Shown here piece after piece: positions 1 through 64,000 of a DNA stretch of 64,000 bases. Origin of the DNA: Vibrio sp. 10N.286.49.B1 (GTDB taxonomy: Bacteria; Pseudomonadota; Gammaproteobacteria; Enterobacterales; Vibrionaceae); NCBI RefSeq assembly GCF_002873335.1, contig NZ_MCUW01000015.1, forward strand, positions 70,221 to 134,220, given 5' to 3'. The stretch's first letter is position 1; the number at the start of each line of letters is the position of its first letter. Both the position numbers and the translations under genes were made by a program. Under the pieces are notes generated by a model. The model was not told where the DNA came from and did not search any database. It was given only the letters and a program-made list of their open reading frames with translations.

Positions 1-592
1 AAAAGCCTTCTTTTTCATTGGTGTTGTAGAAAAGGTCGTATTCAATCACGCCCTCCTGATAATGAGTACCTGCGGAATACAGCGACATTTGATGGTTTTG
101 ATTGTCCGATGCAATGTGGCTAAAAGAGAACTCGACAAATGAAAAAGTACTAATGGTGCGCGGCTTATTACTGTTATTACGTAATACCACATCCCAGATT
201 TCGGCATCTTCACCTTTAGGGATGAATAATGTTTTACTCGCCTCAATTCCGTTGTAATCACACTTGAATTTTGAATAAGACAAGCCATGACGCACTTCAT
301 ATTGTGCTTCCTCTAGGCTCTTCGCGACAGGTTGCCAAGAGATAGACCAGTAATCACCTGTTTCATCATCCCTAAGGTAGACGTAGTGACCTGGTCTATC
401 AAATGTTGCATTCGGTCTGAACTTAGTGACACGGTTGTATTCTGGCGAATTGTAAAATGAATAGCCGCCTGCATTGTGCGAGATAACGGTACAGAACTTC
501 TCTGTGCCGAGATAATTAGTCCATGGCGCTGGAACGTCGGGACGAGTGATTACATATTCACGATTGTCGTTATCGAAATAGCCGTATTGCAT
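1..592 (-). CDS. N,N'-diacetylchitobiose phosphorylase, N-terminal part (cut by window edge)
   Basis: Encodes the first 197 residues of a GH94-type phosphorylase; the rest lies beyond position 1. The start is ATG at 592-590, and translation begins MQYGYFDNDNREYVITRPDV, the typical N-terminus of Vibrio chitobiose phosphorylase. Enzymes of this family split cytoplasmic (GlcNAc)2 with phosphate into GlcNAc-1-phosphate and GlcNAc, saving ATP. It is the last visible gene of the minus-strand chb operon, 92 bp after the hexosaminidase stop, matching VC0612 next to VC0613. The catalytic domain is not visible, so the call rests on the N-terminus and synteny. A cellobiose phosphorylase is the alternative, unlikely in this operon. 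Confidence 0.85.
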   Translation of the reverse strand, partial: MQYGYFDNDNREYVITRPDVPAPWTNYLGTEKFCTVISHNAGGYSFYNSPEYNRVTKFRPNATFDRPGHYVYLRDDETGDYWSISWQPVAKSLEEAQYEVRHGLSYSKFKCDYNGIEASKTLFIPKGEDAEIWDVVLRNNSNKPRTISTFSFVEFSFSHIASDNQNHQMSLYSAGTHYQEGVIEYDLFYNTNEKEGF

Positions 593-684
593 GAGTATAT
601 CCTTATGAAATCTAATCTTAATTTTCTAGCCGTGATCCTGGTCGTTAGTCTCGGTATGATCACCATTCTTGTTATCAAGTCAGC

Positions 685-2598
685 CTATTCTGACCAAGGA
701 GGCCTGTATTGAATGCGTTGTCTGTCCAGCAAGGTTAAGTGTGGTTTTAGTCTTGCTAAAAAGTGTGAGTAATTTTTATTTAGGTTATGACTCCAAGCGG
801 TTTCGGACAGGGCGAGTAAGCGTGGAAAAACCATATAGTCCAGGCGATCTTGATGGGCAATGAGCTCTGTCCACAGCGCGGCTTGGATACCTAATATGCG
901 TTTATTAATGGGGTCATCATGGGCAATGTCCGACAGTGGCTCATATTGGTATGCTTGCTCGAGTGAAATGACCGATGCCCAATCGACACCGGGTTCGTCG
1001 CTGGTGCGGTCTTGAGCCATATCGAGATAGGTGGTTTGAGCCGGTTGAAGTACCACGTCGTAACCCATTTTGGCGCAATTGATGGCGGCCTCCTCGCTTA
1101 ACCACGAGTAAATAACGGTGTCTTTACTGACTTTGTTACCAAAATGCGCTTCTTCCCAGCCCAGCATTCGTTTACCGAGCGAGCGAAGCTTATCTTCTGC
1201 GTATCTCAGTAGGTGTCCTTGCAGTTCTTTGGTGTTGTTATAGCCATGGGTTTGCATGAGTTTTTGACAGTTCGGGCTGTTTGCCCAAGAGCCAATCGGC
1301 ACTTCATCAGCGCCGATATGGAAGTAAGGTGCTGGAAATAGCTGCGAGACTTCTTCCAATACGATATCTAGGAATTGATACGTTCCTGCAATCCCAGGGG
1401 ATAAGGTGTTATCGGTATAGTGCTGGACGCTACGGTAGGTAGAGCGATCATCGTGATCAACGAGCATCTCAGGCAGAGACTTAATGGCTGCTCGGCAGTG
1501 ACCAGGGATATCAATTTCGGGTATCACTTGAATGCCACGAACGGCAGCGAACGCGACGATATCTTTGATTTCTTGTTGTGAGTAAAAACCGCCATATTTG
1601 TTCGAAATATGATGAAATTGTGGTTCTAACACTTCTTCTGGTCCGCGCCATGCGCCGATATCGGTCAGAGCTGGCAGCGCTTTTATTTCTATTCGCCATC
1701 CTTCATCGTCGGTAAGGTGCCAGTGGAATGTGTTGAACTTGTAGTGTGCCAATAGATTAATAAAGCGTTTTATTTCATCAACAGGCTGGAAGTGACGCGC
1801 GCTATCAAGCATGACACCACGGTAAGAAAAACGAGGTTTGTCTTGTATGGAAACAAACGGCACCGTTAATGTTTGTCTTGCTTCGTCAAAATGAAAAAGC
1901 TGGATTAGTGTGCTAGCCGCATAGATAAAACCAGCGTCAGATGTGGCTTCAATAGTGATACCTGAGCTATCGATATTGAGTTTGTATTCTTCTTTTGATA
2001 GCACAGGGCTGCGTTTGAAGTGAATGCCTTGTTGTCCAATGGACTTAGGCGTAATAGAAAATAAGCGTTCAACTTCTTGTTGTAGCCATTCGGCAGCGCC
2101 TTTACTCTCAGGGTGATCACAGGTGATCTGACTATACCGAGTGAGCTCAAACACGCCATCAGACTGTGTGAAACTCATTGGTTCAGGGATCAATTGGTGT
2201 GTATGTGAGTTAACATCAGGTGTTGGGGTGTGATGGTGATGTGGGTCTTTCAGTACGATTGGCGATACGCTAACGCCTGCTCGAGATAGTGAGTCAGTAT
2301 CTAGATACGCTTCCTTAATACCATCAGAAAGAAACCGGAAAGGGGCGGTTAAAATTGAAAACTCAACATAAACATGATGATTGGAATACAACACTGATTC
2401 TATTATATCGAGTGTACAAAAACTGCCCACTTGTGTGATCTGCCCACCTGAGATACTACTTGGATCAATGTAGCGATCAAAGGTGAAACTTAGACGCCAA
2501 TGTGCGTAGCTTTTTTCAGAAAGATTGTGCAGGGTTAAGCCAAAGCGACTGCCTTTCGTGTGGCTCTCTAGTATTGCGATATCGACGCGAAAATCCAT
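685..2598 (-). CDS. beta-N-acetylhexosaminidase, GH20
   Basis: A GH20 glycosidase of 637 residues that releases GlcNAc from the non-reducing end of chitooligosaccharides. The paired Asp-Glu of the GH20 active site is visible in FHIGADEVPIGSW. The substrate-assisted barrel is recognisable from FSYRGVMLDSARHF onward. There is no signal peptide, so it acts in the cytoplasm on imported oligosaccharides, as proposed for VC0613. Three in-frame ATGs lie at 2610, 2604 and 2598. I chose 2598 because GGGGA stands 5 bases before it, whereas the other starts have no usable spacing. Translation from 2610 would abut the kinase stop. It is translated in series with the kinase upstream. Confidence 0.9.
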   Translation of the reverse strand: MDFRVDIAILESHTKGSRFGLTLHNLSEKSYAHWRLSFTFDRYIDPSSISGGQITQVGSFCTLDIIESVLYSNHHVYVEFSILTAPFRFLSDGIKEAYLDTDSLSRAGVSVSPIVLKDPHHHHTPTPDVNSHTHQLIPEPMSFTQSDGVFELTRYSQITCDHPESKGAAEWLQQEVERLFSITPKSIGQQGIHFKRSPVLSKEEYKLNIDSSGITIEATSDAGFIYAASTLIQLFHFDEARQTLTVPFVSIQDKPRFSYRGVMLDSARHFQPVDEIKRFINLLAHYKFNTFHWHLTDDEGWRIEIKALPALTDIGAWRGPEEVLEPQFHHISNKYGGFYSQQEIKDIVAFAAVRGIQVIPEIDIPGHCRAAIKSLPEMLVDHDDRSTYRSVQHYTDNTLSPGIAGTYQFLDIVLEEVSQLFPAPYFHIGADEVPIGSWANSPNCQKLMQTHGYNNTKELQGHLLRYAEDKLRSLGKRMLGWEEAHFGNKVSKDTVIYSWLSEEAAINCAKMGYDVVLQPAQTTYLDMAQDRTSDEPGVDWASVISLEQAYQYEPLSDIAHDDPINKRILGIQAALWTELIAHQDRLDYMVFPRLLALSETAWSHNLNKNYSHFLARLKPHLTLLDRQRIQYRPPWSE

Positions 2599-2610
2599 AG
2601 TCATCCCCAT

Positions 2611-3486
2611 TTAATATAGATTGTGCTGGCGTTGACCCGCCATCATCAGTGCCCCATCCATCGCGTCACCTTGCGGTTCGACTATCCAGCGCTGCGCCTT
2701 TGGTGATAACCAATCATGGATGCGTTGTGCGATGCTGCCCATCAAACAGATACGCTGTGCACCTTGTTGATTCAATGCCGACAGGTACATCTCAATATCG
2801 TCAGCGGTGTGTTGCAGTAACGATTTTCCTAGCTCCTCGTTGAGCAATGCATAGTCGAAAATAGCGGGTGAAAATTGCCCATAATCACAAGGCAATGCCG
2901 TTTTGGACCATTCCACAATGCGATCGACATCGTGATCAAAATGACTCATAACCAGATCGGCCAGTGGAGACGGTGGCTTGATACCATCTTGGATTAGCAA
3001 CACCTCTTGTATAAGGCGAAGCCCCATGATGGCACCGCCACCCTGATCTGAGATTGGAAACTCTCTACCACCCACAACAAACTGCTGGCCGTCCTTTAGC
3101 AATATTCCACATGATCCTGTGCCTGCAATCATGATCGCGCCATCTTGACCACGGTGTGCACCTAAGCACGCTCCGTATGCGTCAGTATTAAGTGTCAGGC
3201 TGGCAAAGGGGTGTTCAGTGCTCATAAAGGCTTGATATGCCGCTTTATGTTCTGCCCCCGCGAGCGCTAAACCAACATGAACCTGAGACAGCGCATCGCG
3301 ATTTAAGCCGCCTTGAACGAGAGCGGCTGTAACGGCTTTTATGACCGCAGACATCGCCACATCCGCCCCTAGCATAATATTGGCGCTACCACTTTTTCCT
3401 TCACCAATGCGTTCACCCTGTTCGGTTAGGATTCGTGCTCGACACGATGTACCACCGCCGTCGATACCAGCGATAAATTTAGGCAT
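2611..3486 (-). CDS. gspK: ATP-dependent glucosamine/N-acetylglucosamine kinase, BadF/BadG family
   Basis: A 291-residue sugar kinase of the ASKHA fold. The N-terminal phosphate-1 loop reads FIAGIDGGGTSCRARI and a later glycine-rich loop reads IMIAGTGSCGILL. The gene matches V. cholerae VC0614 (GspK), described as a glucosamine-specific kinase. A longer open frame exists upstream, but homology begins at MPKFIAGIDGGG, so I use ATG at 3486. This start overlaps the end of the GH9 gene by 8 bp, indicating translational coupling. The neighbouring exo-glucosaminidase would supply free glucosamine, and the kinase would give GlcN-6-P for the cytoplasmic amino-sugar pathway. Whether it prefers GlcN or GlcNAc cannot be told from the sequence. 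Confidence 0.87.
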   Translation of the reverse strand: MPKFIAGIDGGGTSCRARILTEQGERIGEGKSGSANIMLGADVAMSAVIKAVTAALVQGGLNRDALSQVHVGLALAGAEHKAAYQAFMSTEHPFASLTLNTDAYGACLGAHRGQDGAIMIAGTGSCGILLKDGQQFVVGGREFPISDQGGGAIMGLRLIQEVLLIQDGIKPPSPLADLVMSHFDHDVDRIVEWSKTALPCDYGQFSPAIFDYALLNEELGKSLLQHTADDIEMYLSALNQQGAQRICLMGSIAQRIHDWLSPKAQRWIVEPQGDAMDGALMMAGQRQHNLY

Positions 3487-5206
3487 GGGAGCGCTCCTTG
3501 AGGTGGTAGTGCTGATGAGTGAGCGCCGCAGCCAACAGGAACCAAGCCGCGTGTGGGATCCACTGTTCTCCCCAGCGCCAGTTTTGTAGCATGTCATCTT
3601 TTTGATTTGGCGGATTAAAGGCAATGTCGCCTTCATTATCGAATCCAGCGGTGATGCCGTTACAAATGCCGCCATGAGCATTAAAAAAACCGAGGTTAGC
3701 CAAATACTCAGGGTTATTGTGGCCATGCCCGTCTAACATGCACATGTCGTAAGGGTTAGCGCCTAGAATCCAGTTCATGGCATTAGCGGCGTAGTTTTCA
3801 AGTTCTTCTTTTAATGTTGAACTATCAAGTTGAGATTGCACGGTAAGCGCCATCGTAGCCAAAGACGCAAGACGAGCGTTTTCCCCTTGCCACCAATATC
3901 CAGATTCGTTGTTATGAGGAATAAAGAAAGCGCTGCGTTTTACACCATCGATTGGTTTTGTGTATTGGCGAGGGTAGCCAAATGGGTTAAACACCTCTTG
4001 AGTGATGGTGAGTTCGAATTGACACGCTTCTTGTATGAGCTGAGTAAATCGCTTGGCTCGAGAGGCATCATCTTCTATTAGTACATACTCATTAAGTGCG
4101 ATAACCGGTAACCCAGCTTCTGCGGCATGATAATAAGGACGAGAACCGTCGGTATTGCTTGACCAGTAGAATGCATACTGCTCATCGTGGGCGGCGCGCT
4201 TTGCGAGCGCCTCTGCCCAAGACCTTGCTTCTGTTAGATACTGTTTTTGGTTAGTTGAGCGATACAGTTCAACGCTGGCTAATAGCGCGCAGTACTCGTC
4301 GATGATGTTTTCGATGCCATCATCGAGGTAGTGTGTGTTGTATTGTTTGAGGTGGGCATAACCCGCTTCGGCCGCGGCTAAAAATTGTTGGGCCTTGTCT
4401 GGTGCCACGTTGGCGATGAGGCTCGCTTTCGCTAATGCTGCAATCGACATCCCACCACCTTGGCGAAACCCAGCCTGATAGTCCGACTTTTTGTGCCCAA
4501 GCTGTGTCTCATAGGCGCAAATTTCGCGTTGCTCTGTGTCTTTACTCCATTTATCAAACACCGTCATGTAGAAGTAACCATCAGGGTGCTGCATGCGAAG
4601 CAAAAATTCAGCCCCAAAACGTGCTTCTTCATTCACTCTTGTTTGAACAAAAGAGTGCGCCAAGCTGTCGCGTAAGACCTCTTCGGCTTTAAGCAGATTC
4701 CACACCACCATTGGGGTTTGCTGAGGGTTGAGATAATTGGCGTAGGACAAATGACTTAAGTACTTACTTACATCACCTGAGGCGTCATACCATCCTCCAT
4801 GAACATCAATGCGCTCGTGGCTATTCACCACTTTCGCTGCGCGGTCTGCGTCATCAAAGATACTGCCACTGCATCGCTGGGATTTGAAATAATGGATGAT
4901 GTCTGAAAAGGCACGATCCATAAGCTGGTGGTCACCAATTTTAAAGGTGTGTGAGTAAGCCGATTGGTAGCTGAGATAATACTCGCCAGGTAACTGACAC
5001 TCGCTAAAATCAATCTCAAAAAAGTACCCCTGATGCCAGTTATCAACGCGAGAACCTCCTGATAAAGGGATCTCCAAAATCCTGGCGTGGCTTGTTGCGT
5101 TGATTAAAAAAGCACTGCCGATTTCGGTGAGCGCATGCTCAGACATAAGGACCGCACATTTAGTGCCTGTTGCCTGATAACCAATGTGGTTTGTTAAAAA
5201 TTGCAT
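3479..5206 (-). CDS. GH9 exo-beta-D-glucosaminidase
   Basis: A 575-residue GH9 protein with an N-terminal immunoglobulin-like module (about residues 1-90, from MQFLTNHIGYQATG) and an (alpha/alpha)6 catalytic domain. DVHGGWYDASGD carries the GH9 nucleophile-side aspartates, and the NNESGYWWQGENAR and NWILGANPYD stretches are typical of the domain. It is often annotated as an endoglucanase, but Vibrionaceae proteins in this exact operon position (VC0615 type) are reported as exo-glucosaminidases acting on chitosan oligosaccharides. No signal peptide is visible, so it is cytoplasmic. The 3' end overlaps the kinase start by 8 bp. Substrate specificity is inferred from context. Confidence 0.85.
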   Translation of the reverse strand: MQFLTNHIGYQATGTKCAVLMSEHALTEIGSAFLINATSHARILEIPLSGGSRVDNWHQGYFFEIDFSECQLPGEYYLSYQSAYSHTFKIGDHQLMDRAFSDIIHYFKSQRCSGSIFDDADRAAKVVNSHERIDVHGGWYDASGDVSKYLSHLSYANYLNPQQTPMVVWNLLKAEEVLRDSLAHSFVQTRVNEEARFGAEFLLRMQHPDGYFYMTVFDKWSKDTEQREICAYETQLGHKKSDYQAGFRQGGGMSIAALAKASLIANVAPDKAQQFLAAAEAGYAHLKQYNTHYLDDGIENIIDEYCALLASVELYRSTNQKQYLTEARSWAEALAKRAAHDEQYAFYWSSNTDGSRPYYHAAEAGLPVIALNEYVLIEDDASRAKRFTQLIQEACQFELTITQEVFNPFGYPRQYTKPIDGVKRSAFFIPHNNESGYWWQGENARLASLATMALTVQSQLDSSTLKEELENYAANAMNWILGANPYDMCMLDGHGHNNPEYLANLGFFNAHGGICNGITAGFDNEGDIAFNPPNQKDDMLQNWRWGEQWIPHAAWFLLAAALTHQHYHLKERSHA

Positions 5207-5296
5207 GATGTGTCCCAGCCAGCCGTGTCACTAGGCCCCGTGTATGAGCAGGCCCAATGATGAGTTTTTGTAATAATTAGCTTTTGTATAAATAAA

Positions 5297-6289
5297 TTAG
5301 TTTTCGTATAAATAGCAGCGTACAAAGTGGTTTTCAGCCAGTTTGGTGACGCTTGGTAAGGCTTCTGAGCAGCGCTTGGTCGCGTGCGCACAACGTCCAG
5401 AAAAAGGGCAGCCGATAGATTGAGGTGTCCATAATGGGATTTCACCTTTATTGCCTTTTAGTTTTTCGTGGATAGATTTAGCGGGATCGGGTACCGCGGA
5501 AACCAAGAGTTGTGTGTAAGGGTGCTGAGGGTTAGCGATGACCTCATCGGTATCCCCCCATTCCACCATATGACCGACGTACATCACGGATATGTCCTCT
5601 GCGATATAGCGAGCAGTGGCAATATCATGTGTGATGTAAAGCAAAGACATTTGCTTCTCGAACTTCATCTCTTCCATGAGGTTCAAAACCCCTGCGCGAA
5701 TAGAAACATCGAGCATGGATGTTGGTTCATCGGCTAAGACGACTTCGGCACCAATCGCAATGTTTCTTGCGAGGTTGACACGTTGACGTTGCCCACCAGA
5801 AAGTTGATGCGGATATTTAGCGGCCGTTTCTTTCGCAGGAATCAATCCAACTTGCTCAAGCAAGTCATAGATACGTTCTTCCAGCTCTTTTTTATTGCGC
5901 TTGTTGACCTTGTTATGGATCAGCAAAGGGCGCGCAATGTGGTGGAAAATGGTGTGGGTAGGATTGAGTGATCCAAACGGGTCTTGCCACACCATTTGTA
6001 CACCTTGGCGATACTGAGTCAGCTCAGCTCGTTTAGTAATATCTTGTATATCACGGCCACGATATTTAATTTCACCACCACTTGGTGCATACATTTTTGC
6101 GATCATTTTGGCGGTGGTTGACTTGCCTGAACCCGACTCACCAACAACGGCCAGACCACGACTCTTATACATCTTGAATGACACGTCATTAATGGCACGC
6201 ATCATTGGTTGAGACAGTGTATTGCTGTTAATTGGAAAGTCTTTTACGACGTTGTTGCCTTCAATTAGCAGTTCACCATAGTTGCTCAT
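5297..6289 (-). CDS. chitooligosaccharide ABC transporter ATP-binding protein (second)
   Basis: A 330-residue ABC ATPase of the OppF/DppF type. Walker A is VVGESGSGKST, the signature is QLSGGQRQRVNLARN, and Walker B is VVLADEPTSMLDVS. The C-terminus has the oligopeptide-transporter tail with CPFSGRCAHATKRC, characteristic of this family and often associated with an iron-sulphur or metal site. Two ATGs compete: the one at 6295 touches its GGAG, whereas 6289 has GGAG six bases upstream, so I chose 6289. It pairs with the other ATPase to drive the two permeases in the inner membrane (VC0616 type). The gap to the upstream ATPase gene is 48 bp. Confidence 0.92.
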   Translation of the reverse strand: MSNYGELLIEGNNVVKDFPINSNTLSQPMMRAINDVSFKMYKSRGLAVVGESGSGKSTTAKMIAKMYAPSGGEIKYRGRDIQDITKRAELTQYRQGVQMVWQDPFGSLNPTHTIFHHIARPLLIHNKVNKRNKKELEERIYDLLEQVGLIPAKETAAKYPHQLSGGQRQRVNLARNIAIGAEVVLADEPTSMLDVSIRAGVLNLMEEMKFEKQMSLLYITHDIATARYIAEDISVMYVGHMVEWGDTDEVIANPQHPYTQLLVSAVPDPAKSIHEKLKGNKGEIPLWTPQSIGCPFSGRCAHATKRCSEALPSVTKLAENHFVRCYLYEN

Positions 6290-6337
6290 ATTCATCTCCA
6301 GAAATGGTATTGTGGCTTATTTTTTACTGGTGGCTGT

Positions 6338-7327
6338 CTATGACAACGCTTCAGTGACCGCGATATGTTCGCCGTATAAATGACAGTTTGAGAAGCGATT
6401 CGCTTCTATCTGACGCAGCTGAGTAGGTATCTTGGTACAGGCCTCATGCACGCGTTCACAGCGAGCTTGGAAGCGGCAACCTTGTGGGATTTCCAGCAGG
6501 TTAAGTGGATTACCAGGAATACCAGTTAGCTTTGTCTTAGGTCCCGTCAATGGAGGAAATGAACTTCCCAGCCCTTTGGTATAAGGATGGTAAGGTGATT
6601 CTAATATTTGTTTTGAGGGTGCTATCTCGATCAGTTCACCGGAATACATGATCCCGATACGGTCGGAGAACTCCACCATCAATGAGATATCATGGGTGAT
6701 GAATAAGATAGAAAAGCCAAACTCTTCTTTCAGGGCGTATATCTTCTGTAAGATCTCGCGCTGCACGACCACATCTAACGCTGTTGTAGGCTCATCCATA
6801 ATGATCATTTTTGGATTGAGCGCGAGCGCGATGGCAATAACAAGACGCTGACGCATGCCGCCAGAAAACTGGTGAGGGTAATCATTCAGTCGACTTGGAT
6901 GAATATCGACGATCTCAAGCAGCCCCTCAGCACGTTTCTTCGCTTGCTGGCGTGTCATGTTGGTATGGCGCATGATGACATCGCAAAATTGCTCTTCGAT
7001 GGTGAGTACTGGATTTAGCGCATTCATGGCGCTTTGAAATACCATCGACATCTCGCTCCAGCGAAAAGTCTGCATGCGCTCATCACTGTACTGCAAGATA
7101 TCTTCACCGTTGAAAATAACCTGCCCTGAGCTGATATAAGCGGGCGGCTTGTGTAAGCGCATGAGTGAGAATGCAACGGTTGACTTGCCACAGCCTGACT
7201 CCCCAGCAAGGCCAAAGACCTCACCCGGTGCGATATCGAAACTGACGTTATTACAAGCTCGTACATCACCGGCATCGGTAATGTAATCGACGCAAAGGTT
7301 GCGGATTGAAATTAGTGGATTAGGCAT
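6338..7327 (-). CDS. chitooligosaccharide ABC transporter ATP-binding protein (first)
   Basis: A 329-residue OppD/DppD-type ATPase. Walker A is LAGESGCGKST, the ABC signature is QFSGGMRQRLVIAIA, and Walker B is MIIMDEPTTALDV. The C-terminal tail contains GCRFQARCERVHEAC. The start at 7327 (MPNPLISIRNL) is 2 bp past the permease stop and preceded by GGAG in the permease 3' end. An upstream ATG at 7348 inside the permease is less likely. Together with the second ATPase it energises uptake of (GlcNAc)n across the inner membrane. Position and order match VC0617. Confidence 0.92.
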   Translation of the reverse strand: MPNPLISIRNLCVDYITDAGDVRACNNVSFDIAPGEVFGLAGESGCGKSTVAFSLMRLHKPPAYISSGQVIFNGEDILQYSDERMQTFRWSEMSMVFQSAMNALNPVLTIEEQFCDVIMRHTNMTRQQAKKRAEGLLEIVDIHPSRLNDYPHQFSGGMRQRLVIAIALALNPKMIIMDEPTTALDVVVQREILQKIYALKEEFGFSILFITHDISLMVEFSDRIGIMYSGELIEIAPSKQILESPYHPYTKGLGSSFPPLTGPKTKLTGIPGNPLNLLEIPQGCRFQARCERVHEACTKIPTQLRQIEANRFSNCHLYGEHIAVTEALS

Positions 7328-7329
7328 AA

Positions 7330-8355
7330 TTAACGGTCTCCGCTCCAAAGTGCATTCTGTGGTGGAAGTTCAGGTTCACGAGTATCTTTGTCTTGCTTAG
7401 CGAGTTTTTTCCAACGCTTCATGCCTTTGTGAGAACGAAGTTGCGGGTTGGCGATCTCATCAACAGCAAAGTTAAGCAGCGCTAAGCCAGTCACGAGGAG
7501 TATCAGAGCAAAACAAGGTGCGAGCATTTCCCACCACGCGCCAATCAACATCGCCGATGAGGTTTGAACGTTGTAGAGCATGATGCCCCAGCTGACAGTA
7601 TTCGGATCGCCCATCCCTAAGAAAGAGATGATGGCTTCCATTGATATCGCATACATGACGGAACCGATGAAGCTCGCGCCAACAATCGAGATTAGATTCG
7701 GGAGTAGCTCAACAAAAATAATACGCAGTCTTGATTCCCCAAGGACTTCCGCTGCTTTTACAAACTCTTTTTCGCGTAGTGAAAGTGTTTGTGAGCGAAT
7801 AACCCTTGCCCCCCAAGCCCAGGACATAAAACCGATCACCAGAGAAATGGTTAATGGTCCGGCTTCGCCGATAAAGGCGGCGACCACAAATAATAAAGGG
7901 TACTGAGGAATAACCAGCATGATGTTCATGGCAGCCGTTAGTACATCGTCGACCTTGCCACCAAAATAACCGGCTGAAATACCGATAACGGTTGCCAAAA
8001 TGCATACGGTTAATCCAGCACCGAAACCCACCATTAAAGACACACGAGCGCCATAAACGACCTGTGACCAGACATCACGTCCCATACGTGTCGTGCCCAA
8101 TGTGTGGTCGGCTTTTTTTGACATGAGCAGTGCTCGGCGATTGTCAGCCAGATTTTCAGCGACCCATCCATCCGGGTTTGCTTGTGCCATTTTGACAACA
8201 AACCCAGGGTATTCATGAGGGTTTCCGGTACGTTTATCTGGCGCATGCTTAGTGATTAATGGTGCCGCAATTGCCATGAATATGAATAAACCAACAATAA
8301 TGAGTCCAATACGAGCGGTGGTATTTCGCCATACGAGAGAGAGGAATCCTTTCAT
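7330..8355 (-). CDS. chitooligosaccharide ABC transporter permease, DppC type
   Basis: A 341-residue inner-membrane permease. An N-terminal membrane segment (FLSLVWRNTTARIGLIIVGLFIFMA) is followed by a large periplasmic insert and the BPD_transp_1 core with about five segments. The EAA-like loop LSLREKEFVKAAEVLGESRLRIIFVELLPNL contacts the ATPases. It pairs with the next permease as a DppB/DppC-like heterodimer. The gene is separated from both neighbours by only 2 bp, so translation is coupled. It matches VC0618. Its lysine-rich C-terminal tail (SHKGMKRWKKLAKQDKD) is cytoplasmic. Confidence 0.93.
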   Translation of the reverse strand: MKGFLSLVWRNTTARIGLIIVGLFIFMAIAAPLITKHAPDKRTGNPHEYPGFVVKMAQANPDGWVAENLADNRRALLMSKKADHTLGTTRMGRDVWSQVVYGARVSLMVGFGAGLTVCILATVIGISAGYFGGKVDDVLTAAMNIMLVIPQYPLLFVVAAFIGEAGPLTISLVIGFMSWAWGARVIRSQTLSLREKEFVKAAEVLGESRLRIIFVELLPNLISIVGASFIGSVMYAISMEAIISFLGMGDPNTVSWGIMLYNVQTSSAMLIGAWWEMLAPCFALILLVTGLALLNFAVDEIANPQLRSHKGMKRWKKLAKQDKDTREPELPPQNALWSGDR

Positions 8356-8357
8356 AA

Positions 8358-9344
8358 TTATTTGCCTCCTTTGCGTAGGCGGGGGTCAAGCACGACATAC
8401 AACATGTCAGCGACTAAGTTAAAAAACAGCATAAAGAGCGTCATGATAAGCAGTTGGCCTTGTAGGACTTGATAATCACGAGCATGAATCGCGTTAAGCA
8501 TGACACTGCCTAAACCGGGGTAGTTAAAGATGATCTCAATGATGAGCTGTCCACCAAGCGCCATGCCCAGAGACATTGAAAGTGCGGTGACACTTGGCAG
8601 CATGGCGTTTCGAGCTGCATAGTTGAAAACGACACGGTTTTCGCTTAGGCCTTTGCCTTTAGCCATCGTGATGTAGTCTTCGTTGAGCAGGTTAATCATG
8701 TTGTTACGCATGTTGACGAGGAAGCCACCAATTTGAATGATTGTGGCGCAGATAAGGGGCAGAACGGCGTGATACAGCACGTCTTTAATGAAAGCCCAGC
8801 TGGTCCAGTCAGGTGTGGTACCGGCGGTATAGGCATAACCGGTTGGGAACCACTTAAGGCCGATAGCAAAAATGAACAGTGCTAACATCGCGATAACGAC
8901 CTGTGGAATCGCTTGAATAATCAGCATTCCGGGAGTGATAAAGGTGTCAAAGCGACTGCCTCGTTTCCAAGCGGCGAAGATACCCAGTATCGATCCTACA
9001 GAGAAAGACAGAACGACAGCACAACCAGCAAGAAACAGAGACCAGCCAAATGCACTGCCAAGTAAGCTGTTTACTGATAAGGGAAAAAACTGCACTGAGG
9101 TACCAAGCTCCCAGCTCAGAATGTTTTTCATGTAAGCGAGATACTGAACAAAGTAATTACCATCTACGAAGCCGAGCAACTCTTTCATTGCGGCAATTCG
9201 CTCTGGGGTAATTTGTACCGTAGTATGCGCGAACATCATGGTGACGGGGTCGCCTGGCATTGCGCGTGGAATAATAAAGTTGATAGTGGCCGCAACTAAA
9301 AGCGCCATACAATAAAAGGACAATCGTCTTAAAAAATAACCCAT
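8358..9344 (-). CDS. chitooligosaccharide ABC transporter permease, DppB type
   Basis: A 328-residue permease starting MGYFLRRLSFYCMALLVAATINFIIPRAMPGDPVT, the usual DppB/OppB N-terminus (TM1 followed by PRxxPGDP). It has about six membrane segments and the EAA-like loop MAKGKGLSENRVVFNYAARNAMLPSVTA. The gene sits 2 bp before the DppC-type permease. It is 153 bp downstream of the binding-protein gene, with a stable hairpin in that gap. It forms the transport channel for chitin oligosaccharides together with the other permease (VC0619 type). Confidence 0.93.
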   Translation of the reverse strand: MGYFLRRLSFYCMALLVAATINFIIPRAMPGDPVTMMFAHTTVQITPERIAAMKELLGFVDGNYFVQYLAYMKNILSWELGTSVQFFPLSVNSLLGSAFGWSLFLAGCAVVLSFSVGSILGIFAAWKRGSRFDTFITPGMLIIQAIPQVVIAMLALFIFAIGLKWFPTGYAYTAGTTPDWTSWAFIKDVLYHAVLPLICATIIQIGGFLVNMRNNMINLLNEDYITMAKGKGLSENRVVFNYAARNAMLPSVTALSMSLGMALGGQLIIEIIFNYPGLGSVMLNAIHARDYQVLQGQLLIMTLFMLFFNLVADMLYVVLDPRLRKGGK

Positions 9345-9460
9345 AACTTACACCTTGTTTACCCAGCATCTTACTTGCCGGTATTGCCGTCCATAACATT
9401 GAGACGAGCTATCCCCTGACGACAAACGCCACATATTCAATTGAACATAAAAAGGGGATG

Positions 9461-9484
9461 AAAGCGGTACGGAAGTACCGCTTT
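9461..9484 (-). terminator. intercistronic hairpin after the binding-protein gene
   Basis: A perfect 10-bp stem AAAGCGGTAC with loop GGAA lies 13 bp beyond the binding-protein stop. On the minus strand it is followed shortly by CCCCTTTTT. It would act as a partial terminator or mRNA stabiliser, letting the binding protein be made in excess over the permeases and ATPases. That is a common layout for ABC uptake operons. Confidence 0.6.
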
Positions 9485-9497
9485 ATTTACTGATGAT

Positions 9498-11180
9498 TTA
9501 TTTAACTGGTTTTAGGTCCAGTACGTGTAGCAAGCGCTCAGGAATACCAGCCCAGATATTTGGACGGCCTTGAGGGTTTTGCTCATTCCACCAACCTGTG
9601 TAGCGAGTGGTGTTGTACTGGAACATGTAAGCACCCGACATAACAGGGACTGTGACTTGGTCTTGCGCGATGATTTTCTGAATACCATGAGCGATCTTCA
9701 TTTGTTCATCTTTATCAGCCGTTTTATAGAAGCTGCTTAGCAAGGAATCTAGGTCTGAGTTTTGATAGAAATGCATCGCAAAGCGTGGCATACCATCACC
9801 GTGTTGTAGCGTTGAGTTGTACGCGCTGTTCCAATATGTGTAAGGGTCGGCACCATGGAAATAGTTGGTGTATGCGACGTCGTATGAACCCTCAAGCATC
9901 GATTGGTTGTAGACGGAGAAGTCAGGGGTACGAGCTTTGGCTTTGATACCAACCTCCGCAAGTTGCTCAACAGCAAGTTGTACCGTGTTATTGAAGTCAG
10001 TCCAACCATTTGGCGATTGAATCAACAACTCAAAAGACTTCCCTTTTGGCGTATCAACAAAGCCATCATTATTGACATCTTTAAAGCCCGCTTTTGAAAG
10101 CAGTGCTTTTGCACCCTCAACGTCATAAGAGTTATAACCCTTAAATTTATTATGTGTCGCTTCATCAGACCAAGCGGTAAAGGCATAGCCCAAGCCCGAT
10201 GCGAAGTCGTTCACCGTACCACCACCGTAAAACGCAATATCAATGATAGTTTGGCGATCAAGCGCCATTGAGAATGCACGACGGAAATCAACGTTGTTGA
10301 GTGCTTCATTCTTAACTTCATCTGGGTTCTTAAAGTTAAGCATGAACGCTTGTGTACCTGATGGCGGGTACCAGTAGTGATGATTAGGGCTTGCCGCAGC
10401 GTAGGTGCGGTCAATATCTGGAATAAATGAAGACGTCCAGTCCATCTCAGAGTTGACGACTTTACCTAAGAACTGGTCATTATTCGCAATCTGAGGGACG
10501 CGTAAACAATCCACTTCTAGGTTGTCTGCATCCCAGTAGTTCTCGTTGCGACATTGAACGTAAAGCTGGCCTGTAAAGGTATCGATCTCAGTAAATGGAC
10601 CAGAACCGACAGGGTTTTCATTAGTAAACGTAGCTGGGTCTTTAATATCTTTCCAAACATGCTCAGGGACGACGGGTACTTTTACGATTTCGTAAGGGAC
10701 GTTTGAGTTTGCTTCGGTGAGGTAGAACTTCACTTGGTGGTCATTCAGTTTTTCAACTTTTTCTACCCAAGAGTTAATGCCGCTCTGATCAAGCTCTGGT
10801 TTTGACTTAACAAGATTGAATGAGAAAAGAACATCGTCAGCGTCAAAACTTTCACCATCAGACCACTTCACGCCTTTACGAATGTCGAAGGTGACTGTCA
10901 TTAGGTCATCTGACATTTCAAAGCCTTCTGCAAGACGGAATACCGGTTTATTGCCGTGCATTTCATTGAAGACAACTAAAGGCTCATAAATAAAGTCGGT
11001 GGTAGTATGTAGGTTTGTTGCACCCAAATATGGGTTGAAGTTACGAACAAAGGTATTGAACTCTTTCGGGTGAACCGTCAGTTCATTACGTTCTGCAGCC
11101 GCTGCTACAGAGCTGAATCCGGTTACCGCTGTGGCAATCATTGCTGTCGCGAGTGCTGTTTTTTTAATATGCGCAAGCAT
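9498..11180 (-). CDS. periplasmic chitooligosaccharide-binding protein (CBP), SBP family 5
   Basis: A 560-residue family 5 extracellular solute-binding protein. The signal peptide is clear: positively charged MLAHIKK, hydrophobic ALATAMIATAVTGFSSV and a cleavage site around AAAA-ERNEL. No lipobox Cys is present, so it is soluble in the periplasm. It is the first gene of the chb operon and corresponds to VC0620. In V. cholerae this protein captures (GlcNAc)n for the transporter and also holds the sensor ChiS inactive when no ligand is bound. The chiS gene is not in this window. The long 5' region contains candidate regulatory sites. Confidence 0.92.
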   Translation of the reverse strand: MLAHIKKTALATAMIATAVTGFSSVAAAAERNELTVHPKEFNTFVRNFNPYLGATNLHTTTDFIYEPLVVFNEMHGNKPVFRLAEGFEMSDDLMTVTFDIRKGVKWSDGESFDADDVLFSFNLVKSKPELDQSGINSWVEKVEKLNDHQVKFYLTEANSNVPYEIVKVPVVPEHVWKDIKDPATFTNENPVGSGPFTEIDTFTGQLYVQCRNENYWDADNLEVDCLRVPQIANNDQFLGKVVNSEMDWTSSFIPDIDRTYAAASPNHHYWYPPSGTQAFMLNFKNPDEVKNEALNNVDFRRAFSMALDRQTIIDIAFYGGGTVNDFASGLGYAFTAWSDEATHNKFKGYNSYDVEGAKALLSKAGFKDVNNDGFVDTPKGKSFELLIQSPNGWTDFNNTVQLAVEQLAEVGIKAKARTPDFSVYNQSMLEGSYDVAYTNYFHGADPYTYWNSAYNSTLQHGDGMPRFAMHFYQNSDLDSLLSSFYKTADKDEQMKIAHGIQKIIAQDQVTVPVMSGAYMFQYNTTRYTGWWNEQNPQGRPNIWAGIPERLLHVLDLKPVK

Positions 11181-11345
11181 AGCTATTCCTTACTATTTGC
11201 TTTTGTTTCACTGGGTAAACATTGGAGATTTACCCTCACGTTTTGCTAAAGCCTACCTCTTGTGTTTGTGTCCTGAAGAGTGGCCTGTAAGCCTTAGGCA
11301 CTACTAGAAAACACCTTAAAGAAAGATTTATCAATTACGCTCTCC

Positions 11346-11386
11346 GTCAAAAACGTCAATTTGGCGTCTAGTGTTGTCAAAAACGT
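11346..11386. promoter_or_regulatory. 11-bp direct repeat spaced 30 bp, candidate ChiS operator
   Basis: GTCAAAAACGT occurs at 11346-11356 and again at 11376-11386, exactly 30 bp apart (about three helical turns), 166-206 bp upstream of the binding-protein start. ChiS is known to bind two sites in the V. cholerae chb promoter. Assigning these repeats to ChiS is inference from spacing and position, not from a known consensus. Confidence 0.45.
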
Positions 11387-11428
11387 TAAAATCACAGTGT
11401 TTTGCTGGTTTTTTGAGCGTTGCGTTAG

Positions 11429-11444
11429 GGTGATATCAATCACA
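11429..11444. promoter_or_regulatory. CRP-like binding site
   Basis: GGTGA-TATCAA-TCACA differs from the TGTGA-N6-TCACA consensus at one conserved base. It lies about 250 bp upstream of the operon start, next to the direct repeats, fitting carbon-source control of chitobiose uptake. Confidence 0.45.
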
Positions 11445-11929
11445 TTTAATAATTTTATGCTCTTGTTTGTTAGTGTTCACTACGGCTGCATTCTTTTTTA
11501 TTCAGTGCTTTGTGGTGTTAATTGAAAATGGTGATGGTTGTCACGTTGAGAATTGACACGTTAATTTAACTTGATAATTAGTAATGGCAATTTGTTGTGA
11601 TTGTGGTCGCAAACTGGTTATTTACTCTTGGTTTCGAGGCTACAATTTGCAATTTTCATACTCTTATTACCTTGTCATGATACCAGTAATACCACTTGTT
11701 TCGTATCGTACAAAAAGAGGCGTCAGGAAGTAGGATGACATGTATGGGGTTACAAAGCGCTGTGGGGCCGTCTAATTTCGAGCAAAGTGTTGGTCATCTT
11801 AATAGAATGGTTAAGCATTGCTTTACCGTGGTGAGAGGATGTAATGGTCACAAGGAAATGAGCTATTAATAGGTAGGGAGTTTGGAATAAAGGAGAGCAT
11901 TCGAAGTCTTTCCGGCTTCGGTAGTTTAC

Positions 11930-12055
11930 AACAAAGTCTCTGTCCAAAGGTGTGCCAGCGTATGATCTTCTTCAGGACAGGATAGATTCTGGCATGTTAT
12001 TGCTCCCACAAATAAAAATAACCGTCATCCCCTTGAAAAAGGGGATCTTCATCAG
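11930..12055. repeat. detached copy of the ~248-bp repeat, left of the HopJ-like gene
   Basis: From about GTCTCTGTCCAAAGGTG to the hairpin at 12022-12050 (CCGTCATCCCC, then AAGGGGATCTTC), this aligns with the spacer-plus-hairpin part of the array at 12640-13330. The second, inverted hairpin of the unit is only a remnant (GAAGACGA near 12077). Confidence 0.6.
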
Positions 12056-12141
12056 CGTGTTTGAGAGCCTAATATTGAAGACGAATTTTTAACAGCCGGT
12101 TTGTACTAGCAAGTGTTTTTAACATTAAGTATGTCAAAGGC

Positions 12142-12480
12142 TTACTTTACTGTTAATGCGACCCCATCAAAATGAATGCCTACCCAACCGTGTTGAATGA
12201 AATTACGGATGTTGGCATGATCGCTACCATTAGGGTGTTTTAAGACGTCGTCACGATAGAATTGACCAAAACAAGCGAGCGTTGATGATTCATCTAACCC
12301 TTGAGCTTGAGCAAAAGCAAAAATCTTACAAGACCCATTATTTTGTCCTGCTTGATTTTCGGTTTCTCCGTTTACGAAGCGGACTGGGCTAAACTTAAAA
12401 TGCTCGTCAATAACTTGCATCGTTTGCTCAAACATGACTTCATCAGGCTTTGTAGCCAGCAACTCTAGAAATTTATCCAT
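12142..12480 (-). CDS. HopJ-family protein
   Basis: A 112-residue protein starting MDKFLELLATKPDEVMFEQTMQVIDEHF, with the conserved block TENQAGQNNGSCKIFAFAQAQGL and the C-terminal HANIRNFIQHGWVGI. This is the HopJ type III effector family (about 110 residues), common in marine gamma-proteobacteria that lack a matching secretion system. The name comes from Pseudomonas syringae and the function in Vibrio is unknown. I start at 12480, where homology begins, rather than at upstream in-frame codons to 12549. Repeats flank the gene on both sides, and no operon partner is visible. Confidence 0.8.
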   Translation of the reverse strand: MDKFLELLATKPDEVMFEQTMQVIDEHFKFSPVRFVNGETENQAGQNNGSCKIFAFAQAQGLDESSTLACFGQFYRDDVLKHPNGSDHANIRNFIQHGWVGIHFDGVALTVK

Positions 12481-12639
12481 ACTATGTTCTCCCTTGTGAT
12501 TCATCAGAGCTCGTACTATACCATCAGGCCAATTGAAAGTGAGTAACATGCAGAAAAAGTACTTGTTGATAGACAGTTATGTTCCTATAACTTTATTTCG
12601 GCAGCCTGTTATTTACAAAGTGGAATGGTTCAAAAACGT

Positions 12640-13330
12640 GTCAACTCTGTCTCCGCTAGCGCAGAATGAAGTTTGGGCTGTAACTGCTTCTACAAATAAA
12701 GACTAACCGCCACCCTTTGGAACAAGGGGGAGCTTCGTCAGCACGTTCCGAACAGCTTCCTAGTACTTGGTTTTATTTTAAGTGAGCCACACGTTTTGGG
12801 AGATCCTCGTTTTCACAAGGGCGACGGCCTAATTGGGATGGGTTAGAACGTGACGAACTAAGAGGTCGCTGCCCAAAGGTGCGTTAGCTTGGGCTTGGTT
12901 TTCGTTAGCGCGGAATAGACTCTGGTATGCTACTGCTCCCACCAATCAAAATAACCGTCATCCCCTTGAAAAAGGGGATCTTCACCAGCGCGTTGTTAAC
13001 TGGTTTCCTCGCACTTGGTTGTTATTTTAAGTGAGTTACACGCTTTGGAAGATCCTCGTTTTCACGAGGACGACGGCCTAATAGGGATGAGTTAGACAGT
13101 GACGGACTAAGAGGTCGCTGTGTAGAGGTGCGTTAGCTTGGGCTTGGTTTTCGTCAGCGCAGAATAGACTCTGGCATGCTACTGCTCCCACTAATCAAAA
13201 CAACCGTCATCCCCTTGAAAAAGGGGATCTTCACCAGCGCGTTGTGAACTGGTTCTTAGCTCTTGGCTTGTATTTCAAGTGAGTTGCTCGCTTTGAGTCA
13301 TCTTTGTTTTCACAAGGATGATGACTTAAC
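12640..13330. repeat. tandem array of three ~248-bp repeat units with inverted hairpins
   Basis: Units begin at 12707, 12955 and 13204 (periods 248 and 249 bp). Each starts with a hairpin CCGTCATCCCC...GGGGATCTTC. About 70 bp later it carries an inverted partner ending GATCCTCG...CGAGGACGACGG, so the two hairpins are reverse complements of each other, as in paired REP/BIME elements. A spacer of about 125 bp follows, with shared blocks AAGAGGTCGCTG, GCGTTAGCTTGGGCTTGG and CTGCTCCCAC. The first unit is most diverged; units two and three share long identical runs. No coding potential was seen. Confidence 0.8.
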
Positions 13331-13510
13331 TTCGGTGGGTCATAGAATGTTAAGGTAAGAGTCGTCAGTCATTTATATTTCGCTTGAATGTCGATACTTC
13401 TTGAATGGTATTGTGCTAGAGCAAAGAGAAAACTCAATGCGTCTAATGATGAGATAAATCATTTGAGGTAGAAGAGGGTGAGCTTAGATTTTTTGCTATA
13501 GAAGAGCAGA

Positions 13511-13550
13511 AAAGCAAAAGGCCTGAGAAGCAATAATGCTCTCAGGCCTT
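13511..13550 (-). terminator. terminator of the split native tRNA-Ile2 gene
   Basis: An 11-bp stem AAGGCCTGAGA (13518-13528) pairs with 13540-13550. On the minus strand TTTTGCTTTT follows. It stands 9 bp beyond the tRNA 3' end. The 16-base block GAGAAGCAATAATGCT is identical to part of the terminator of the island tRNA at 29418-29433. Confidence 0.75.
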
Positions 13551-13558
13551 TCTGTATT

Positions 13559-13584
13559 TGGTGGCCCCTCGCAGACTTGAACTG
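13559..13584 (-). pseudogene. tRNA-Ile2(CAU), 3' fragment of the split host gene
   Basis: On the minus strand this reads CAGTTC, then AAGTCTGCG, then AGGGGCCACCA: the end of the T-arm, the 3' acceptor strand and an encoded CCA. It is joined at 13585 to island DNA. Adding it to the fragment at 29892-29947 (sharing the core CAGTTC once) gives a complete 76-nt tRNA with a perfect acceptor stem (GGCCCCT/AGGGGCC) and T-stem (CGCAG/CTGCG). It is therefore the displaced 3' part of the native gene. Confidence 0.9.
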
Positions 13585-13596
13585 TTATTTGGGGTA
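13579..13596. other. left attachment site (island end)
   Basis: Core GAACTG (13579-13584) is shared by tRNA and island. It is followed by the island arm TTATTTGGGGTA (13585-13596). This arm is the inverted partner, 11 of 12 bases, of the right arm TACCCCTAATAA. The octamer TTGGGGTA recurs at 13790-13797, perhaps an accessory recombinase site. Confidence 0.85.
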
Positions 13597-13828
13597 GTGA
13601 TAACTCATATTTATTAACCCCAACTCGTTACTATTTTAGAGTTTTCATATATAGCAATGCCTGTGGAGGTTGATTTCGATCTGTTTAAGTATGCTACCTC
13701 TTATTTTTAATTACAATAATGAGGTTGTACTTAAAGTTAACCAGCTTAATTGGGATGTAGTTGATTGATGCAGGCCAGTTTTTTGTAAATTGGGGTACTT
13801 TGTACTGATCTAATCCTTAAACAATTTT

Positions 13829-14044
13829 TTATTGAGCTGGAATCAAATCATACACAGAGCACTCTAGCTTTTCTGCTAGAACAAAGACCTTCTCTAATGT
13901 GATGTTTTTTTCACCACGCTCTAAGACTCCCACATAGTTCAAACTAAAACCGCAAAGCTCTGATAGCTCTTTCTGCAACAAGCCTTTCTTTTTTCTTTGA
14001 GAAGCCAGTCTTTCTCCGAATTCAATCGCAATCTTATTCTTCAT
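13829..14044 (-). CDS. Xre-family regulator, possible controller of the restriction system
   Basis: A 71-residue helix-turn-helix protein: IEFGERLASQRKKKGLLQKELSELCGFSLNYVGVLERGEKNITLEKVFVLAEKL is a full Cro/C1-type fold with little else. The size matches controller (C) proteins of restriction-modification systems. I start at MKNKIAIEFGERL (14044); upstream codons to 14074 would run into the operator. A perfect 28-bp palindrome lies 19 bp upstream, suggesting autoregulation. The hsd genes are 660 bp away and on the same strand, but separated by an oppositely oriented gene. Control of hsd is inference. Confidence 0.85.
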   Translation of the reverse strand: MKNKIAIEFGERLASQRKKKGLLQKELSELCGFSLNYVGVLERGEKNITLEKVFVLAEKLECSVYDLIPAQ

Positions 14045-14062
14045 CTTAATCTTGTGAAATAT

Positions 14063-14090
14063 CACAAAACACACTATAGTGTGTTTTGTG
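14063..14090. promoter_or_regulatory. 28-bp perfect palindrome, operator of the Xre regulator
   Basis: The half-site CACAAAACACACTA is followed directly by its exact reverse complement. The centre ACTATAGT contains a TATAGT/ACTATA -10-like hexamer on both strands. It lies in the 165-bp gap between the Xre gene (minus) and the 180-residue gene (plus). An Xre dimer binding here could repress both. Confidence 0.75.
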
Positions 14091-14209
14091 GTTTGCTAAT
14101 CACTCAGCCTAGTTCAGTTTGCCGCTGTCTAATTTTGGCTGAATACCTCCCCACTGATGAGTAATCGTCAGTGGGTTTTCTATTTTTTTAAAACACTAAT
14201 GAAAGCATA

Positions 14210-14752
14210 ATGAAACAAGTTGATTTTATAAAACTACTATCTAGTAAACTTCCTGAAACGTTCAAAACTGAGCAGCTTTTACTTGTCTTGCTTGAGTCCT
14301 CAAACGATAACTTAGCCCTGCATGAAGTTCGTAAGTGTATGCATAATCACTTATACCGCCTGGAGCAACAAAACCTTGTTGAACGTCTTTGCCCGAAGCG
14401 TACTCAAAATGCATCATTTAAACGTCTATTTAGCTTTGACTCAGTAAATCTAAACTTGCTTGACTCAAACTCTGAGCAGACAGCCCCCTTAGAGAGCGTT
14501 AGTCACTTTCACCTGTTTAAGCAACATGTGCAAAAGCTAAAAGAAGACACTTGCGCACTAAGCAAAAAACGAGATGTATTCAGCCAACTTACTGAAAACT
14601 ACAAAATGTACGAGCCACTCATCACACGCAAGTTATCCGAATTGGATTCTGCGCTTCTAGATAAGAAGATTGAGTTAGAAGCCATCCATGAACTAATGAG
14701 CGCTATTAACTGTACAAGTACTTCTGAAACCCTAAAAACGTCTCCCGTATAA
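14210..14752 (+). CDS. unknown protein with probable winged-helix and coiled-coil regions
   Basis: A 180-residue protein that I do not recognise. The N-terminus (about 1-75, FKTEQLLLVLLESSNDNLALHEVRKCMHNHLYRLEQQNLVERL) looks like a winged-helix DNA-binding domain. Residues 100-165 are charged and helical (KLKEDTCALSKKRDVFSQLTENYKMYEPLITRKLSELDSALLDKKIELEAIHELMSAI), compatible with a coiled coil. It is transcribed toward hsdR, and the two 3' ends overlap by 47 bp. It shares the palindromic intergenic region with the Xre gene. A role in regulating the restriction system is possible but unproven. Confidence 0.7.
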   Translation: MKQVDFIKLLSSKLPETFKTEQLLLVLLESSNDNLALHEVRKCMHNHLYRLEQQNLVERLCPKRTQNASFKRLFSFDSVNLNLLDSNSEQTAPLESVSHFHLFKQHVQKLKEDTCALSKKRDVFSQLTENYKMYEPLITRKLSELDSALLDKKIELEAIHELMSAINCTSTSETLKTSPV

Positions 14753-17108
14753 CAGCGGGAGAACCAAACAAATCCACTGCGTCTTTCGGTGTTTTGTACT
14801 TCAACGTTAATAAACTTGGCATCTTCTTGGGAAGAAGTTCACCTTCTCCATCTTCAACATACTTACCTAAAATGAAGTGGATAAAATCTTGCTGATTATT
14901 ATCTGTGAATGCGGTATCAATTGCTGTTCTAGCATCAGCTACACGAGTAGCGCGAGACTTGGTTTCAGCCGCATACGCGACATAAGCAAGCACATCGTAA
15001 ACATCACTATTTTCCGCATCGATTAACTCTTTCATCGCACCAAGCTTCTCAGCATCATACCCATGCTCAGCTAAGTTCAATAGTAACTGCTCTCGCGTAG
15101 TCGCATCTGACCAAATCTCACGTAGTTTATCTTCGTTTTCAAAAAATTTAGGCAGGTCATCAAACATTAACTGCATGAACTCATGAGCTGTTATAGGTTT
15201 ATCTCCATGCCAGTACATTACTGAGCTAATGTGCTTAATAGAGCGCTCTTTACCATCACTAAGCTTAATCTTAACTTTCTTTTTCTTCTCGCAAATACAT
15301 GGTAACGCACCGCACTCTTTACATGGCTTAGGCACTGTTGGATCACAAGCACAAGGCTGCTGTCCACATTTATCACATGGCTTGCCTCCACCACGAGGTT
15401 TTGGTTCTTCAGGTTCTAACGGTTCGCCATCCCATTCTGGATCAGCAAAGTTATGATAGGCTTTTACAAAATCATAGATAGTGAAATAGTCTTTCCCGTC
15501 AAAAACACGAGTTCCTCGCCCAACGATCTGCTTAAACTCAATCATGTTTTTACATTCACGCATCAAAACAATATTACGGACATTTCGAGCATCAACCCCA
15601 GTCGATAGCTTGCGAGAAGTCGTTAAAATCGTGGGAATTGTCTTTTCATTATCTTGAAAGACCTTAAGATCGATTTCTCCTGCTTTACCGTCATCTGCGG
15701 TAACTCGAACACAGTAAGAAGGATTTCTTGTCCAGTTTTTAGATACGGCATATTCATTGATGAAATCACGCACCATGCCAGCGTGCTCTTGGGTGGCGCA
15801 GAACACGATGGTTTTCTCTTTAGGATTAAATTTATCCATCCAATAATGTACTCGTTTTTTCTCACGAGCAGGGATGGTGATGATGCGGTTGAAATCACCT
15901 TCCTTATAAACATGCCCCTCTTTAGGCTCTCCATCAACGATGACACCATCACCTTTTGTATAGACGTACTCATCCATCGTGCCGACGATAGGTAACACTT
16001 TAAAAGGTGTTAAGAAGCCATCATTAATGCCTTCTTTCAAGGTATAACTATAAACAGGCTCACCGAAGTATTTGTATGTGTCGGTGTTGTCTTTACGCTT
16101 TGGTGTTGCCGTTAAGCCTAGCTGAACCGCAGAATCAAAATATTCGAGAATCCCACGCCATGAACTTTCATCCTTAGCCCCACCTCGGTGACATTCGTCA
16201 ATGATAATGAAGTCAAAGAAGTTGGAAGGATAATCTCCAAAGTAAGGAGCAGCTTCACCATTTTCATCTTTACCAGACATGAATGTCTGAAAAATAGTAA
16301 AGAAAATAGAACCATTTTTAGGGACTTTTCCTGCTTTTTTTATTTCTTTTGGTTCAATTCGAACGACTGCATCTTCTGGGAAAGGAGTGAAGTCATTAAA
16401 TGCTTGGTTGGCAAGTATATTACGATCAGCAAGGAACAGAATCTTCGGGCGACGAGTTGCTTTCGATATGTCAGTCTGAGCTATTATTGACCATCGAGAA
16501 TAGAATAACTTCCATGCTATCTGGAAAGCTATCGATGTTTTACCTGTTCCTGTTGCTAGCGTCAGTAGGACTTTGCTCTTGCCCTTAGCAATCGCTTCTA
16601 AAGTATTCTCAATTGCGTTTTCTTGATAGTAACGAGCCTTCCAGCTTCCCCCTTTCGTATCAAGAGGAATATCCGCAAAGCGTTGTCGCCATTCAGCTGC
16701 ACAGCCAGAATCAGTAAAGGTTAATGCCCAGAGTTCCTCTGGTGTAAGGTATCTATCAACTAGCTCTTGCTGACCTGTGACCATATCTATCTGGTAGATA
16801 TCATGACCATTGGTGGCGTAAGCAATCCTACATTGAAGACGAGTCGCATAGTCGATAGCTTGTCGCACACCTTCGGAGTAAGACAAAGACTCTTTCTTTG
16901 CCTCAACGACACCGAGTTTTTTACCTTTGTATTCTAAAACGTAGTCTGACGAGACTTTAGTGCCACGCTTACCACCGTTCATGATGCGACCAGGGCAGAT
17001 GACCTCACGGCGAATATAACTGTGCTCGGTGCTACCCCAGCCGCATTTAACTAACATAGGATCAATAAAGTCCGCACGGGTATCGGCTTCGGTTCTTTGT
17101 GAGGTCAT
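14706..17108 (-). CDS. hsdR: type I restriction enzyme, R subunit (EcoEI-like)
   Basis: An 800-residue restriction/translocation subunit. The PD-(D/E)xK nuclease is near the N-terminus: D55 in SSDYVLEYKGKK and E69-A-K71. The SF2 motor follows, with Walker A ATGTGKT at 185-191, DECH at 304-307, and LGLTATPKR and VGRGTR motifs. A cysteine-rich insert (CDKCGQQPCACDPTVPKPCKECGALPCICEKK) and C-terminal domain are of the EcoEI R_C type. It cuts unmodified DNA after translocation with HsdM and HsdS. All key motifs are intact. The start is 25 bp after the hsdS stop, making hsdM-hsdS-hsdR one operon. Confidence 0.95.
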   Translation of the reverse strand: MTSQRTEADTRADFIDPMLVKCGWGSTEHSYIRREVICPGRIMNGGKRGTKVSSDYVLEYKGKKLGVVEAKKESLSYSEGVRQAIDYATRLQCRIAYATNGHDIYQIDMVTGQQELVDRYLTPEELWALTFTDSGCAAEWRQRFADIPLDTKGGSWKARYYQENAIENTLEAIAKGKSKVLLTLATGTGKTSIAFQIAWKLFYSRWSIIAQTDISKATRRPKILFLADRNILANQAFNDFTPFPEDAVVRIEPKEIKKAGKVPKNGSIFFTIFQTFMSGKDENGEAAPYFGDYPSNFFDFIIIDECHRGGAKDESSWRGILEYFDSAVQLGLTATPKRKDNTDTYKYFGEPVYSYTLKEGINDGFLTPFKVLPIVGTMDEYVYTKGDGVIVDGEPKEGHVYKEGDFNRIITIPAREKKRVHYWMDKFNPKEKTIVFCATQEHAGMVRDFINEYAVSKNWTRNPSYCVRVTADDGKAGEIDLKVFQDNEKTIPTILTTSRKLSTGVDARNVRNIVLMRECKNMIEFKQIVGRGTRVFDGKDYFTIYDFVKAYHNFADPEWDGEPLEPEEPKPRGGGKPCDKCGQQPCACDPTVPKPCKECGALPCICEKKKKVKIKLSDGKERSIKHISSVMYWHGDKPITAHEFMQLMFDDLPKFFENEDKLREIWSDATTREQLLLNLAEHGYDAEKLGAMKELIDAENSDVYDVLAYVAYAAETKSRATRVADARTAIDTAFTDNNQQDFIHFILGKYVEDGEGELLPKKMPSLLTLKYKTPKDAVDLFGSPAVIRETFLGFQKYLYS

Positions 17109-17133
17109 GGTTATCCTTTTCCTGATCTAAATG

Positions 17134-18309
17134 CTATAGCTTGCCACTAAAAGCTTGCTGTAATACTGATTGCTTAAGTTCATCTAATGCTCTGATTTTA
17201 TTTGTATACACTAGCTTTAATCGAGAAGTCTCATTTTTTAGAGAGGCAACTTGAACAATTAGTTTTCTTTGCTCTTCAATACTAGGCAGAACAAGAGGTA
17301 ATTCTTTAATAATTCCCATATTTAACCCAGCCATAATAGCTCCTTTAGCTCGGCTTAAAAGATATTTTCTAGCTATTGGATGGTGCAGGAAATAAATATG
17401 TAAGTACTCTGGCAAGCACTTATTTTGATCTAATGTAATACAGCAAATATGTTTAGTATTGATTGCTTTGGGTATGTCATCAGGAACGATTACGCACCGA
17501 CCACATGTACCCATTATAGTAATTAACACATCTTTTGGCTTAACCTCAAATCGTGATAGTTCTTCAAATTTCTCAGGTGTTATGAATCGCTTAGCCCCCC
17601 ACTTAAACTCGTTATCAACAGCATTATCAATTCCTAAAACAGCAATTCCGCTATCAACAATCTCTTTCTTTAACAACTGACTACCAAAGGGACCAGTCCT
17701 CATTGACCCTTTCTCATTTTTTGCGGCATCAAGCACGGTGCAGTTCGGTTTAGTGTGCTCGGAGAAAATAGAGTTCAGGCATAAAGATTCAAATAGCTCA
17801 CGAGCATTTTCTAGGTTTTGTTCTGCGTTCTGCTTCGCTTTTTTGATATCAGAAAAAATGGTATCTAACTTGGAAACTATTTGTTTTTGAACTTCTAGAG
17901 TAGGTACGTTAATACGAATAGATTCAATTTGCTTTTTATTAATTGAATTGAAAACTGCGCCATCACTCCCAACGAGGTTCTTTTGGATCGACAGTAGGAA
18001 CAAGTATAGAAATGATCGATCGATATGCTTGGCTCGAATTGCAGCTAACCCTCGACCTATACAAATTTCTTCTGTCGCTATATTTATAGGGCCGACAGGT
18101 GCTCGAACAGACATTAAAATATCACCGTCAAGCGCGATTTTAGTTACCTTTGATGTCCATTTAACAGGTGGTTTTAGGTACTTATCACCATACTCTTTTT
18201 TACCTTGATAAAAGGGCAAACCTATACAATCAGTATTGTAATACTTCCCTTCAGGACTTTGCCCTGCAACAACCTCACAAACATCAATTAATTTTTTAAC
18301 TTGCCACAT
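17134..18309 (-). CDS. hsdS: type I restriction-modification specificity subunit
   Basis: A 391-residue specificity protein with two target-recognition domains (about 1-135 and 185-345). Each is followed by a helical conserved region: LEVQKQIVSKLDTIFSDIKKAKQNAEQNLENARELF in the middle and EEQRKLIVQVASLKNETSRLKLVYTNKIRALDELKQSVLQQAFSGKL at the end. Its length suits a full bipartite recogniser. The ATG overlaps the hsdM stop (TAATG), so translation is coupled. Recognition sequence cannot be predicted. I see no second hsdS or partial copy nearby. Confidence 0.93.
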   Translation of the reverse strand: MWQVKKLIDVCEVVAGQSPEGKYYNTDCIGLPFYQGKKEYGDKYLKPPVKWTSKVTKIALDGDILMSVRAPVGPINIATEEICIGRGLAAIRAKHIDRSFLYLFLLSIQKNLVGSDGAVFNSINKKQIESIRINVPTLEVQKQIVSKLDTIFSDIKKAKQNAEQNLENARELFESLCLNSIFSEHTKPNCTVLDAAKNEKGSMRTGPFGSQLLKKEIVDSGIAVLGIDNAVDNEFKWGAKRFITPEKFEELSRFEVKPKDVLITIMGTCGRCVIVPDDIPKAINTKHICCITLDQNKCLPEYLHIYFLHHPIARKYLLSRAKGAIMAGLNMGIIKELPLVLPSIEEQRKLIVQVASLKNETSRLKLVYTNKIRALDELKQSVLQQAFSGKL

Positions 18310-19757
18310 TACAGCAACCCTCGGACATTCATAAGAATTGCTTCACTCTCTTTATCGAGAGTCATTATTTCCTCTATGATTTCAGATGGCTTACGAAGTG
18401 GGACTTCTTCTTCGACATTAGGATTTTTTACGCTTAAGTCTAAACTAGTATCAAGGCTTGCTACATCAAGAGACCAAGATTTATCTGAATCTGAAAACGT
18501 CTTTTGAAGTGTAACGAATTCTTTTAAGTCATTATCGTTCAGTGGATTAGTCTTTCCCATTTTACGACCTGGATCTAACTCGTAAAACCATGTCTTTTGA
18601 GTTGCCGACCCTTTTTCAAAGAACAAGACGACAGTTTTTACCCCTGCTCCAATAAATGTCCCAGCTGGGCAATCCAATACCGTATGCAAGTTACAGTTTT
18701 CCAAAAGCTCTTTACGTAAAGCGATGGCAGCATTATCAGTATTCGATAAGAAGGTATTTTTGATAACGACAGCACCACGACCGCCTGCTCTTAGTTTTTT
18801 GATGAAATGCTGTAAGAACAAGAAAGCTGTTTCACCCGTTTTAATCGGGAAGTTTTGCTGAACCTCAGCACGCTCTTTACCACCAAAAGGTGGGTTGGCT
18901 AGGATAATATCGTGGCGCTCACAGTCTTGGATATCAGCGATATTTTCAGCTAGCGTGTTGGTGTGAATAACATTGGGAGCTTCAATACCATGAAGAATCA
19001 TGTTCATGATTGCGATAACGTAAGCTAGCGATTTTTTCTCTTTGGCATAGAAAGTATCACTTTGCAGAGTATCAAGGTCTTGAGTCGATAAGCCCTCTTT
19101 CTTACTCAGATAATCAAATGCTTCACACAAGAAGCCTGCCGAGCCTGCTGCGCCATCGTAAATAGTTTCACCAATTTTAGGCTGAACAACATCGATCATG
19201 GCACGGATCAATGGGCGAGGTGTATAGTATTCACCACCGTTGCGACCCGCGTTACCCATGTTCTTGATCTTGGTCTCGTAGAGGTGCGATAGCTCGTGCT
19301 TTTCTTCTTGAGAACGGAAGCGAAGCTCATCAACTTTCTCTAGACAGTCACGTAGTGCGTAACCACTTTGGATTTTGTTTTTGATCTCACCAAAGATCTC
19401 GCCAATCTTGTATTCGATAGTGTCTGGGCTTTCAGCACGTTGTTTGAAGCCTTTTAGATAACGGAAAAGCTTGTTATCGACAAACTCCATTAAATCGTCA
19501 CCGATCAAGGCGTTGTCATAATCAAACTCACCATCAATCTTAGGTGCTGCCCACGAAGACCAGCGATACTCCTCATCAATGATGTACTGGTACTCTTCAA
19601 ACATCAGCTCGGCATTGATCTTCTTGTCTTGCTCTAAGTCATCAAGGTACTTAAGGAATAGCATCCAAGATGTTTGCTCTGTGTAATCAAGCTCTGAAGA
19701 GCAACCTGCATCTTTGTGAAGGATGTCATCGATGTTTTTAAAAGTAGTTTCAAACAT
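18309..19757 (-). CDS. hsdM: type I DNA adenine methyltransferase subunit
   Basis: A 482-residue N6-adenine methyltransferase. The N-terminal helical HsdM_N domain is followed by SAM-binding motif I DGAAGSAGF (201-209) and catalytic motif IV NPPF (288-291). NGGEYYTPRPLIRAMID is typical of HsdM just before the catalytic domain. With HsdS it methylates the recognition site; with HsdR it forms the restriction complex. It is the first hsd gene, 80 bp after the serine recombinase stop, and may share that transcript. Confidence 0.95.
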   Translation of the reverse strand: MFETTFKNIDDILHKDAGCSSELDYTEQTSWMLFLKYLDDLEQDKKINAELMFEEYQYIIDEEYRWSSWAAPKIDGEFDYDNALIGDDLMEFVDNKLFRYLKGFKQRAESPDTIEYKIGEIFGEIKNKIQSGYALRDCLEKVDELRFRSQEEKHELSHLYETKIKNMGNAGRNGGEYYTPRPLIRAMIDVVQPKIGETIYDGAAGSAGFLCEAFDYLSKKEGLSTQDLDTLQSDTFYAKEKKSLAYVIAIMNMILHGIEAPNVIHTNTLAENIADIQDCERHDIILANPPFGGKERAEVQQNFPIKTGETAFLFLQHFIKKLRAGGRGAVVIKNTFLSNTDNAAIALRKELLENCNLHTVLDCPAGTFIGAGVKTVVLFFEKGSATQKTWFYELDPGRKMGKTNPLNDNDLKEFVTLQKTFSDSDKSWSLDVASLDTSLDLSVKNPNVEEEVPLRKPSEIIEEIMTLDKESEAILMNVRGLL

Positions 19758-19837
19758 GTATTTTCTTCTTATTCATTAAGCTACACAGTGCCGTATAGCT
19801 TTTAGACCTATGCTGTCGCATAGGAATATCGATTCGT

Positions 19838-20419
19838 TTACTCAAATAAAGAGCGCTCTTGAGGAGATTCAACACCATCCAGCGCTTTATTGAGAGTTGG
19901 TCGGCTAACACCAAAGTGCTCAGCAACTTCAGTTTTTGTCACCGACTTATCAAGTAGCATCGCTTGTGCTTTCTTGATGTCAGAAGCCGTCAGTTTAGCT
20001 TTACGCCCACCTTTACGACCTCTAGCTCTCGCTGCTTTCAACCCAGCTTTGGTACGCTCAGAGATAAGCCTACGCTCAAATTGAGCGATAGCTCCTATCA
20101 TATGAAATGCTAATTCACCTACAGCGGTCGTAGTATCAATGCTTTCATTCAAACTAATGAATTTGATACCTTGTTCTTTAAAGCCATCAAGCAGTTCTAT
20201 CAAATCTTTTAGGCTTCGTCCTAGTCTATCCAAGCGCTGGACAACGACAATGTCGCCTTCTCGAAGTGCATCAATCATACGTTCTAATTCAGGACGTTGC
20301 TTTGATTTACCGCTACATTTCTCAATGTAGATTCGTTCGCAGCCTGCCGACTCTAAAGAATCGATTTGTGAATCTTCGTTTTGATCATCTGTGCTAACTC
20401 GTGCATATCCAATTTTCAT
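19838..20419 (-). CDS. serine recombinase, resolvase/invertase family
   Basis: A 193-residue small serine recombinase. The catalytic Ser9 is in MKIGYARVSTDDQ, RLDRLGRSLKDL carries the conserved arginines, and AFHMIGAIAQFERRLISERTKAGL is the E-helix. A C-terminal Hin-type helix-turn-helix follows (DKSVTKTEVAEHFGVSRPTLNKAL). It lies upstream of hsdM on the same strand. Such enzymes resolve cointegrates or invert DNA. Stretches around GTTTAC/GTAAAC at 20440-20550 could hold its own site. It is not the recombinase expected to integrate the island. Confidence 0.93.
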   Translation of the reverse strand: MKIGYARVSTDDQNEDSQIDSLESAGCERIYIEKCSGKSKQRPELERMIDALREGDIVVVQRLDRLGRSLKDLIELLDGFKEQGIKFISLNESIDTTTAVGELAFHMIGAIAQFERRLISERTKAGLKAARARGRKGGRKAKLTASDIKKAQAMLLDKSVTKTEVAEHFGVSRPTLNKALDGVESPQERSLFE

Positions 20420-20645
20420 CGAAGTACCGTAGGAAAAGGTAGGTTAAGTTTACATAGATAACTTTACGAGTTTCTTTACGGAGAATCAAACAAAATCAGA
20501 ACGTAAACTGTAGATTCTGTATGGTAAAGGAAATGACCGTTTGATTTACACTAAGCAGAAATGTTCTATCTCGGGGATCTAGGATGCTGGACTTAAAGGC
20601 CTTCTAGAGTTTAAATTTCTTTATAAGCAGTGACAGGTAAAGCTG

Positions 20646-20849
20646 ATGAATATCACATATGTAGATGAGAAGGTTAGAGAAGAGCTACTAAAGCTCTTCA
20701 ATGACGACGAACAAATGGCTGAAGAATGGCTGACAACACCAAAGCGTGTACTCAATGGTTTGAGTCCGTTTGAAACCTTGGCTACTGAACAAGGTAATAC
20801 CAAAGTTCTCGAAGTAATCCAGCGAATCAAGTGCGGGGATTTTTCTTAG
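20646..20849 (+). CDS. ParS/MbcA-like antitoxin C-terminal domain protein (solitary)
   Basis: A 67-residue protein. The C-terminal part AEEWLTTPKRVLNGLSPFETLATEQGNTKVLEVIQRIKCGDFS resembles the toxin-binding domain (DUF2384) of Xre-type antitoxins of RES toxins, which has WL..P...L.G..P...L.T..G...V...L.RI..G. The N-terminal HTH found in full antitoxins is missing. No RES-domain toxin is adjacent. AGGTAAAGCTG precedes the ATG. It may be a stand-alone relic, an anti-toxin against a chromosomal toxin, or a regulator of the neighbouring defence genes; the last two are speculation. Confidence 0.7.
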   Translation: MNITYVDEKVREELLKLFNDDEQMAEEWLTTPKRVLNGLSPFETLATEQGNTKVLEVIQRIKCGDFS

Positions 20850-20911
20850 CGAGGTGGCTTTGATATGTAGCTAGCCTACAGACTCCCTGTAGCACCTAAA
20901 ATGATCTTCAT

Positions 20912-21439
20912 CTATCCAAGGTACGTTACATAAGCAGCTAAAGACGCCAAACTGAATATAGAAAACCCTAATGCAAAAAAAAGCCACCTTAAACTTTTTG
21001 TAAACGCTGACATTTTATCCATACAGATAGAGGTACAAATCCAGTAATTTTCCAAAAGGTCATTGTCTAAATCGAATTGGCCGCTCATTAGTGTGTCATA
21101 GGTGGATTTTAGTTCATTAATACTCTGATGGGTGTCTGACATAGAAGCGAACGACACCAATGAAGTTTGAGCTGTAGAGGCTAATCTGGGAGTAAATACA
21201 GACTTTATGTGGAAGAACCACTTAGTCCAAATAACCAGGGGGATACCTATGAATGAGCCGATCAACATGCTTGGTATGAGTATCTCTTCGTCTGATAAGA
21301 TTGAATAGAATAAAGATGCATATATACCCATAAATGTAACGCCAGCTGCTAAAACAAAAGATGCTTTTTGATCCGCAGCAACAATGTATGCATCAGTTCT
21401 AGCTAGGGCGTTATAAAGTATGGTCTGTTCGTTTGTCAT
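20912..21439 (-). CDS. pycTM: Pycsar effector, transmembrane (PycTM)
   Basis: A 175-residue membrane protein with the Pycsar-effector (former DUF5706) layout. The signature YIVAADQKASFVLAAGVTFMGIYASL is in the first hydrophobic segment (about 20-48), a second segment is at 55-73 (PSMLIGSFIGIPLVIWTKWFF), and a C-terminal segment is at about 148-172. The middle part is a soluble linker. In characterised systems the cyclic pyrimidine nucleotide made by PycC triggers the effector to damage the inner membrane and stop phage replication. It starts 20 bp after the pycC stop, in one operon. The direct pairing with a class III cyclase makes the assignment strong. Confidence 0.85.
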   Translation of the reverse strand: MTNEQTILYNALARTDAYIVAADQKASFVLAAGVTFMGIYASLFYSILSDEEILIPSMLIGSFIGIPLVIWTKWFFHIKSVFTPRLASTAQTSLVSFASMSDTHQSINELKSTYDTLMSGQFDLDNDLLENYWICTSICMDKMSAFTKSLRWLFFALGFSIFSLASLAAYVTYLG

Positions 21440-21458
21440 CAGAAGAAACTCTCTTTGA

Positions 21459-22823
21459 TTATTTAATCATTACACCGATGCAATCACTAAATATAAGTGC
21501 TCCATCTTTATCAATAACTTTACACTGCATGGTATGTAGGCCTCGGTAAGAGGTAAACTCTGGCTCAGACACTGTTATTGAAGGCGGTATAGTGCGTGAA
21601 TAAGGTGCTTGACGAGGAATATTGATGTACAAAGCTTTTTTTGCTGAAGCTACTCCCTCTTCAGCTTCAGGAACATCTTGACCATAATTTGTTTTAATCA
21701 AGTTTACAGTTAGTGGAAACTTTAAGCGGGCGCTTGTTAATGCAGAGACATTAAAGAGTAAATTCAAACCTTTATCTAAGAATTTTGATGCAGAAATATA
21801 CTCTTTTTTTCCATTGTCTTCCTCAATAAAACACTTAAAATCAATAGCATGGTTTGTTCTGACATTAGCACTTACCTTGCTACGTACGCTATTTGGTAGA
21901 GCACTTATTTCGATGAAACGGTCAAAGGAAAGTTCTTTCATTCGATAATTTAAAGGAGAATTATCTGTATATGTAATGTTAGGCGTCAGGTATTTCTGCG
22001 GTTGCTTAATACCGTCTACCTCAATCTTTTTGTAGTGTGAAAAGTAATCTGGCCAATTTACGAAATCGAGTAAACCTTGCCCGAGCATTGTACTGTTTTT
22101 ACTTGCTCGACTTTGAAGTTTTGATGACATATCCACTGAGAGTCCTGTAGCAGAAACTTCACCAACAGTGGTGTAGCCAAAGTTGCCCCATATAACCTCA
22201 TCATCATTACCAAAATCTATTCCTACTCGAAATCCGAAATCCTTAGGGTCAAGTCCGTTTTTTTCCATCCAAGGAGTTATGCCTTGTTCTAAAAGGATTT
22301 TTAAAGTTGTAGCGCAATTAATAGCATCCGCAATAGAGTTTTCTTGGGCTTTATCTGCACTTCCAAAGAATGACATTACAGCATCACCCATTATTCGATG
22401 TACATAACCATCAAAAGCTCTCACTACCTCAATACAAGTTTGAATTACCGCATTTTTAAAAGAAAAGACGGTATCTAGGTCATAAAGTAGAGATAGTCTC
22501 GTTGAGCCTTTAATATCAACAAACATAGTACAAGAATAACGATTAATTCGCTCACTAGTTGACTCTAAGCCAACAAAGTCTGGATGTGTACCTATAGGGG
22601 TGGTATTAATCCCTTCCTTTTGGAAATACTGGCGTATTTGGGTTTGCAATATAAATTCTTCTTGAGGTCCAGTAGGTAACATGCCTTCCATCCCAATGTT
22701 ATCATCAAAAACCTGACGAGCCTCAATGATAGATTGTTGGCTCTTTTGAATGCCATACTTTGATGATTGCTTGGTGTAGACGTTATCAAATATCTCTTCT
22801 AAATTCATAACTGACAAACCCAT
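21459..22823 (-). CDS. pycC: Pycsar pyrimidine nucleotide cyclase (PycC)
   Basis: A 454-residue protein with a class III nucleotide cyclase core. The two metal-binding aspartates are D103 in TMFVDIKGSTRLS and D147 in HRIMGDAVMSFFG. GFRVGIDFGNDDEVIWGNFGYTTVGEVSATG follows, then a C-terminal region (about 300-454, ending in a beta-rich SITVSEPEFTSYRGLHTMQCKVIDKDGALIF) resembling the AGS-C sensor domain. PycC enzymes make cCMP or cUMP on phage infection; which one is not readable here. Start choices are 22823 and ATG at 22808 (MNLEEIF); neither has a strong ribosome site. It is the first gene of the pycC-pycTM operon. Confidence 0.87.
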   Translation of the reverse strand: MGLSVMNLEEIFDNVYTKQSSKYGIQKSQQSIIEARQVFDDNIGMEGMLPTGPQEEFILQTQIRQYFQKEGINTTPIGTHPDFVGLESTSERINRYSCTMFVDIKGSTRLSLLYDLDTVFSFKNAVIQTCIEVVRAFDGYVHRIMGDAVMSFFGSADKAQENSIADAINCATTLKILLEQGITPWMEKNGLDPKDFGFRVGIDFGNDDEVIWGNFGYTTVGEVSATGLSVDMSSKLQSRASKNSTMLGQGLLDFVNWPDYFSHYKKIEVDGIKQPQKYLTPNITYTDNSPLNYRMKELSFDRFIEISALPNSVRSKVSANVRTNHAIDFKCFIEEDNGKKEYISASKFLDKGLNLLFNVSALTSARLKFPLTVNLIKTNYGQDVPEAEEGVASAKKALYINIPRQAPYSRTIPPSITVSEPEFTSYRGLHTMQCKVIDKDGALIFSDCIGVMIK

Positions 22824-23118
22824 TAGCTCAATATGATTGTTCCAATCATACTTCTGACTAAGTTATTGTTCAATATTGATATTTTCAGTTAATAACTGAT
22901 AGATATGTCAATTATTTGCAGCGCCCTCATGATGCGTTCTGCTCACGCAACTATTTAATGATGCGAGCAAATAACCAAAAAGAGATTAGTAAGTAAAATG
23001 CGATCGGTAACTTACGCACTAACTTTGTTTTATGAGCGTAGTAATCAAGTTAAAATTTGACAGTTACAGGGGCATGGTTCAATGATACTCAGGTATTCAG
23101 AATGAGAGCGGGCAGTGA
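22824..23118. promoter_or_regulatory. divergent intergenic region between pycC and the 156-residue gene
   Basis: AT-rich region of 295 bp that must hold promoters for pycC (minus) and the next gene (plus). Short AT-rich blocks such as AATATTGATATTTTC and AAGTTAAAATTTGACAG are present, but no clear operator was seen. Confidence 0.4.
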
Positions 23119-23589
23119 ATGAGTAAATTGTGGTTTAGTGAAATGGACTTTCAGTTTCAAACCCATCCACTAGGGTTAGAAAGGAACGTTCGTGGGGCGT
23201 GGGAGCTTGGGATGAAACGGTTTCATTGCCTGAGTAGTGAACTGACTCCCACAGCCACAGAGAGCATTGATGAAATCAATGCTCATATCGGTGTGGATGT
23301 GTTCAATATTAACCTCGCTGATTTCAAAGAAAGTTATCGTACCTCTGTTGAACTTTCTCTTGTGCTTCGAGAAGACAATGCAGCTAGGTGGGTTTGGTTT
23401 ACTGGGACTAATGCACTTAAAGACTCTGATTATGCAGGTTGGCTACGCTCTTTGCTAACTACGCGGGATATCGAGAACCTCCGTGTAGTATTCGTTCTCA
23501 AAACTAGATCAGATTACTTGGAGATTTTTCAAAATAGCCAAGCCCCTCTTTATAAGTCAACCTTACCGCTAGATTCTTTAATAAAGTGA
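23119..23589 (+). CDS. unknown 156-residue protein
   Basis: Unrecognised. The protein is soluble, with no signal peptide or membrane segment. It begins MSKLWFSEMDFQFQTHPLGL and has a mixed alpha/beta look with hydrophobic strands (ARWVWFTGT, NLRVVFVLKT). Asp/Glu and Trp are frequent. It lies between the Pycsar operon and the GMT module and is read divergently from pycC, with 295 bp between. It could be cargo of unknown defence or regulatory function. The frame is open from a well-placed ATG and codon use is ordinary, so I take it as real. Confidence 0.65.
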   Translation: MSKLWFSEMDFQFQTHPLGLERNVRGAWELGMKRFHCLSSELTPTATESIDEINAHIGVDVFNINLADFKESYRTSVELSLVLREDNAARWVWFTGTNALKDSDYAGWLRSLLTTRDIENLRVVFVLKTRSDYLEIFQNSQAPLYKSTLPLDSLIK

Positions 23590-23710
23590 TTGAGACAATT
23601 AATTCAATCACTTTTGGGGAAGGTTTAGTTACGCCACTTATCAACACAGCAATTAAATGCAGCTCCACAGACTTGAGTAACCTACATAAGTCGCTGTTAG
23701 TAGCCTTTTG

Positions 23711-23938
23711 TTAGCCTTTAGTGCTACTTGGATCGTTACCATAGCTATGCTTAGCGCGTATCTTCCCATTATCACCGCGATGGATAGAAACTTCTGATTG
23801 AGCCTTCTTAGCTAAATCTCTTGTTTTTTCAAACGCTTCTTGTTGAGTTTTTGCAGTCACGCTAGCGCGACTAGCATCTTGTTTTTTTCCTCTCCAAACA
23901 CCGTCTGAACCTTGGAAAACATTATAATCATCAGCCAT
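23711..23938 (-). CDS. DUF2188-family small protein
   Basis: A 75-residue basic protein: MADDYNVFQGSDGVWRGKKQDASRASVTAKTQQEAFEKTRDLAKKAQSEVSIHRGDNGKIRAKHSYGNDP. The order V.....W.....AS...T..EA......A......V.IH..DGKIR..HSYG.DP is the DUF2188 pattern, a small domain common on mobile elements with unknown function. AAGGTG lies 6 bases before the ATG at 23938, so I prefer this start to 24004. It sits 136 bp beyond the gmtX stop and could be read with it. Confidence 0.8.
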   Translation of the reverse strand: MADDYNVFQGSDGVWRGKKQDASRASVTAKTQQEAFEKTRDLAKKAQSEVSIHRGDNGKIRAKHSYGNDPSSTKG

Positions 23939-24074
23939 ATAAATCACCTTATGTAACAATTGAGTTGGATCACCGTTGTGTGTGCAACCACACAATATGT
24001 ACATGGGTATTTATCCAGTAAAATTCAAGTCTTAACTGGTGTTTTTTTGTACTCCTTAAAGCTAGCAGGTAGGG

Positions 24075-24743
24075 CTAAGTCAAAAGCAATTTGTTCTCTA
24101 GGTAATCAAAGAATGTCTTACTTATTCTTTTATCGAGAGTACCGTGAAAATCATCGCTCAAATCAACAATATCACGATTGACGTGATCTATTGTTATGAT
24201 GTCTTCAGAGCGTTGTACTAGCCAATTTATTGTAGCTATAAGGTTATCAATTGATTCTTGGTTACTTTTTGGCATTAGCGTGGTTTTGTTTTCAAGAGCT
24301 AACGGGTTAATGTTTTCGTTTTGAAGTAGGGCATCAGATAACACCATGATTTCTTGATTTTTTTGTTCAATTTCAATTTTTAGTTTGTCGATTTCCTCCA
24401 ACTTTTCAAGAGAGCGAACCATTGAGCTAACTTCTTGCTTCTTTGTGTCTGAATAGAAGCTGTAAAATATTGCTCCTAATTCGTCCCAGTAGGGGCTTTT
24501 CCCTAACGTTCTATATGAAATTTCTTTTTCTGCTATAGGTAAGTTACTGTTGTAGATTTCGGCACATACCCTTCTAAATGCAGTGACATTTTTGAAGTGT
24601 GTATTTTCACATATAGCGCGTACCTTGGGGCAGACAATATCTTTAATACGTTTGGTACGATAGGAGACCTTAGCTTGCTGTGATTTAGAAAATCTATTTT
24701 GTCCTTTTTTTGCTCCACGAGTCTCAATGTGTGTTTTTGTCAT
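24075..24743 (-). CDS. gmtX: Gamma-Mobile-Trio protein GmtX
   Basis: A 222-residue protein, the third gene of the module. It has a basic N-terminus (MTKTHIETRGAKKGQNRFSKSQQAKVSYRTKRIKD), a region with HTH-like features (FKNVTAFRRVCAEIYNSN...ISYRTLGKSPYWDELG) and a coiled coil (MVRSLEKLEEIDKLKIEIEQKNQEIMVLSDALLQNE). The small partner of three-gene tyrosine-recombinase modules has this DNA-binding plus coiled-coil plan. It is 9 bp after gmtZ. The name is assigned from memory of the GMT family, mainly on gene order and size; similarity to the known GmtX could not be tested. Confidence 0.75.
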   Translation of the reverse strand: MTKTHIETRGAKKGQNRFSKSQQAKVSYRTKRIKDIVCPKVRAICENTHFKNVTAFRRVCAEIYNSNLPIAEKEISYRTLGKSPYWDELGAIFYSFYSDTKKQEVSSMVRSLEKLEEIDKLKIEIEQKNQEIMVLSDALLQNENINPLALENKTTLMPKSNQESIDNLIATINWLVQRSEDIITIDHVNRDIVDLSDDFHGTLDKRISKTFFDYLENKLLLT

Positions 24744-24752
24744 AAGTGGCTC

Positions 24753-27700
24753 CTATTTAAGGTCTAAAACCAGTGATGAGTCATTTGTTAACGCATTTAA
24801 CTTATCACCTAGCTCTTGAAGAGAAATGCCACTCAGCGTGCATACAGTAGCTATAATGCCTTTGAAGTCATTTAGCAGATCATACCCTTCAGGTTCTTGC
24901 AATAACTTCTTATAATCCTTGGTAGACACTAACAGTTGTTTTCTTAGTTTAGATACTTTTGCTTTCAGTGCTGGAGTCATGTATGCAGCACTTTTTTCCG
25001 CATCATTAATTTTCAGCAATGTGATAGTCAGCTCATTACTTGCTTTGAGTTGAGTTAGGTGTTGACTAATAATTTCAGGTTGTTCGACCAGCCACCGATC
25101 TTTCTTTGAAAGGTCACTGGTCATTTTTGACAAAAAGGAGTGCGTTGCGCTCCATGCGGCTATTTCGTCAGAGTAGAATTTTTTGTCTTCTATTTCATCT
25201 TTCATGTTTTCTGATTTTTCTTTGCGCTTTTTAGCATCATCAATCGATAATTGAACTTCATCGAGAGCGTCGGTGTACTTTCTTAGTCTCATGCCAATAG
25301 CTGATAAGTGATCGACGGTTTTGATTGAGTAAGGACACTCTCCGCAATGCCTTTTCCCATGGCCAAATCTTTGAACGATATCATCGGGGCATTGGTTACC
25401 AAAAGGGCAAATATGTGTAGTATCAAGGTATAACAGGTCGGTCAATTCACTCTTGAGTGATTTGGACTTATTAAGTTCAATTAGCTTCTTTATTCCATCT
25501 TTAAACTGGTTTGTCGAATCATATCCACCAAATGATACAGCACCAAAGTCTAGAAGAACCTTGCCTAAGTCATTACCTCTAAGTGCTTTTCTGAGAGCTG
25601 AGTTTTCACTTTGTGTATCTATAATTGCTGCCTCTATCTCACTCATGAACTGCTCGCTGCTTGCAAGCTCATGATTTGCTATCACTCGATCTTTGATTTG
25701 TGCGTAATAGTAAACGTGAGCATCATCAATGTGGCCTGTGCATTGTTTTATAACATGAGGAGGAAGTATCGTGATTTTGTCGGAAACAACCTGAGAGCGA
25801 CATGAATGTACAGTTGACTTGATTTTGATACTTGAGTCATTAACAAACTCAAGCATGTTCAAGTCGTTGTGGTTAGAGGCTACAGCTAGATGTTTAGTTT
25901 CATCCTGTTGAAGCATCTCAAAAGAAACAGCTTTTAGTAAGGTGCGGAAGTACTTCGATAATGAATCCCCTGTTGCCACACTAAAAGATTCATATATCTT
26001 ATAATCTGAAGCAGCGATAGCGAAGAGGGGATTAACCTTACCAAAACCGCTGTTTTTGACATTGTTGTACCAAATAGGTCTGTTAGGGCCTCTAAGGAAT
26101 GTATTTTTGAACTTCAACTGATTATTAAGGGTTTGGAGTACTACATCTGATACTGTTGCATCCCAAGATCCATGAGATTTGTCTGTATTAACATGAACTT
26201 TGTTAACCCCATAGCCTCTTGGGTAAAGGGGATTCTGCGTGAGGCTTATACTGTTGTATGTGCCAGCGTCTAGCCAACGAGTATGAATACCTCGAAACCC
26301 ACTCTCCATAATTACAGCTATTAGGTTTGAATTGTGTGGATAAAGAACGTTGTCCCTCAGCGCGCCGCGTTCTTTGATTGTTTCTGAGACTCGTATAGGA
26401 GAAAGGAGCGTCGATGGGATTACCTTAATAGCCTTTAAGACGCCATTGACAATATATAGCGGTACAAACCCCCATGCCTCTGTATCTATAAGGCATTTGT
26501 TGTTTGTCTCTAAGACTAGTTTTCTTCTCAGTTCTTTATCAGCGTGGAAGTTAACGTAGTCTATAAACTCACATATGGCATAGTTGTATGCGAGAATTAT
26601 AGGATACCCCCCTTCGGGAACTAAGATCTTTGTTGTTCCAGTAGATCTCCGAACTTTTGGGATGTCAATTTTATCTACAAAAGGCGATTTAAAACCTTTA
26701 ATATCTGACTCAAGCCACTCCAGAAACTCTTTCTGCCTTCTCATATAGCCGTCAATGGTAGTACTTTTAAGCCCTCGTTTTTTTAGATGCGCTTTCGAAA
26801 CTTGAAGGTGCTCCCGATTGTATTCGAGTATTTTTGGAAAAGAGATACCTTCAACTAAAAGTGGTTGAAGAATTACTCGCCTAAGAGTTGCATGGTATTT
26901 ATGAGCTGAGTGATAGCCTTGCTCTATGCATTCATCAACATATTCTTTGAACCGCCTCTCCCACACAAGGTGGTTAGGGTTATCTTTGGCTTCTTTTTTT
27001 GTTAACCAGTCAGTTGGAGAGTTAGCTGTGGGCGCATGTCTGACGACTACCAATTTGTCAGAACTAAAGCCCAATTTATCTTCATGAACGTCTATGATTG
27101 CAGAAAGCCAACCAGTAGTTTTTACAAAACCAAGGTCTTCATTGCCCTTTAGTTTTGAATATTCCTCTAGGTGAGATTCGTTTAAATCATTGAGTGACCA
27201 TACATCTTGAGCACGCACAACTCGATGGGCATACCAGTTAATGTTGTTAATGGAGGATGGTGAGATATGATCATTGACCTTAAGGTCGAATGGTTTTTGT
27301 AGTAAAGGGCTACGGGCAAGCTTTAAAAACTGAGGGTAATAATCTTCACCGATGTATTGTTTACAGTTTTTTGACTCTTCTTTACCTTCGATTTTACTCG
27401 ATATTTTTACCACCTCGTAAGGGAGTCGTGAGTATGAGGTGGGTAGTAGTACAGCTTTAATGCACCAAAGATTGTGCATGAAAAGGTGAAGATGTGCACG
27501 AAGCTTGTCTAGTTTTGCTTTTTGCTTTGGTAGTAGCTTTGTTTCTTCAGTAAAGAAATTCGAAATTTTCTTCCTATACTCAGGTGAAGTTCGATTAGAT
27601 ACAAGATGATATAGCGAGTTGAGCCATTTCTTCGAAAGGTCTGGATTGCTTTCAATATCATTGAAATATTGTATGAAACAATATTTCAGTTTATTCCGTG

Positions 27701-27851
27701 CATTCTCATTCACAGCTTCATTAATGGAAACGGATTTTTTACCCTCAAAATCTAGGATTATGGTTTTTGTTAAATTAGCGGCTTCAATTATCAGCTCTTT
27801 CACTTCCTTATCATCACAAAGAAAATGCAGATCTTTAGTTAGGTTTAGCAT
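24753..27851 (-). CDS. gmtZ: Gamma-Mobile-Trio integrase-like protein GmtZ
   Basis: A 1032-residue protein, the large middle gene of the module. It contains a SAM-like N-terminal helical region and a long core (DATVSDVVLQTLNNQLKFKN..). A late cysteine-rich segment (HICPFGNQCPDDIVQRFGHGKRHCGECPYSIKTVDH) probably binds zinc, and coiled-coil segments follow it (SIDDAKKRKEKSENMKDEIEDKK). I place it in the VPA1269/GmtZ family by size, order and the Cys-rich tail. Its start overlaps the gmtY 3' end by 17 bp. It probably forms the integration complex with GmtY. Confidence 0.8.
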   Translation of the reverse strand: MLNLTKDLHFLCDDKEVKELIIEAANLTKTIILDFEGKKSVSINEAVNENARNKLKYCFIQYFNDIESNPDLSKKWLNSLYHLVSNRTSPEYRKKISNFFTEETKLLPKQKAKLDKLRAHLHLFMHNLWCIKAVLLPTSYSRLPYEVVKISSKIEGKEESKNCKQYIGEDYYPQFLKLARSPLLQKPFDLKVNDHISPSSINNINWYAHRVVRAQDVWSLNDLNESHLEEYSKLKGNEDLGFVKTTGWLSAIIDVHEDKLGFSSDKLVVVRHAPTANSPTDWLTKKEAKDNPNHLVWERRFKEYVDECIEQGYHSAHKYHATLRRVILQPLLVEGISFPKILEYNREHLQVSKAHLKKRGLKSTTIDGYMRRQKEFLEWLESDIKGFKSPFVDKIDIPKVRRSTGTTKILVPEGGYPIILAYNYAICEFIDYVNFHADKELRRKLVLETNNKCLIDTEAWGFVPLYIVNGVLKAIKVIPSTLLSPIRVSETIKERGALRDNVLYPHNSNLIAVIMESGFRGIHTRWLDAGTYNSISLTQNPLYPRGYGVNKVHVNTDKSHGSWDATVSDVVLQTLNNQLKFKNTFLRGPNRPIWYNNVKNSGFGKVNPLFAIAASDYKIYESFSVATGDSLSKYFRTLLKAVSFEMLQQDETKHLAVASNHNDLNMLEFVNDSSIKIKSTVHSCRSQVVSDKITILPPHVIKQCTGHIDDAHVYYYAQIKDRVIANHELASSEQFMSEIEAAIIDTQSENSALRKALRGNDLGKVLLDFGAVSFGGYDSTNQFKDGIKKLIELNKSKSLKSELTDLLYLDTTHICPFGNQCPDDIVQRFGHGKRHCGECPYSIKTVDHLSAIGMRLRKYTDALDEVQLSIDDAKKRKEKSENMKDEIEDKKFYSDEIAAWSATHSFLSKMTSDLSKKDRWLVEQPEIISQHLTQLKASNELTITLLKINDAEKSAAYMTPALKAKVSKLRKQLLVSTKDYKKLLQEPEGYDLLNDFKGIIATVCTLSGISLQELGDKLNALTNDSSLVLDLK

Positions 27852-29277
27852 GGTTTACTTTCCCTTTAGCCTCTAATTTATCGAACTCGCGCTTTATTTC
27901 TTCGAGTTTTTTTGTCTTAACATCCAAGACAATATCTTTTAATGTCAAACCAGAGTATTTAATTGCATTGTTTACCAATGTAAGCAGTATCTCTGCTATC
28001 GAGCTATCTTTGCGAGCATACTTTTCAGTGGCGCTAAGAGTGGCATGACCCATAAGTATTTTGACACAGCCGATAGGCAAGCCATATTGACCCGTTGGTG
28101 TGCCATCTTCACTAATTATCGGGATGTGATTGACCGTATATACACCATACATATGGCGGAAACTATGTGATGAGTATTGGGATGCAAACTCAGAGCCTAA
28201 ATGCTTCGTTAAGCGCTTTTTTAAGACTGTGCACATTGTTGATTTATCACTTGCGAAAAAAGGACGGCCATTGCTTTTTTGAAACAAGAATTGGTGGCTC
28301 ATATTTGGTTGGTAAAAATTTGCTAGGTAGATCTTTAGAGCATCCCAAAACAGTGATGCAAATGGCTCAATGAGAAGTGTTTTCTCTGTTTGTCTTCCTT
28401 TAAAAACAAGCTTCTCGGCTTCTTTCTGTGTAAGCCCTTTATACGGCCGACTATCGATTGATACAATTTTTACTTTTTTGTTTTCTATATCGATATCTTC
28501 GAGGAGTACTTGGAGGGCCTCGCTTATTCGAACACCTGATGCAGCTTGCAACGAGTCTAGTAAGTAGTCTCTCGATCTTGTTAACGTCATTTTCCTATCA
28601 AGTTCAAACTTTTGGTTTAACAGAAGATTAAACGCATCATTTGATGGGAAGGCTTTTTCGTATGTATCTGAGCTGTCGCTGCTACCCTTGTTCGCTCTAA
28701 TTGCTCTTGGGAATAAGACTGTTTTCTTTGAGTGCTTATATGATTTTTCAGTTTTACGAATACATTGAGCAAACCATGATGATGATAGGATTTTAGACTG
28801 TTGCCTGCTGCTTACCTTCTGCTCTAGCTGAAAGCGCTCTAGAAAGCCAGAGTTGCTATCAAGCTCTAAAGTATGTAGTAGGTAGTCTAGAGCTGAAGTA
28901 ATTTGTCCAGATACGATAGTGTTAGAGATAGGTTGAGTTTTATTGAGTTCTATTGCCAACTGTACTACGAGTTGGTTATCTGCCCTTAAACCGAAGACAA
29001 GAAAGTCGTAATAGAGGTCGAAAACTGAAGTTGGCGAAATGTCATTGTCATCAATTAGAGAAGAGGGCTGGAGTCGCAGTTCATACAAAAAGTCTAAGAA
29101 ATTAGCGGCATGTTTTGTGTACGAGTCAATAGTGTTGTTTGATAACCCCTTTTGGAGTAAATGAGCAACATAGTTGGAGAAAGGTATATAGGCTTTTTTA
29201 GAATCTAGGTTTAGTAGAATCATCCCTTTCGATATCGTAGTACCTTTAATCAGTTTGAAATTTTTCATCCCACTCAC
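27835..29277 (-). CDS. gmtY: Gamma-Mobile-Trio tyrosine recombinase GmtY
   Basis: A 480-residue site-specific tyrosine recombinase with all catalytic residues visible: R250 (AASGVRISEAL), a lysine region near GRQTEK, H371 and R374 (SSHSFRHMYG), H411 (MGHATLS) and the nucleophile Y420 (TEKYARKD). Residues 30-140 form the SAM-like core-binding domain. It is the first gene of gmtY-gmtZ-gmtX, with AAAGGTG shortly before the ATG, and lies next to the right attachment site, as expected for an integrase. It should catalyse exchange at the 6-bp GAACTG core. Confidence 0.92.
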   Translation of the reverse strand: MSGMKNFKLIKGTTISKGMILLNLDSKKAYIPFSNYVAHLLQKGLSNNTIDSYTKHAANFLDFLYELRLQPSSLIDDNDISPTSVFDLYYDFLVFGLRADNQLVVQLAIELNKTQPISNTIVSGQITSALDYLLHTLELDSNSGFLERFQLEQKVSSRQQSKILSSSWFAQCIRKTEKSYKHSKKTVLFPRAIRANKGSSDSSDTYEKAFPSNDAFNLLLNQKFELDRKMTLTRSRDYLLDSLQAASGVRISEALQVLLEDIDIENKKVKIVSIDSRPYKGLTQKEAEKLVFKGRQTEKTLLIEPFASLFWDALKIYLANFYQPNMSHQFLFQKSNGRPFFASDKSTMCTVLKKRLTKHLGSEFASQYSSHSFRHMYGVYTVNHIPIISEDGTPTGQYGLPIGCVKILMGHATLSATEKYARKDSSIAEILLTLVNNAIKYSGLTLKDIVLDVKTKKLEEIKREFDKLEAKGKVNHAKPN

Positions 29278-29408
29278 CTTTTAATTGAATCCTATAAATG
29301 GATTACATTTAAAGAGTAACATGAAAACATTCAATTACAACCCACTTTTGGGATGTGCTTGAAATCTTTAAATGCAACCTAGATTTGATGATAAAGTTGG
29401 ATTTTCGG
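29278..29408 (-). promoter_or_regulatory. promoter region of the gmtYZX operon
   Basis: On the minus strand TTGTAA, 16 bp, TACTCT forms a plausible sigma70 promoter. Closer to the gene lies an inverted repeat AATCC-TATAAAT-GGATT (29289-29305), possibly an operator. No gene fits here; the rest is AT-rich. Confidence 0.45.
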
Positions 29409-29442
29409 AAAAAAAAAGAGAAGCAATAATGCTTCTCTTTTT
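29409..29442 (-). terminator. terminator of the island tRNA-Ile2 gene
   Basis: A 13-bp stem AAAAAGAGAAGCA with loop ATAA is followed on the minus strand by nine or more T. It is 8 bp beyond the tRNA CCA end. Its 16-base core GAGAAGCAATAATGCT is identical to the terminator of the split host tRNA, suggesting that the island copy came from the same locus in a relative. Confidence 0.88.
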
Positions 29443-29449
29443 CTAAAAG

Positions 29450-29765
29450 TGGTGGCCCCTCCCAGACTCGAACTGGGGACCTAACGATTCAGGTTATCCA
29501 ATGCTTTCGCAAAGGGCTGGACTATATCATCACCCACGTAAACGTTAGGGTGTCGGACGCTAATGATGTATTACACAGCAAGTTCGTGCTGAGCCATCTA
29601 GTCTCTGAACCTTCCTAGTACGCTTACTAGGCTTGGCTGCTGATTGGCATGTTTCTAATGAAACGAAGCTTTCCAGCAATTCATCCGATTTTTCCACATA
29701 TTATTACTAATATGGGTCACAATAATTTATGAGTCGCGCGCTCTAACCAACTGAGCTAAGGGGCC
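29450..29765 (-). tRNA. tRNA-Ile2(CAU) interrupted by a group I intron
   Basis: Exon 1 (29765-29729, 37 nt) reads GGCCCCTTAGCTCAG ... GACTCAT. Exon 2 (29489-29450, 40 nt) reads AATCGTTAGG ... GAGGGGCCACCA. Spliced, it gives a 77-nt cloverleaf: acceptor GGCCCCT/AGGGGCC, anticodon loop CTCATAA, T-stem CCCAG/CTGGG, encoded CCA. The sequence matches minor isoleucine tRNA (CAU, needing lysidine made by TilS), not methionine tRNA. It has its own terminator and an AT-rich upstream region, so it is an autonomous gene inside the island. Its T-arm still contains GAACTG but with different flanks from the host gene. Confidence 0.92.
29490..29728 (-). ncRNA. group I self-splicing intron in the anticodon loop
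   Basis: 239 nt inserted after anticodon base 36. P1: exon UCAU pairs with intron GUGA (29720-29717) with the required U-G at the splice site. The intron ends in G (29490) before exon AATCG. P2 hairpin at 29697-29714; GTTTC-ATTA-GAAAC hairpin at 29651-29664; P6-like stem CCTAGTA/TACTAGG at 29614-29631; the conserved P7 strand CAGAGACTAGATGG (29607-29594) pairs through GACTA with TAGTC in TATAGTCC (29526-29519); GCGAAAGC tetraloop at 29503-29510. The same insertion site and CAU/GUG P1 occur in the Azoarcus tRNA-Ile intron. It is too short for a homing endonuclease. Confidence 0.9.
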
Positions 29766-29879
29766 ATATTGTATGCGCTAACTATACAATAGATAACGAC
29801 TTAAATGTACTATTTATTTTGTCATTGAGACAACATCTAACTATGCTTTTTGAGATAATTTAAATATATCCCAGAAAAG

Positions 29880-29897
29880 TACCCCTAATAAGAACTG
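29880..29897. other. right attachment site (island end)
   Basis: The island arm TACCCCTAATAA (29880-29891) is followed by core GAACTG (29892-29897), which continues as host tRNA. Joined to the left end, the circular attP would read TACCCCTAATAA-GAACTG-TTATTTGGGGTA, a near-perfect inverted repeat around a 6-bp overlap, as expected for a tyrosine recombinase. Confidence 0.87.
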
Positions 29898-29947
29898 CGG
29901 ACCAATCGATTATGAGTCGAGTGCTCTAACCACTGAGCTAAGGGGCC
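29892..29947 (-). pseudogene. tRNA-Ile2(CAU), 5' fragment of the split host gene
   Basis: On the minus strand it reads GGCCCCTTAGCTCAGTGG ... CGACTCATAATCG ... CCGCAGTTC and then runs into island arm sequence. Acceptor 5' strand, D-arm, anticodon arm and half the T-arm are intact. The T-loop remainder and 3' acceptor strand are 16.3 kb away at 13559-13578. It keeps the native promoter side (toward rpoD), so a truncated transcript that cannot form a tRNA is likely made. No intron is present in this copy. Confidence 0.92.
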
Positions 29948-30043
29948 TTATAGGGAAGAGATTATAGGGGATGGTAGGCAAGCTGTCTAGACGTAAGCAG
30001 GGCTAATTGCGCTTGCTTTTTAATCACTTAAACCAATAGACAC

Positions 30044-30071
30044 AAAAAAGGTGAGCTAGTGCTCACCTTTT
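30044..30071 (-). terminator. rpoD terminator
   Basis: Stem AAAAGGTGAGC / GCTCACCTTTT with loop TAGT, followed on the minus strand by TTTTTTGTG, 18 bp beyond the rpoD stop. Confidence 0.85.
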
Positions 30072-30089
30072 GTCTGATTTATGCGGTTG

Positions 30090-31940
30090 TTACTCGTCTA
30101 GGAAGCTGCGCAGAGTCTCTGAGCGGCTAGGGTGACGAAGTTTACGCAGTGCTTTCGCTTCGATTTGACGAATACGTTCACGTGTTACGTCGAACTGTTT
30201 ACCCACCTCTTCAAGAGTGTGGTCAGTGTTCATATCAATACCAAAACGCATACGAAGTACTTTCGCCTCACGAGGAGTCAGACCCGCTAGAACATCTTTC
30301 GTTGCAACTCGTAGGCTCGTCATTGTCGCGGAGTCTAGAGGCAGTTCGAGAGTCGTATCTTCGATAAAGTCACCTAGATGCGAATCTTCGTCGTCACCAA
30401 TTGGTGTCTCCATTGAGATTGGCTCTTTGGCAATCTTAAGAACCTTACGGATCTTGTCTTCCGGCATTTGCATACGTTCTGCCAGTTCTTCAGGAAGAGG
30501 CTCACGACCCATTTCTTGAAGCATTTGACGAGAAATACGGTTCAGCTTGTTGATCGTTTCGATCATGTGCACCGGAATACGGATGGTACGTGCTTGGTCA
30601 GCGATTGAACGAGTGATCGCCTGACGAATCCACCATGTAGCGTAAGTTGAGAACTTATAACCACGACGGTATTCAAACTTATCAACGGCTTTCATCAAAC
30701 CGATGTTACCTTCTTGGATTAGATCCAAGAATTGTAGGCCACGGTTGGTGTACTTTTTAGCAATCGAGATTACCAGACGTAAGTTCGCTTCAACCATCTC
30801 TTTCTTAGCACGACGAGCTTTCGCTTCACCGATAGACATACGACGGCTGATGTCTTTGATATTTTGTACTGAAAGTGACGTTTCTTCTTCGATAATATCC
30901 AGTTTTTGGATAGAACGACGAATGTCATTTTCGTAGCGACGAACTTTTTCAGCGTACGGCTTATCAGAGCTGAGTACTTCGTCAAGCCATGCGTCATTTG
31001 ATTCATTGCCAGTAAAGAGGGCAATGAATGATTTTTTCGGCATTTTTCCGTATTCAACAGCCTGACGCATGATCAAACGCTCTTGAGTTCTTACGCGATC
31101 CATTGAGGTGCGTAGCTCTCTTACGAGGTGATCAAATTGTTTTGGTGTTAAACGGAATTCTTTGAAGACTTCTTGTACAAGGCCGTGAGACTTAGCCACT
31201 TGTGGGCTGTCGTATCCGAATTCGTTGATAACAAGCTGAAGGTCTTGGTAAGTGTTACGTAGAGCCGTGAACTTCTCTAAAGCAAGTTCTGGGTCAATAC
31301 CTTGATCTTCTTCTTCCTCATCGTCCTCGTCAGAGTTGTCTTCGCCTTCTTTATCTTCGTCAGCAAGATCAGTTTCAGCAAGTTCTGAACCGATGTGTGT
31401 GGCGGTTGGCGCGGTTGTACCATCGTCATCAGGATCAACGAAGCCTTGAATGACATCGGTCAGGCGCAACTCTTCGGCTTGAACTTTATCAAACTGCTCA
31501 AGAATATAAGGAATAGTACCTGGGTACTCAGCAACAGAGGCTTGTACCTGGTTGATACCATCTTCGATACGCTTAGCAATATCGATTTCGCCTTCGCGAG
31601 TCAACAACTCAACAGTGCCCATCTCACGCATGTACATGCGGACAGGATCGGTGGTACGGCCAATTTCACTTTCTACGCTTGAAAGCGCGGCAGCAGCCGC
31701 TTCGGCAGCATCTTCATCGGTGATAGACTGTTCATCACTCAGTGCAAGGTCATCGGCATCAGGGGCAGTTTCTACCACCTTAATACCCATGTCATTAATC
31801 ATCTGAATAATATCTTCTACCTGCTCAGAATCAACAATCTCTTCAGGTAGGTGGTCATTTACTTCTGCGTAGGTCAGATAGCCTTGTTCCTTGCCCTTGA
31901 TGACAAGCAGTTTTAGCTGTGACTGCGGATTTTGCTCCAT
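30090..31940 (-). CDS. rpoD: RNA polymerase sigma factor RpoD (sigma70)
   Basis: A 616-residue primary sigma factor. Region 1.1 is at the N-terminus, [26 protein letters not shown] is region 1.2, an acidic non-conserved region ([20 protein letters not shown]) follows, then regions 2-3 ([56 protein letters not shown]). Region 4.2 is the helix-turn-helix [29 protein letters not shown]. It is the last gene of the macromolecular synthesis operon rpsU-yqeY-dnaG-rpoD, next to the tRNA-Ile2 integration site. Confidence 0.99.
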
Positions 31941-32037
31941 AGACGATATCCAACTTAGATCTAGTGAAGGGTTTAGTATGCGAAATGCAAACCGTTAATA
32001 GTAACAAATTTATTTATTGCTGACTAAACAAATAGGG

Positions 32038-33795
32038 TTACGCTTTTAAATCTAGCATCAAGGCCAGTAGCTCCCGTTTTTCATCGACTGATAAGCCGAC
32101 GCTTCTTTCTTTAGCTTGCAGGTTTTCGATTTGTTGTTCCACGCATTGGGCTAAAATTCGGTCCAATGAGTCAATAAATACATCTTCTTGATTGTCATCG
32201 TCAACCTGGAGATCCCAGCTTGCGAGACGAGACAGAAGCGCCTCATTCTTAGTATTACGCCAATGTTCAAGCAGTTGACCTGTAGTCATATGGGGGTGTG
32301 CTTGACACTTATCAACCACTTCGCCCAATAAAATTAACCCAGGAAGTGATAAATCTCTCACTGTTGAGAGATCCGGTACCATTTGAGCATAGCTCGGATT
32401 TTGCAAAAGTAGAGCGATTACATCACGCATTGGTGTTCGTTTGATCACTTTTTGCGGTTGTGGTCGTGTTTCTACGTTGGTTTTGCGAGCGCGCCTGAGT
32501 TGATTATCAAAGCCTGTTCGTTCATCTAAGCGCTTTTCTAATAACTCCTGAAAGTAAATATCAGGAATTTTATTGATCAATTCGCTAGAAAGGGCGCGTA
32601 GGGCTGATTTCCCTTCATTCGACCCTAGATTGAGTTTGTTTAGCTCAATGAGGTTATCGAATAAATAAGAAGACAATGGTGTCGCATTTTCAATTTGTTG
32701 TTCTAAGGCTTCTTTTCCGTACTTACGTACGTAGCTATCAGGGTCTTCACCATCTGGCAAAAATAGAAACTTTAAGGTGTTGCCAGATTTTAGGTGTGGC
32801 AAGGCATTCTCAAGCGCTCGCCAGGCCGCGTCTCTACCGGCTCTATCGCCATCATAACAACACACCACGGTGTTAGTTTGACGAAATAACACCTGCAGGT
32901 GATCGCCTGTTGTCGATGTTCCGAGCGAGGCTACTGAGTAATCAACGTTATATTGAGCTAGCGCAACCACATCCATATAGCCTTCAACCACGAGAATATG
33001 TGGTGGCTCACGGTAAGCTTGCAGGACTTCATACAACCCATACAGCTCTTTGCCTTTATGGAATATCGGTGTTTCGGGAGAATTGAGATACTTGGGCGTA
33101 TCGTTACCAAGTACACGACCACCAAATCCAATTACACGACCACGTTTGTCCCTGATAGGAAACATGATGCGACCACGAAAACGGTCGTATCGATTGCCTT
33201 TGTCGTTTTCTATCAGCATGCCACCGGATACGAGCATATCCTGAGTGGCTTTTTGTTGACCAAAATTCTTTCTTACGTTGTCCCATTCATCAGGTACGTA
33301 CCCGATGCCAAACTTTTGAACGATTTCACCAGAGAGTCCACGACCTTTAAGGTATTCAATCGCAATTTTGTTGCTCGATACCTTGAGTTGATCTTTGTAG
33401 TATTGCCCGATAGCGGTCATGAGATCATACAAGGATCTTTTTTGTTCGCTGTTGGCCGTAGGCCCTTTGGTAAAGCCGCTTTTGCCGTTGGTTTGCTCTC
33501 TTGGGACCTCTAGTCCTAGAGATGAGGCAAGTTCTTCTATTGCTTCTACAAACTCAAGACGATCGTATTCCATTAGGAAATCAATCGCGTTTCCGTGTAC
33601 ACCGCAACCAAAGCAATGGTAGAACTGCTTGTCTTGGCTGACACTAAATGAGGGCGTCTTTTCATTGTGGAAGGGGCAGCATGCGCCGTAGTTCTTACCT
33701 TGTTTTTTTAGTTTTACACGTGCATCAACGATGTCGACAATATCGAGTCGAGCAAGCAGGTCGTCAATGAAGTTGCGGGGGATGATTCCAGCCAT
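32038..33795 (-). CDS. dnaG: DNA primase
   Basis: A 585-residue primase. An N-terminal CHC2 zinc finger (CPFHNEKTPSFSVSQDKQFYHCFGCG, residues about 40-65) is followed by the catalytic core with TOPRIM residues (ILVVEGYMDVVALAQ and CYDGDRAGRDAAW). The C-terminal helicase-binding domain ends the protein. It makes RNA primers for replication with DnaB. It lies 97 bp upstream of rpoD and 105 bp after yqeY in the same operon. Confidence 0.99.
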   Translation of the reverse strand: MAGIIPRNFIDDLLARLDIVDIVDARVKLKKQGKNYGACCPFHNEKTPSFSVSQDKQFYHCFGCGVHGNAIDFLMEYDRLEFVEAIEELASSLGLEVPREQTNGKSGFTKGPTANSEQKRSLYDLMTAIGQYYKDQLKVSSNKIAIEYLKGRGLSGEIVQKFGIGYVPDEWDNVRKNFGQQKATQDMLVSGGMLIENDKGNRYDRFRGRIMFPIRDKRGRVIGFGGRVLGNDTPKYLNSPETPIFHKGKELYGLYEVLQAYREPPHILVVEGYMDVVALAQYNVDYSVASLGTSTTGDHLQVLFRQTNTVVCCYDGDRAGRDAAWRALENALPHLKSGNTLKFLFLPDGEDPDSYVRKYGKEALEQQIENATPLSSYLFDNLIELNKLNLGSNEGKSALRALSSELINKIPDIYFQELLEKRLDERTGFDNQLRRARKTNVETRPQPQKVIKRTPMRDVIALLLQNPSYAQMVPDLSTVRDLSLPGLILLGEVVDKCQAHPHMTTGQLLEHWRNTKNEALLSRLASWDLQVDDDNQEDVFIDSLDRILAQCVEQQIENLQAKERSVGLSVDEKRELLALMLDLKA

Positions 33796-33847
33796 AAAAC
33801 CTTTTTACAAGAAAGAGATAACCCTTTTTACTAGAGTTGAGATACAA

Positions 33848-33882
33848 ACAAGCCGTGCACTCCAGAGGATAGCACGGCTTGT
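33848..33882 (-). terminator. hairpin between yqeY and dnaG
   Basis: Stem ACAAGCCGTGC / GCACGGCTTGT with a 13-base loop. No long T tract follows on the minus strand, so it is more likely an attenuator or RNA-processing site. This fits the unequal expression known within rpsU-dnaG-rpoD operons. Confidence 0.55.
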
Positions 33883-33900
33883 TGCAATTCGATTGGGTGA

Positions 33901-34344
33901 CTAAGCCAGTTTAGCGCGAACTAAACCACTTACTTTACCCATGTCTGCTCGGCCTTGAATCTGCGGCTTCAGCACGCCCATTACTTTGCCCATGTCTTGC
34001 ATGCCAGCGGCACCAGATTCTGTAATAGCACTTGCGATAAGCGCGCTTACTTCGTCTTCGGTCAGTGGTTGAGGCATAAAATCCTCAAGAACCGTAATTT
34101 CAGCTTTTTCTGCATCCGCGAGATCTTGACGATTCGCAGCTTCAAATTGAGAGACAGAATCGCGACGTTGTTTAACCATTTTTGTCAGAATTGCAATAAT
34201 GTCATCGTCGTTCAGAGTAATCCGTTCGTCGACTTCACGTTGCTTAATTGCTGACAGGGCTAAACGAATAGTGCCAAGGCGAGCTTTGTCCTTGGCTTTC
34301 ATCGCAATCTTTTGCTCTTCTTTGAGTTGTTCAATAAGAGCCAT
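33901..34344 (-). CDS. yqeY: GatB/YqeY-domain protein
   Basis: A 147-residue helical protein starting MALIEQLKEEQKIAMKAKDKARLGTIRLALSAIKQREVDER. It ends in the GatB-like tail domain (GAAGMQDMGKVMGVLKPQIQGRADMGKVSGLVRAKL). Related to the tRNA-binding tail of the amidotransferase GatB, it may bind tRNA, but its role is unknown. It sits between rpsU and dnaG, as in other Vibrio, where E. coli has no such gene. Confidence 0.95.
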   Translation of the reverse strand: MALIEQLKEEQKIAMKAKDKARLGTIRLALSAIKQREVDERITLNDDDIIAILTKMVKQRRDSVSQFEAANRQDLADAEKAEITVLEDFMPQPLTEDEVSALIASAITESGAAGMQDMGKVMGVLKPQIQGRADMGKVSGLVRAKLA

Positions 34345-34371
34345 AACTAAATTCCTCTTGGGACCTAGTTA

Positions 34372-34587
34372 TTAGTACAGGCGAACGCGACGTGCGTTTT
34401 CGCGAGCTAGCTTCTTAGCGTGACGCTTTTGAGCTGCTGCTTTAGCGCGTTTGCGTACTGTAGTAGGTTTTTCATAGTGCTCACGACGACGCACTTCAGA
34501 AAGGATACCTGCTTTTTCGCAAGAGCGCTTGAAACGACGTAGTGCAACGTCGAACGGTTCGTTTTCACGTACTTTAACTACTGGCAT
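34372..34587 (-). CDS. rpsU: 30S ribosomal protein S21
   Basis: A 71-residue basic protein [71 protein letters not shown], the S21 sequence almost as in E. coli. It is the first gene of the operon, with AGGTG upstream of its ATG and a clear promoter about 115 bp upstream. Confidence 0.99.
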
Positions 34588-34699
34588 ATGCCTTTCACCT
34601 CAGGGTTTATCTGTTCATTAATGCTGGTGCTTTTGTTGTTAGCCCTAAGAAATTCCTTAGTTCTAATCGGTAAACCAGCTAAATCAAAAATGGTGCGGA

Positions 34700-34729
34700 A
34701 TTTTAATCCGATCAGATGGGCTTTGTAAA
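34700..34729 (-). promoter_or_regulatory. sigma70 promoter of rpsU-yqeY-dnaG-rpoD
   Basis: On the minus strand TTTACA (-35, 34729-34724), an 18-bp spacer and TAAAAT (-10, 34705-34700) lie upstream of rpsU and are divergent from tsaD. Confidence 0.65.
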
Positions 34730-34819
34730 GTGTTTTTCCGCTTATCTCTTGTACAAAATTTGTTTGAGAGGCGATGACGAGGTAATATTGCGCCAATTTC
34801 GAAATATGTCGAGAACATT

Positions 34820-35839
34820 ATGCGCATTTTAGGTATTGAAACCTCTTGTGATGAAACGGGTATCGCCATCTATGATGACGAGAAAGGCCTGCTATCACAT
34901 CAACTCTATAGCCAAGTCAAATTGCATGCTGATTATGGTGGTGTGGTGCCTGAGTTAGCCTCTCGTGATCACGTAAAAAAAACGATCCCATTGATCAAAG
35001 CGGCATTGGCTGAAGCGAATTTAACGCCAAAAGATCTTGATGGTGTTGCTTACACTTCTGGTCCAGGCCTTGTTGGCGCCTTGCTTGTTGGCACCACAAT
35101 TGGTCGTAGTATGGCGTACGCATGGGGAGTGCCAGCGGTACCCGTGCACCATATGGAAGGGCATTTGTTAGCGCCAATGCTAGAAGACAACCCACCACCG
35201 TTCCCTTTTATCGCGTTATTGGTATCTGGTGGTCACACCATGATCGTTGAGGTCAAAGGTATTGGTGATTATAAGATCTTAGGTGAATCCATTGATGACG
35301 CTGCGGGCGAAGCTTTCGATAAAACCGCAAAGTTGATGGGGCTTGAATACCCTGGCGGTCCGTTGTTGTCAAAATTGGCAGAAAAAGGCACCAAAGGTCG
35401 TTTTAAGTTTCCACGACCGATGACGGATAGACCCGGTCTGGATATGAGCTTTTCGGGTTTAAAAACCTTTGCTGCAAACACGATACGAGCCAATGACGAT
35501 GATCCGCAGACTCGCGCTGATATCGCGTATGCGTTCCAAGAAGCCGTCTGTGATACGTTAGCAATCAAGTGTAAGCGGGCATTGAAGCAAACGGGTATGA
35601 AGCGAATCGTGATTGCTGGTGGCGTGAGCGCGAACCAATTCCTACGTCAAGAGCTTGAGGCACTGGCCAAGAAGGTCGGTGGAGAGGTGTATTATCCTCG
35701 TACTGAGTTCTGTACGGACAACGGTGCCATGATTGCTTATGCTGGAATGCAACGGTTAAAGAATGGGGATATCGCTGATATGGCAGTAGAAGCCACACCT
35801 CGCTGGCCAATTGATCAGTTAACACCGATTAAAAATTAA
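34820..35839 (+). CDS. tsaD: tRNA N6-threonylcarbamoyladenosine synthase subunit TsaD
   Basis: A 339-residue ASKHA-fold protein starting [20 protein letters not shown]. The metal-binding motif [10 protein letters not shown] and the glycine-rich [12 protein letters not shown] and [12 protein letters not shown] loops are present. With TsaB, TsaC and TsaE it makes t6A37 on tRNAs that read ANN codons, including isoleucine tRNAs. It is divergent from rpsU, as in most gamma-proteobacteria. Confidence 0.98.
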
Positions 35840-35950
35840 ATAGACGAAAGTGAGTTTATGACTCAAGTGGCTAGACATCATAGCCGCCTAATACTGTCGC
35901 AACTCAATACCGCAGTCACTCAATATTGTCATTTCCCCAAGGTTAGAATA

Positions 35951-35974
35951 AAGGTCACGTCAGTGGCCTTTTTC
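35951..35974 (+). terminator. terminator downstream of tsaD
   Basis: Stem AAGGTCAC / GTGGCCTT (one mismatch) with loop GTCA, then TTTTT, about 110 bp after the tsaD stop. Confidence 0.7.
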
Positions 35975-36056
35975 AATGACAAATTTAAACAAAACACCTA
36001 AGGTTTGTTACTTTTAAAGCGTGCTATCTTAATAAAAAATATAGGGAATAAGAACA

Positions 36057-36872
36057 ATGAAACAGTTTTCTATTGATGGCCAAATGATGGCGTATCAAGA
36101 TATAGGCTCTGGCCCAGTTGTCGTTTTTGGTCACAGTTATTTGTGGGACAGTAATATGTGGGCACCGCAAATAGCCACCTTGAGTCAACATTATCGTTGC
36201 ATTGTTCCAGATCTTTGGGCACATGGAGAGTCTGATTCAGCCCCAACGTCTATGCGCAACCTTACCGACTATGCTCAGCATATCGTGGCATTGTTAGATG
36301 AGCTCGGTATCGATGAATTCTCTATTGTTGGTTTGTCTGTTGGCGGTATGTGGGGCGCAGAGTTGACCTCGCTCGTCCCATCTCGTGTAAAAAGCTTGGT
36401 CATGATGGACACCTTTGTCGGGCTTGAGCCTGAAGTCATGCACACTAAATACTTTGCGATGTTAGATACCATCACACAACTCAAAGCCGTACCTCAAGCG
36501 ATCGTCGACGCCGTTGTGCCTATGTTCTTTGCGCAAGATGCTGTGAATAACACGCCACGGTTAGTCGAGGCATTCACCAGTCAGCTTTCTAACTTGCAAG
36601 GTGAAGAGGCGGTCGAGGTTGCACGTATTGGTCGTATGGTATTTGGTCGACGAGACCTATGTGATGAGCTTGAGAAGTTCGCGTTACCAACATTGATTGC
36701 GGTGGGCGCAGAAGATAAGCCAAGACCAGTATTAGAGTCCTACTTGATGCAAGATTTAGTGTCAGGTAGTGAGTTGATGGTGATTCCAAGTGCAGGGCAT
36801 ATTAGCAACCTTGAGCAGCCCGATGTCGTAACCGCTAAGTTGCAAGAATTTTTAGCGCTGCACGCCGAATAG
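36057..36872 (+). CDS. alpha/beta-hydrolase
   Basis: A 271-residue alpha/beta-hydrolase. The oxyanion region is VVVFGHSYLWDSNMWAPQI, the nucleophile elbow is SIVGLSVGGMWG (Ser in G-L-S-V-G), the acid is in LIAVGAEDKPRP, and the catalytic His is in IPSAGHISNLEQP. It is similar to haloperoxidase/3-oxoadipate lactonase-type enzymes, but the substrate is not known. No signal peptide. It is monocistronic, with its own terminator shared with plsY, corresponding by position to VC0522. Confidence 0.9.
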   Translation: MKQFSIDGQMMAYQDIGSGPVVVFGHSYLWDSNMWAPQIATLSQHYRCIVPDLWAHGESDSAPTSMRNLTDYAQHIVALLDELGIDEFSIVGLSVGGMWGAELTSLVPSRVKSLVMMDTFVGLEPEVMHTKYFAMLDTITQLKAVPQAIVDAVVPMFFAQDAVNNTPRLVEAFTSQLSNLQGEEAVEVARIGRMVFGRRDLCDELEKFALPTLIAVGAEDKPRPVLESYLMQDLVSGSELMVIPSAGHISNLEQPDVVTAKLQEFLALHAE

Positions 36873-36887
36873 AGATCATTTTTCAGA

Positions 36888-36915
36888 AAAGGCACCGTTT
36901 ACGGTGCTTTTTTTT
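36888..36915. terminator. bidirectional terminator between the hydrolase and plsY
   Basis: Stem GCACCGT / ACGGTGC with TTTTTTTT on the plus side and AAAA before the stem. The plsY stop codon lies within the hairpin. Confidence 0.85.
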
Positions 36916-37495
36916 GTCCAACTTTTGGCTCTGTGCCGTCAAATAGGCGACGAATATTTTGGTGATGGCGCAAAATGATGAGGCAACTCAACATCGCGAC
37001 AGGGAGTGTAAATACCGGTCGTACCATCCAAGTGTAAAGTGGCGCGAGCATCACGGTTGTGATAGCAGCCAAAGACGAATAGCGAAAGATCAACGCAACA
37101 ATCAACCAAGTGCCAGTGATCAGCCCCGTGAGATCCCAACCGAGCGGAGCTATCGCTCCTAATGCTGTCGCGACCCCTTTTCCCCCAGTGAAATGAAAAA
37201 ACAACGGATACATATGACCCAAGCATGCGGCAATTGCGATCACACCTAGAATGATAGGGTCGATATCTAGATAGTAGCCAATCCATACCGGTATCGTTCC
37301 TTTGAGCATATCGCACAGCAATACTGCGGCAGCGGCACCTTTTCCGCCTAGCCGTAAAACGTTGGTTGCTCCAGGGTTTTGAGAACCCACGGTTCTTGGA
37401 TCGGGTAGGTGCAATAAGCGACAGATCAGCACTGCACTCGACACGGAGCCGAGTAAATAAGCGATGATGATCATGGCGAGCGCTAACGGTGTCAT
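36899..37495 (-). CDS. plsY: glycerol-3-phosphate acyltransferase PlsY
   Basis: A 198-residue inner-membrane enzyme with about five membrane segments. The conserved motifs are [13 protein letters not shown] (motif 1, serine/arginine), [12 protein letters not shown] (motif 2) and [12 protein letters not shown] (motif 3). It transfers the acyl group from acyl-phosphate to glycerol-3-phosphate, the first step of phospholipid synthesis with PlsX. Divergent from folB, 105 bp apart. Confidence 0.97.
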
Positions 37496-37600
37496 TGCAT
37501 ACCTTTTCTCAAGAAATTATCAATAGGGACTGATATCATATCGGCAATAGTACGTTTTTTCCCAACAAATGGGTATCCGACCTCTAATAAAGGACAAATC

Positions 37601-37960
37601 ATGGCATTGGACAAAGTATTTATTGAGCAGCTTGAAGTGATAACCACCATTGGTGTTTATGACTGGGAACAAGAAATTAAGCAGAAGCTGGTTTTAGATA
37701 TTGAAATGGCACACGACAATGCGCCAGCAGGGAAGAGTGATAACGTAGAAGACGCGCTTGATTACTCTCAAGTGAGTACGGCAGTGATTCATCACATCGA
37801 AAGTGGGCGTTTTCTTTTGGTGGAACGTGTCGCAGAAGAGATTGCTGCATTGATTCAAACCCAGTTTTCAGTGCCGTGGGTTAAGATTCGTTTGACTAAA
37901 CCAGGGGCAGTTGCACAAGCCAGCGGTGTTGGCGTTGTGATCGAAAGAGGTCAGGCATGA
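37601..37960 (+). CDS. folB: dihydroneopterin aldolase
   Basis: A 119-residue FolB: MALDKVFIEQLEVITTIGVYDWEQEIKQKLVLDIEM has the conserved GVYDWE start, and LVERVAEEIAALI carries active-site residues. It converts 7,8-dihydroneopterin to 6-hydroxymethyl-dihydropterin in folate synthesis. Its stop overlaps the folK ATG by 4 bp. Confidence 0.97.
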   Translation: MALDKVFIEQLEVITTIGVYDWEQEIKQKLVLDIEMAHDNAPAGKSDNVEDALDYSQVSTAVIHHIESGRFLLVERVAEEIAALIQTQFSVPWVKIRLTKPGAVAQASGVGVVIERGQA

Positions 37961-38439
37961 CCATTGCCTATATTGGGGTTGGCTCCAATATTGATCGTAG
38001 AAAACACATTGTAGCGGCGTGCCGAGAGCTTGAATTATTGAGTCAAGATACGGCCTTTTCACCGGTGTACGCTTCTGAGTCCTATGGATTCTCAGGCAAT
38101 GAATTTTATAATCTCGTGGTGCGAATAAAAACCTCACACACGGCGGCATCATTAAGCGCCGCACTTAAAGAAATTGAAGTGAAGTGGGGGCGGGAGTTAG
38201 GGGCCAAGAAATTTCAAAACAGAACATTAGATCTTGATATTTTACTGTTTGGAAATGAAATTTCACAAAAAAAACCGATTTTGCCACGAGAAGATATCTT
38301 TAAATATTCTTTTGTCATACAACCCCTGTATGATCTGGCTCCGGATCTAGTGATCCCTCAAGATGGGCGCACGGTGACGCAAATTTGGCAGGCTATGTCT
38401 GATCCCGTTGAACTTAGAACCATCGATCTTAACCTTTAA
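37957..38439 (+). CDS. folK: 2-amino-4-hydroxy-6-hydroxymethyldihydropteridine diphosphokinase
   Basis: A 160-residue HPPK. IAYIGVGSNIDRRKHI, the GFSGNEFYNLVVRIKT segment and the NRTLDLDILLFGNE signature (metal-binding aspartates) are present. It transfers pyrophosphate from ATP to the product of FolB, and the ATGA overlap with folB couples translation of consecutive pathway steps. I considered a second, truncated family member, but the length is normal. Confidence 0.97.
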   Translation: MTIAYIGVGSNIDRRKHIVAACRELELLSQDTAFSPVYASESYGFSGNEFYNLVVRIKTSHTAASLSAALKEIEVKWGRELGAKKFQNRTLDLDILLFGNEISQKKPILPREDIFKYSFVIQPLYDLAPDLVIPQDGRTVTQIWQAMSDPVELRTIDLNL

Positions 38440-38501
38440 TCAGTCTTACAGAGCACAGCTTTGCGGGCTGGACCGAAACGTTTTAGTGGTAGCAGTGAAT
38501 A

Positions 38502-39305
38502 ATGAGTTATTTTGAAGCCTTTATCTTAGCCTTGATTCAAGGGCTAACCGAATTTTTACCTATCTCAAGCTCGGCGCACTTAATCTTGCCTTCTGCCATT
38601 CTTGGCTGGGAAGATCAGGGACTTGCCTTTGATGTGGCGGTACACATTGGTACGTTGGTCGCCGTGGTGATCTATTTTAGACAAGAAGTGGTGACGCTGT
38701 TTAGCGCTTTGTTCGCTTCTATTTTTAAAGGTGAGCGAAGCAAAGAATCTAAGCTTGCCTGGATGATTGTACTGGCGACCATTCCGGCCTGTATTTTCGG
38801 ATTGCTGATGAAGGACCTTATCGAACTGTACTTACGCAGTGCTTTTGTGATTGCAACGACCACCATTATTTTTGGTTTGTTGTTGTGGTGGGTCGATAAA
38901 CACGCGCAGCAAAATGCCGATGAATATCAGGCTGGTTGGAAGAAAGCATTGTTCATTGGTTTTGCGCAAGCGATGGCGATTATTCCGGGTACGTCTCGTT
39001 CTGGCGCGACAATTACAGCCGCTCTTTATCTGGGCTTCACACGCGAAGCGGCCGCTCGGTTCTCATTCTTGATGTCGATCCCAATCATTACTCTAGCGGG
39101 TTCGTATCTTGGTATGAAGCTCGTGACCGGCTCAGAGCCGATCCACTTTGGCTATTTGCTAACGGGGATGGTGGTATCATTTATTAGTGCATACATCTGT
39201 ATTCATTACTTCCTAAAATTGATCTCACGAATGGGCATGATGCCCTTTGTTATTTATCGATTAATCTTAGGCTTTGGCTTGTTTGCGTTTTTGCTGATGG
39301 CGTAA
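38502..39305 (+). CDS. uppP: undecaprenyl-diphosphatase UppP (BacA)
   Basis: A 267-residue polytopic membrane protein. Signature motifs are [20 protein letters not shown] and [35 protein letters not shown]. It recycles the lipid carrier for peptidoglycan and other envelope glycans, and confers bacitracin resistance when overexpressed. It follows folK by 62 bp and may share its transcript. Confidence 0.97.
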
Positions 39306-39315
39306 TGAATAAGGG

Positions 39316-39350
39316 TTGAGCACGTAGTTGTCCAATTACGTGCTCGACGG
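39316..39350 (+). terminator. hairpin after uppP
   Basis: Stem GAGCACGTA with TTACGTGCTC (about 9 bp) around a GTTGTCCAA loop. No T tract follows, so termination is uncertain. Confidence 0.5.
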
Positions 39351-39398
39351 TTTCAATGCGCATCGCGCCTACTCTGTTCTATCCGTCTATATTATTGG

Positions 39399-39445
39399 TC
39401 TAAGAGTCTAAGAGTCTAAGAGTCCAAGACTTTAAGAATCTAAGG
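39399..39445. repeat. 8-bp tandem repeat at the 3' end of cca
   Basis: TCTAAGAG occurs three times perfectly (39399-39422). It is followed by the degenerate units TCCAAGAC, TTTAAGAA and TCTAAGG. The cca stop codon (39432-39434) and last codons lie inside the degenerate part. Because 8 is not a multiple of 3, gain or loss of units near the stop could alter the C-terminus. Confidence 0.8.
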
Positions 39446-40661
39446 CTATTAGGGTTTGCTTTATTGCATCTGCACGGCGCTTATCCAACTCATCTTTGAT
39501 GTTTTTACCTTGGAACCCATCGGCAATAATCGCCTGTACATTCACAGACAGCGCCGCTTGATAAGCCGCCCTCACTCGATCGGCTTGCGGGTATGGCATC
39601 ATCTCTAATCCTTTGCGACCAAGGTGGTCGGCCTGGCAACAAAGGAGAATCTGCTCTAATTTAGCGGGTTTTCGCCAAACATCGAGTTGTGAGAATATCT
39701 TAATAAATGTTGTGGCTTTGAGTTCACTCGCTCTGTGAATATTTGAATGCTGAGCGCAGACCGCCACGGCAAGGTCACGGTAGTCATTGGGCACGCGAAT
39801 ACGTTGGCTAAGCTGCTTTATCAGTTTTTGTCCAGTATGACAGTGTCGCTTATGGCTCGGCCATTCCTCTTGTGGCGTGACACCTTTACCCAGATCATGA
39901 ACTTGAGCCGCAAAACGAATGGTGGTGTCTTTAGTTAACCGGCTAGCTTGCTGCGTCACTAATAAGGTGTGTACACCCGTATCTATTTCAGGGTGCCACT
40001 TCTCAGGTTGTGGTACGCCAAAGAGAGCATCGATTTCAGGCAATACCACACGCAGTGCGCCACAGTCTCTTAGTACGGTCAGAAATATTTCAGGATGGGG
40101 AGTGGATAACGACTTATGCCACTCTTGCCAAACTCGTTCCGGTGTCAGGTGAGCGAGTTCGCCATTCGATACAATGGATTGCATGAGGGACATAGTTTCT
40201 GGCGCAACCTGAAAACCAAGATGATGCAGTTTAGCTGCAAAGCGTGCAACGCGTAACACACGCAGCGGGTCTTCAACGAAAGCGGGCGAAACGTGTCGCA
40301 AGAGGCGATGCTTTAGATCGATTTGTCCCTGATAGGGATCGATAATATCACCTTGCTCGTTTTGAGCCATGGCATTAATGGTGAGGTCGCGACGAAGTAG
40401 GTCTTCTTCTAAGGAGACATCGGGAGAGGAAAAACACTCAAACCCAGTGTAGCCATGACCTGTTTTACGCTCCGTACGAGCAAGGGCATGTTCTTGTTTG
40501 TTCTTAGGGTGTAAGAAGACAGGAAAGTCTTTACCCACAGGCTGAAAACCTGCGGTGAGCATTTGTTCTGGTGTGGCTCCAACCACAACCCAGTCTTTGT
40601 CATATACCACAAGGTTGAGTAAGTGGTCACGTACCGCACCACCAACAAGATAGACTTGCAA
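39432..40661 (-). CDS. cca: CCA-adding enzyme (tRNA nucleotidyltransferase)
   Basis: A 409-residue class II nucleotidyltransferase. YLVGGAVRDHLLN and YDKDWVVVGATPEQ form the head with catalytic aspartates, RRDLTINAMA is conserved, and RVLRVARFAAKLHHLGF is the neck. An HD domain follows (FAAQVHDLGKGVTPQEEWPSHKRHC), present in many gamma-proteobacterial enzymes. It adds or repairs the 3' CCA of tRNAs. The C-terminus runs into an 8-bp microsatellite. Confidence 0.97.
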   Translation of the reverse strand: MQVYLVGGAVRDHLLNLVVYDKDWVVVGATPEQMLTAGFQPVGKDFPVFLHPKNKQEHALARTERKTGHGYTGFECFSSPDVSLEEDLLRRDLTINAMAQNEQGDIIDPYQGQIDLKHRLLRHVSPAFVEDPLRVLRVARFAAKLHHLGFQVAPETMSLMQSIVSNGELAHLTPERVWQEWHKSLSTPHPEIFLTVLRDCGALRVVLPEIDALFGVPQPEKWHPEIDTGVHTLLVTQQASRLTKDTTIRFAAQVHDLGKGVTPQEEWPSHKRHCHTGQKLIKQLSQRIRVPNDYRDLAVAVCAQHSNIHRASELKATTFIKIFSQLDVWRKPAKLEQILLCCQADHLGRKGLEMMPYPQADRVRAAYQAALSVNVQAIIADGFQGKNIKDELDKRRADAIKQTLIALDS

Positions 40662-40747
40662 ATTGGCTCCCCTTTTTCACACTTTGCCGTTGGCATTCAT
40701 TAAGCCCAATGGTACTTTGCTTTTTGTCATAATGTAAGGACGAGAGA

Positions 40748-42454
40748 ATGTATAAGGATTTTTTTGGTTTCCACGAGGTACCGTTTTCAATTGTGCCGAG
40801 CTCTCGTTATCTTTTTTTGAGCCAGAGACACCGTGAAGCCATGCAGCACCTACAGGCTGGATTAGGGCAAGGTGGTGGTTTTGCCATGTTAACTGGGGAA
40901 GTTGGCACCGGTAAGACAACCGTGGCTAAAGCGATGTTAGCGGCGCTTGATGATAAAACAGCATCTGGATTCATTCTCAATCCCACCTTTTCTAGCCAAG
41001 ATCTACTTGAAGCAATCTGTGATGAATTCAGTTTAACCTACCCAGAAGGTGCCTCGCTCAAGCAGCTTAGTCAGGCAATTTATCGTTATTTACAAAGCAA
41101 TGAAGAGCAGGGCGTCAACACGTTACTGGTCATTGATGAGGCGCAACACCTGTCAGCCGATGTGTTAGAGCAGCTTAGATTACTGACTAATTTGGAAACG
41201 GATGACCGCAAATTACTGAAAGTATTATTGATTGGGCAACCAGAGCTGCAAGATAAGCTGCGTACTACGCAACTGCGTCAACTCGCACAACGAATTACCG
41301 GACGATACCATTTGTTGCCACTTACTGAGGGAGAAGCTCGCCAATATATAGAGTTTCGTCTTTCGATGGCTGGTGGCCAAAGTACGCTTTTTTCAAAAAG
41401 TGCGGTCTCGGTGATCAATCATTCAAGCCAAGGAATTCCACGTCTTATCAATCTTATTGCCGACAAGTCTTTACAGTACGCTTATCACTCCGGACAAAAA
41501 GACGTATCAAAAGCACTAGCGCAAAAGGCGAGCGAAGACATTTTATCATTTCAAGCTCCGGGTTTTGTTAATGGTTCACATCATTCGAGAGCGACACCAA
41601 ATGCCATCAATATCCGTACGATTGTCGGTTATATGTCGTTAGGAACCGTCGGAGTGTCGTTGGCACTGTTACTTTATTTCAAAGGACCTGAGCTATTGGC
41701 ACTATGGCCACAAAGCCAAAAAAGCCCAGCAGGGGAGGCGATGGCTTCTGATTCTAAGGTGCTGACGAATACGTCTCATGTTGCTCCTAGCGTTACATCG
41801 CTTGGAGCACCCCAAATACGCTTAGGGTACTCTGCTACATTGATAGATTCGGTATTTTTAAGGTCGGATAAAGTCGCCGCAATACAAGAGTTGTATAAAA
41901 TTTGGGGGTATCGAGCCACTGTCCTTGATGGTATGTGTGAAGGTGATGGCAACAGTGCATTTGTCTGCCAGAAGCGTTTAGGTACGTTGCAGCAAGTGCG
42001 GGATAACAATTTACCGGTCATGATGCCGATGTATTTAGATGGACGCGAAAGTTATGTTGTGCTGTACAAACTGTCAGATACCCATGCACAGATCCTCAAT
42101 GGTTCAGAGCGGCTTCAGGTGTCGATTGATACATTAGAATCATTATGGACGGGTGAATATTACTTTATCTGGCAGCGGGCATTGACTCAAACTCTGAGGC
42201 TAAATCAAACAGGAGAAGCGGTACAGATCTTGGATGAAAAGTTATCAAAGGTCTTAGGGAGTCAACCGTCTGGTCATAATGTTTTCGATCAGCAATTAAA
42301 GAGGAAAGTTGAAGTGTTTCAGCGCTGGCAACACATGGATGTTGATGGTATTGCAGGGCGAAATACCCTACAAACCCTCGAATTGTTAACACAGGTTGAT
42401 GCTCCATCATTGGCGCTTGACGCCTCTGTAAAGGAGGTTAAGCATGCAATGTAA
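40748..42454 (+). CDS. gspA: type II secretion ATPase GspA/ExeA
   Basis: A 568-residue AAA+ protein. It begins MYKDFFGFHEVPFSIVPSSRYLF, the ExeA family start; Walker A GEVGTGKT is at 50-57 and Walker B is TLLVIDEAQHL. One membrane segment lies near residue 295 (TIVGYMSLGTVGVSLALLLYF). A peptidase-C39-like region and a C-terminal peptidoglycan-binding domain (KRKVEVFQRWQHMDVDGIAGRNTLQTL) are periplasmic. With GspB it helps insert the secretin GspD across the cell wall. The end overlaps gspB by 11 bp. Confidence 0.93.
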   Translation: MYKDFFGFHEVPFSIVPSSRYLFLSQRHREAMQHLQAGLGQGGGFAMLTGEVGTGKTTVAKAMLAALDDKTASGFILNPTFSSQDLLEAICDEFSLTYPEGASLKQLSQAIYRYLQSNEEQGVNTLLVIDEAQHLSADVLEQLRLLTNLETDDRKLLKVLLIGQPELQDKLRTTQLRQLAQRITGRYHLLPLTEGEARQYIEFRLSMAGGQSTLFSKSAVSVINHSSQGIPRLINLIADKSLQYAYHSGQKDVSKALAQKASEDILSFQAPGFVNGSHHSRATPNAINIRTIVGYMSLGTVGVSLALLLYFKGPELLALWPQSQKSPAGEAMASDSKVLTNTSHVAPSVTSLGAPQIRLGYSATLIDSVFLRSDKVAAIQELYKIWGYRATVLDGMCEGDGNSAFVCQKRLGTLQQVRDNNLPVMMPMYLDGRESYVVLYKLSDTHAQILNGSERLQVSIDTLESLWTGEYYFIWQRALTQTLRLNQTGEAVQILDEKLSKVLGSQPSGHNVFDQQLKRKVEVFQRWQHMDVDGIAGRNTLQTLELLTQVDAPSLALDASVKEVKHAM

Positions 42455-43202
42455 CCGAATGAACACGATGACACTTATTGCGCTTAGTGGTTTGATTTTT
42501 TGGCCTGTGGTGCATTCAATGCCGTCTTTTGCCTCAGAAGAGACGTTAGGGTCTACGACGACCTCAAAGGTCACGTCATTGGAAAAAATGAATACTGACT
42601 CGACGTCAAGTGAACCGGAACAGAGTGAAGTCATTAAGTCCGACAGTGATGTTCTCGTTCTTACTTATCCAGATTTTGGGCCGCTCAATACATTGCCTGA
42701 AGATAAGAAGCCGATCGTTGAGCAACCCTCTGTTCAAAAACAGGAGAGTGTGGAGCCTGCGTTATTAGCTATCCATTCATCGAGTGATAATAACAGACAA
42801 TCACAATCACAATCACAATCGCAGTCGCCAGCAGAGCGTAATGTATCAGACGAGCCGTTTACTCTTGAAAGCTTAGATTTGAGTGGGCTTGATCCTGAAA
42901 TTGCTCGAAAAGTGGCATCGGCAATGAGTCAGATAGATACCCCTAACCCTGTGCCCACCAATCGCATCTCGTTGGAAGGTAATGAAAGCAAATATCAGGG
43001 TCGCCTCCCTGCAATGAACCTTCAGACGCATATGTATTCTTCAGATTCGCATCGTCGGTGGATAAAAATTAATGGTCAGGAGCTGAGGGAAGGGGATCGG
43101 TTGAACAACGTTCAAATCGTAGAAATAAGCCCGCAATCAGTGACAATCCGCTTTGACAATGAATTGATAGAAGTGCCAGCGCTTTATGAATGGGCTGGGT
43201 AA
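42444..43202 (+). CDS. gspB: type II secretion assembly protein GspB/ExeB
   Basis: A 252-residue protein with an N-terminal hydrophobic segment (MTLIALSGLIFWPVVHSM) and a long Ser/Glu/Pro-rich linker that includes a (QS)n run coded by a 6-bp repeat near 42798-42830. The C-terminal GspB domain (INGQELREGDRLNNVQIVEISPQSVTIRFDNELIEVPALYEW) is conserved. It acts with GspA in secretin assembly. The main gsp operon is not in this window. Confidence 0.92.
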   Translation: MQCNRMNTMTLIALSGLIFWPVVHSMPSFASEETLGSTTTSKVTSLEKMNTDSTSSEPEQSEVIKSDSDVLVLTYPDFGPLNTLPEDKKPIVEQPSVQKQESVEPALLAIHSSSDNNRQSQSQSQSQSPAERNVSDEPFTLESLDLSGLDPEIARKVASAMSQIDTPNPVPTNRISLEGNESKYQGRLPAMNLQTHMYSSDSHRRWIKINGQELREGDRLNNVQIVEISPQSVTIRFDNELIEVPALYEWAG

Positions 43203-43207
43203 TAGAG

Positions 43208-43230
43208 CGTCGCCTTAAAGATCGGCGACT
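43208..43230 (+). terminator. hairpin between convergent gspB and pglL
   Basis: Stem GTCGCC / GGCGAC with loop TTAAAGATC, 6 bp after the gspB stop. No T tract, so weak. Confidence 0.4.
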
Positions 43231-43294
43231 TGCTCATACTCACTGATGGGAGTGTTGGTCGAATAGGCGCGATTAGCGCCATTCTTGAGTCGTG

Positions 43295-45073
43295 TTATTT
43301 ATCCGTCGGGTCGGTTGGTAGGGACGATGATGGTGGACGTTCGTTGGTGCTGACTGCCTGGCTCGAAAACGTTTCGTTAGGAAACAAGTATTCAGCTTCT
43401 GTAAGCACTTGCAATGCCCGGCTGCTATCACCAATAGCGTAGTACGCGAGGATCAGGTTTTGGTAGAAAGCCGGTCGCGGCTTACGTTTTATGATCTTAA
43501 TTGACCAGTCAATGTATGGCTGAATATATTGAGGTTGCTGGCTGCTCAATCCAATTTTTAGATAGGTACTGTATACATCCCAGTCATACCGATCTTTCCA
43601 AACGACAGGGTTTGAGACTTGCTGCAAAATATCAGGATTACGAGGCTTACTATGCTCGAACTGTGTGAGTACATAGTTAGTATGCAATGCTGCCACCATA
43701 TAGGCGGTTGTCACGATGGGAACCACGAGCGACATGACTCGAACTAACGTTTTTGTTACGCGAGAAAATGAGGTTTGCTTTAACTGAGAACCTCGCTGGT
43801 CGACCCAGTAAATTAAGACAATAAATGTCAGCCAATGCACCAATGAGTGGTAGAAAGGATACTCAAGTTGTGTATGTAAAATGATAGGAATAAAGAGCGC
43901 AAAGATAGCCAGCCGTGTTCCTGGTTTGGAGGTATAGATACGGCTTAAAATAAACACGGCAGCCAAAATAATACCTAAAATAGCCACAATCCCCCCCTCT
44001 ATTCCCCAAAAGAGCAGTTCATTGTGTGGGTGATCTAACGCGGGCATACCTGGTTCAAATTGCTCATTGAGCTGATGTTGTCGCGCGGTATAAAGGATGT
44101 ACTCCGATTCAAACTTGCCAAGCCCATAGCCTGTCAGAGGCTTTTCTATCAACATATCAATAGATTGGCTATATAGCGTTGTTCTCACGTCTTGTAGTGT
44201 GGATTTATCTTCGATGAGTGTAGGATTTCCACTGCCACCAAAAGCGAGCAGCATACCTAATGCCAAGCCAGTTAAGTTTGCGAGCGTCCAGCCGCGAAAG
44301 CGTTTGCGAGTGGAGTGATGATATAGGTAGGGCACCAAAAACAAAGCACCAGTAGACGCGCCCAGCCAGCCAGTTCTTGAACCCAGCCCAACGATCAATG
44401 GAATTAAGACGATAGGGGTCAAATACAATAAGGATACATCACTGATTCGGCGATGATATTTGTGCTTTTGTCGAGCGAGTAAGTAGCCAGACAGCACGAG
44501 TCCAGTAGCGAGAAAGCTAGCCATGACATTCGGTTGCTGAAATATGCCATAAGGTCGATTAACGATGGTGTTATAGCCAAAGATATTATCAACAGGTAAC
44601 CAAAAGAATTGGGCGTAGCCTATGATAGCTTCCATTAAGCTGGCGAGAACAATCAACCAAAGTAGTCGTTGCTTTTGTTTATTAGTAAATTGGAATTGCT
44701 GCAGTAAAACAAAAAAGAAAAAACCACTCCACAGCGTGATGAAGCGGGGTAAAACGCTGCCAATGTTAGGCTGACTATACAATAACGGCAACGTCAGCAG
44801 CACACATGAAAATAGCAACCCAATGGTGAGCTTGCTAAAGCGTAAGCACTGATTACTGCCCAATTGGTATAGCCCAATGGCGAAGGCCACACTAAAGGCA
44901 ATCCAGGTCGTGTTGTTAAATGACAACGCAAGGCCAATACCACCGGGATTAGGCCAAAAGAAATGCATAGCAACGAGATACACCACTGCCATTGCCGATA
45001 AAAATTTTCGGTTCAGTGGTGGGCGCGTGCTGATAGTGGCTAATTCAGTGCCATTGATAAATGTTGTTGCCAT
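43295..45073 (-). CDS. pglL: O-oligosaccharyltransferase PglL (Wzy_C family)
   Basis: A protein of about 592 residues with 11 or more membrane segments. A large periplasmic loop contains the Wzy_C/PglL motif (DHPHNELLFWGIEGGIVAILGI), with the key His in HNE. The C-terminal part has TPR-like repeats (SRALQVLTEAEYLFPNE). The family transfers lipid-linked oligosaccharides to proteins. In V. cholerae the gene at this position (VC0393) was characterised as PglL. A longer open frame to 45136 starts with TTG inside the uvrA terminator, so I use ATG 45073. The target protein is not evident here. Confidence 0.87.
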   Translation of the reverse strand: MATTFINGTELATISTRPPLNRKFLSAMAVVYLVAMHFFWPNPGGIGLALSFNNTTWIAFSVAFAIGLYQLGSNQCLRFSKLTIGLLFSCVLLTLPLLYSQPNIGSVLPRFITLWSGFFFFVLLQQFQFTNKQKQRLLWLIVLASLMEAIIGYAQFFWLPVDNIFGYNTIVNRPYGIFQQPNVMASFLATGLVLSGYLLARQKHKYHRRISDVSLLYLTPIVLIPLIVGLGSRTGWLGASTGALFLVPYLYHHSTRKRFRGWTLANLTGLALGMLLAFGGSGNPTLIEDKSTLQDVRTTLYSQSIDMLIEKPLTGYGLGKFESEYILYTARQHQLNEQFEPGMPALDHPHNELLFWGIEGGIVAILGIILAAVFILSRIYTSKPGTRLAIFALFIPIILHTQLEYPFYHSLVHWLTFIVLIYWVDQRGSQLKQTSFSRVTKTLVRVMSLVVPIVTTAYMVAALHTNYVLTQFEHSKPRNPDILQQVSNPVVWKDRYDWDVYSTYLKIGLSSQQPQYIQPYIDWSIKIIKRKPRPAFYQNLILAYYAIGDSSRALQVLTEAEYLFPNETFSSQAVSTNERPPSSSLPTDPTDK

Positions 45074-45100
45074 CGTAAGTCTGGTTTCACTATAGCTAAG

Positions 45101-45133
45101 AAAAACTAAGTGCCTAGGAAGTAGGCACTTAGT
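45101..45133 (-). terminator. uvrA terminator
   Basis: Stem ACTAAGTGCCT / AGGCACTTAGT with loop AGGAAGT, followed on the minus strand by TTTTTCTTAGC. It separates uvrA from pglL. Confidence 0.85.
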
Positions 45134-45166
45134 CAATAGGGACTATTTATTCTTTTAACATAGTTT

Positions 45167-48013
45167 TTAGGAAGTCACACCGTCTTTAGGAAGTAACAGC
45201 GGTTTTAGGAAGCGAGCGGTATGTGAACCTTCGACTTGTGACACAGATTCAGGTGTACCTTCTGCAATTATTTCACCACCGCCTTGCCCACCTTCTGGAC
45301 CAAGATCGATTACCCAATCAGCGGTTTTTACCACGTCAAGGTTGTGCTCAATCACTACGACGCTATTACCATGATCACGCAGGCGATGTAACACCGACAA
45401 CAGTAGCTCAATATCATGGAAGTGAAGGCCGGTCGTCGGCTCATCAAGAATGTAGAGTGTTTTACCTGTGTCTCGTTTGGAGAGTTCTTTCGCGAGTTTC
45501 ACGCGTTGTGCCTCGCCACCTGAGAGTGTGGTGGCTGCTTGACCTAAACGAATATAAGACAAGCCTACATCCATTAATGTTTGCAGCTTACGGGCGATCA
45601 TCGGTACAGGATCGAAGTATTCTCGTGCATCTTCAACGGTCATCTGCAAGACCTCATCGATGGTTTTACCTTTGTAGCGAATCTCTAAGGTTTCGCGATT
45701 GTAACGCTTACCTTTACAGATATCACAAGGGACGTATACATCGGGTAAAAAGTGCATTTCCACCTTAATCACGCCGTCACCCTGACAGGCCTCACATCGT
45801 CCGCCTCGCACATTAAAGCTAAATCGACCGGGTTTGTAACCGCGAGAACGTGATTCTTGCGTGCCTGCAAACAGTTCTCGAATCGGCGTAAAAATACCGG
45901 TGTATGTCGCTGGGTTTGAGCGGGGTGTTCGGCCTATTGGGCTTTGATCAATATCGATGACCTTATCAAAGTGCTCGAGCCCTTCAATTTTCTTATAAGG
46001 TGATGGTTCAGCTGTCGTGGCACCGTTAAGCTGGGTATGAGCAAGCTTAAAGAAGGTGTCGTTGATTAGGGTTGATTTCCCCGATCCTGAGACGCCAGTG
46101 ATGCAGGTAAATAACCCCACCGGGACCGTTAAATCGACGTTCTTAAGATTGTTGCCCGTCGCACCAGATAAGGTCACAACTTTCTTTGGGTCGAAAGGCG
46201 TGCGTTGCTTAGGAATCGAAATCTCACGTTTGCCACTTAAGTACTGTCCCGTTAATGAGGCCTCGGAAGCGAGAATGTCATCAATCGTGCCTTCTGCAAC
46301 GATATAACCGCCATGGACACCGGCTCCAGGGCCAATATCAATGACATGATCGGCAGTGCGAATCGCCTCTTCATCGTGCTCAACCACCAGCACGGTATTA
46401 CCTAAATCACGCAGATGGATGAGTGTATCGAGTAGGCGTTCATTATCACGTTGATGAAGGCCAATTGACGGCTCATCGAGAACATACATGACACCAACAA
46501 GCCCAGCACCAATTTGGCTTGCTAGACGAATACGTTGTGCTTCACCACCTGATAATGTTTCCGCACTGCGAGATAGATTGAGGTAATTCAGTCCAACATT
46601 AATCAAAAATTGTAATCGGTCATTGATCTCTTTCATCACCTTATCGGCTATTTGCGCTCGCTGACCTTCTAAGGAGAGTGAGTGGAAAAAGATCATCGCG
46701 TCACTGATACTCATCTCGACAATCTCAGGCAGCGTGGTGTCTTGGATGAATACGTTGCGTGCTTCTTCTTTTAACCGCGTCCCCCCGCAAGAGGTACAAG
46801 ATTTTGTCGAGATATATTTCGTTAGGTCTTCACGTACGGAATTCGATTCGGTATCACGGTAACGACGCTCAAGCGTATTCAAAATCCCCTCAAATGGGTG
46901 ATGTTTAACTCGAATGTCGCCGCGGTCATTCACATAGTTAAACTCAACCTCAGTGCGTCCTGACCCCTTAAGTACGACGTCCCTTATTTTTTTCGGCAGT
47001 GACTTAAAGGGCGCAAATAAATCGAAATCATAGTGCTTGGCTAATGAAGAAAGCATTTGAAAGTAATAGTAATTCTTTTGATCCCAGCCACGAATAGCCC
47101 CCTCAGCGATACTGATGGTCTCATCTTGAATGACACGGGCGGGGTCAAAATACTGTTGTACGCCCAGGCCGTCACAGGTGTGGCAAGCCCCTGCAGGGTT
47201 ATTGAATGAAAACAGTCGAGGTTCTAATTCTTGAATACTGTAGCCACAATACGGGCAAGCAAAATTAGCTGAAAAAATAATATCGTCTTTCTCGGCATCA
47301 TCCATCCAACCCACGGCGACAATGCCACCTGATAACTCTAATGCGGTTTCAAAGGATTCAGCGAGTCGTTGTTGTAGGTTATCACGGACCTTGAATCGAT
47401 CGACAACGACCTCAATGGTGTGCTTTTTATGCAGCTCTAATGGGGGCGGATCGGTAAGATCACAGGTTTCACCGTCGATACGAGCACGTATAAAGCCTTG
47501 TGCGGCCAGATTCTCAAGTGTTTTTACATGCTCCCCTTTACGCTCTTTTACGATAGGGGCGAGTAGCATCATCTTTGAGCCTTCGGGTAGCTCGAGTACT
47601 TTATCCACCATCTGGCTGACCGTCTGGGCGGCGAGAGGTGTTTTGTGTTCAGGACAACGAGGCTCTCCAACACGGGCATACAGGAGACGTAAGTAATCGT
47701 ATACCTCGGTGATCGTACCAACGGTTGAGCGCGGGTTGTGTGATGTGGATTTTTGTTCAATAGAGATGGCGGGAGAAAGCCCTTCGATATGGTCGACGTC
47801 GGGTTTTTCCATCAAGGATAAGAACTGTCTCGCATACGCCGATAATGATTCGACGTAGCGTCTTTGCCCCTCAGCATACAAGGTATCGAATGCAAGCGAT
47901 GACTTGCCAGATCCGGAAAGGCCGGTAATGACAGTGAGTTTATCGCGAGGAATCGTGAGGCTGACGTTTTTTAGGTTATGGGTTCGAGCACCCCTAACTT
48001 CGATCTTATCCAT
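45167..48013 (-). CDS. uvrA: UvrABC excinuclease subunit A
   Basis: A 948-residue damage-recognition ATPase starting [19 protein letters not shown]. It has two ABC modules ([24 protein letters not shown] and [17 protein letters not shown]), signatures [16 protein letters not shown] and [15 protein letters not shown], and zinc fingers (CPYCG...CHTC and CEACQGDG...CDIC). I use ATG 48013 with GAGTGG upstream rather than the GTG at 48022. It is preceded by a LexA-like box, so it is probably SOS-induced. It starts nucleotide excision repair with UvrB. Confidence 0.99.
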
Positions 48014-48079
48014 TGTTGCCACTCATGTAATATGCAGTGCGATAAGTATTACATAGTGTGAAGTTTGTGCAAAGAAATA

Positions 48080-48095
48080 CTGGATAAAAAAACAG
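48080..48095 (-). promoter_or_regulatory. LexA-like SOS box upstream of uvrA
   Basis: On the minus strand CTGT-TTTTTTAT-CCAG, one base from the CTGT-N8-ACAG consensus, 67 bp upstream of the uvrA ATG. E. coli uvrA carries a similarly imperfect box. Confidence 0.65.
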
Positions 48096-48118
48096 GCTTA
48101 AAGCCATGGAAGCGTCGA

Positions 48119-48151
48119 CAAAAAACGCCACTTCTTAAGAGAAAGTGGCGT
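48119..48151 (-). terminator. galU terminator
   Basis: Stem ACGCCACTT / AAGTGGCGT with a 9-base loop. On the minus strand TTTTTGTCG follows, 27 bp beyond the galU stop. Confidence 0.8.
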
Positions 48152-48177
48152 CTGATAACACAGGGAGTGGCAATAGA

Positions 48178-49047
48178 TTACGCTTTTTTCGTTGCGTGTT
48201 TGCCAAGCTCTGAGGTTTTTTCATCTTTTAGGTATAGGTTTTCAAAGCAGTAGTTAGTGGCTTCGATGTAGCCCTCAACACTGCCGCAATCAAAACGTTT
48301 GCCCTTAAATTTATACGCTAAGACACAGCCTGATTTTGCTTGTTTAAGCAACGCATCGGTAATTTGGATTTCGCCACCTTTACCTGGCTCGGTTTGCTCA
48401 ATAAGCTCAAAAATATCTGGGGTTAGGATGTAGCGACCAATAATAGCAAGATTACTTGGTGCTGTGCCCGCTTCTGGCTTTTCTACCATGTCGTCGACGC
48501 GGTAAAGGTCGTCTTTAATCATTTCACCGGAAATCACGCCGTATTTATGCGTTTCACTTTCTGGCACTTCTTGAACCGCGACAATTGAACAACGGAACTG
48601 TTTGTAGAGTGCCGCCATTTGTGCCAGTACGCCTTGCTCTTCATTAACACAAAGGTCATCCGCTAACACAACAGCAAATGGTTCATCACCGACTAATTCT
48701 CGTCCCGTTAAAATAGCATGACCTAAGCCTTTCATTTCACGCTGACGGACATAAGTGAACTGCGCTGATTCGATGATATCGCGAATCTCGTCAAGCAGTG
48801 CTTCTTTGTTTGTGCCGTTGATCTGATGCTCTAGCTCATAGTTTTTATCAAAATGGTCCATGATGGAGTGTTTACCACGGCCTGTGACGATGCACATCCC
48901 ATCCATTCCGGCTTGAATCGCCTCTTCAACACCGTACTCAATGAGTGGTTTGTTAACGACTGGCATCATTTCTTTTGGCATTGATTTTGTTGCCGGAAGA
49001 AAACGCGTTCCGTAGCCAGCGGCTGGGAACAGGCACTTTTTGATCAT
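48178..49047 (-). CDS. galU: UTP-glucose-1-phosphate uridylyltransferase
   Basis: A 289-residue nucleotidyltransferase: IKKCLFPAAGYGTRFLPATKSMPKEMMPVVNKPLIEYGVEEA contains the glycine-rich nucleotide site, and FAVVLADDLCVN the metal-binding aspartates. It makes UDP-glucose for LPS, capsule and trehalose. Matches VC0395. Transcribed alone between qstR and uvrA. Confidence 0.98.
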   Translation of the reverse strand: MIKKCLFPAAGYGTRFLPATKSMPKEMMPVVNKPLIEYGVEEAIQAGMDGMCIVTGRGKHSIMDHFDKNYELEHQINGTNKEALLDEIRDIIESAQFTYVRQREMKGLGHAILTGRELVGDEPFAVVLADDLCVNEEQGVLAQMAALYKQFRCSIVAVQEVPESETHKYGVISGEMIKDDLYRVDDMVEKPEAGTAPSNLAIIGRYILTPDIFELIEQTEPGKGGEIQITDALLKQAKSGCVLAYKFKGKRFDCGSVEGYIEATNYCFENLYLKDEKTSELGKHATKKA

Positions 49048-49210
49048 GATAAAACCCTTTATCTTTATAATATTTACATCGTATCGCCAACGACGGTTAT
49101 CTTGCTAGTCTACCGCTAATTAATATGAGATAACAGCGATATCCAACAGCAATAACGCGACATTATTGCGACTTAGTTAACATCGTTTATTAAGAGTCTA
49201 GGGTCATATT

Positions 49211-49858
49211 TTAAGAGAGTAGGTGCTGATTCGCCCAGGCAATGGCTTGTAAGCGATTCTTTACCGAGAGTTTTCGAAACACCTGATACAAGTGTGACTT
49301 GACGGTGGATTCGGTGATAAAAAGGTCTTCCGCCATTTGCATATTGGTGGCGCCAGACTGCAAGCTGCGAAGTATGTCTATTTCTCTGACGGTGAGATCG
49401 ACCACTGCCGGTGAGGTATTCGCTGCGACAACGTGTCGATAATGATGCAGTAATTGGCTCGACACGTCTCTTGGCAGCCAATTTTTGCCATTAATGATCT
49501 CACCGCATCCGATAACAATTTTTTCTGGCGATTCGTGGCTATAAAAGAGGCCTTTGATATGGCCGTACTTAAGAATTTCTTCCGTCGTAAGTCTATGTGG
49601 GACATTGACTAAAATCGTCTCAAAATGCTTGCTGACGAGCGGTAGCTTGAGAACTTGTTGAAACATATCGAGGGATTCGTGATAGTCGAATAATAAGATC
49701 CGGTTCCGTACACTATTGCCGGCAATCAGCAAACTTTCAGGTTCGATAGTTTTGATTTCATTGATACTTAATGCTGACAGCCTTTGGATTAGAGGGTCGG
49801 AGGCTGTGGTGCTCAGCGTGACATGTTGAATGACGCGTTTGTAATTACTTGTTCGCAT
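49211..49858 (-). CDS. qstR: LuxR-type regulator QstR
   Basis: A 215-residue regulator. The C-terminal LuxR helix-turn-helix LTVREIDILRSLQSGATNMQMAEDLFITESTVKSHLYQVFRKLSVKNRLQAIAWANQHLL is intact. The N-terminal half is a receiver-like fold of the VpsT/CsgD group without clear phospho-acceptor motifs. Position between galU and ssb equals VC0396, QstR, which joins quorum-sensing and TfoX signals to switch on natural transformation and type VI secretion in V. cholerae. Its regulation (HapR, TfoX) is known there but not readable here. Confidence 0.85.
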   Translation of the reverse strand: MRTSNYKRVIQHVTLSTTASDPLIQRLSALSINEIKTIEPESLLIAGNSVRNRILLFDYHESLDMFQQVLKLPLVSKHFETILVNVPHRLTTEEILKYGHIKGLFYSHESPEKIVIGCGEIINGKNWLPRDVSSQLLHHYRHVVAANTSPAVVDLTVREIDILRSLQSGATNMQMAEDLFITESTVKSHLYQVFRKLSVKNRLQAIAWANQHLLS

Positions 49859-50121
49859 AAAGGTATCGTTACTCCCAGTGTTTTATGCATGCTGACGAAT
49901 ACGGTGGCGAGGTGCTAGGGCAGTACTAAACATTTGGGAGTCACTTAAAAAAATCTAAGTAACTGATATAAATAACAAGTTGAATTTTTTGCGGTGCAAG
50001 ATGACAGTGAGCGTACAGAGCCAATCTGCGGATTGATGTATTAAGCACTGTTGTCGAAATGGCGTATCGTGTTATCCTGTTGCGCTAATTTAAGACATCT
50101 ATTGTGGTTACGGAGCAAAAC

Positions 50122-50679
50122 ATGGCAAGCCGTGGAGTAAACAAAGTCATTCTAGTGGGTAACTTAGGTAACGACCCAGAAATTCGTTACATGCCAAACG
50201 GTGGTGCGGTAGCGAATATCACAATCGCCACGTCAGAATCTTGGCGTGATAAAGCAACGGGCGAACAGCGTGAAAAAACAGAGTGGCATCGTGTTGCTTT
50301 GTTTGGAAAGCTGGCTGAAGTTGCAGGCGAATACCTAAGAAAAGGCTCTCAAGTTTATATTGAAGGTCAATTGCAGACGCGTAAGTGGCAAGATCAAAGT
50401 GGTCAAGACCGCTATACAACCGAAGTGGTTGTTCAAGGCTTCAATGGCGTGATGCAAATGCTTGGTGGTCGTCAAGGCGGCGGTGCTCCGATGCAACAAG
50501 GTGGAATGAATCAAGGCGGCATGCAGCAGCAAGCACAACAACCTCAACAAGGTTGGGGTCAGCCACAGCAGCCGGTTCAACAAGCACAGCAGCAGCCTGC
50601 TCAGCAGCAAAAACCAGCGCAGCAACAGCCGCAATACAACGAGCCACCAATGGACTTTGATGACGACATCCCGTTCTAG
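50122..50679 (+). CDS. ssb: single-stranded DNA-binding protein
   Basis: A 185-residue SSB. The OB-fold starts [42 protein letters not shown] Gln/Gly-rich linker (residues 115-175) and the conserved acidic tip DFDDDIPF that binds partner proteins follow. Upstream in-frame GTG at 50104 is ignored because ATG 50122 has GGAG six bases before it. It is divergent from qstR. Confidence 0.98.
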
Positions 50680-50722
50680 GTTGGTCGTGATAGTAAGCAA
50701 TAACGTTGCTTGCCGCTCGAAT

Positions 50723-50754
50723 AAAAAAACCGCGAGTATTTCGCGGTTTTTTTC
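50723..50754 (+). terminator. ssb terminator
   Basis: Stem AAAAACCGCGA / TCGCGGTTTTT around GTATT, followed by T residues, 44 bp after the ssb stop. Confidence 0.88.
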
Positions 50755-50923
50755 GTTTATTAGAATTAGCGTGACGAATGAAACGTACGTTTGCTGATAA
50801 ATCTGTTATAACAAATAGTTAACGTAACATTGTTGTCGGTATTTAAGCATTATCGATAATGTACTGCGTGAACCTTTCTCTCGAGTAGAGAAGATAAATG
50901 GATCAAAAAGGACTTGAGCATTT

Positions 50924-52915
50924 ATGAGACAAACCCCAACCTTGAAATTGAGTACTCGCTTAGTGGCGTTTGTCACGGTGATAGTGCTCAGTGCGGTTTT
51001 TATTCTGTTTGTCGGTGGTACGCTGTCGATAAAAAAAATGGGTCAAGAATACCTTAACCACCATTTGTCAGGCATCGTGAAGGTGATCGACAAAGAACTT
51101 GAAGATCCTGACGCGGCATACATAATGCAACGCTGGATGCCTAAAATGCTGCAAGCCAGTAATATTATTGAGATGCAGCTCTCTTCTTCAGCTGGTGTCG
51201 TTTACCGCTACAAAAACACTTCCCCAATGATCGACCGCACGATCACCTACGAAAAAACGTATACCTTAGAGCGTAATGACGGCTATACCATCAGCTTTAC
51301 AGCACTTCCGCCCTACCTGGGGGTCCGCTATTCTTTAGAGGCGATGTGGTCTGTTACATTGGCTTTTGGTTTGATCGTTTTTTGCTTAATGCAGGGCGTG
51401 AAATGGGTTAGAGGGCAACTTATTGGATCAGAACTGCTTGAAGAGCGGGGAAGAATGATCTTAGCTGGACGAGTTGAACAATACGCGAAAGGGGATTTAC
51501 GCGAGTGGCCTTATACTGCGAGTGAAGCGCTAGATATACTGATTGAGGAGCTACAAGATGCTCGTCAAGAGCGCAGCCGCTTTGATACTTTTATTCGTAC
51601 TCAAACGTTTCTTGACCCATTGACGGGCAGTGCAAACCGTATGCTCTTTGATAGCAAGCTTGAATCCGCGTTACTGGAAAGTGGTGCGCAAGGTGGCGTG
51701 ATGCTGTTTCGCATAGAGGATTGGGATCAGGTCAGTGAGCTAAATAGTAAAGCGGTGTCCGATGACTTCTTGATTGAAGTGGGCGAGGTCATTTCTAATG
51801 CGGTACAAAAATACCCAGATGCGATCTTCTCTCGATACTTTGATGCCGACTTTGCGGTTTTTGTTCCCCATCAGAGTGCTAAAGATTTGGGGAGTTTGGC
51901 CAATCAATGCCTTCGCCAGTTAGAAAAGGTGACGCCACCTACGCCACTTGATGAAGATAACTGGTGCCACATTGGTGTGAGTATGTATGCGGAATCAGAG
52001 CGCCAGGGACGAGTTATGGAAGAGGCGGAAACGGCTCTGAAAAGTGCTCAGCTTCAAAAAGCCAATAACTGGAGCCGGTTTAGTAAACAGACGCAAAGTA
52101 TGGATGAGCGGGGCAGTGTGCGCTGGCGAACCTTATTCGATAAAGCGCTGCTACCGGACAATTTGTTGATTTTTTCCCAGCCTTGTTACCTGTATGAAAA
52201 AGGCCAAGATCTGAGTACGCTTCATCGTGAGCTATTCGCTCGAATTGAAGATCCAGAGAGAGGAGTGATTAAAGCTTCTCGCTTCCACTCGGCGCTGATT
52301 CAAGTGGGGTATGAATCCAATTTAGATCGTTCTGTTTTGAACAAGGTGCTTCGTAATATAAAGCAAGGTAAAAATATCCTCCCGATCTCCATTAATCTGT
52401 ATGTGGTTCCTTTTGCTAATAAGCGTCACTTCAAATGGTTTAGGGATGAGTTATTACAGATGCCTATTGCTCAAAGACAGCAATTATCGTTTGAATTTTC
52501 TGAAGCGAGAGTCATTCAGCACTTGGACTATATTCGCCCTGTCATTAGAATGCTATCCGGTTTAGGGTGTACCGTTATTGTTGGCCAAGCAGGCCGTTCG
52601 ATTGTCAGTACTCATTACATTAAAGATCTGAAAGTTGATTACCTTAAGTTGCACCGTAGTTTGATCAAAAAGATCGATCAACGAGACGAGAACCAACTGT
52701 TTGTTCGCAGCATGGTTGGAGCGTGTGGTGATTCACCCACGAAGGTCATCGCGGTTGGAGTGGAAAGCAAAAAAGAGTGGCATACCCTTATTGATTTAGG
52801 TGTTTCTGGTGGGCAGGGGCGTTACTTTGCGCCTGAAACGCAATTGCTACCTGAGGCCTCGGTAAAAACAGCCGTAATCAAACCGGGTCGTCGAAATCGT
52901 TGGCGTAAAACCTAG
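50924..52915 (+). CDS. csrD: CsrD (MshH), RNase E specificity factor with degenerate GGDEF-EAL
   Basis: A 663-residue membrane protein. Two membrane segments (LVAFVTVIVLSAVFILFVGG and LEAMWSVTLAFGLIVFCLM) bracket a periplasmic domain, followed by a coiled coil and GGDEF- and EAL-like domains. Both catalytic motifs are lost: the GGDEF position reads YFDADF and the EAL position reads ELFAR. This matches CsrD, which does not make or break c-di-GMP but directs decay of the CsrB/CsrC RNAs. In V. cholerae it is called mshH because the MSHA pilus genes follow. Here mreB follows instead. Confidence 0.93.
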   Translation: MRQTPTLKLSTRLVAFVTVIVLSAVFILFVGGTLSIKKMGQEYLNHHLSGIVKVIDKELEDPDAAYIMQRWMPKMLQASNIIEMQLSSSAGVVYRYKNTSPMIDRTITYEKTYTLERNDGYTISFTALPPYLGVRYSLEAMWSVTLAFGLIVFCLMQGVKWVRGQLIGSELLEERGRMILAGRVEQYAKGDLREWPYTASEALDILIEELQDARQERSRFDTFIRTQTFLDPLTGSANRMLFDSKLESALLESGAQGGVMLFRIEDWDQVSELNSKAVSDDFLIEVGEVISNAVQKYPDAIFSRYFDADFAVFVPHQSAKDLGSLANQCLRQLEKVTPPTPLDEDNWCHIGVSMYAESERQGRVMEEAETALKSAQLQKANNWSRFSKQTQSMDERGSVRWRTLFDKALLPDNLLIFSQPCYLYEKGQDLSTLHRELFARIEDPERGVIKASRFHSALIQVGYESNLDRSVLNKVLRNIKQGKNILPISINLYVVPFANKRHFKWFRDELLQMPIAQRQQLSFEFSEARVIQHLDYIRPVIRMLSGLGCTVIVGQAGRSIVSTHYIKDLKVDYLKLHRSLIKKIDQRDENQLFVRSMVGACGDSPTKVIAVGVESKKEWHTLIDLGVSGGQGRYFAPETQLLPEASVKTAVIKPGRRNRWRKT

Positions 52916-53114
52916 TGGTTGTGAAGTTTTGTTATCACGAATGACGAATAACCCCACATTGAATGAGTGACTTATAAAGAAGAAATAAAGTGAGTTTGCC
53001 GCTAATTACTGTCAATTTTTTGCGTTAAGTAAGGAAACTGTAAGAAAATGGGGTTTTCCCCCCATGTTTCTGCCTCAATGCCTTGCTGATATGGCAACGC
53101 ATTGGTACATTTAG

Positions 53115-54200
<1,086 letters not shown>

Positions 54201-54261
54201 TGGTTTCACTCTGGTTTTGGTGTGGTACTAAAGCTAGAGTCCACACCAGGATAATGAGTTC

Positions 54262-55125
54262 ATGAAACCAATATTTGGTCGAGGTCCATCCTTACAACTT
54301 CGCCTATTTCTTGCGGTATCCTTATCAGCTGGCTTAATGCTGGCTGATAGTCGTTTAGATACCTTCTCCCACGTACGCTATTTACTGAATAGTGTGGTTG
54401 CCCCTATTCAATACACCGCTAATTTACCGAGAAGTATGTTTGATGGTGTGTATGAGCGTTTCAATACCCGTCAAGGTCTAGCTGAGCAGAATATTAACCT
54501 CAAACGAGAGGTTCTACGCTTAAAAAGCGATTTAATTTTGCTTGATCAATACCGAGAAGAAAATCAACGGTTTCGCGATCTGCTTGGTTCGTCATTTGTA
54601 CGAGACGAAAAGAAGATGGTCACGGAAGTGATGGCGGTAGACACTTCTCCTTATCGTCACCAAGTAGTGATAGATAAAGGAAAAACAGACGGTGTGTATG
54701 AAGGCCAGCCTGTCATCAATGAGAATGGTATTGTTGGACAGGTAACGTTCGTGGGTGCTCACAATAGCCGAATTATGTTGTTAACCGATTCAAACAGTGC
54801 AATTCCCGTACAAGTCATTCGTAACGATATTCGAGTGATTGCTTCTGGGAATGGATTAATCGATGAGATTCAACTTGAGCATATTCCAACGAGCACGGAT
54901 ATTCAGCAAGAGGATCTTCTTGTTACCTCTGGATTAGGTGGGATATACCCAGAAGGTTACCCCGTTGCATATGTAAAAAAAGTGCAACGAGATAACCGAC
55001 GCGAATTTGCCAGCATCATCGCAGAACCTGTCGTGGACTTTGATCGCTTACGATACTTACTGTTGATTTGGCCTAATCAAGATAGGCAGCAGCAAGAAGT
55101 TGAAGCGACACTTAATGCGGAATAA
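54262..55125 (+). CDS. mreC: rod shape-determining protein MreC
   Basis: A 287-residue bitopic protein. One N-terminal membrane segment (LRLFLAVSLSAGLMLADS) is followed by a coiled coil (NLKREVLRLKSDLILLDQYREENQRFRDLLG) and the periplasmic beta domain (VIDKGKTDGVYEGQPVINENGIVGQVTFVG). It links MreB to wall synthases. 61 bp after mreB and 17 bp before mreD. Confidence 0.98.
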   Translation: MKPIFGRGPSLQLRLFLAVSLSAGLMLADSRLDTFSHVRYLLNSVVAPIQYTANLPRSMFDGVYERFNTRQGLAEQNINLKREVLRLKSDLILLDQYREENQRFRDLLGSSFVRDEKKMVTEVMAVDTSPYRHQVVIDKGKTDGVYEGQPVINENGIVGQVTFVGAHNSRIMLLTDSNSAIPVQVIRNDIRVIASGNGLIDEIQLEHIPTSTDIQQEDLLVTSGLGGIYPEGYPVAYVKKVQRDNRREFASIIAEPVVDFDRLRYLLLIWPNQDRQQQEVEATLNAE

Positions 55126-55142
55126 GAGACGAGAACTAGACT

Positions 55143-55631
55143 ATGACTAATCGTGGATTTCGCAGCCAGTTAGTAATTGGTGTGTCATTACTGCTCGCGC
55201 TTACTTTACAAACCATCCCATGGCCAGGAGTGCTCGATTTTATTCGCCCTTCATGGCTATTGTTGGTGATGTGTTATTGGGTGTTGGCGTTACCGCATCG
55301 TATCAATGTCGGAACCGCCCTTGTTGTCGGCCTAATATGGGATTTACTTGTTGGTTCGACCTTAGGGATTCGTGGCATGATGATGTCTATCATCATCTAC
55401 GTGGTGGCACTGAATTTTTTGGTCCTTCGTAATATGGCGTTGTGGCAACAAGCAACGGTGATCGCCTTGCTTTCTATGGCCCTAGAGGTCGCAATATTTT
55501 TCGGTGAGTATTTGATCCAGGACGTAACTTTTAATCCAATGTCGCTGTGGAGTGGTTTGATTAACTGTATACTTTGGCCATGGATGTTTTTATTGTTGCG
55601 CCGCATGAGAAGGCATTGGCATGTCAGGTAA
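55143..55631 (+). CDS. mreD: rod shape-determining protein MreD
   Basis: A 162-residue inner-membrane protein with about five membrane segments (LVIGVSLLLALTLQTIPW, LLLVMCYWVLALP, ALVVGLIWDLLVGSTLGIRGM...). It is a partner of MreC and RodA/PBP2. It overlaps the maf start by 11 bp, so maf is translationally coupled. Confidence 0.96.
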   Translation: MTNRGFRSQLVIGVSLLLALTLQTIPWPGVLDFIRPSWLLLVMCYWVLALPHRINVGTALVVGLIWDLLVGSTLGIRGMMMSIIIYVVALNFLVLRNMALWQQATVIALLSMALEVAIFFGEYLIQDVTFNPMSLWSGLINCILWPWMFLLLRRMRRHWHVR

Positions 55632-56217
55632 TTTATCACAATACGCTATCGTGTTAGCGTCGACTTCACCTCGACGCAAAGAGCTACTGACGCAACTAGG
55701 TTATGATTTTCATGCCGTAAGCCCTGATATTGAAGAGCTTAAAGGGGTGAATGAATCCGCAGAAGCATACGTTGAACGTTTATCACTAGAAAAAGCCATG
55801 GCGGGCTATGCGCTGGTGAATGTTGCTTCGCAGAATCCTGCCATCGTTATCGGCTCTGATACCGTTGTCGTACTGCATGGGCAAGTGCTTGAAAAGCCGA
55901 ATGACTACGCTGATGCACAGCGAATGTTAAGCCAGTTATCGAATAATCAGCACCAAGTTTTGACGGCTGTAAGTGTCGTTGCCAAGGACAAGCAAGCGTC
56001 TGTTATTGTAAAAACCGACGTCTGGTTCAAGCCATTAACTGAATACGAAATACAACAATACTGGTTAAGTGGTGAGCCGCAAGATAAAGCTGGCAGTTAT
56101 GGAATTCAAGGACTCGGAGGGCGATTTGTCTCTCGTATCGAAGGAAGCTACTACGCGGTAGTAGGATTGCCACTCTATGAAACTGACCAGCTCCTGCAAG
56201 AATTTATAAATAATTAA
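55621..56217 (+). CDS. maf: Maf-family nucleoside triphosphate pyrophosphatase (YhdE type)
   Basis: A 198-residue Maf protein: IVLASTSPRRKELLTQLGYDFHAVSPDIEE is the N-terminal signature and VIGSDTVVVLHG the metal-site region. YhdE-type enzymes hydrolyse dTTP, UTP and modified pyrimidine nucleotides and slow cell division when overexpressed. Position after mreD is typical. Its exact substrate cannot be read. Confidence 0.96.
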   Translation: MSGNLSQYAIVLASTSPRRKELLTQLGYDFHAVSPDIEELKGVNESAEAYVERLSLEKAMAGYALVNVASQNPAIVIGSDTVVVLHGQVLEKPNDYADAQRMLSQLSNNQHQVLTAVSVVAKDKQASVIVKTDVWFKPLTEYEIQQYWLSGEPQDKAGSYGIQGLGGRFVSRIEGSYYAVVGLPLYETDQLLQEFINN

Positions 56218-56233
56218 AAATTGAGGTGCGCTC

Positions 56234-57703
56234 ATGAGTGCAGAGCTGTTGCTAAACGTAACCCCTAGTGAAACGAGGGTTGCTATGATCGAAGGCGGAA
56301 TCCTTCAAGAAGTTCACATTGAACGTGAAGCGAAACGCGGAATTGTAGGTAATATTTACAAAGGAAAAGTCAGTCGCGTTTTACCCGGAATGCAAGCGGC
56401 CTTTGTGGATATCGGCTTAGAGAAAGCAGCTTTTTTGCATGCCTCGGATATTGTTCCACATACCGAATGTGTAGCGGAAAATGAGAAAAAACAGTTTCAG
56501 GTACGAGATATTTCAGAGCTCGTGCGTCAAGGGCAAGACATTGTTGTTCAAGTGGTTAAAGACCCGCTTGGTACCAAAGGCGCTCGACTAACAACCGATA
56601 TCACCTTACCGTCTCGCTACCTCGTCTTTATGCCAGGTGCTAGTCATGTTGGTGTGTCTCAACGTATCGAGAGCGAAAAAGAAAGAAACCGACTTAAACG
56701 CGTTGTTGCTGATTATTGCGATGAAAATGGTGGTTTTATCATTCGTACTGCGGCCGAAGGGGCGAATGAAAAAGAATTGGCTCAAGATGCTCAGTTCTTG
56801 AAGCGTCTATGGCTAAAGATCAATGAGCGCCGCAAAAAATACAAAACACGTTCAACCTTATACGGTGAGTTGGGTTTAGCACATCGCATTATTCGTGATT
56901 TTGTTGGGACCGAGTTGACTCGTATTCAAGTCGACTCCCGTCTTATCTATGAAAGCCTAAAAGAGTTCACTCATGAGTTTGTGCCTGAAATGGAATGCTT
57001 GCTTGAGCTTTATGAGGGTGACAAGCCTATCTTCGATATGTACGACACGGAGAATGAGATTCAGCGTTCATTGGAGCGTAAAGTCAATCTAAAATCTGGT
57101 GGCTATCTGATTATTGATCAAACGGAAGCCATGACGACCGTTGATATCAATACTGGGGCGTTTGTCGGACGAAGAAACCTCGAAGAAACTATTTTTAACA
57201 CCAACGTTGAAGCGACCCAAGCGATTGCCAGGCAGTTAAGATTACGAAATTTAGGTGGCATCATCATTATCGACTTTATCGATATGGGTATAGAAGAGCA
57301 TCGCCGCCGTGTCTTAGTGTCTTTAGATGCGGCGCTGGCAAAAGATCGAGTTAAAACCAATATCAATGGCTTTACTCAGCTTGGACTTGTTGAGATGACC
57401 CGTAAAAGAACGCGTGAAAGTATTGAACATGTTCTTTGTAGTGGTTGTCCAACATGTGAAAGCCGTGGTTCAGTAAAAACCGTTGAAACGGTGTGCTATG
57501 AGATCTTGCGTGAGATAACCCGAGTAAACCGTGCCTATGATGCGGATAAATTTGTTGTCTATGCCTCTCCAGCTGTTGCAGAAACATTGGAAGGCGAAGA
57601 GTCTCATGCCCTTGCAGAACTTGAAGTCTTTATTGGAAAACAGGTTCGTATTCAGGCTGAACCTTTGTATATTCAAGAACAATTTGATGTTGTTATGATG
57701 TAA
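56234..57703 (+). CDS. rng: ribonuclease G
   Basis: A 489-residue endoribonuclease with an S1 domain (GIVGNIYKGKVSRVLPGMQAAFVDIGLEKAAFLHASDI). The catalytic DNase I-like domain has TTVDINTGAFVG and IIIDFIDM aspartates, and the Zn-link CSGCPTC joins subunits. Length equals E. coli RNase G and lacks the RNase E scaffold. It matures 16S rRNA 5' ends and decays some mRNAs. 16 bp after maf. Confidence 0.98.
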   Translation: MSAELLLNVTPSETRVAMIEGGILQEVHIEREAKRGIVGNIYKGKVSRVLPGMQAAFVDIGLEKAAFLHASDIVPHTECVAENEKKQFQVRDISELVRQGQDIVVQVVKDPLGTKGARLTTDITLPSRYLVFMPGASHVGVSQRIESEKERNRLKRVVADYCDENGGFIIRTAAEGANEKELAQDAQFLKRLWLKINERRKKYKTRSTLYGELGLAHRIIRDFVGTELTRIQVDSRLIYESLKEFTHEFVPEMECLLELYEGDKPIFDMYDTENEIQRSLERKVNLKSGGYLIIDQTEAMTTVDINTGAFVGRRNLEETIFNTNVEATQAIARQLRLRNLGGIIIIDFIDMGIEEHRRRVLVSLDAALAKDRVKTNINGFTQLGLVEMTRKRTRESIEHVLCSGCPTCESRGSVKTVETVCYEILREITRVNRAYDADKFVVYASPAVAETLEGEESHALAELEVFIGKQVRIQAEPLYIQEQFDVVMM

Positions 57704-57713
57704 TGAGTAGTGT

Positions 57714-60700
57714 GTGAGTCCTCGCGTTAATCGATTAGTACGTTTTTTTCTTTGGATATTGTTGACCGTATTGGTGTTACTTGCCTGTGCGGTCACAATG
57801 TTGCGTGTCACTTTACCTCAATTAAACCGAATTCAACCCGAAATCGTTTCTTGGATTAATCAAGGAAGCGGATTCAATGTGTCTATCAATGATGTTCGTG
57901 GTTTCTGGCGAAACACCCACCCCTCTATTTCGTTGCAAGGTGTCGCGGTGAGTCTTCCTAAAAGCGAAGACAGCAAGTTAGAAGTGAACAACCTAGAGCT
58001 TGAATTTGATTTAGTCCAGACCATCATTCAACGTCAGCCTGTTATCGCCGATATGTCGATAAACGGTATGATTTTGGATGTACGAACCGTTGATCTTCTT
58101 CACTCGTCAAACAATCAAAAATCAGTCGATCCTGCTAACGTTGAGTCGGCAGAAAATGGTGAGCAGATCCTTAATCGCCTTGATAATTTGTTGCTAAGGC
58201 AGCTCGATCGTTTCTCTGTGGCTCAATCCACGGTCTTTTATAAGGCGATATCAGGTGATACACGTCAACTGGATATTGAAAATCTGCAATGGCGAAATGA
58301 AAATGATCGGCACCTTGCACAAGGGACAGTGTCTATTGCGGATGCAAATTTAGACTCGCTTGAGGTTCGAGCTGATTTTGTTGATAACGGGTCACTCACG
58401 GATGTCACAGGGGAGTTCTATGTCACGGTTGATAAGATGTCAGTATCGCCATGGCTTAGTGACGAGATTAGTCAAAAAACAGGCATTACGAGTGGGGATG
58501 CAAGCCTGCGCGCTTGGCTAACTCTTGAGCAAAGTAAGGCAACTGATGCGTATGTTGAGGTATTACCCTCTGAGTTGGCATGGCAAAGAGACGGTGTTAG
58601 TAATCAGATTGTGCTGGAATCTGCCGTGCTTCATTTACACCCATCAGAAAAGGGTTGGCAGCTTAATGCCCATGAAATCCAGGCGAGAACGAACGATACC
58701 CCATGGCCAGAATTAGATATTGCTCTGGATTGGAACAGACAAAATCAATGGCGAATGAACGCTTCTCAATTAGATATCAATGCCTTAAAGCCGCTCGCAT
58801 CTTTAATGCCAGACACGACGGTTAAAGAGTGGTTGGATAAGCTGAATCCGGGTGGGCGCATTGAAAATATCCGAGCCACTCAACAAAATGGTGCTGAGTC
58901 TTTGCTGTACTCCGCGAGTTTTAGGCAGCTGTCGCTCTCCCAATGGGCATTACTTCCTGGCTTTTCTCATGTCTCCGGTAGTGTTGCCGGCAGTGTGAAC
59001 AAAGCGGATGCGACGGTGATGGTAGTCGATGACAAATTTCCTTACGGAGATGTTTTCCAAGCCCCGCTTAATATCAAGCAAGGCTTAGTCAATATTCATT
59101 GGGAAAATCATGGTGAAAAGGGCTGGTCGCTATGGTCTGATAAAGTGACAGCCGCCACCTCTGATATTCAGGTGTTGGGAGCGTTTCGGCTTGATTTTCC
59201 TAAAGATAGCAGCCCATTTTTGTCATTTTATGCCGAAGCCGATTTGTATAATGCGGGGGAAACGTGGCGTTATCTTCCAACCCTTGCGCTTGGGCAAAGC
59301 CTAACCGATTATTTATCCGCTGCTATTCAAGCGGGACACGTCAATACGTCGAAGTTACTTTGGTACGGCCAGCTTTCTGATTTTCCGTATAAAAACCATA
59401 ATGGCATGTTTCAAGCGTGGGTGGGGTTACGCGATGCCAAATTTAGCTTCGATACCAATTGGCCACCATTGACTGATTTGCAACTCGATTTGCTGTTCCA
59501 AAATGAGGCGATGCACATTGACTCGAAAGCCGCCACGCTGATGGGGGTGAAAGGTAAGAGGATTACTGGACGCATTCCCGAGCTTCGTGGAGATGGCCAT
59601 TTGGAGATTGAAGCCAAGGCCACCGGTAGTGGTAGTGCGGTACGCGATTACATGATGTCGACACCGTTAGTCGGCTCTGTTGGTGCTGCGCTGACTGCGG
59701 TGCAAGTAAGCGGGAAGGTTGACGCGGATTTTCAGTTGTACATTCCGTTTTCTGGTGACACGACGCCGTCTCGTGCTTGGGGTGCTGCAAAACTGAAAGA
59801 CAATCATGTCGAGATTGACGCACCACCGATGACCTTAGAGAAGGTATCAGGAAGCATTGCATTTGATAACGATGTCATCAACGCTAAAGGCTTATCTGCG
59901 ACCTTGTTGAACCAACCTATAACCCTAGACTTTAATGGCCAGAACTCTGGTAAAGGCTATGGTGTCGATCTTGATGCTATAGGCGATTGGAATATGGGGC
60001 CATTAGAACCTTATGTCGGAGAGCGGTATGTCAGTGGTTTAAAAGGGCACGCCCCTTGGAATCTGGATGTGGATCTTCAGCTCAATGACGTTGGATTTAC
60101 TTATCAATTGGATCTCAATGCTAACTTGGTGACGATTGCGAGTGATTACCCTTATCCATTAAAGAAAGCATTTGGTGAATCAGGAAAAGCAAGGTTGCAG
60201 GCCTCTGGTAACCAACAGGCGATTACAGCGCGATTGCAGCTCCCGTCTGTTAAATACCAAACTGAGATTGATATTACCAAGGAAACGCCGGTGCTTAAGG
60301 CAACCAATCTCGTGCTTGGTAAGGGCGGTTTTAAGATAAGCCCTATTGTTGGACACGATTTCCAGATACGTTCCGATCGCTTTAACTTGGACGAATGGAG
60401 TGCCTTAACTAAGCAGCCAGCAAGTACTAAAAAAGCCATGCTGGATGACTTAAATACACCTACAATCCCCTTGCCAACACGAGTGAATATAGAAGCAAAG
60501 GAGTTTATGCTCGGGGGGATTGAGTGGCATGATGTCGACTTTAATGCGAGATATAAACAAGGTGGCTGGCAATTCGAACTTGATAGCCAAGAAGCAAAAG
60601 GGCAGGCAAATTACAGCGACGATAATCAACTTTATGTCGCCCTTCAACGACTGCATGTCTATTTACCGTCGCTCGCTGAATCGGCCAGTCCAGATGACTC

Positions 60701-61613
60701 ATTGATTCTTCAAGATGATTTGTCAGCGCCACTGGTGAGTGATTTTGACCGTAAGCTCTTTAATGCCATTCCTGATACTAAGTTAGATATAAAAAACTTT
60801 TGGTTTCAAGGGTATAAAGTTGGTGACGTGGATATGGATGTTGCTCGACAAGGCAACAAACTCGTTTGGAATAAACTTAACCTGAGCAGCGGCAGTAACA
60901 AGGTTCGTATCGATGGTAGTTGGATGGTTGCCGGACAGCAAAATAAGACCCAGGTGAATCTAGAGGTTGAAGGTGAGAATAACAGCGATCTAATGGAACG
61001 CTTCGGTATTACTTCCGGTATTCAAAAGGCGCCTTTTGAGCTTAACTCAAAACTGACTTGGGATGGCGCGCCTTGGTCGATGAGAATTGATACCGTTAAT
61101 GGCGACATTGATACTAAGCTCGGCAAAGGCGTGATCTCTGATGTCAGCGGTGCAGCGCGTTTATTGGGGTTGTTTAGCCTTGATTCGATCATTCGTAAGA
61201 TGCAGTTAGACTTTACAGATGTCTTCGATAAAGGCATGGCTTTTAATTCCATTACTGGTAGCGGCAAAATAAGAGATGGGATGTTTGTTACCAATGATAT
61301 CGAGATGGATGCGATTGCTGGTGATATGAAAATCAAAGGGTTGGCGGATCTTACTTCACAAACCGTGGATGCAGAGGTCAACTTTACCCCGGATATGACC
61401 TCAGGGATTCCGATTATTACTGCCTTTGCTGTGACGCCGCAAACGGCATTAATCGTATTGGCTGTCACGACCGTGATCTCTCCGGTTGTGGAGGTGGTGA
61501 CTCAGGTTAATTATGCCGTGAAAGGGCCACTTGCATCGCCTGAAGTCAGTGAAATATCGCGTACAAAGGGCGAGTACAAACTTCCGGATAACCTAAAAAA
61601 GGAGCAAAAGTAA
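57714..61613 (+). CDS. yhdP: YhdP, AsmA-like envelope lipid transport protein
   Basis: A 1299-residue protein beginning with GTG: MSPRVNRLVRFFLWILLTVLVLLACAVTMLRVTLPQLNRIQPEIVSWINQGSGFNVSINDVRG. One N-terminal membrane anchor is followed by a very long repeated beta-groove region and the C-terminal AsmA_2/DUF3971 part. YhdP, TamB and YdbH are the partly redundant bridge-like proteins that move phospholipids to the outer membrane. Starts 10 bp after rng and is followed by the nitrilase gene after 4 bp. Confidence 0.95.
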   Translation: MSPRVNRLVRFFLWILLTVLVLLACAVTMLRVTLPQLNRIQPEIVSWINQGSGFNVSINDVRGFWRNTHPSISLQGVAVSLPKSEDSKLEVNNLELEFDLVQTIIQRQPVIADMSINGMILDVRTVDLLHSSNNQKSVDPANVESAENGEQILNRLDNLLLRQLDRFSVAQSTVFYKAISGDTRQLDIENLQWRNENDRHLAQGTVSIADANLDSLEVRADFVDNGSLTDVTGEFYVTVDKMSVSPWLSDEISQKTGITSGDASLRAWLTLEQSKATDAYVEVLPSELAWQRDGVSNQIVLESAVLHLHPSEKGWQLNAHEIQARTNDTPWPELDIALDWNRQNQWRMNASQLDINALKPLASLMPDTTVKEWLDKLNPGGRIENIRATQQNGAESLLYSASFRQLSLSQWALLPGFSHVSGSVAGSVNKADATVMVVDDKFPYGDVFQAPLNIKQGLVNIHWENHGEKGWSLWSDKVTAATSDIQVLGAFRLDFPKDSSPFLSFYAEADLYNAGETWRYLPTLALGQSLTDYLSAAIQAGHVNTSKLLWYGQLSDFPYKNHNGMFQAWVGLRDAKFSFDTNWPPLTDLQLDLLFQNEAMHIDSKAATLMGVKGKRITGRIPELRGDGHLEIEAKATGSGSAVRDYMMSTPLVGSVGAALTAVQVSGKVDADFQLYIPFSGDTTPSRAWGAAKLKDNHVEIDAPPMTLEKVSGSIAFDNDVINAKGLSATLLNQPITLDFNGQNSGKGYGVDLDAIGDWNMGPLEPYVGERYVSGLKGHAPWNLDVDLQLNDVGFTYQLDLNANLVTIASDYPYPLKKAFGESGKARLQASGNQQAITARLQLPSVKYQTEIDITKETPVLKATNLVLGKGGFKISPIVGHDFQIRSDRFNLDEWSALTKQPASTKKAMLDDLNTPTIPLPTRVNIEAKEFMLGGIEWHDVDFNARYKQGGWQFELDSQEAKGQANYSDDNQLYVALQRLHVYLPSLAESASPDDSLILQDDLSAPLVSDFDRKLFNAIPDTKLDIKNFWFQGYKVGDVDMDVARQGNKLVWNKLNLSSGSNKVRIDGSWMVAGQQNKTQVNLEVEGENNSDLMERFGITSGIQKAPFELNSKLTWDGAPWSMRIDTVNGDIDTKLGKGVISDVSGAARLLGLFSLDSIIRKMQLDFTDVFDKGMAFNSITGSGKIRDGMFVTNDIEMDAIAGDMKIKGLADLTSQTVDAEVNFTPDMTSGIPIITAFAVTPQTALIVLAVTTVISPVVEVVTQVNYAVKGPLASPEVSEISRTKGEYKLPDNLKKEQK

Positions 61614-61617
61614 TCCC

Positions 61618-62451
61618 ATGAGCAAGGAACGCTTCGGTATTATTCAAATGACCTCGGGCCCAGACCCTAAACAGAATCTTGCCTTTATCGACGAGCAAGT
61701 TCAGCTTCTTGCCCGTAAAGGGGCGCGTTGGATCTTGACACCAGAAAACTCGTTGATATTCGGAAAAAGAGAAGACTATCATTCTCACGCCGAGTGGCTG
61801 GGTGACGGTAAGCTGCAACACCAGCTTGCCGATATTGCTAAGACACATGCCGTTAATTTGATCATTGGTAGCTTTCCCATTCGACAGTCCGCTACGGAAG
61901 TGACCACCACGACATTAGTTTTTGACAGTAATGGGCAGCGACTAAATCACTATGATAAGCTGCACATGTTCGATGTCGATGTGGACGATGGATTTCAACG
62001 CTACCGTGAATCTGAGACGTTTAAAGCAGGTACCGATATTACGATGGTACCTGTTAACTTTGGTGCGATTGGCCTAACGATTTGTTATGACTTGCGCTTC
62101 CCACATCTCTACAGTGCATTAAGAGCGCAAGGGGCAAGCGTGATTGTCGTACCGGCTGCCTTCACTGCGGTCACGGGGCAAGCTCATTGGGAAGTATTAC
62201 TTCGAGCAAGAGCGATAGAGAACCAATGTTGGATCGTCGCGGCTAACCAATGTGGCACCCACACATGTGGCAGAGAAACGTGGGGCCATTCGATGGTCAT
62301 TTCTCCATGGGGTGAGGTGCAAGGCCAACTCGGCAATCAAGTGGGTACTATCATTGCCGATTTAAATTTTGATGTTGTTAAAGAAGTCAGGCAAACCATG
62401 CCTGTTGCGAAGCATATTCGCTTTGAACAACACCTACACTCATTACGATAA
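61618..62451 (+). CDS. carbon-nitrogen hydrolase (deaminated glutathione amidase type)
   Basis: A 277-residue nitrilase-superfamily protein with the catalytic triad visible: Glu in [11 protein letters not shown], Lys in [11 protein letters not shown] and Cys in [11 protein letters not shown]. Similar to Nit1/YbeM, a metabolite-repair enzyme that hydrolyses deaminated glutathione. It matches VC0421. It is coupled to yhdP (4-bp gap) and lies 13 bp before tldD. Confidence 0.9.
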
Positions 62452-62464
62452 TAAGAGTACGAAT

Positions 62465-63904
62465 ATGGAACGCATAGAAGATGCGCTACTTGGGCCTACT
62501 GGTCTAACTGAGCAAGATATCGAAGCTACACTCGCAAGTATTGCGACTCGCCAAATCGATTATGCAGACATTTATTTTCAGTCTAGTTGGCACGAGTCAC
62601 TCGTCCTTGAAGACAGTATTATCAAAGACGGTTCTTTTAATATTGATAGGGGTGTTGGTGTACGTGCAATCACGGGGGAAAAAACCGGTTTTGCTTATTC
62701 TGACCAACTGACCCTTAATGGGTTGAAGCAGAGTGCCATTGCGGCTCGAGGCATTGCTCAACAAGGGAAAAATGCATCGGTTAAGGCGCTCACTCGCCAT
62801 GATAACCAAGCTTACTATGCGGCAGTTAACCCACTGGAAAGCTGGGAAAAACAACAGAAAACCGAATTACTGAAAGAACTTGATGCATACATCCGTACCA
62901 AGGAGCCTTTGGTGAGTGAGGTTTCCGTCAGTTTAAGTGGTGTGTATGAGCAAATGCTTGTCGCTGCAACTGACGGCACCTTTGCTGGTGATGTGAGGCC
63001 TTTAGTCCGTTTATCCATTAGTGTCTTAGCTCAAAAAGGCGATCGTCGTGAGCGTGGTAGTGCTGGTGGCGGTGGACGTTATGGTTATGATTTTTTCATC
63101 TCAGATGAAAATGGCCGACAGGTCGCTTACCATTATGCCGATGAGGCCATTCGTCAAGCATTGGTTAACCTAGAAGCCATTGATGCCCCAGCGGGTACTA
63201 TGCCGGTCGTGTTAGGCTCTGGCTGGCCAGGTGTTTTGTTGCATGAAGCCGTCGGCCATGGTTTAGAAGGGGATTTTAACCGCAAAGAGTCATCGGTGTT
63301 CTCGGGAAAATTAGGTCAACAAGTGACCTCAAAACTATGCACCATTGTCGATGATGGTACGCTAAAAGATTTACGTGGCTCTTTGAACGTCGATGATGAA
63401 GGTGTACACGGCCAGCACAACACGCTGATTGAAAACGGTGTGCTGAAAGGTTACATGCAAGATAAGCTCAATGCTCGCTTGATGGGCGTGAATCCAACCG
63501 GGAATGCACGCCGAGAATCATACGCACACCTTCCTATGCCGCGTATGACGAATACTTACATGCTGCCTGGCCAACATACCCCAGAAGAAATCATTTCTAC
63601 GGTGAAGAAAGGCTTGTACGCTCCTAACTTTGGTGGTGGTCAAGTGGATATCACCTCAGGTAAGTTCGTGTTTTCAGCATCAGAAGCGTATTTGATCGAA
63701 GATGGTAAGATCACCACACCGGTCAAAGGTGCGACCTTGATTGGCTCTGGCATTGAAGCAATGCAGCAAGTGTCGATGGTGGGAAATGACCTTAGTATTG
63801 ATCGCGGCGTGGGTGTCTGTGGCAAGGCTGGGCAAAGTGTGCCAGTCGGTGTGGGCCAGCCAACCCTAAAAATCGATGCACTGACAGTCGGTGGTACTGA
63901 CTAA
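62465..63904 (+). CDS. tldD: metalloprotease TldD
   Basis: A 479-residue TldD. The zinc site [11 protein letters not shown] (HExxxH) and downstream glycine-rich segments are intact. With TldE/PmbA it forms a heterodimeric peptidase that trims unfolded peptides and matures some peptide antibiotics and processes CcdA. I start at MERIEDALL (62465), where the family begins; the longer open frame overlaps the nitrilase gene. Confidence 0.97.
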
Positions 63905-63916
63905 CCTCTTATCTAT

Positions 63917-63949
63917 TAAAAAATCGCGGTTTTATACCGCGATTTTTTT
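63917..63949 (+). terminator. tldD terminator
   Basis: Stem AAAAAATCGCGG / CCGCGATTTTTT around TTTTATA, followed by TT, 13 bp after the tldD stop. It probably ends the transcript from mreB or yhdP through tldD. Confidence 0.88.
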
Positions 63950-64000
63950 TGCAAGCAAATCAGGTGACGATCATCATCTTGCAGGACCCAGGACCCAGGA

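What the first reader, a model, noticed from the sequence alone, without database searches (positions are those of the whole stretch)
29450..29765. Island carries its own tRNA-Ile2(CAU) interrupted by a group I intron in the anticodon loop
Exons of 37 and 40 nt flank a 239-nt insert. The insert has group I hallmarks: a P1 of exon UCAU with intron GUGA and a U-G wobble at the splice site, a terminal G, a P7 pair GACTA/TAGTC in conserved context, a GAAA tetraloop and hairpins at the expected places. The spliced product is a correct isoleucine tRNA reading AUA. Group I introns in tRNA-Ile(CAU) at this site are known from Azoarcus. I know of no described case in a Vibrio mobile island, though I cannot search.
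Basis: partly seen in the sequence, partly recalled or inferred. Interest (0 to 1): 0.95.

Follow-up and report, generated by a model that had tools for sequence, protein, structure and literature searches.

The report
Gene-splitting island brings self-splicing replacement tRNA
A DNA island, likely mobile, has cut a bacterial tRNA gene in two and brings its own complete copy, interrupted by a group I intron that is predicted to splice itself out, so the cell likely depends on the island's copy to read one isoleucine codon.

Summary
Confirmed and enlarged. Window 29450-29765 (-) is a tRNA-Ile2(CAU) gene (exons 37 and 40 nt) split by a 239-nt group I intron (RF00028, 98.9 bits, cut-off 50). The 16.3-kb island between them brings the intron-bearing copy, the only tRNA-Ile2 found. 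Of 18 related genomes, 16 have an intact intron-less tRNA there; two are split by sister islands. The design recurs: intron-blind junction patterns find 12 such islands in the genus (8 of 227 genomes, 4 of 223) on tRNA-Ile2 and tRNA-Arg(UCU). Ten carry an intron-bearing replacement tRNA, of three intron lineages; two (G100, G011) carry an intron-less, diverged one. Introns in tRNA-Ile(CAU) are a known kind; intron-bearing replacements on tRNA-splitting islands appeared in none of my paper searches. Splicing, expression and mobility are inferred. The intron's role is open: insulator against integrases, or hitchhiker.

The parts
29729..29765 (-). 5' exon of the replacement tRNA-Ile2(CAU), 37 nt, ends in anticodon CAU
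   Evidence: sequence; ARAGORN on spliced product
29490..29728 (-). group I intron, 239 nt
   Evidence: RF00028 98.9 bits, cut-off 50; conserved pairs
29450..29489 (-). 3' exon of the replacement tRNA, 40 nt, CCA encoded
29892..29947 (-). 5' part of the host's own tRNA-Ile2, cut in the T-loop after CAGTTC (spacer 29892-29897)
   Evidence: partial RF00005 match, 28.1 bits, cut-off 29
13559..13584 (-). 3' part of the host's own tRNA-Ile2 (spacer 13579-13584)
   Evidence: joins with the 5' part to an intact tRNA
13585..29891 (.). island, about 16.3 kb, between the two host halves; its ends form inverted arms CCCCAAATAA / TTATTAGGGG (9 of 10 pairing)
   Evidence: intact site in relatives
29961..29989 (-). 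promoter-like site of the native tRNA locus (TAGACA-17-TATAAT), now 196 nt above the replacement tRNA
   Evidence: 2 such sites found in the region, 1.8 expected
29418..29437 (-). hairpin followed by a run of T after the replacement tRNA, a likely terminator
   Evidence: read; not listed by the consensus scan
27835..29277 (-). tyrosine recombinase, 480 aa, first gene of a trio
   Evidence: PF00589, 45.1 bits; relatives in six sister islands
24753..27851 (-). 1032-aa protein of the trio, possibly a second recombinase
   Evidence: conserved order in sister islands; weak motif match
24075..24743 (-). 222-aa protein of the trio, function unknown
21459..22823 (-). cargo: Pycsar cyclase PycC
   Evidence: PADLOC 466.9 bits
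20912..21439 (-). cargo: Pycsar effector PycTM
   Evidence: PADLOC 60 bits
14706..19757 (-). cargo: type I restriction-modification genes (M 18309-19757, S 17134-18309, R 14706-17108)

Best explanation
A 16.3-kb island lies inside the T-loop of the chromosomal tRNA-Ile2(CAU) gene, leaving that gene in two pieces, and carries a complete second copy whose group I intron is predicted to splice itself out, so that the island likely supplies the cell's only tRNA for AUA codons. Shown by sequence: the two host halves, the intact site in relatives, the intron match, complete exons, no other tRNA-Ile2 found, and sister islands with the same design on tRNA-Ile2 and tRNA-Arg(UCU). Inferred: the tyrosine recombinase exchanges strands in a 6-nt spacer inside the tRNA gene; the replacement is transcribed from the captured native promoter or from its own -10-like TATAGT; the intron excises with GTP and joins CAU to AAU; TilS modifies C34. 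Hypothesis only: the intron, or in two islands sequence divergence, shields the replacement from integrases, the island's own or those of rival islands that use the anticodon loop of the same gene.
For: Intron. Split host gene and empty site: (16 of 18 relatives intact there, G018 and G011 split). Sole copy: exact pattern over the whole own assembly finds only the intron gene, the remnant and an elongator Met gene; the other CAU genes are elongator or initiator Met; in G018, held as 2 contigs, the pattern finds replacement, remnant and four elongator-Met-like genes. Sister islands. Transfer: the G224 island end with linker and intron tRNA agrees at 466 of 480 positions beside a different host tRNA allele.
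Against: No RNA data. The own genome is a draft of 89 contigs, and the tRNA model search scored 150 of 282 candidates; its hits include no Lys, Val, Glu, Ala or Ile(GAU) tRNA by ARAGORN, so that list is incomplete and the sole-copy claim rests mainly on the exact patterns, which could miss variants. Two of 12 replacements have no intron, so the intron is not required for the design. Far ends were found for 6 of 12 islands. Excision or transfer was not observed.
Confidence: 0.85

Rival explanations
1. The intron is a hitchhiker: replacement tRNAs travel on mobile DNA, meet phage-borne introns often, and the intron has no role in the island's life beyond removing itself.
For: The Ile-island introns group with the intron of a Klebsiella jumbo phage tRNA-Ile2; two islands do without an intron; G067 and G088 carry the Arg intron at the native locus with no remnant; in 26 of 26 intron-bearing tRNA genes examined elsewhere in the class no split copy lies nearby, so introns live in ordinary tRNA genes too.
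Against: Three intron lineages are found in replacements, and within the genus 9 of 12 intron-bearing tRNA genes have the split-host layout, which asks for a reason.
Confidence: 0.45
2. The intron shields the replacement tRNA from integrases: from rival islands that recombine in the anticodon loop of the same gene, or from the island's own recombinase.
For: In four relatives with an ordinary island-like repeat of this tRNA's 3' part, 9 to 36 kb from an intact gene, the repeat starts at or within a few nt of CTCAT, the anticodon loop, where the intron sits (G003, G007, G008, G010). Intron-bearing T-loop replacements keep 50-56 of 56-57 positions of the host 5' part, the intron-less one of G100 keeps 45 of 57, and the intron-less one of G011 is also diverged: an intron or divergence, but no plain copy among the 12.
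Against: Only two intron-less cases. In T-loop islands the intron lies 14 nt from the spacer, perhaps too far to block the own recombinase; in the D-arm Arg islands 7 nt (read). I did not check that the four repeats belong to islands with integrases.
Confidence: 0.3
3. The intron-bearing gene is dead and another tRNA-Ile2 not in the assembly serves the cell.
For: Draft assembly of 89 contigs and an incomplete tRNA list.
Against: The exact pattern finds no other tRNA-Ile2 in the own assembly or in G018, G048 and G224; exon and ribozyme pairs are kept across four islands.
Confidence: 0.07

Closest known systems
Group I introns of bacterial tRNA-Ile(CAU), such as Azoarcus (recalled)
   Same: same tRNA and anticodon-loop site, small intron without an ORF; many found here class-wide
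   Different: those examined here sit in single ordinary genes with no split copy within 1.5 kb; this one is an island's replacement gene and its intron is only 50-55% identical to the ten compared
tRNA-Ile2 with intron in Klebsiella jumbo phages (Muenster, KP13-7, RCIP0023, phiKp_21)
   Same: same tRNA and site, nearest intron found
   Different: in a phage tRNA cluster, no split host gene
Ordinary tRNA-integrated islands (Islander; start of abstract seen, passages of PMC9897764)
   Same: tyrosine recombinase, tRNA gene as target
   Different: [quoted passage not shown] here both host pieces are partial and a third, complete gene with an intron replaces them
Gamma-Mobile-Trio (GMT) islands (original paper not held; passages of a citing paper)
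   Same: three-gene mobility module with a tyrosine recombinase and defence cargo in Vibrio; the D-arm island of G018 scores close to GMT models
   Different: the window's recombinase scores 34.6 bits against a GmtY cut-off of 340 and the other two proteins match no GMT model
tmRNA genes with group I introns (PMC11915505, passages)
   Same: self-splicing intron in a tRNA-like gene that islands also target
   Different: intron in the T-loop; no island-borne replacement in the passages seen

Membership tests
Group I intron | full-length match to the family covariance model above the curated cut-off | tested here: met
   RF00028, positions 1-253 of 253, 98.9 bits, cut-off 50
Group I intron | U.G at the 5' splice site, terminal G, P7, conserved pairs | tested here: met
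   read; 21 of 85 pairs with two-sided changes kept
Group I intron | self-splicing with guanosine | not testable with these tools
   needs RNA
tRNA-Ile2(CAU) | spliced product folds as a tRNA with anticodon CAU and tRNA-Ile2 identity | tested here: met
   ARAGORN; sequence like the intact tRNA-Ile2 of relatives at the rpoD locus
tRNA-Ile2(CAU) | lysidine at C34 | not testable with these tools
   needs RNA
[quoted passage not shown]
   both ends partial; they join to an intact tRNA
Gamma-Mobile-Trio | GmtY, GmtZ and GmtX above NCBIfam cut-offs (window's trio) | tested here: not met
   GmtY 34.6 of 340 bits; no GmtZ or GmtX match
Gamma-Mobile-Trio | same, for the D-arm Arg island of G018 | tested here: inconclusive
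   GmtX 44.8 (cut-off 40), GmtY 293.3 (340), GmtZ 458.5 (600)
Tn554-type transposon (recalled) | second tyrosine recombinase in the trio | tested here: inconclusive
   motif columns; profile match of 45 columns at 49% probability to the G018 GmtZ-like protein; structure model unusable

The most novel reading that the evidence does not exclude
Self-splicing introns serve mobile islands as insulators: the island breaks a tRNA gene and so ties the host to its replacement, and the intron, absent from the mature tRNA, sits in the very anticodon loop that rival integrases use and so hides the replacement from them and perhaps from the island's own recombinase. RNA splicing would give DNA-level immunity.
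Probability: 0.25. Interest if true: 0.92.

Novelty: new variant of a known kind. Interest (0 to 1): 0.75.

Why it matters
If the inferred steps hold, an island has taken over a translation gene the cell cannot lose, and reading of AUA rests on a ribozyme that came with the island: losing the island by anything but precise excision would be lethal, an addiction without a toxin. Twelve natural cases (two tRNA species, two insertion points, three intron lineages, two intron-less controls) make it directly testable why a self-splicing intron persists in bacteria. It also shows an annotation blind spot: a default tRNA caller misses these genes, so such genomes seem to lack a tRNA.

Tried and rejected
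Chance or artefact: rejected by model score, pair counts and sister islands. Ordinary duplication of the tRNA end: rejected, both ends are partial. GMT membership of the window's trio: not met. Origin from chromosomal gammaproteobacterial tRNA-Ile introns: not supported by the tree of 24 introns, whose deep branches are weak. Two trio proteins on plasmids: no match in PLSDB. Three integrase relatives in viral contigs: no split-tRNA context seen in the stretch printed. T-loop pattern class-wide: 1 of 369 genomes, the own one; the patterns are tuned to junctions seen here, so other spellings, and other splits with intron-less replacements, would be missed. E. coli plasmid hits: in the one record opened, an annotated 76-nt tRNA-Ile beside phage holin genes. 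The structure model of the 1032-aa protein has mean pLDDT 41.3; no fold search was made on it. The Fisher test printed is not used: its background count was assumed and the islands are related. One search also gave arm counts of 5 and 4 of 10 for G048 and G078 with a 5-nt spacer, with 6 nt for all five, gives 8 or 9 of 10.

Literature: ten searches listed no paper whose title or abstract start describes intron-bearing replacement tRNAs on islands; lists show at most 20 papers each. Most subscription papers are not held, the original GMT paper among them, so absence from print is not established.

Full report
WHAT IS THERE. On the minus strand, 29765-29450 is a tRNA-Ile2(CAU) gene in two exons of 37 and 40 nt around a 239-nt insert. 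The insert with exon edges matches Rfam RF00028 over its full length, 98.9 bits against a cut-off of 50, E 2.3e-24. P1 is exon UCAU with intron GUGA, U.G at the splice site; the intron ends in G; AUU just before GUGA could pair with the 3' exon AAU as P10 (read from sequence). ARAGORN finds no tRNA in the window by default and finds this gene with a 239-nt intron in intron mode.

THE HOST GENE IS SPLIT. A second, incomplete tRNA-Ile2 lies 126 nt upstream at 29947-29892 and stops in the T-loop at CAGTTC, followed by TTATTAGGGG. The missing end, CAGTTC AAGTCTGCGAGGGGCCACCA, lies at 13584-13559, preceded by CCCCAAATAA. Joined at the spacer, they give a tRNA that ARAGORN accepts, identical over the tRNA to the intact gene of G015 (L135). 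At the same rpoD-side locus of 18 other genomes of the genus, ARAGORN finds a tRNA with anticodon CAU in 17; in one of these, G011, it is itself a replacement behind a split gene. So 16 of 18 hold an intact intron-less gene in place, and G018 and G011 are split. The island is 13585-29891.

SOLE COPY. An exact pattern for the class of tRNA-Ile2 and elongator Met finds three places in the own assembly: the intron gene, the remnant and one elongator Met gene. The tRNA model gives 65 hits, the remnant included; the loci covering them hold CAU anticodons only in genes that read as elongator or initiator Met. That list is incomplete: 150 of 282 candidates were scored, and no Lys, Val, Glu, Ala or Ile(GAU) tRNA is in it. 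In G018, held as 2 contigs, the exact pattern finds replacement, remnant and four elongator-Met-like genes. So the claim is likely but not closed.

SISTER ISLANDS. RF00028 matches 12 of 196 genomes of the genus, 16 places. Of the 16, 12 are in tRNA genes by ARAGORN in intron mode, and 9 of the 12 have another 5' half of the same type of tRNA shortly upstream: three tRNA-Ile2 and six tRNA-Arg(UCU) (anticodons by my reading; ARAGORN mislabels several). The six Arg cases are of two kinds: three split in the T-loop after GGTTC (G140, G011, G078), three in the D-arm after GAGCAC (G164, G009, G018). Of the other three tRNA genes, G067 and G088 have the intron gene at the native promoter with no remnant, and G142 is unclear. 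Searches for the junctions alone, blind to introns, gave 8 of 227 genomes for the T-loop kind, adding G224, with an intron, and G100, with an intron-less, diverged replacement tRNA-Arg. For the D-arm kind a narrow pattern gave 3 of 223, all with introns, and a wider one 4 of 223, adding a second island of G011, which splits tRNA-Ile2 and carries an intron-less, diverged replacement. In these pattern searches the backward control gave 0 in the rows shown. So 10 of 12 replacements carry a group I intron, in three intron lineages. Far ends were found for six islands. For the five whose arms I compared, the ends form inverted arms with 8 or 9 of 10 pairing around a 6-nt spacer. In five others the far end was not found in the stretches fetched (G009, G011-Arg, G100, G140, G164), and for G224 it was not sought.

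CONTRAST OUTSIDE THE GENUS. Of 369 genomes across the class, 56 have matches to RF00028. Of 29 of those loci examined, 26 are tRNA genes by ARAGORN in intron mode, and none of the 26 has a second 5' half on the same strand within the 1.5-kb flanks. Many are tRNA-Ile(CAU) with the intron at the same place, so the intron itself is a known kind.

ORDINARY ISLANDS AT THE SAME TRNA. In G003, G007, G008 and G010 an intact tRNA-Ile2 at rpoD is accompanied, 9 to 36 kb away, by a repeat of its 3' part that starts at or within a few nt of CTCAT, the anticodon loop. This is the usual mark of an island that restores its target. The intron of the replacement genes interrupts just this stretch. I did not look for integrases there.

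MOVEMENT. The island end, linker and intron tRNA of G224 agree with the window's at 466 of 480 positions, while its host remnant is another tRNA-Ile2 allele. The change falls at the spacer, as transfer of a unit predicts.

MACHINERY AND CARGO. Next to the tRNA lies a three-gene module: a tyrosine recombinase (PF00589), a 1032-aa and a 222-aa protein with no family match. Relatives of the recombinase lie in G018, G048, G100, G140, G011 and G078. It is far below the GmtY cut-off, while the far end of the D-arm Arg island of G018 carries proteins close to GMT models. The cargo is anti-phage: Pycsar and type I restriction.

INTRON ORIGIN. In a tree of 24 introns the four Ile-island introns group with that of the unannotated tRNA-Ile2 of Klebsiella phage Muenster; the two kinds of Arg introns are separate lineages. 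Identity to the window's intron: phage 69%, sister islands 81-99%, Arg D-arm 59%, Arg T-loop and native-locus 53-55%, ten chromosomal tRNA-Ile introns 50-55%.

HOW IT LIKELY WORKS. The recombinase exchanges strands within the spacer in the tRNA gene; the host gene is lost, so only cells that express the island's tRNA live (both inferred). The replacement lies at the promoter end of the island, 196 nt below the native promoter-like site, with no terminator-like site listed between, and has its own TATAGT (read from sequence), so either could drive it. The intron must leave the RNA for a tRNA to form (inferred). Its role is open. As an insulator it fits the place of the intron in the loop used by ordinary islands and the fact that both intron-less replacements are diverged while T-loop replacements with introns keep 50-56 of 56-57 positions of the host 5' part. 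As a hitchhiker it fits the phage link and the intron at native loci. I rate the hitchhiker somewhat higher.

NOVELTY. Known: group I introns in tRNA-Ile(CAU) (recalled; seen class-wide here), islands in tRNA genes, GMT islands. Not met in my searches: islands that leave a tRNA gene split and bring a complete, intron-bearing replacement. The GMT paper could not be read and may report tRNA sites.

Noticed in passing
L051 3007-3317 (Klebsiella phage Muenster, MT708547.1); also KP13-7, RCIP0023, phiKp_21: Unannotated tRNA-Ile2(CAU) with a group I intron inside the phage tRNA cluster, 94% of the query covered at 72% identity.
   Followed up: partly
L057 (G067) and L059 (G088): tRNA-Arg(UCU) with the island-type intron directly at the native promoter, no split copy: island lost, or intron moved into the native gene.
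   Followed up: partly
L058 (G142): Native tRNA-Arg promoter followed by only GCGC, then about 120 nt and an intron-bearing tRNA-Arg: perhaps an insertion at the very 5' end.
   Followed up: no
L163 1663 to L145 replacement (G011:C2:3486138-3500328): tRNA-Ile2 split in the D-arm with an intron-less, diverged replacement tRNA-Ile2; the same genome also has a T-loop island on tRNA-Arg with an intron.
   Followed up: partly
L109 800-6042 (G018): Far end of the D-arm Arg island carries a GMT-like trio (GmtX over its cut-off, GmtY and GmtZ below theirs).
   Followed up: partly
G067:C19:151389-152422 (L065-L067): Three RF00028 matches in a row, not in tRNA genes by ARAGORN.
   Followed up: no
MG592553.1 62760-62956 (hit H25): A related intron lies under a gene annotated as terminase-like in a Vibrio phage.
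   Followed up: no
window 29418-29437 and 13520-13549: The hairpin after the replacement tRNA and the one after the host's 3' part share GAGAAGC..GC..TC, as if the replacement came from such a locus.
   Followed up: no
window 19838-20419 and 13829-14074: Island also carries a serine resolvase (PF00239) and a small HTH regulator-like protein.
   Followed up: no
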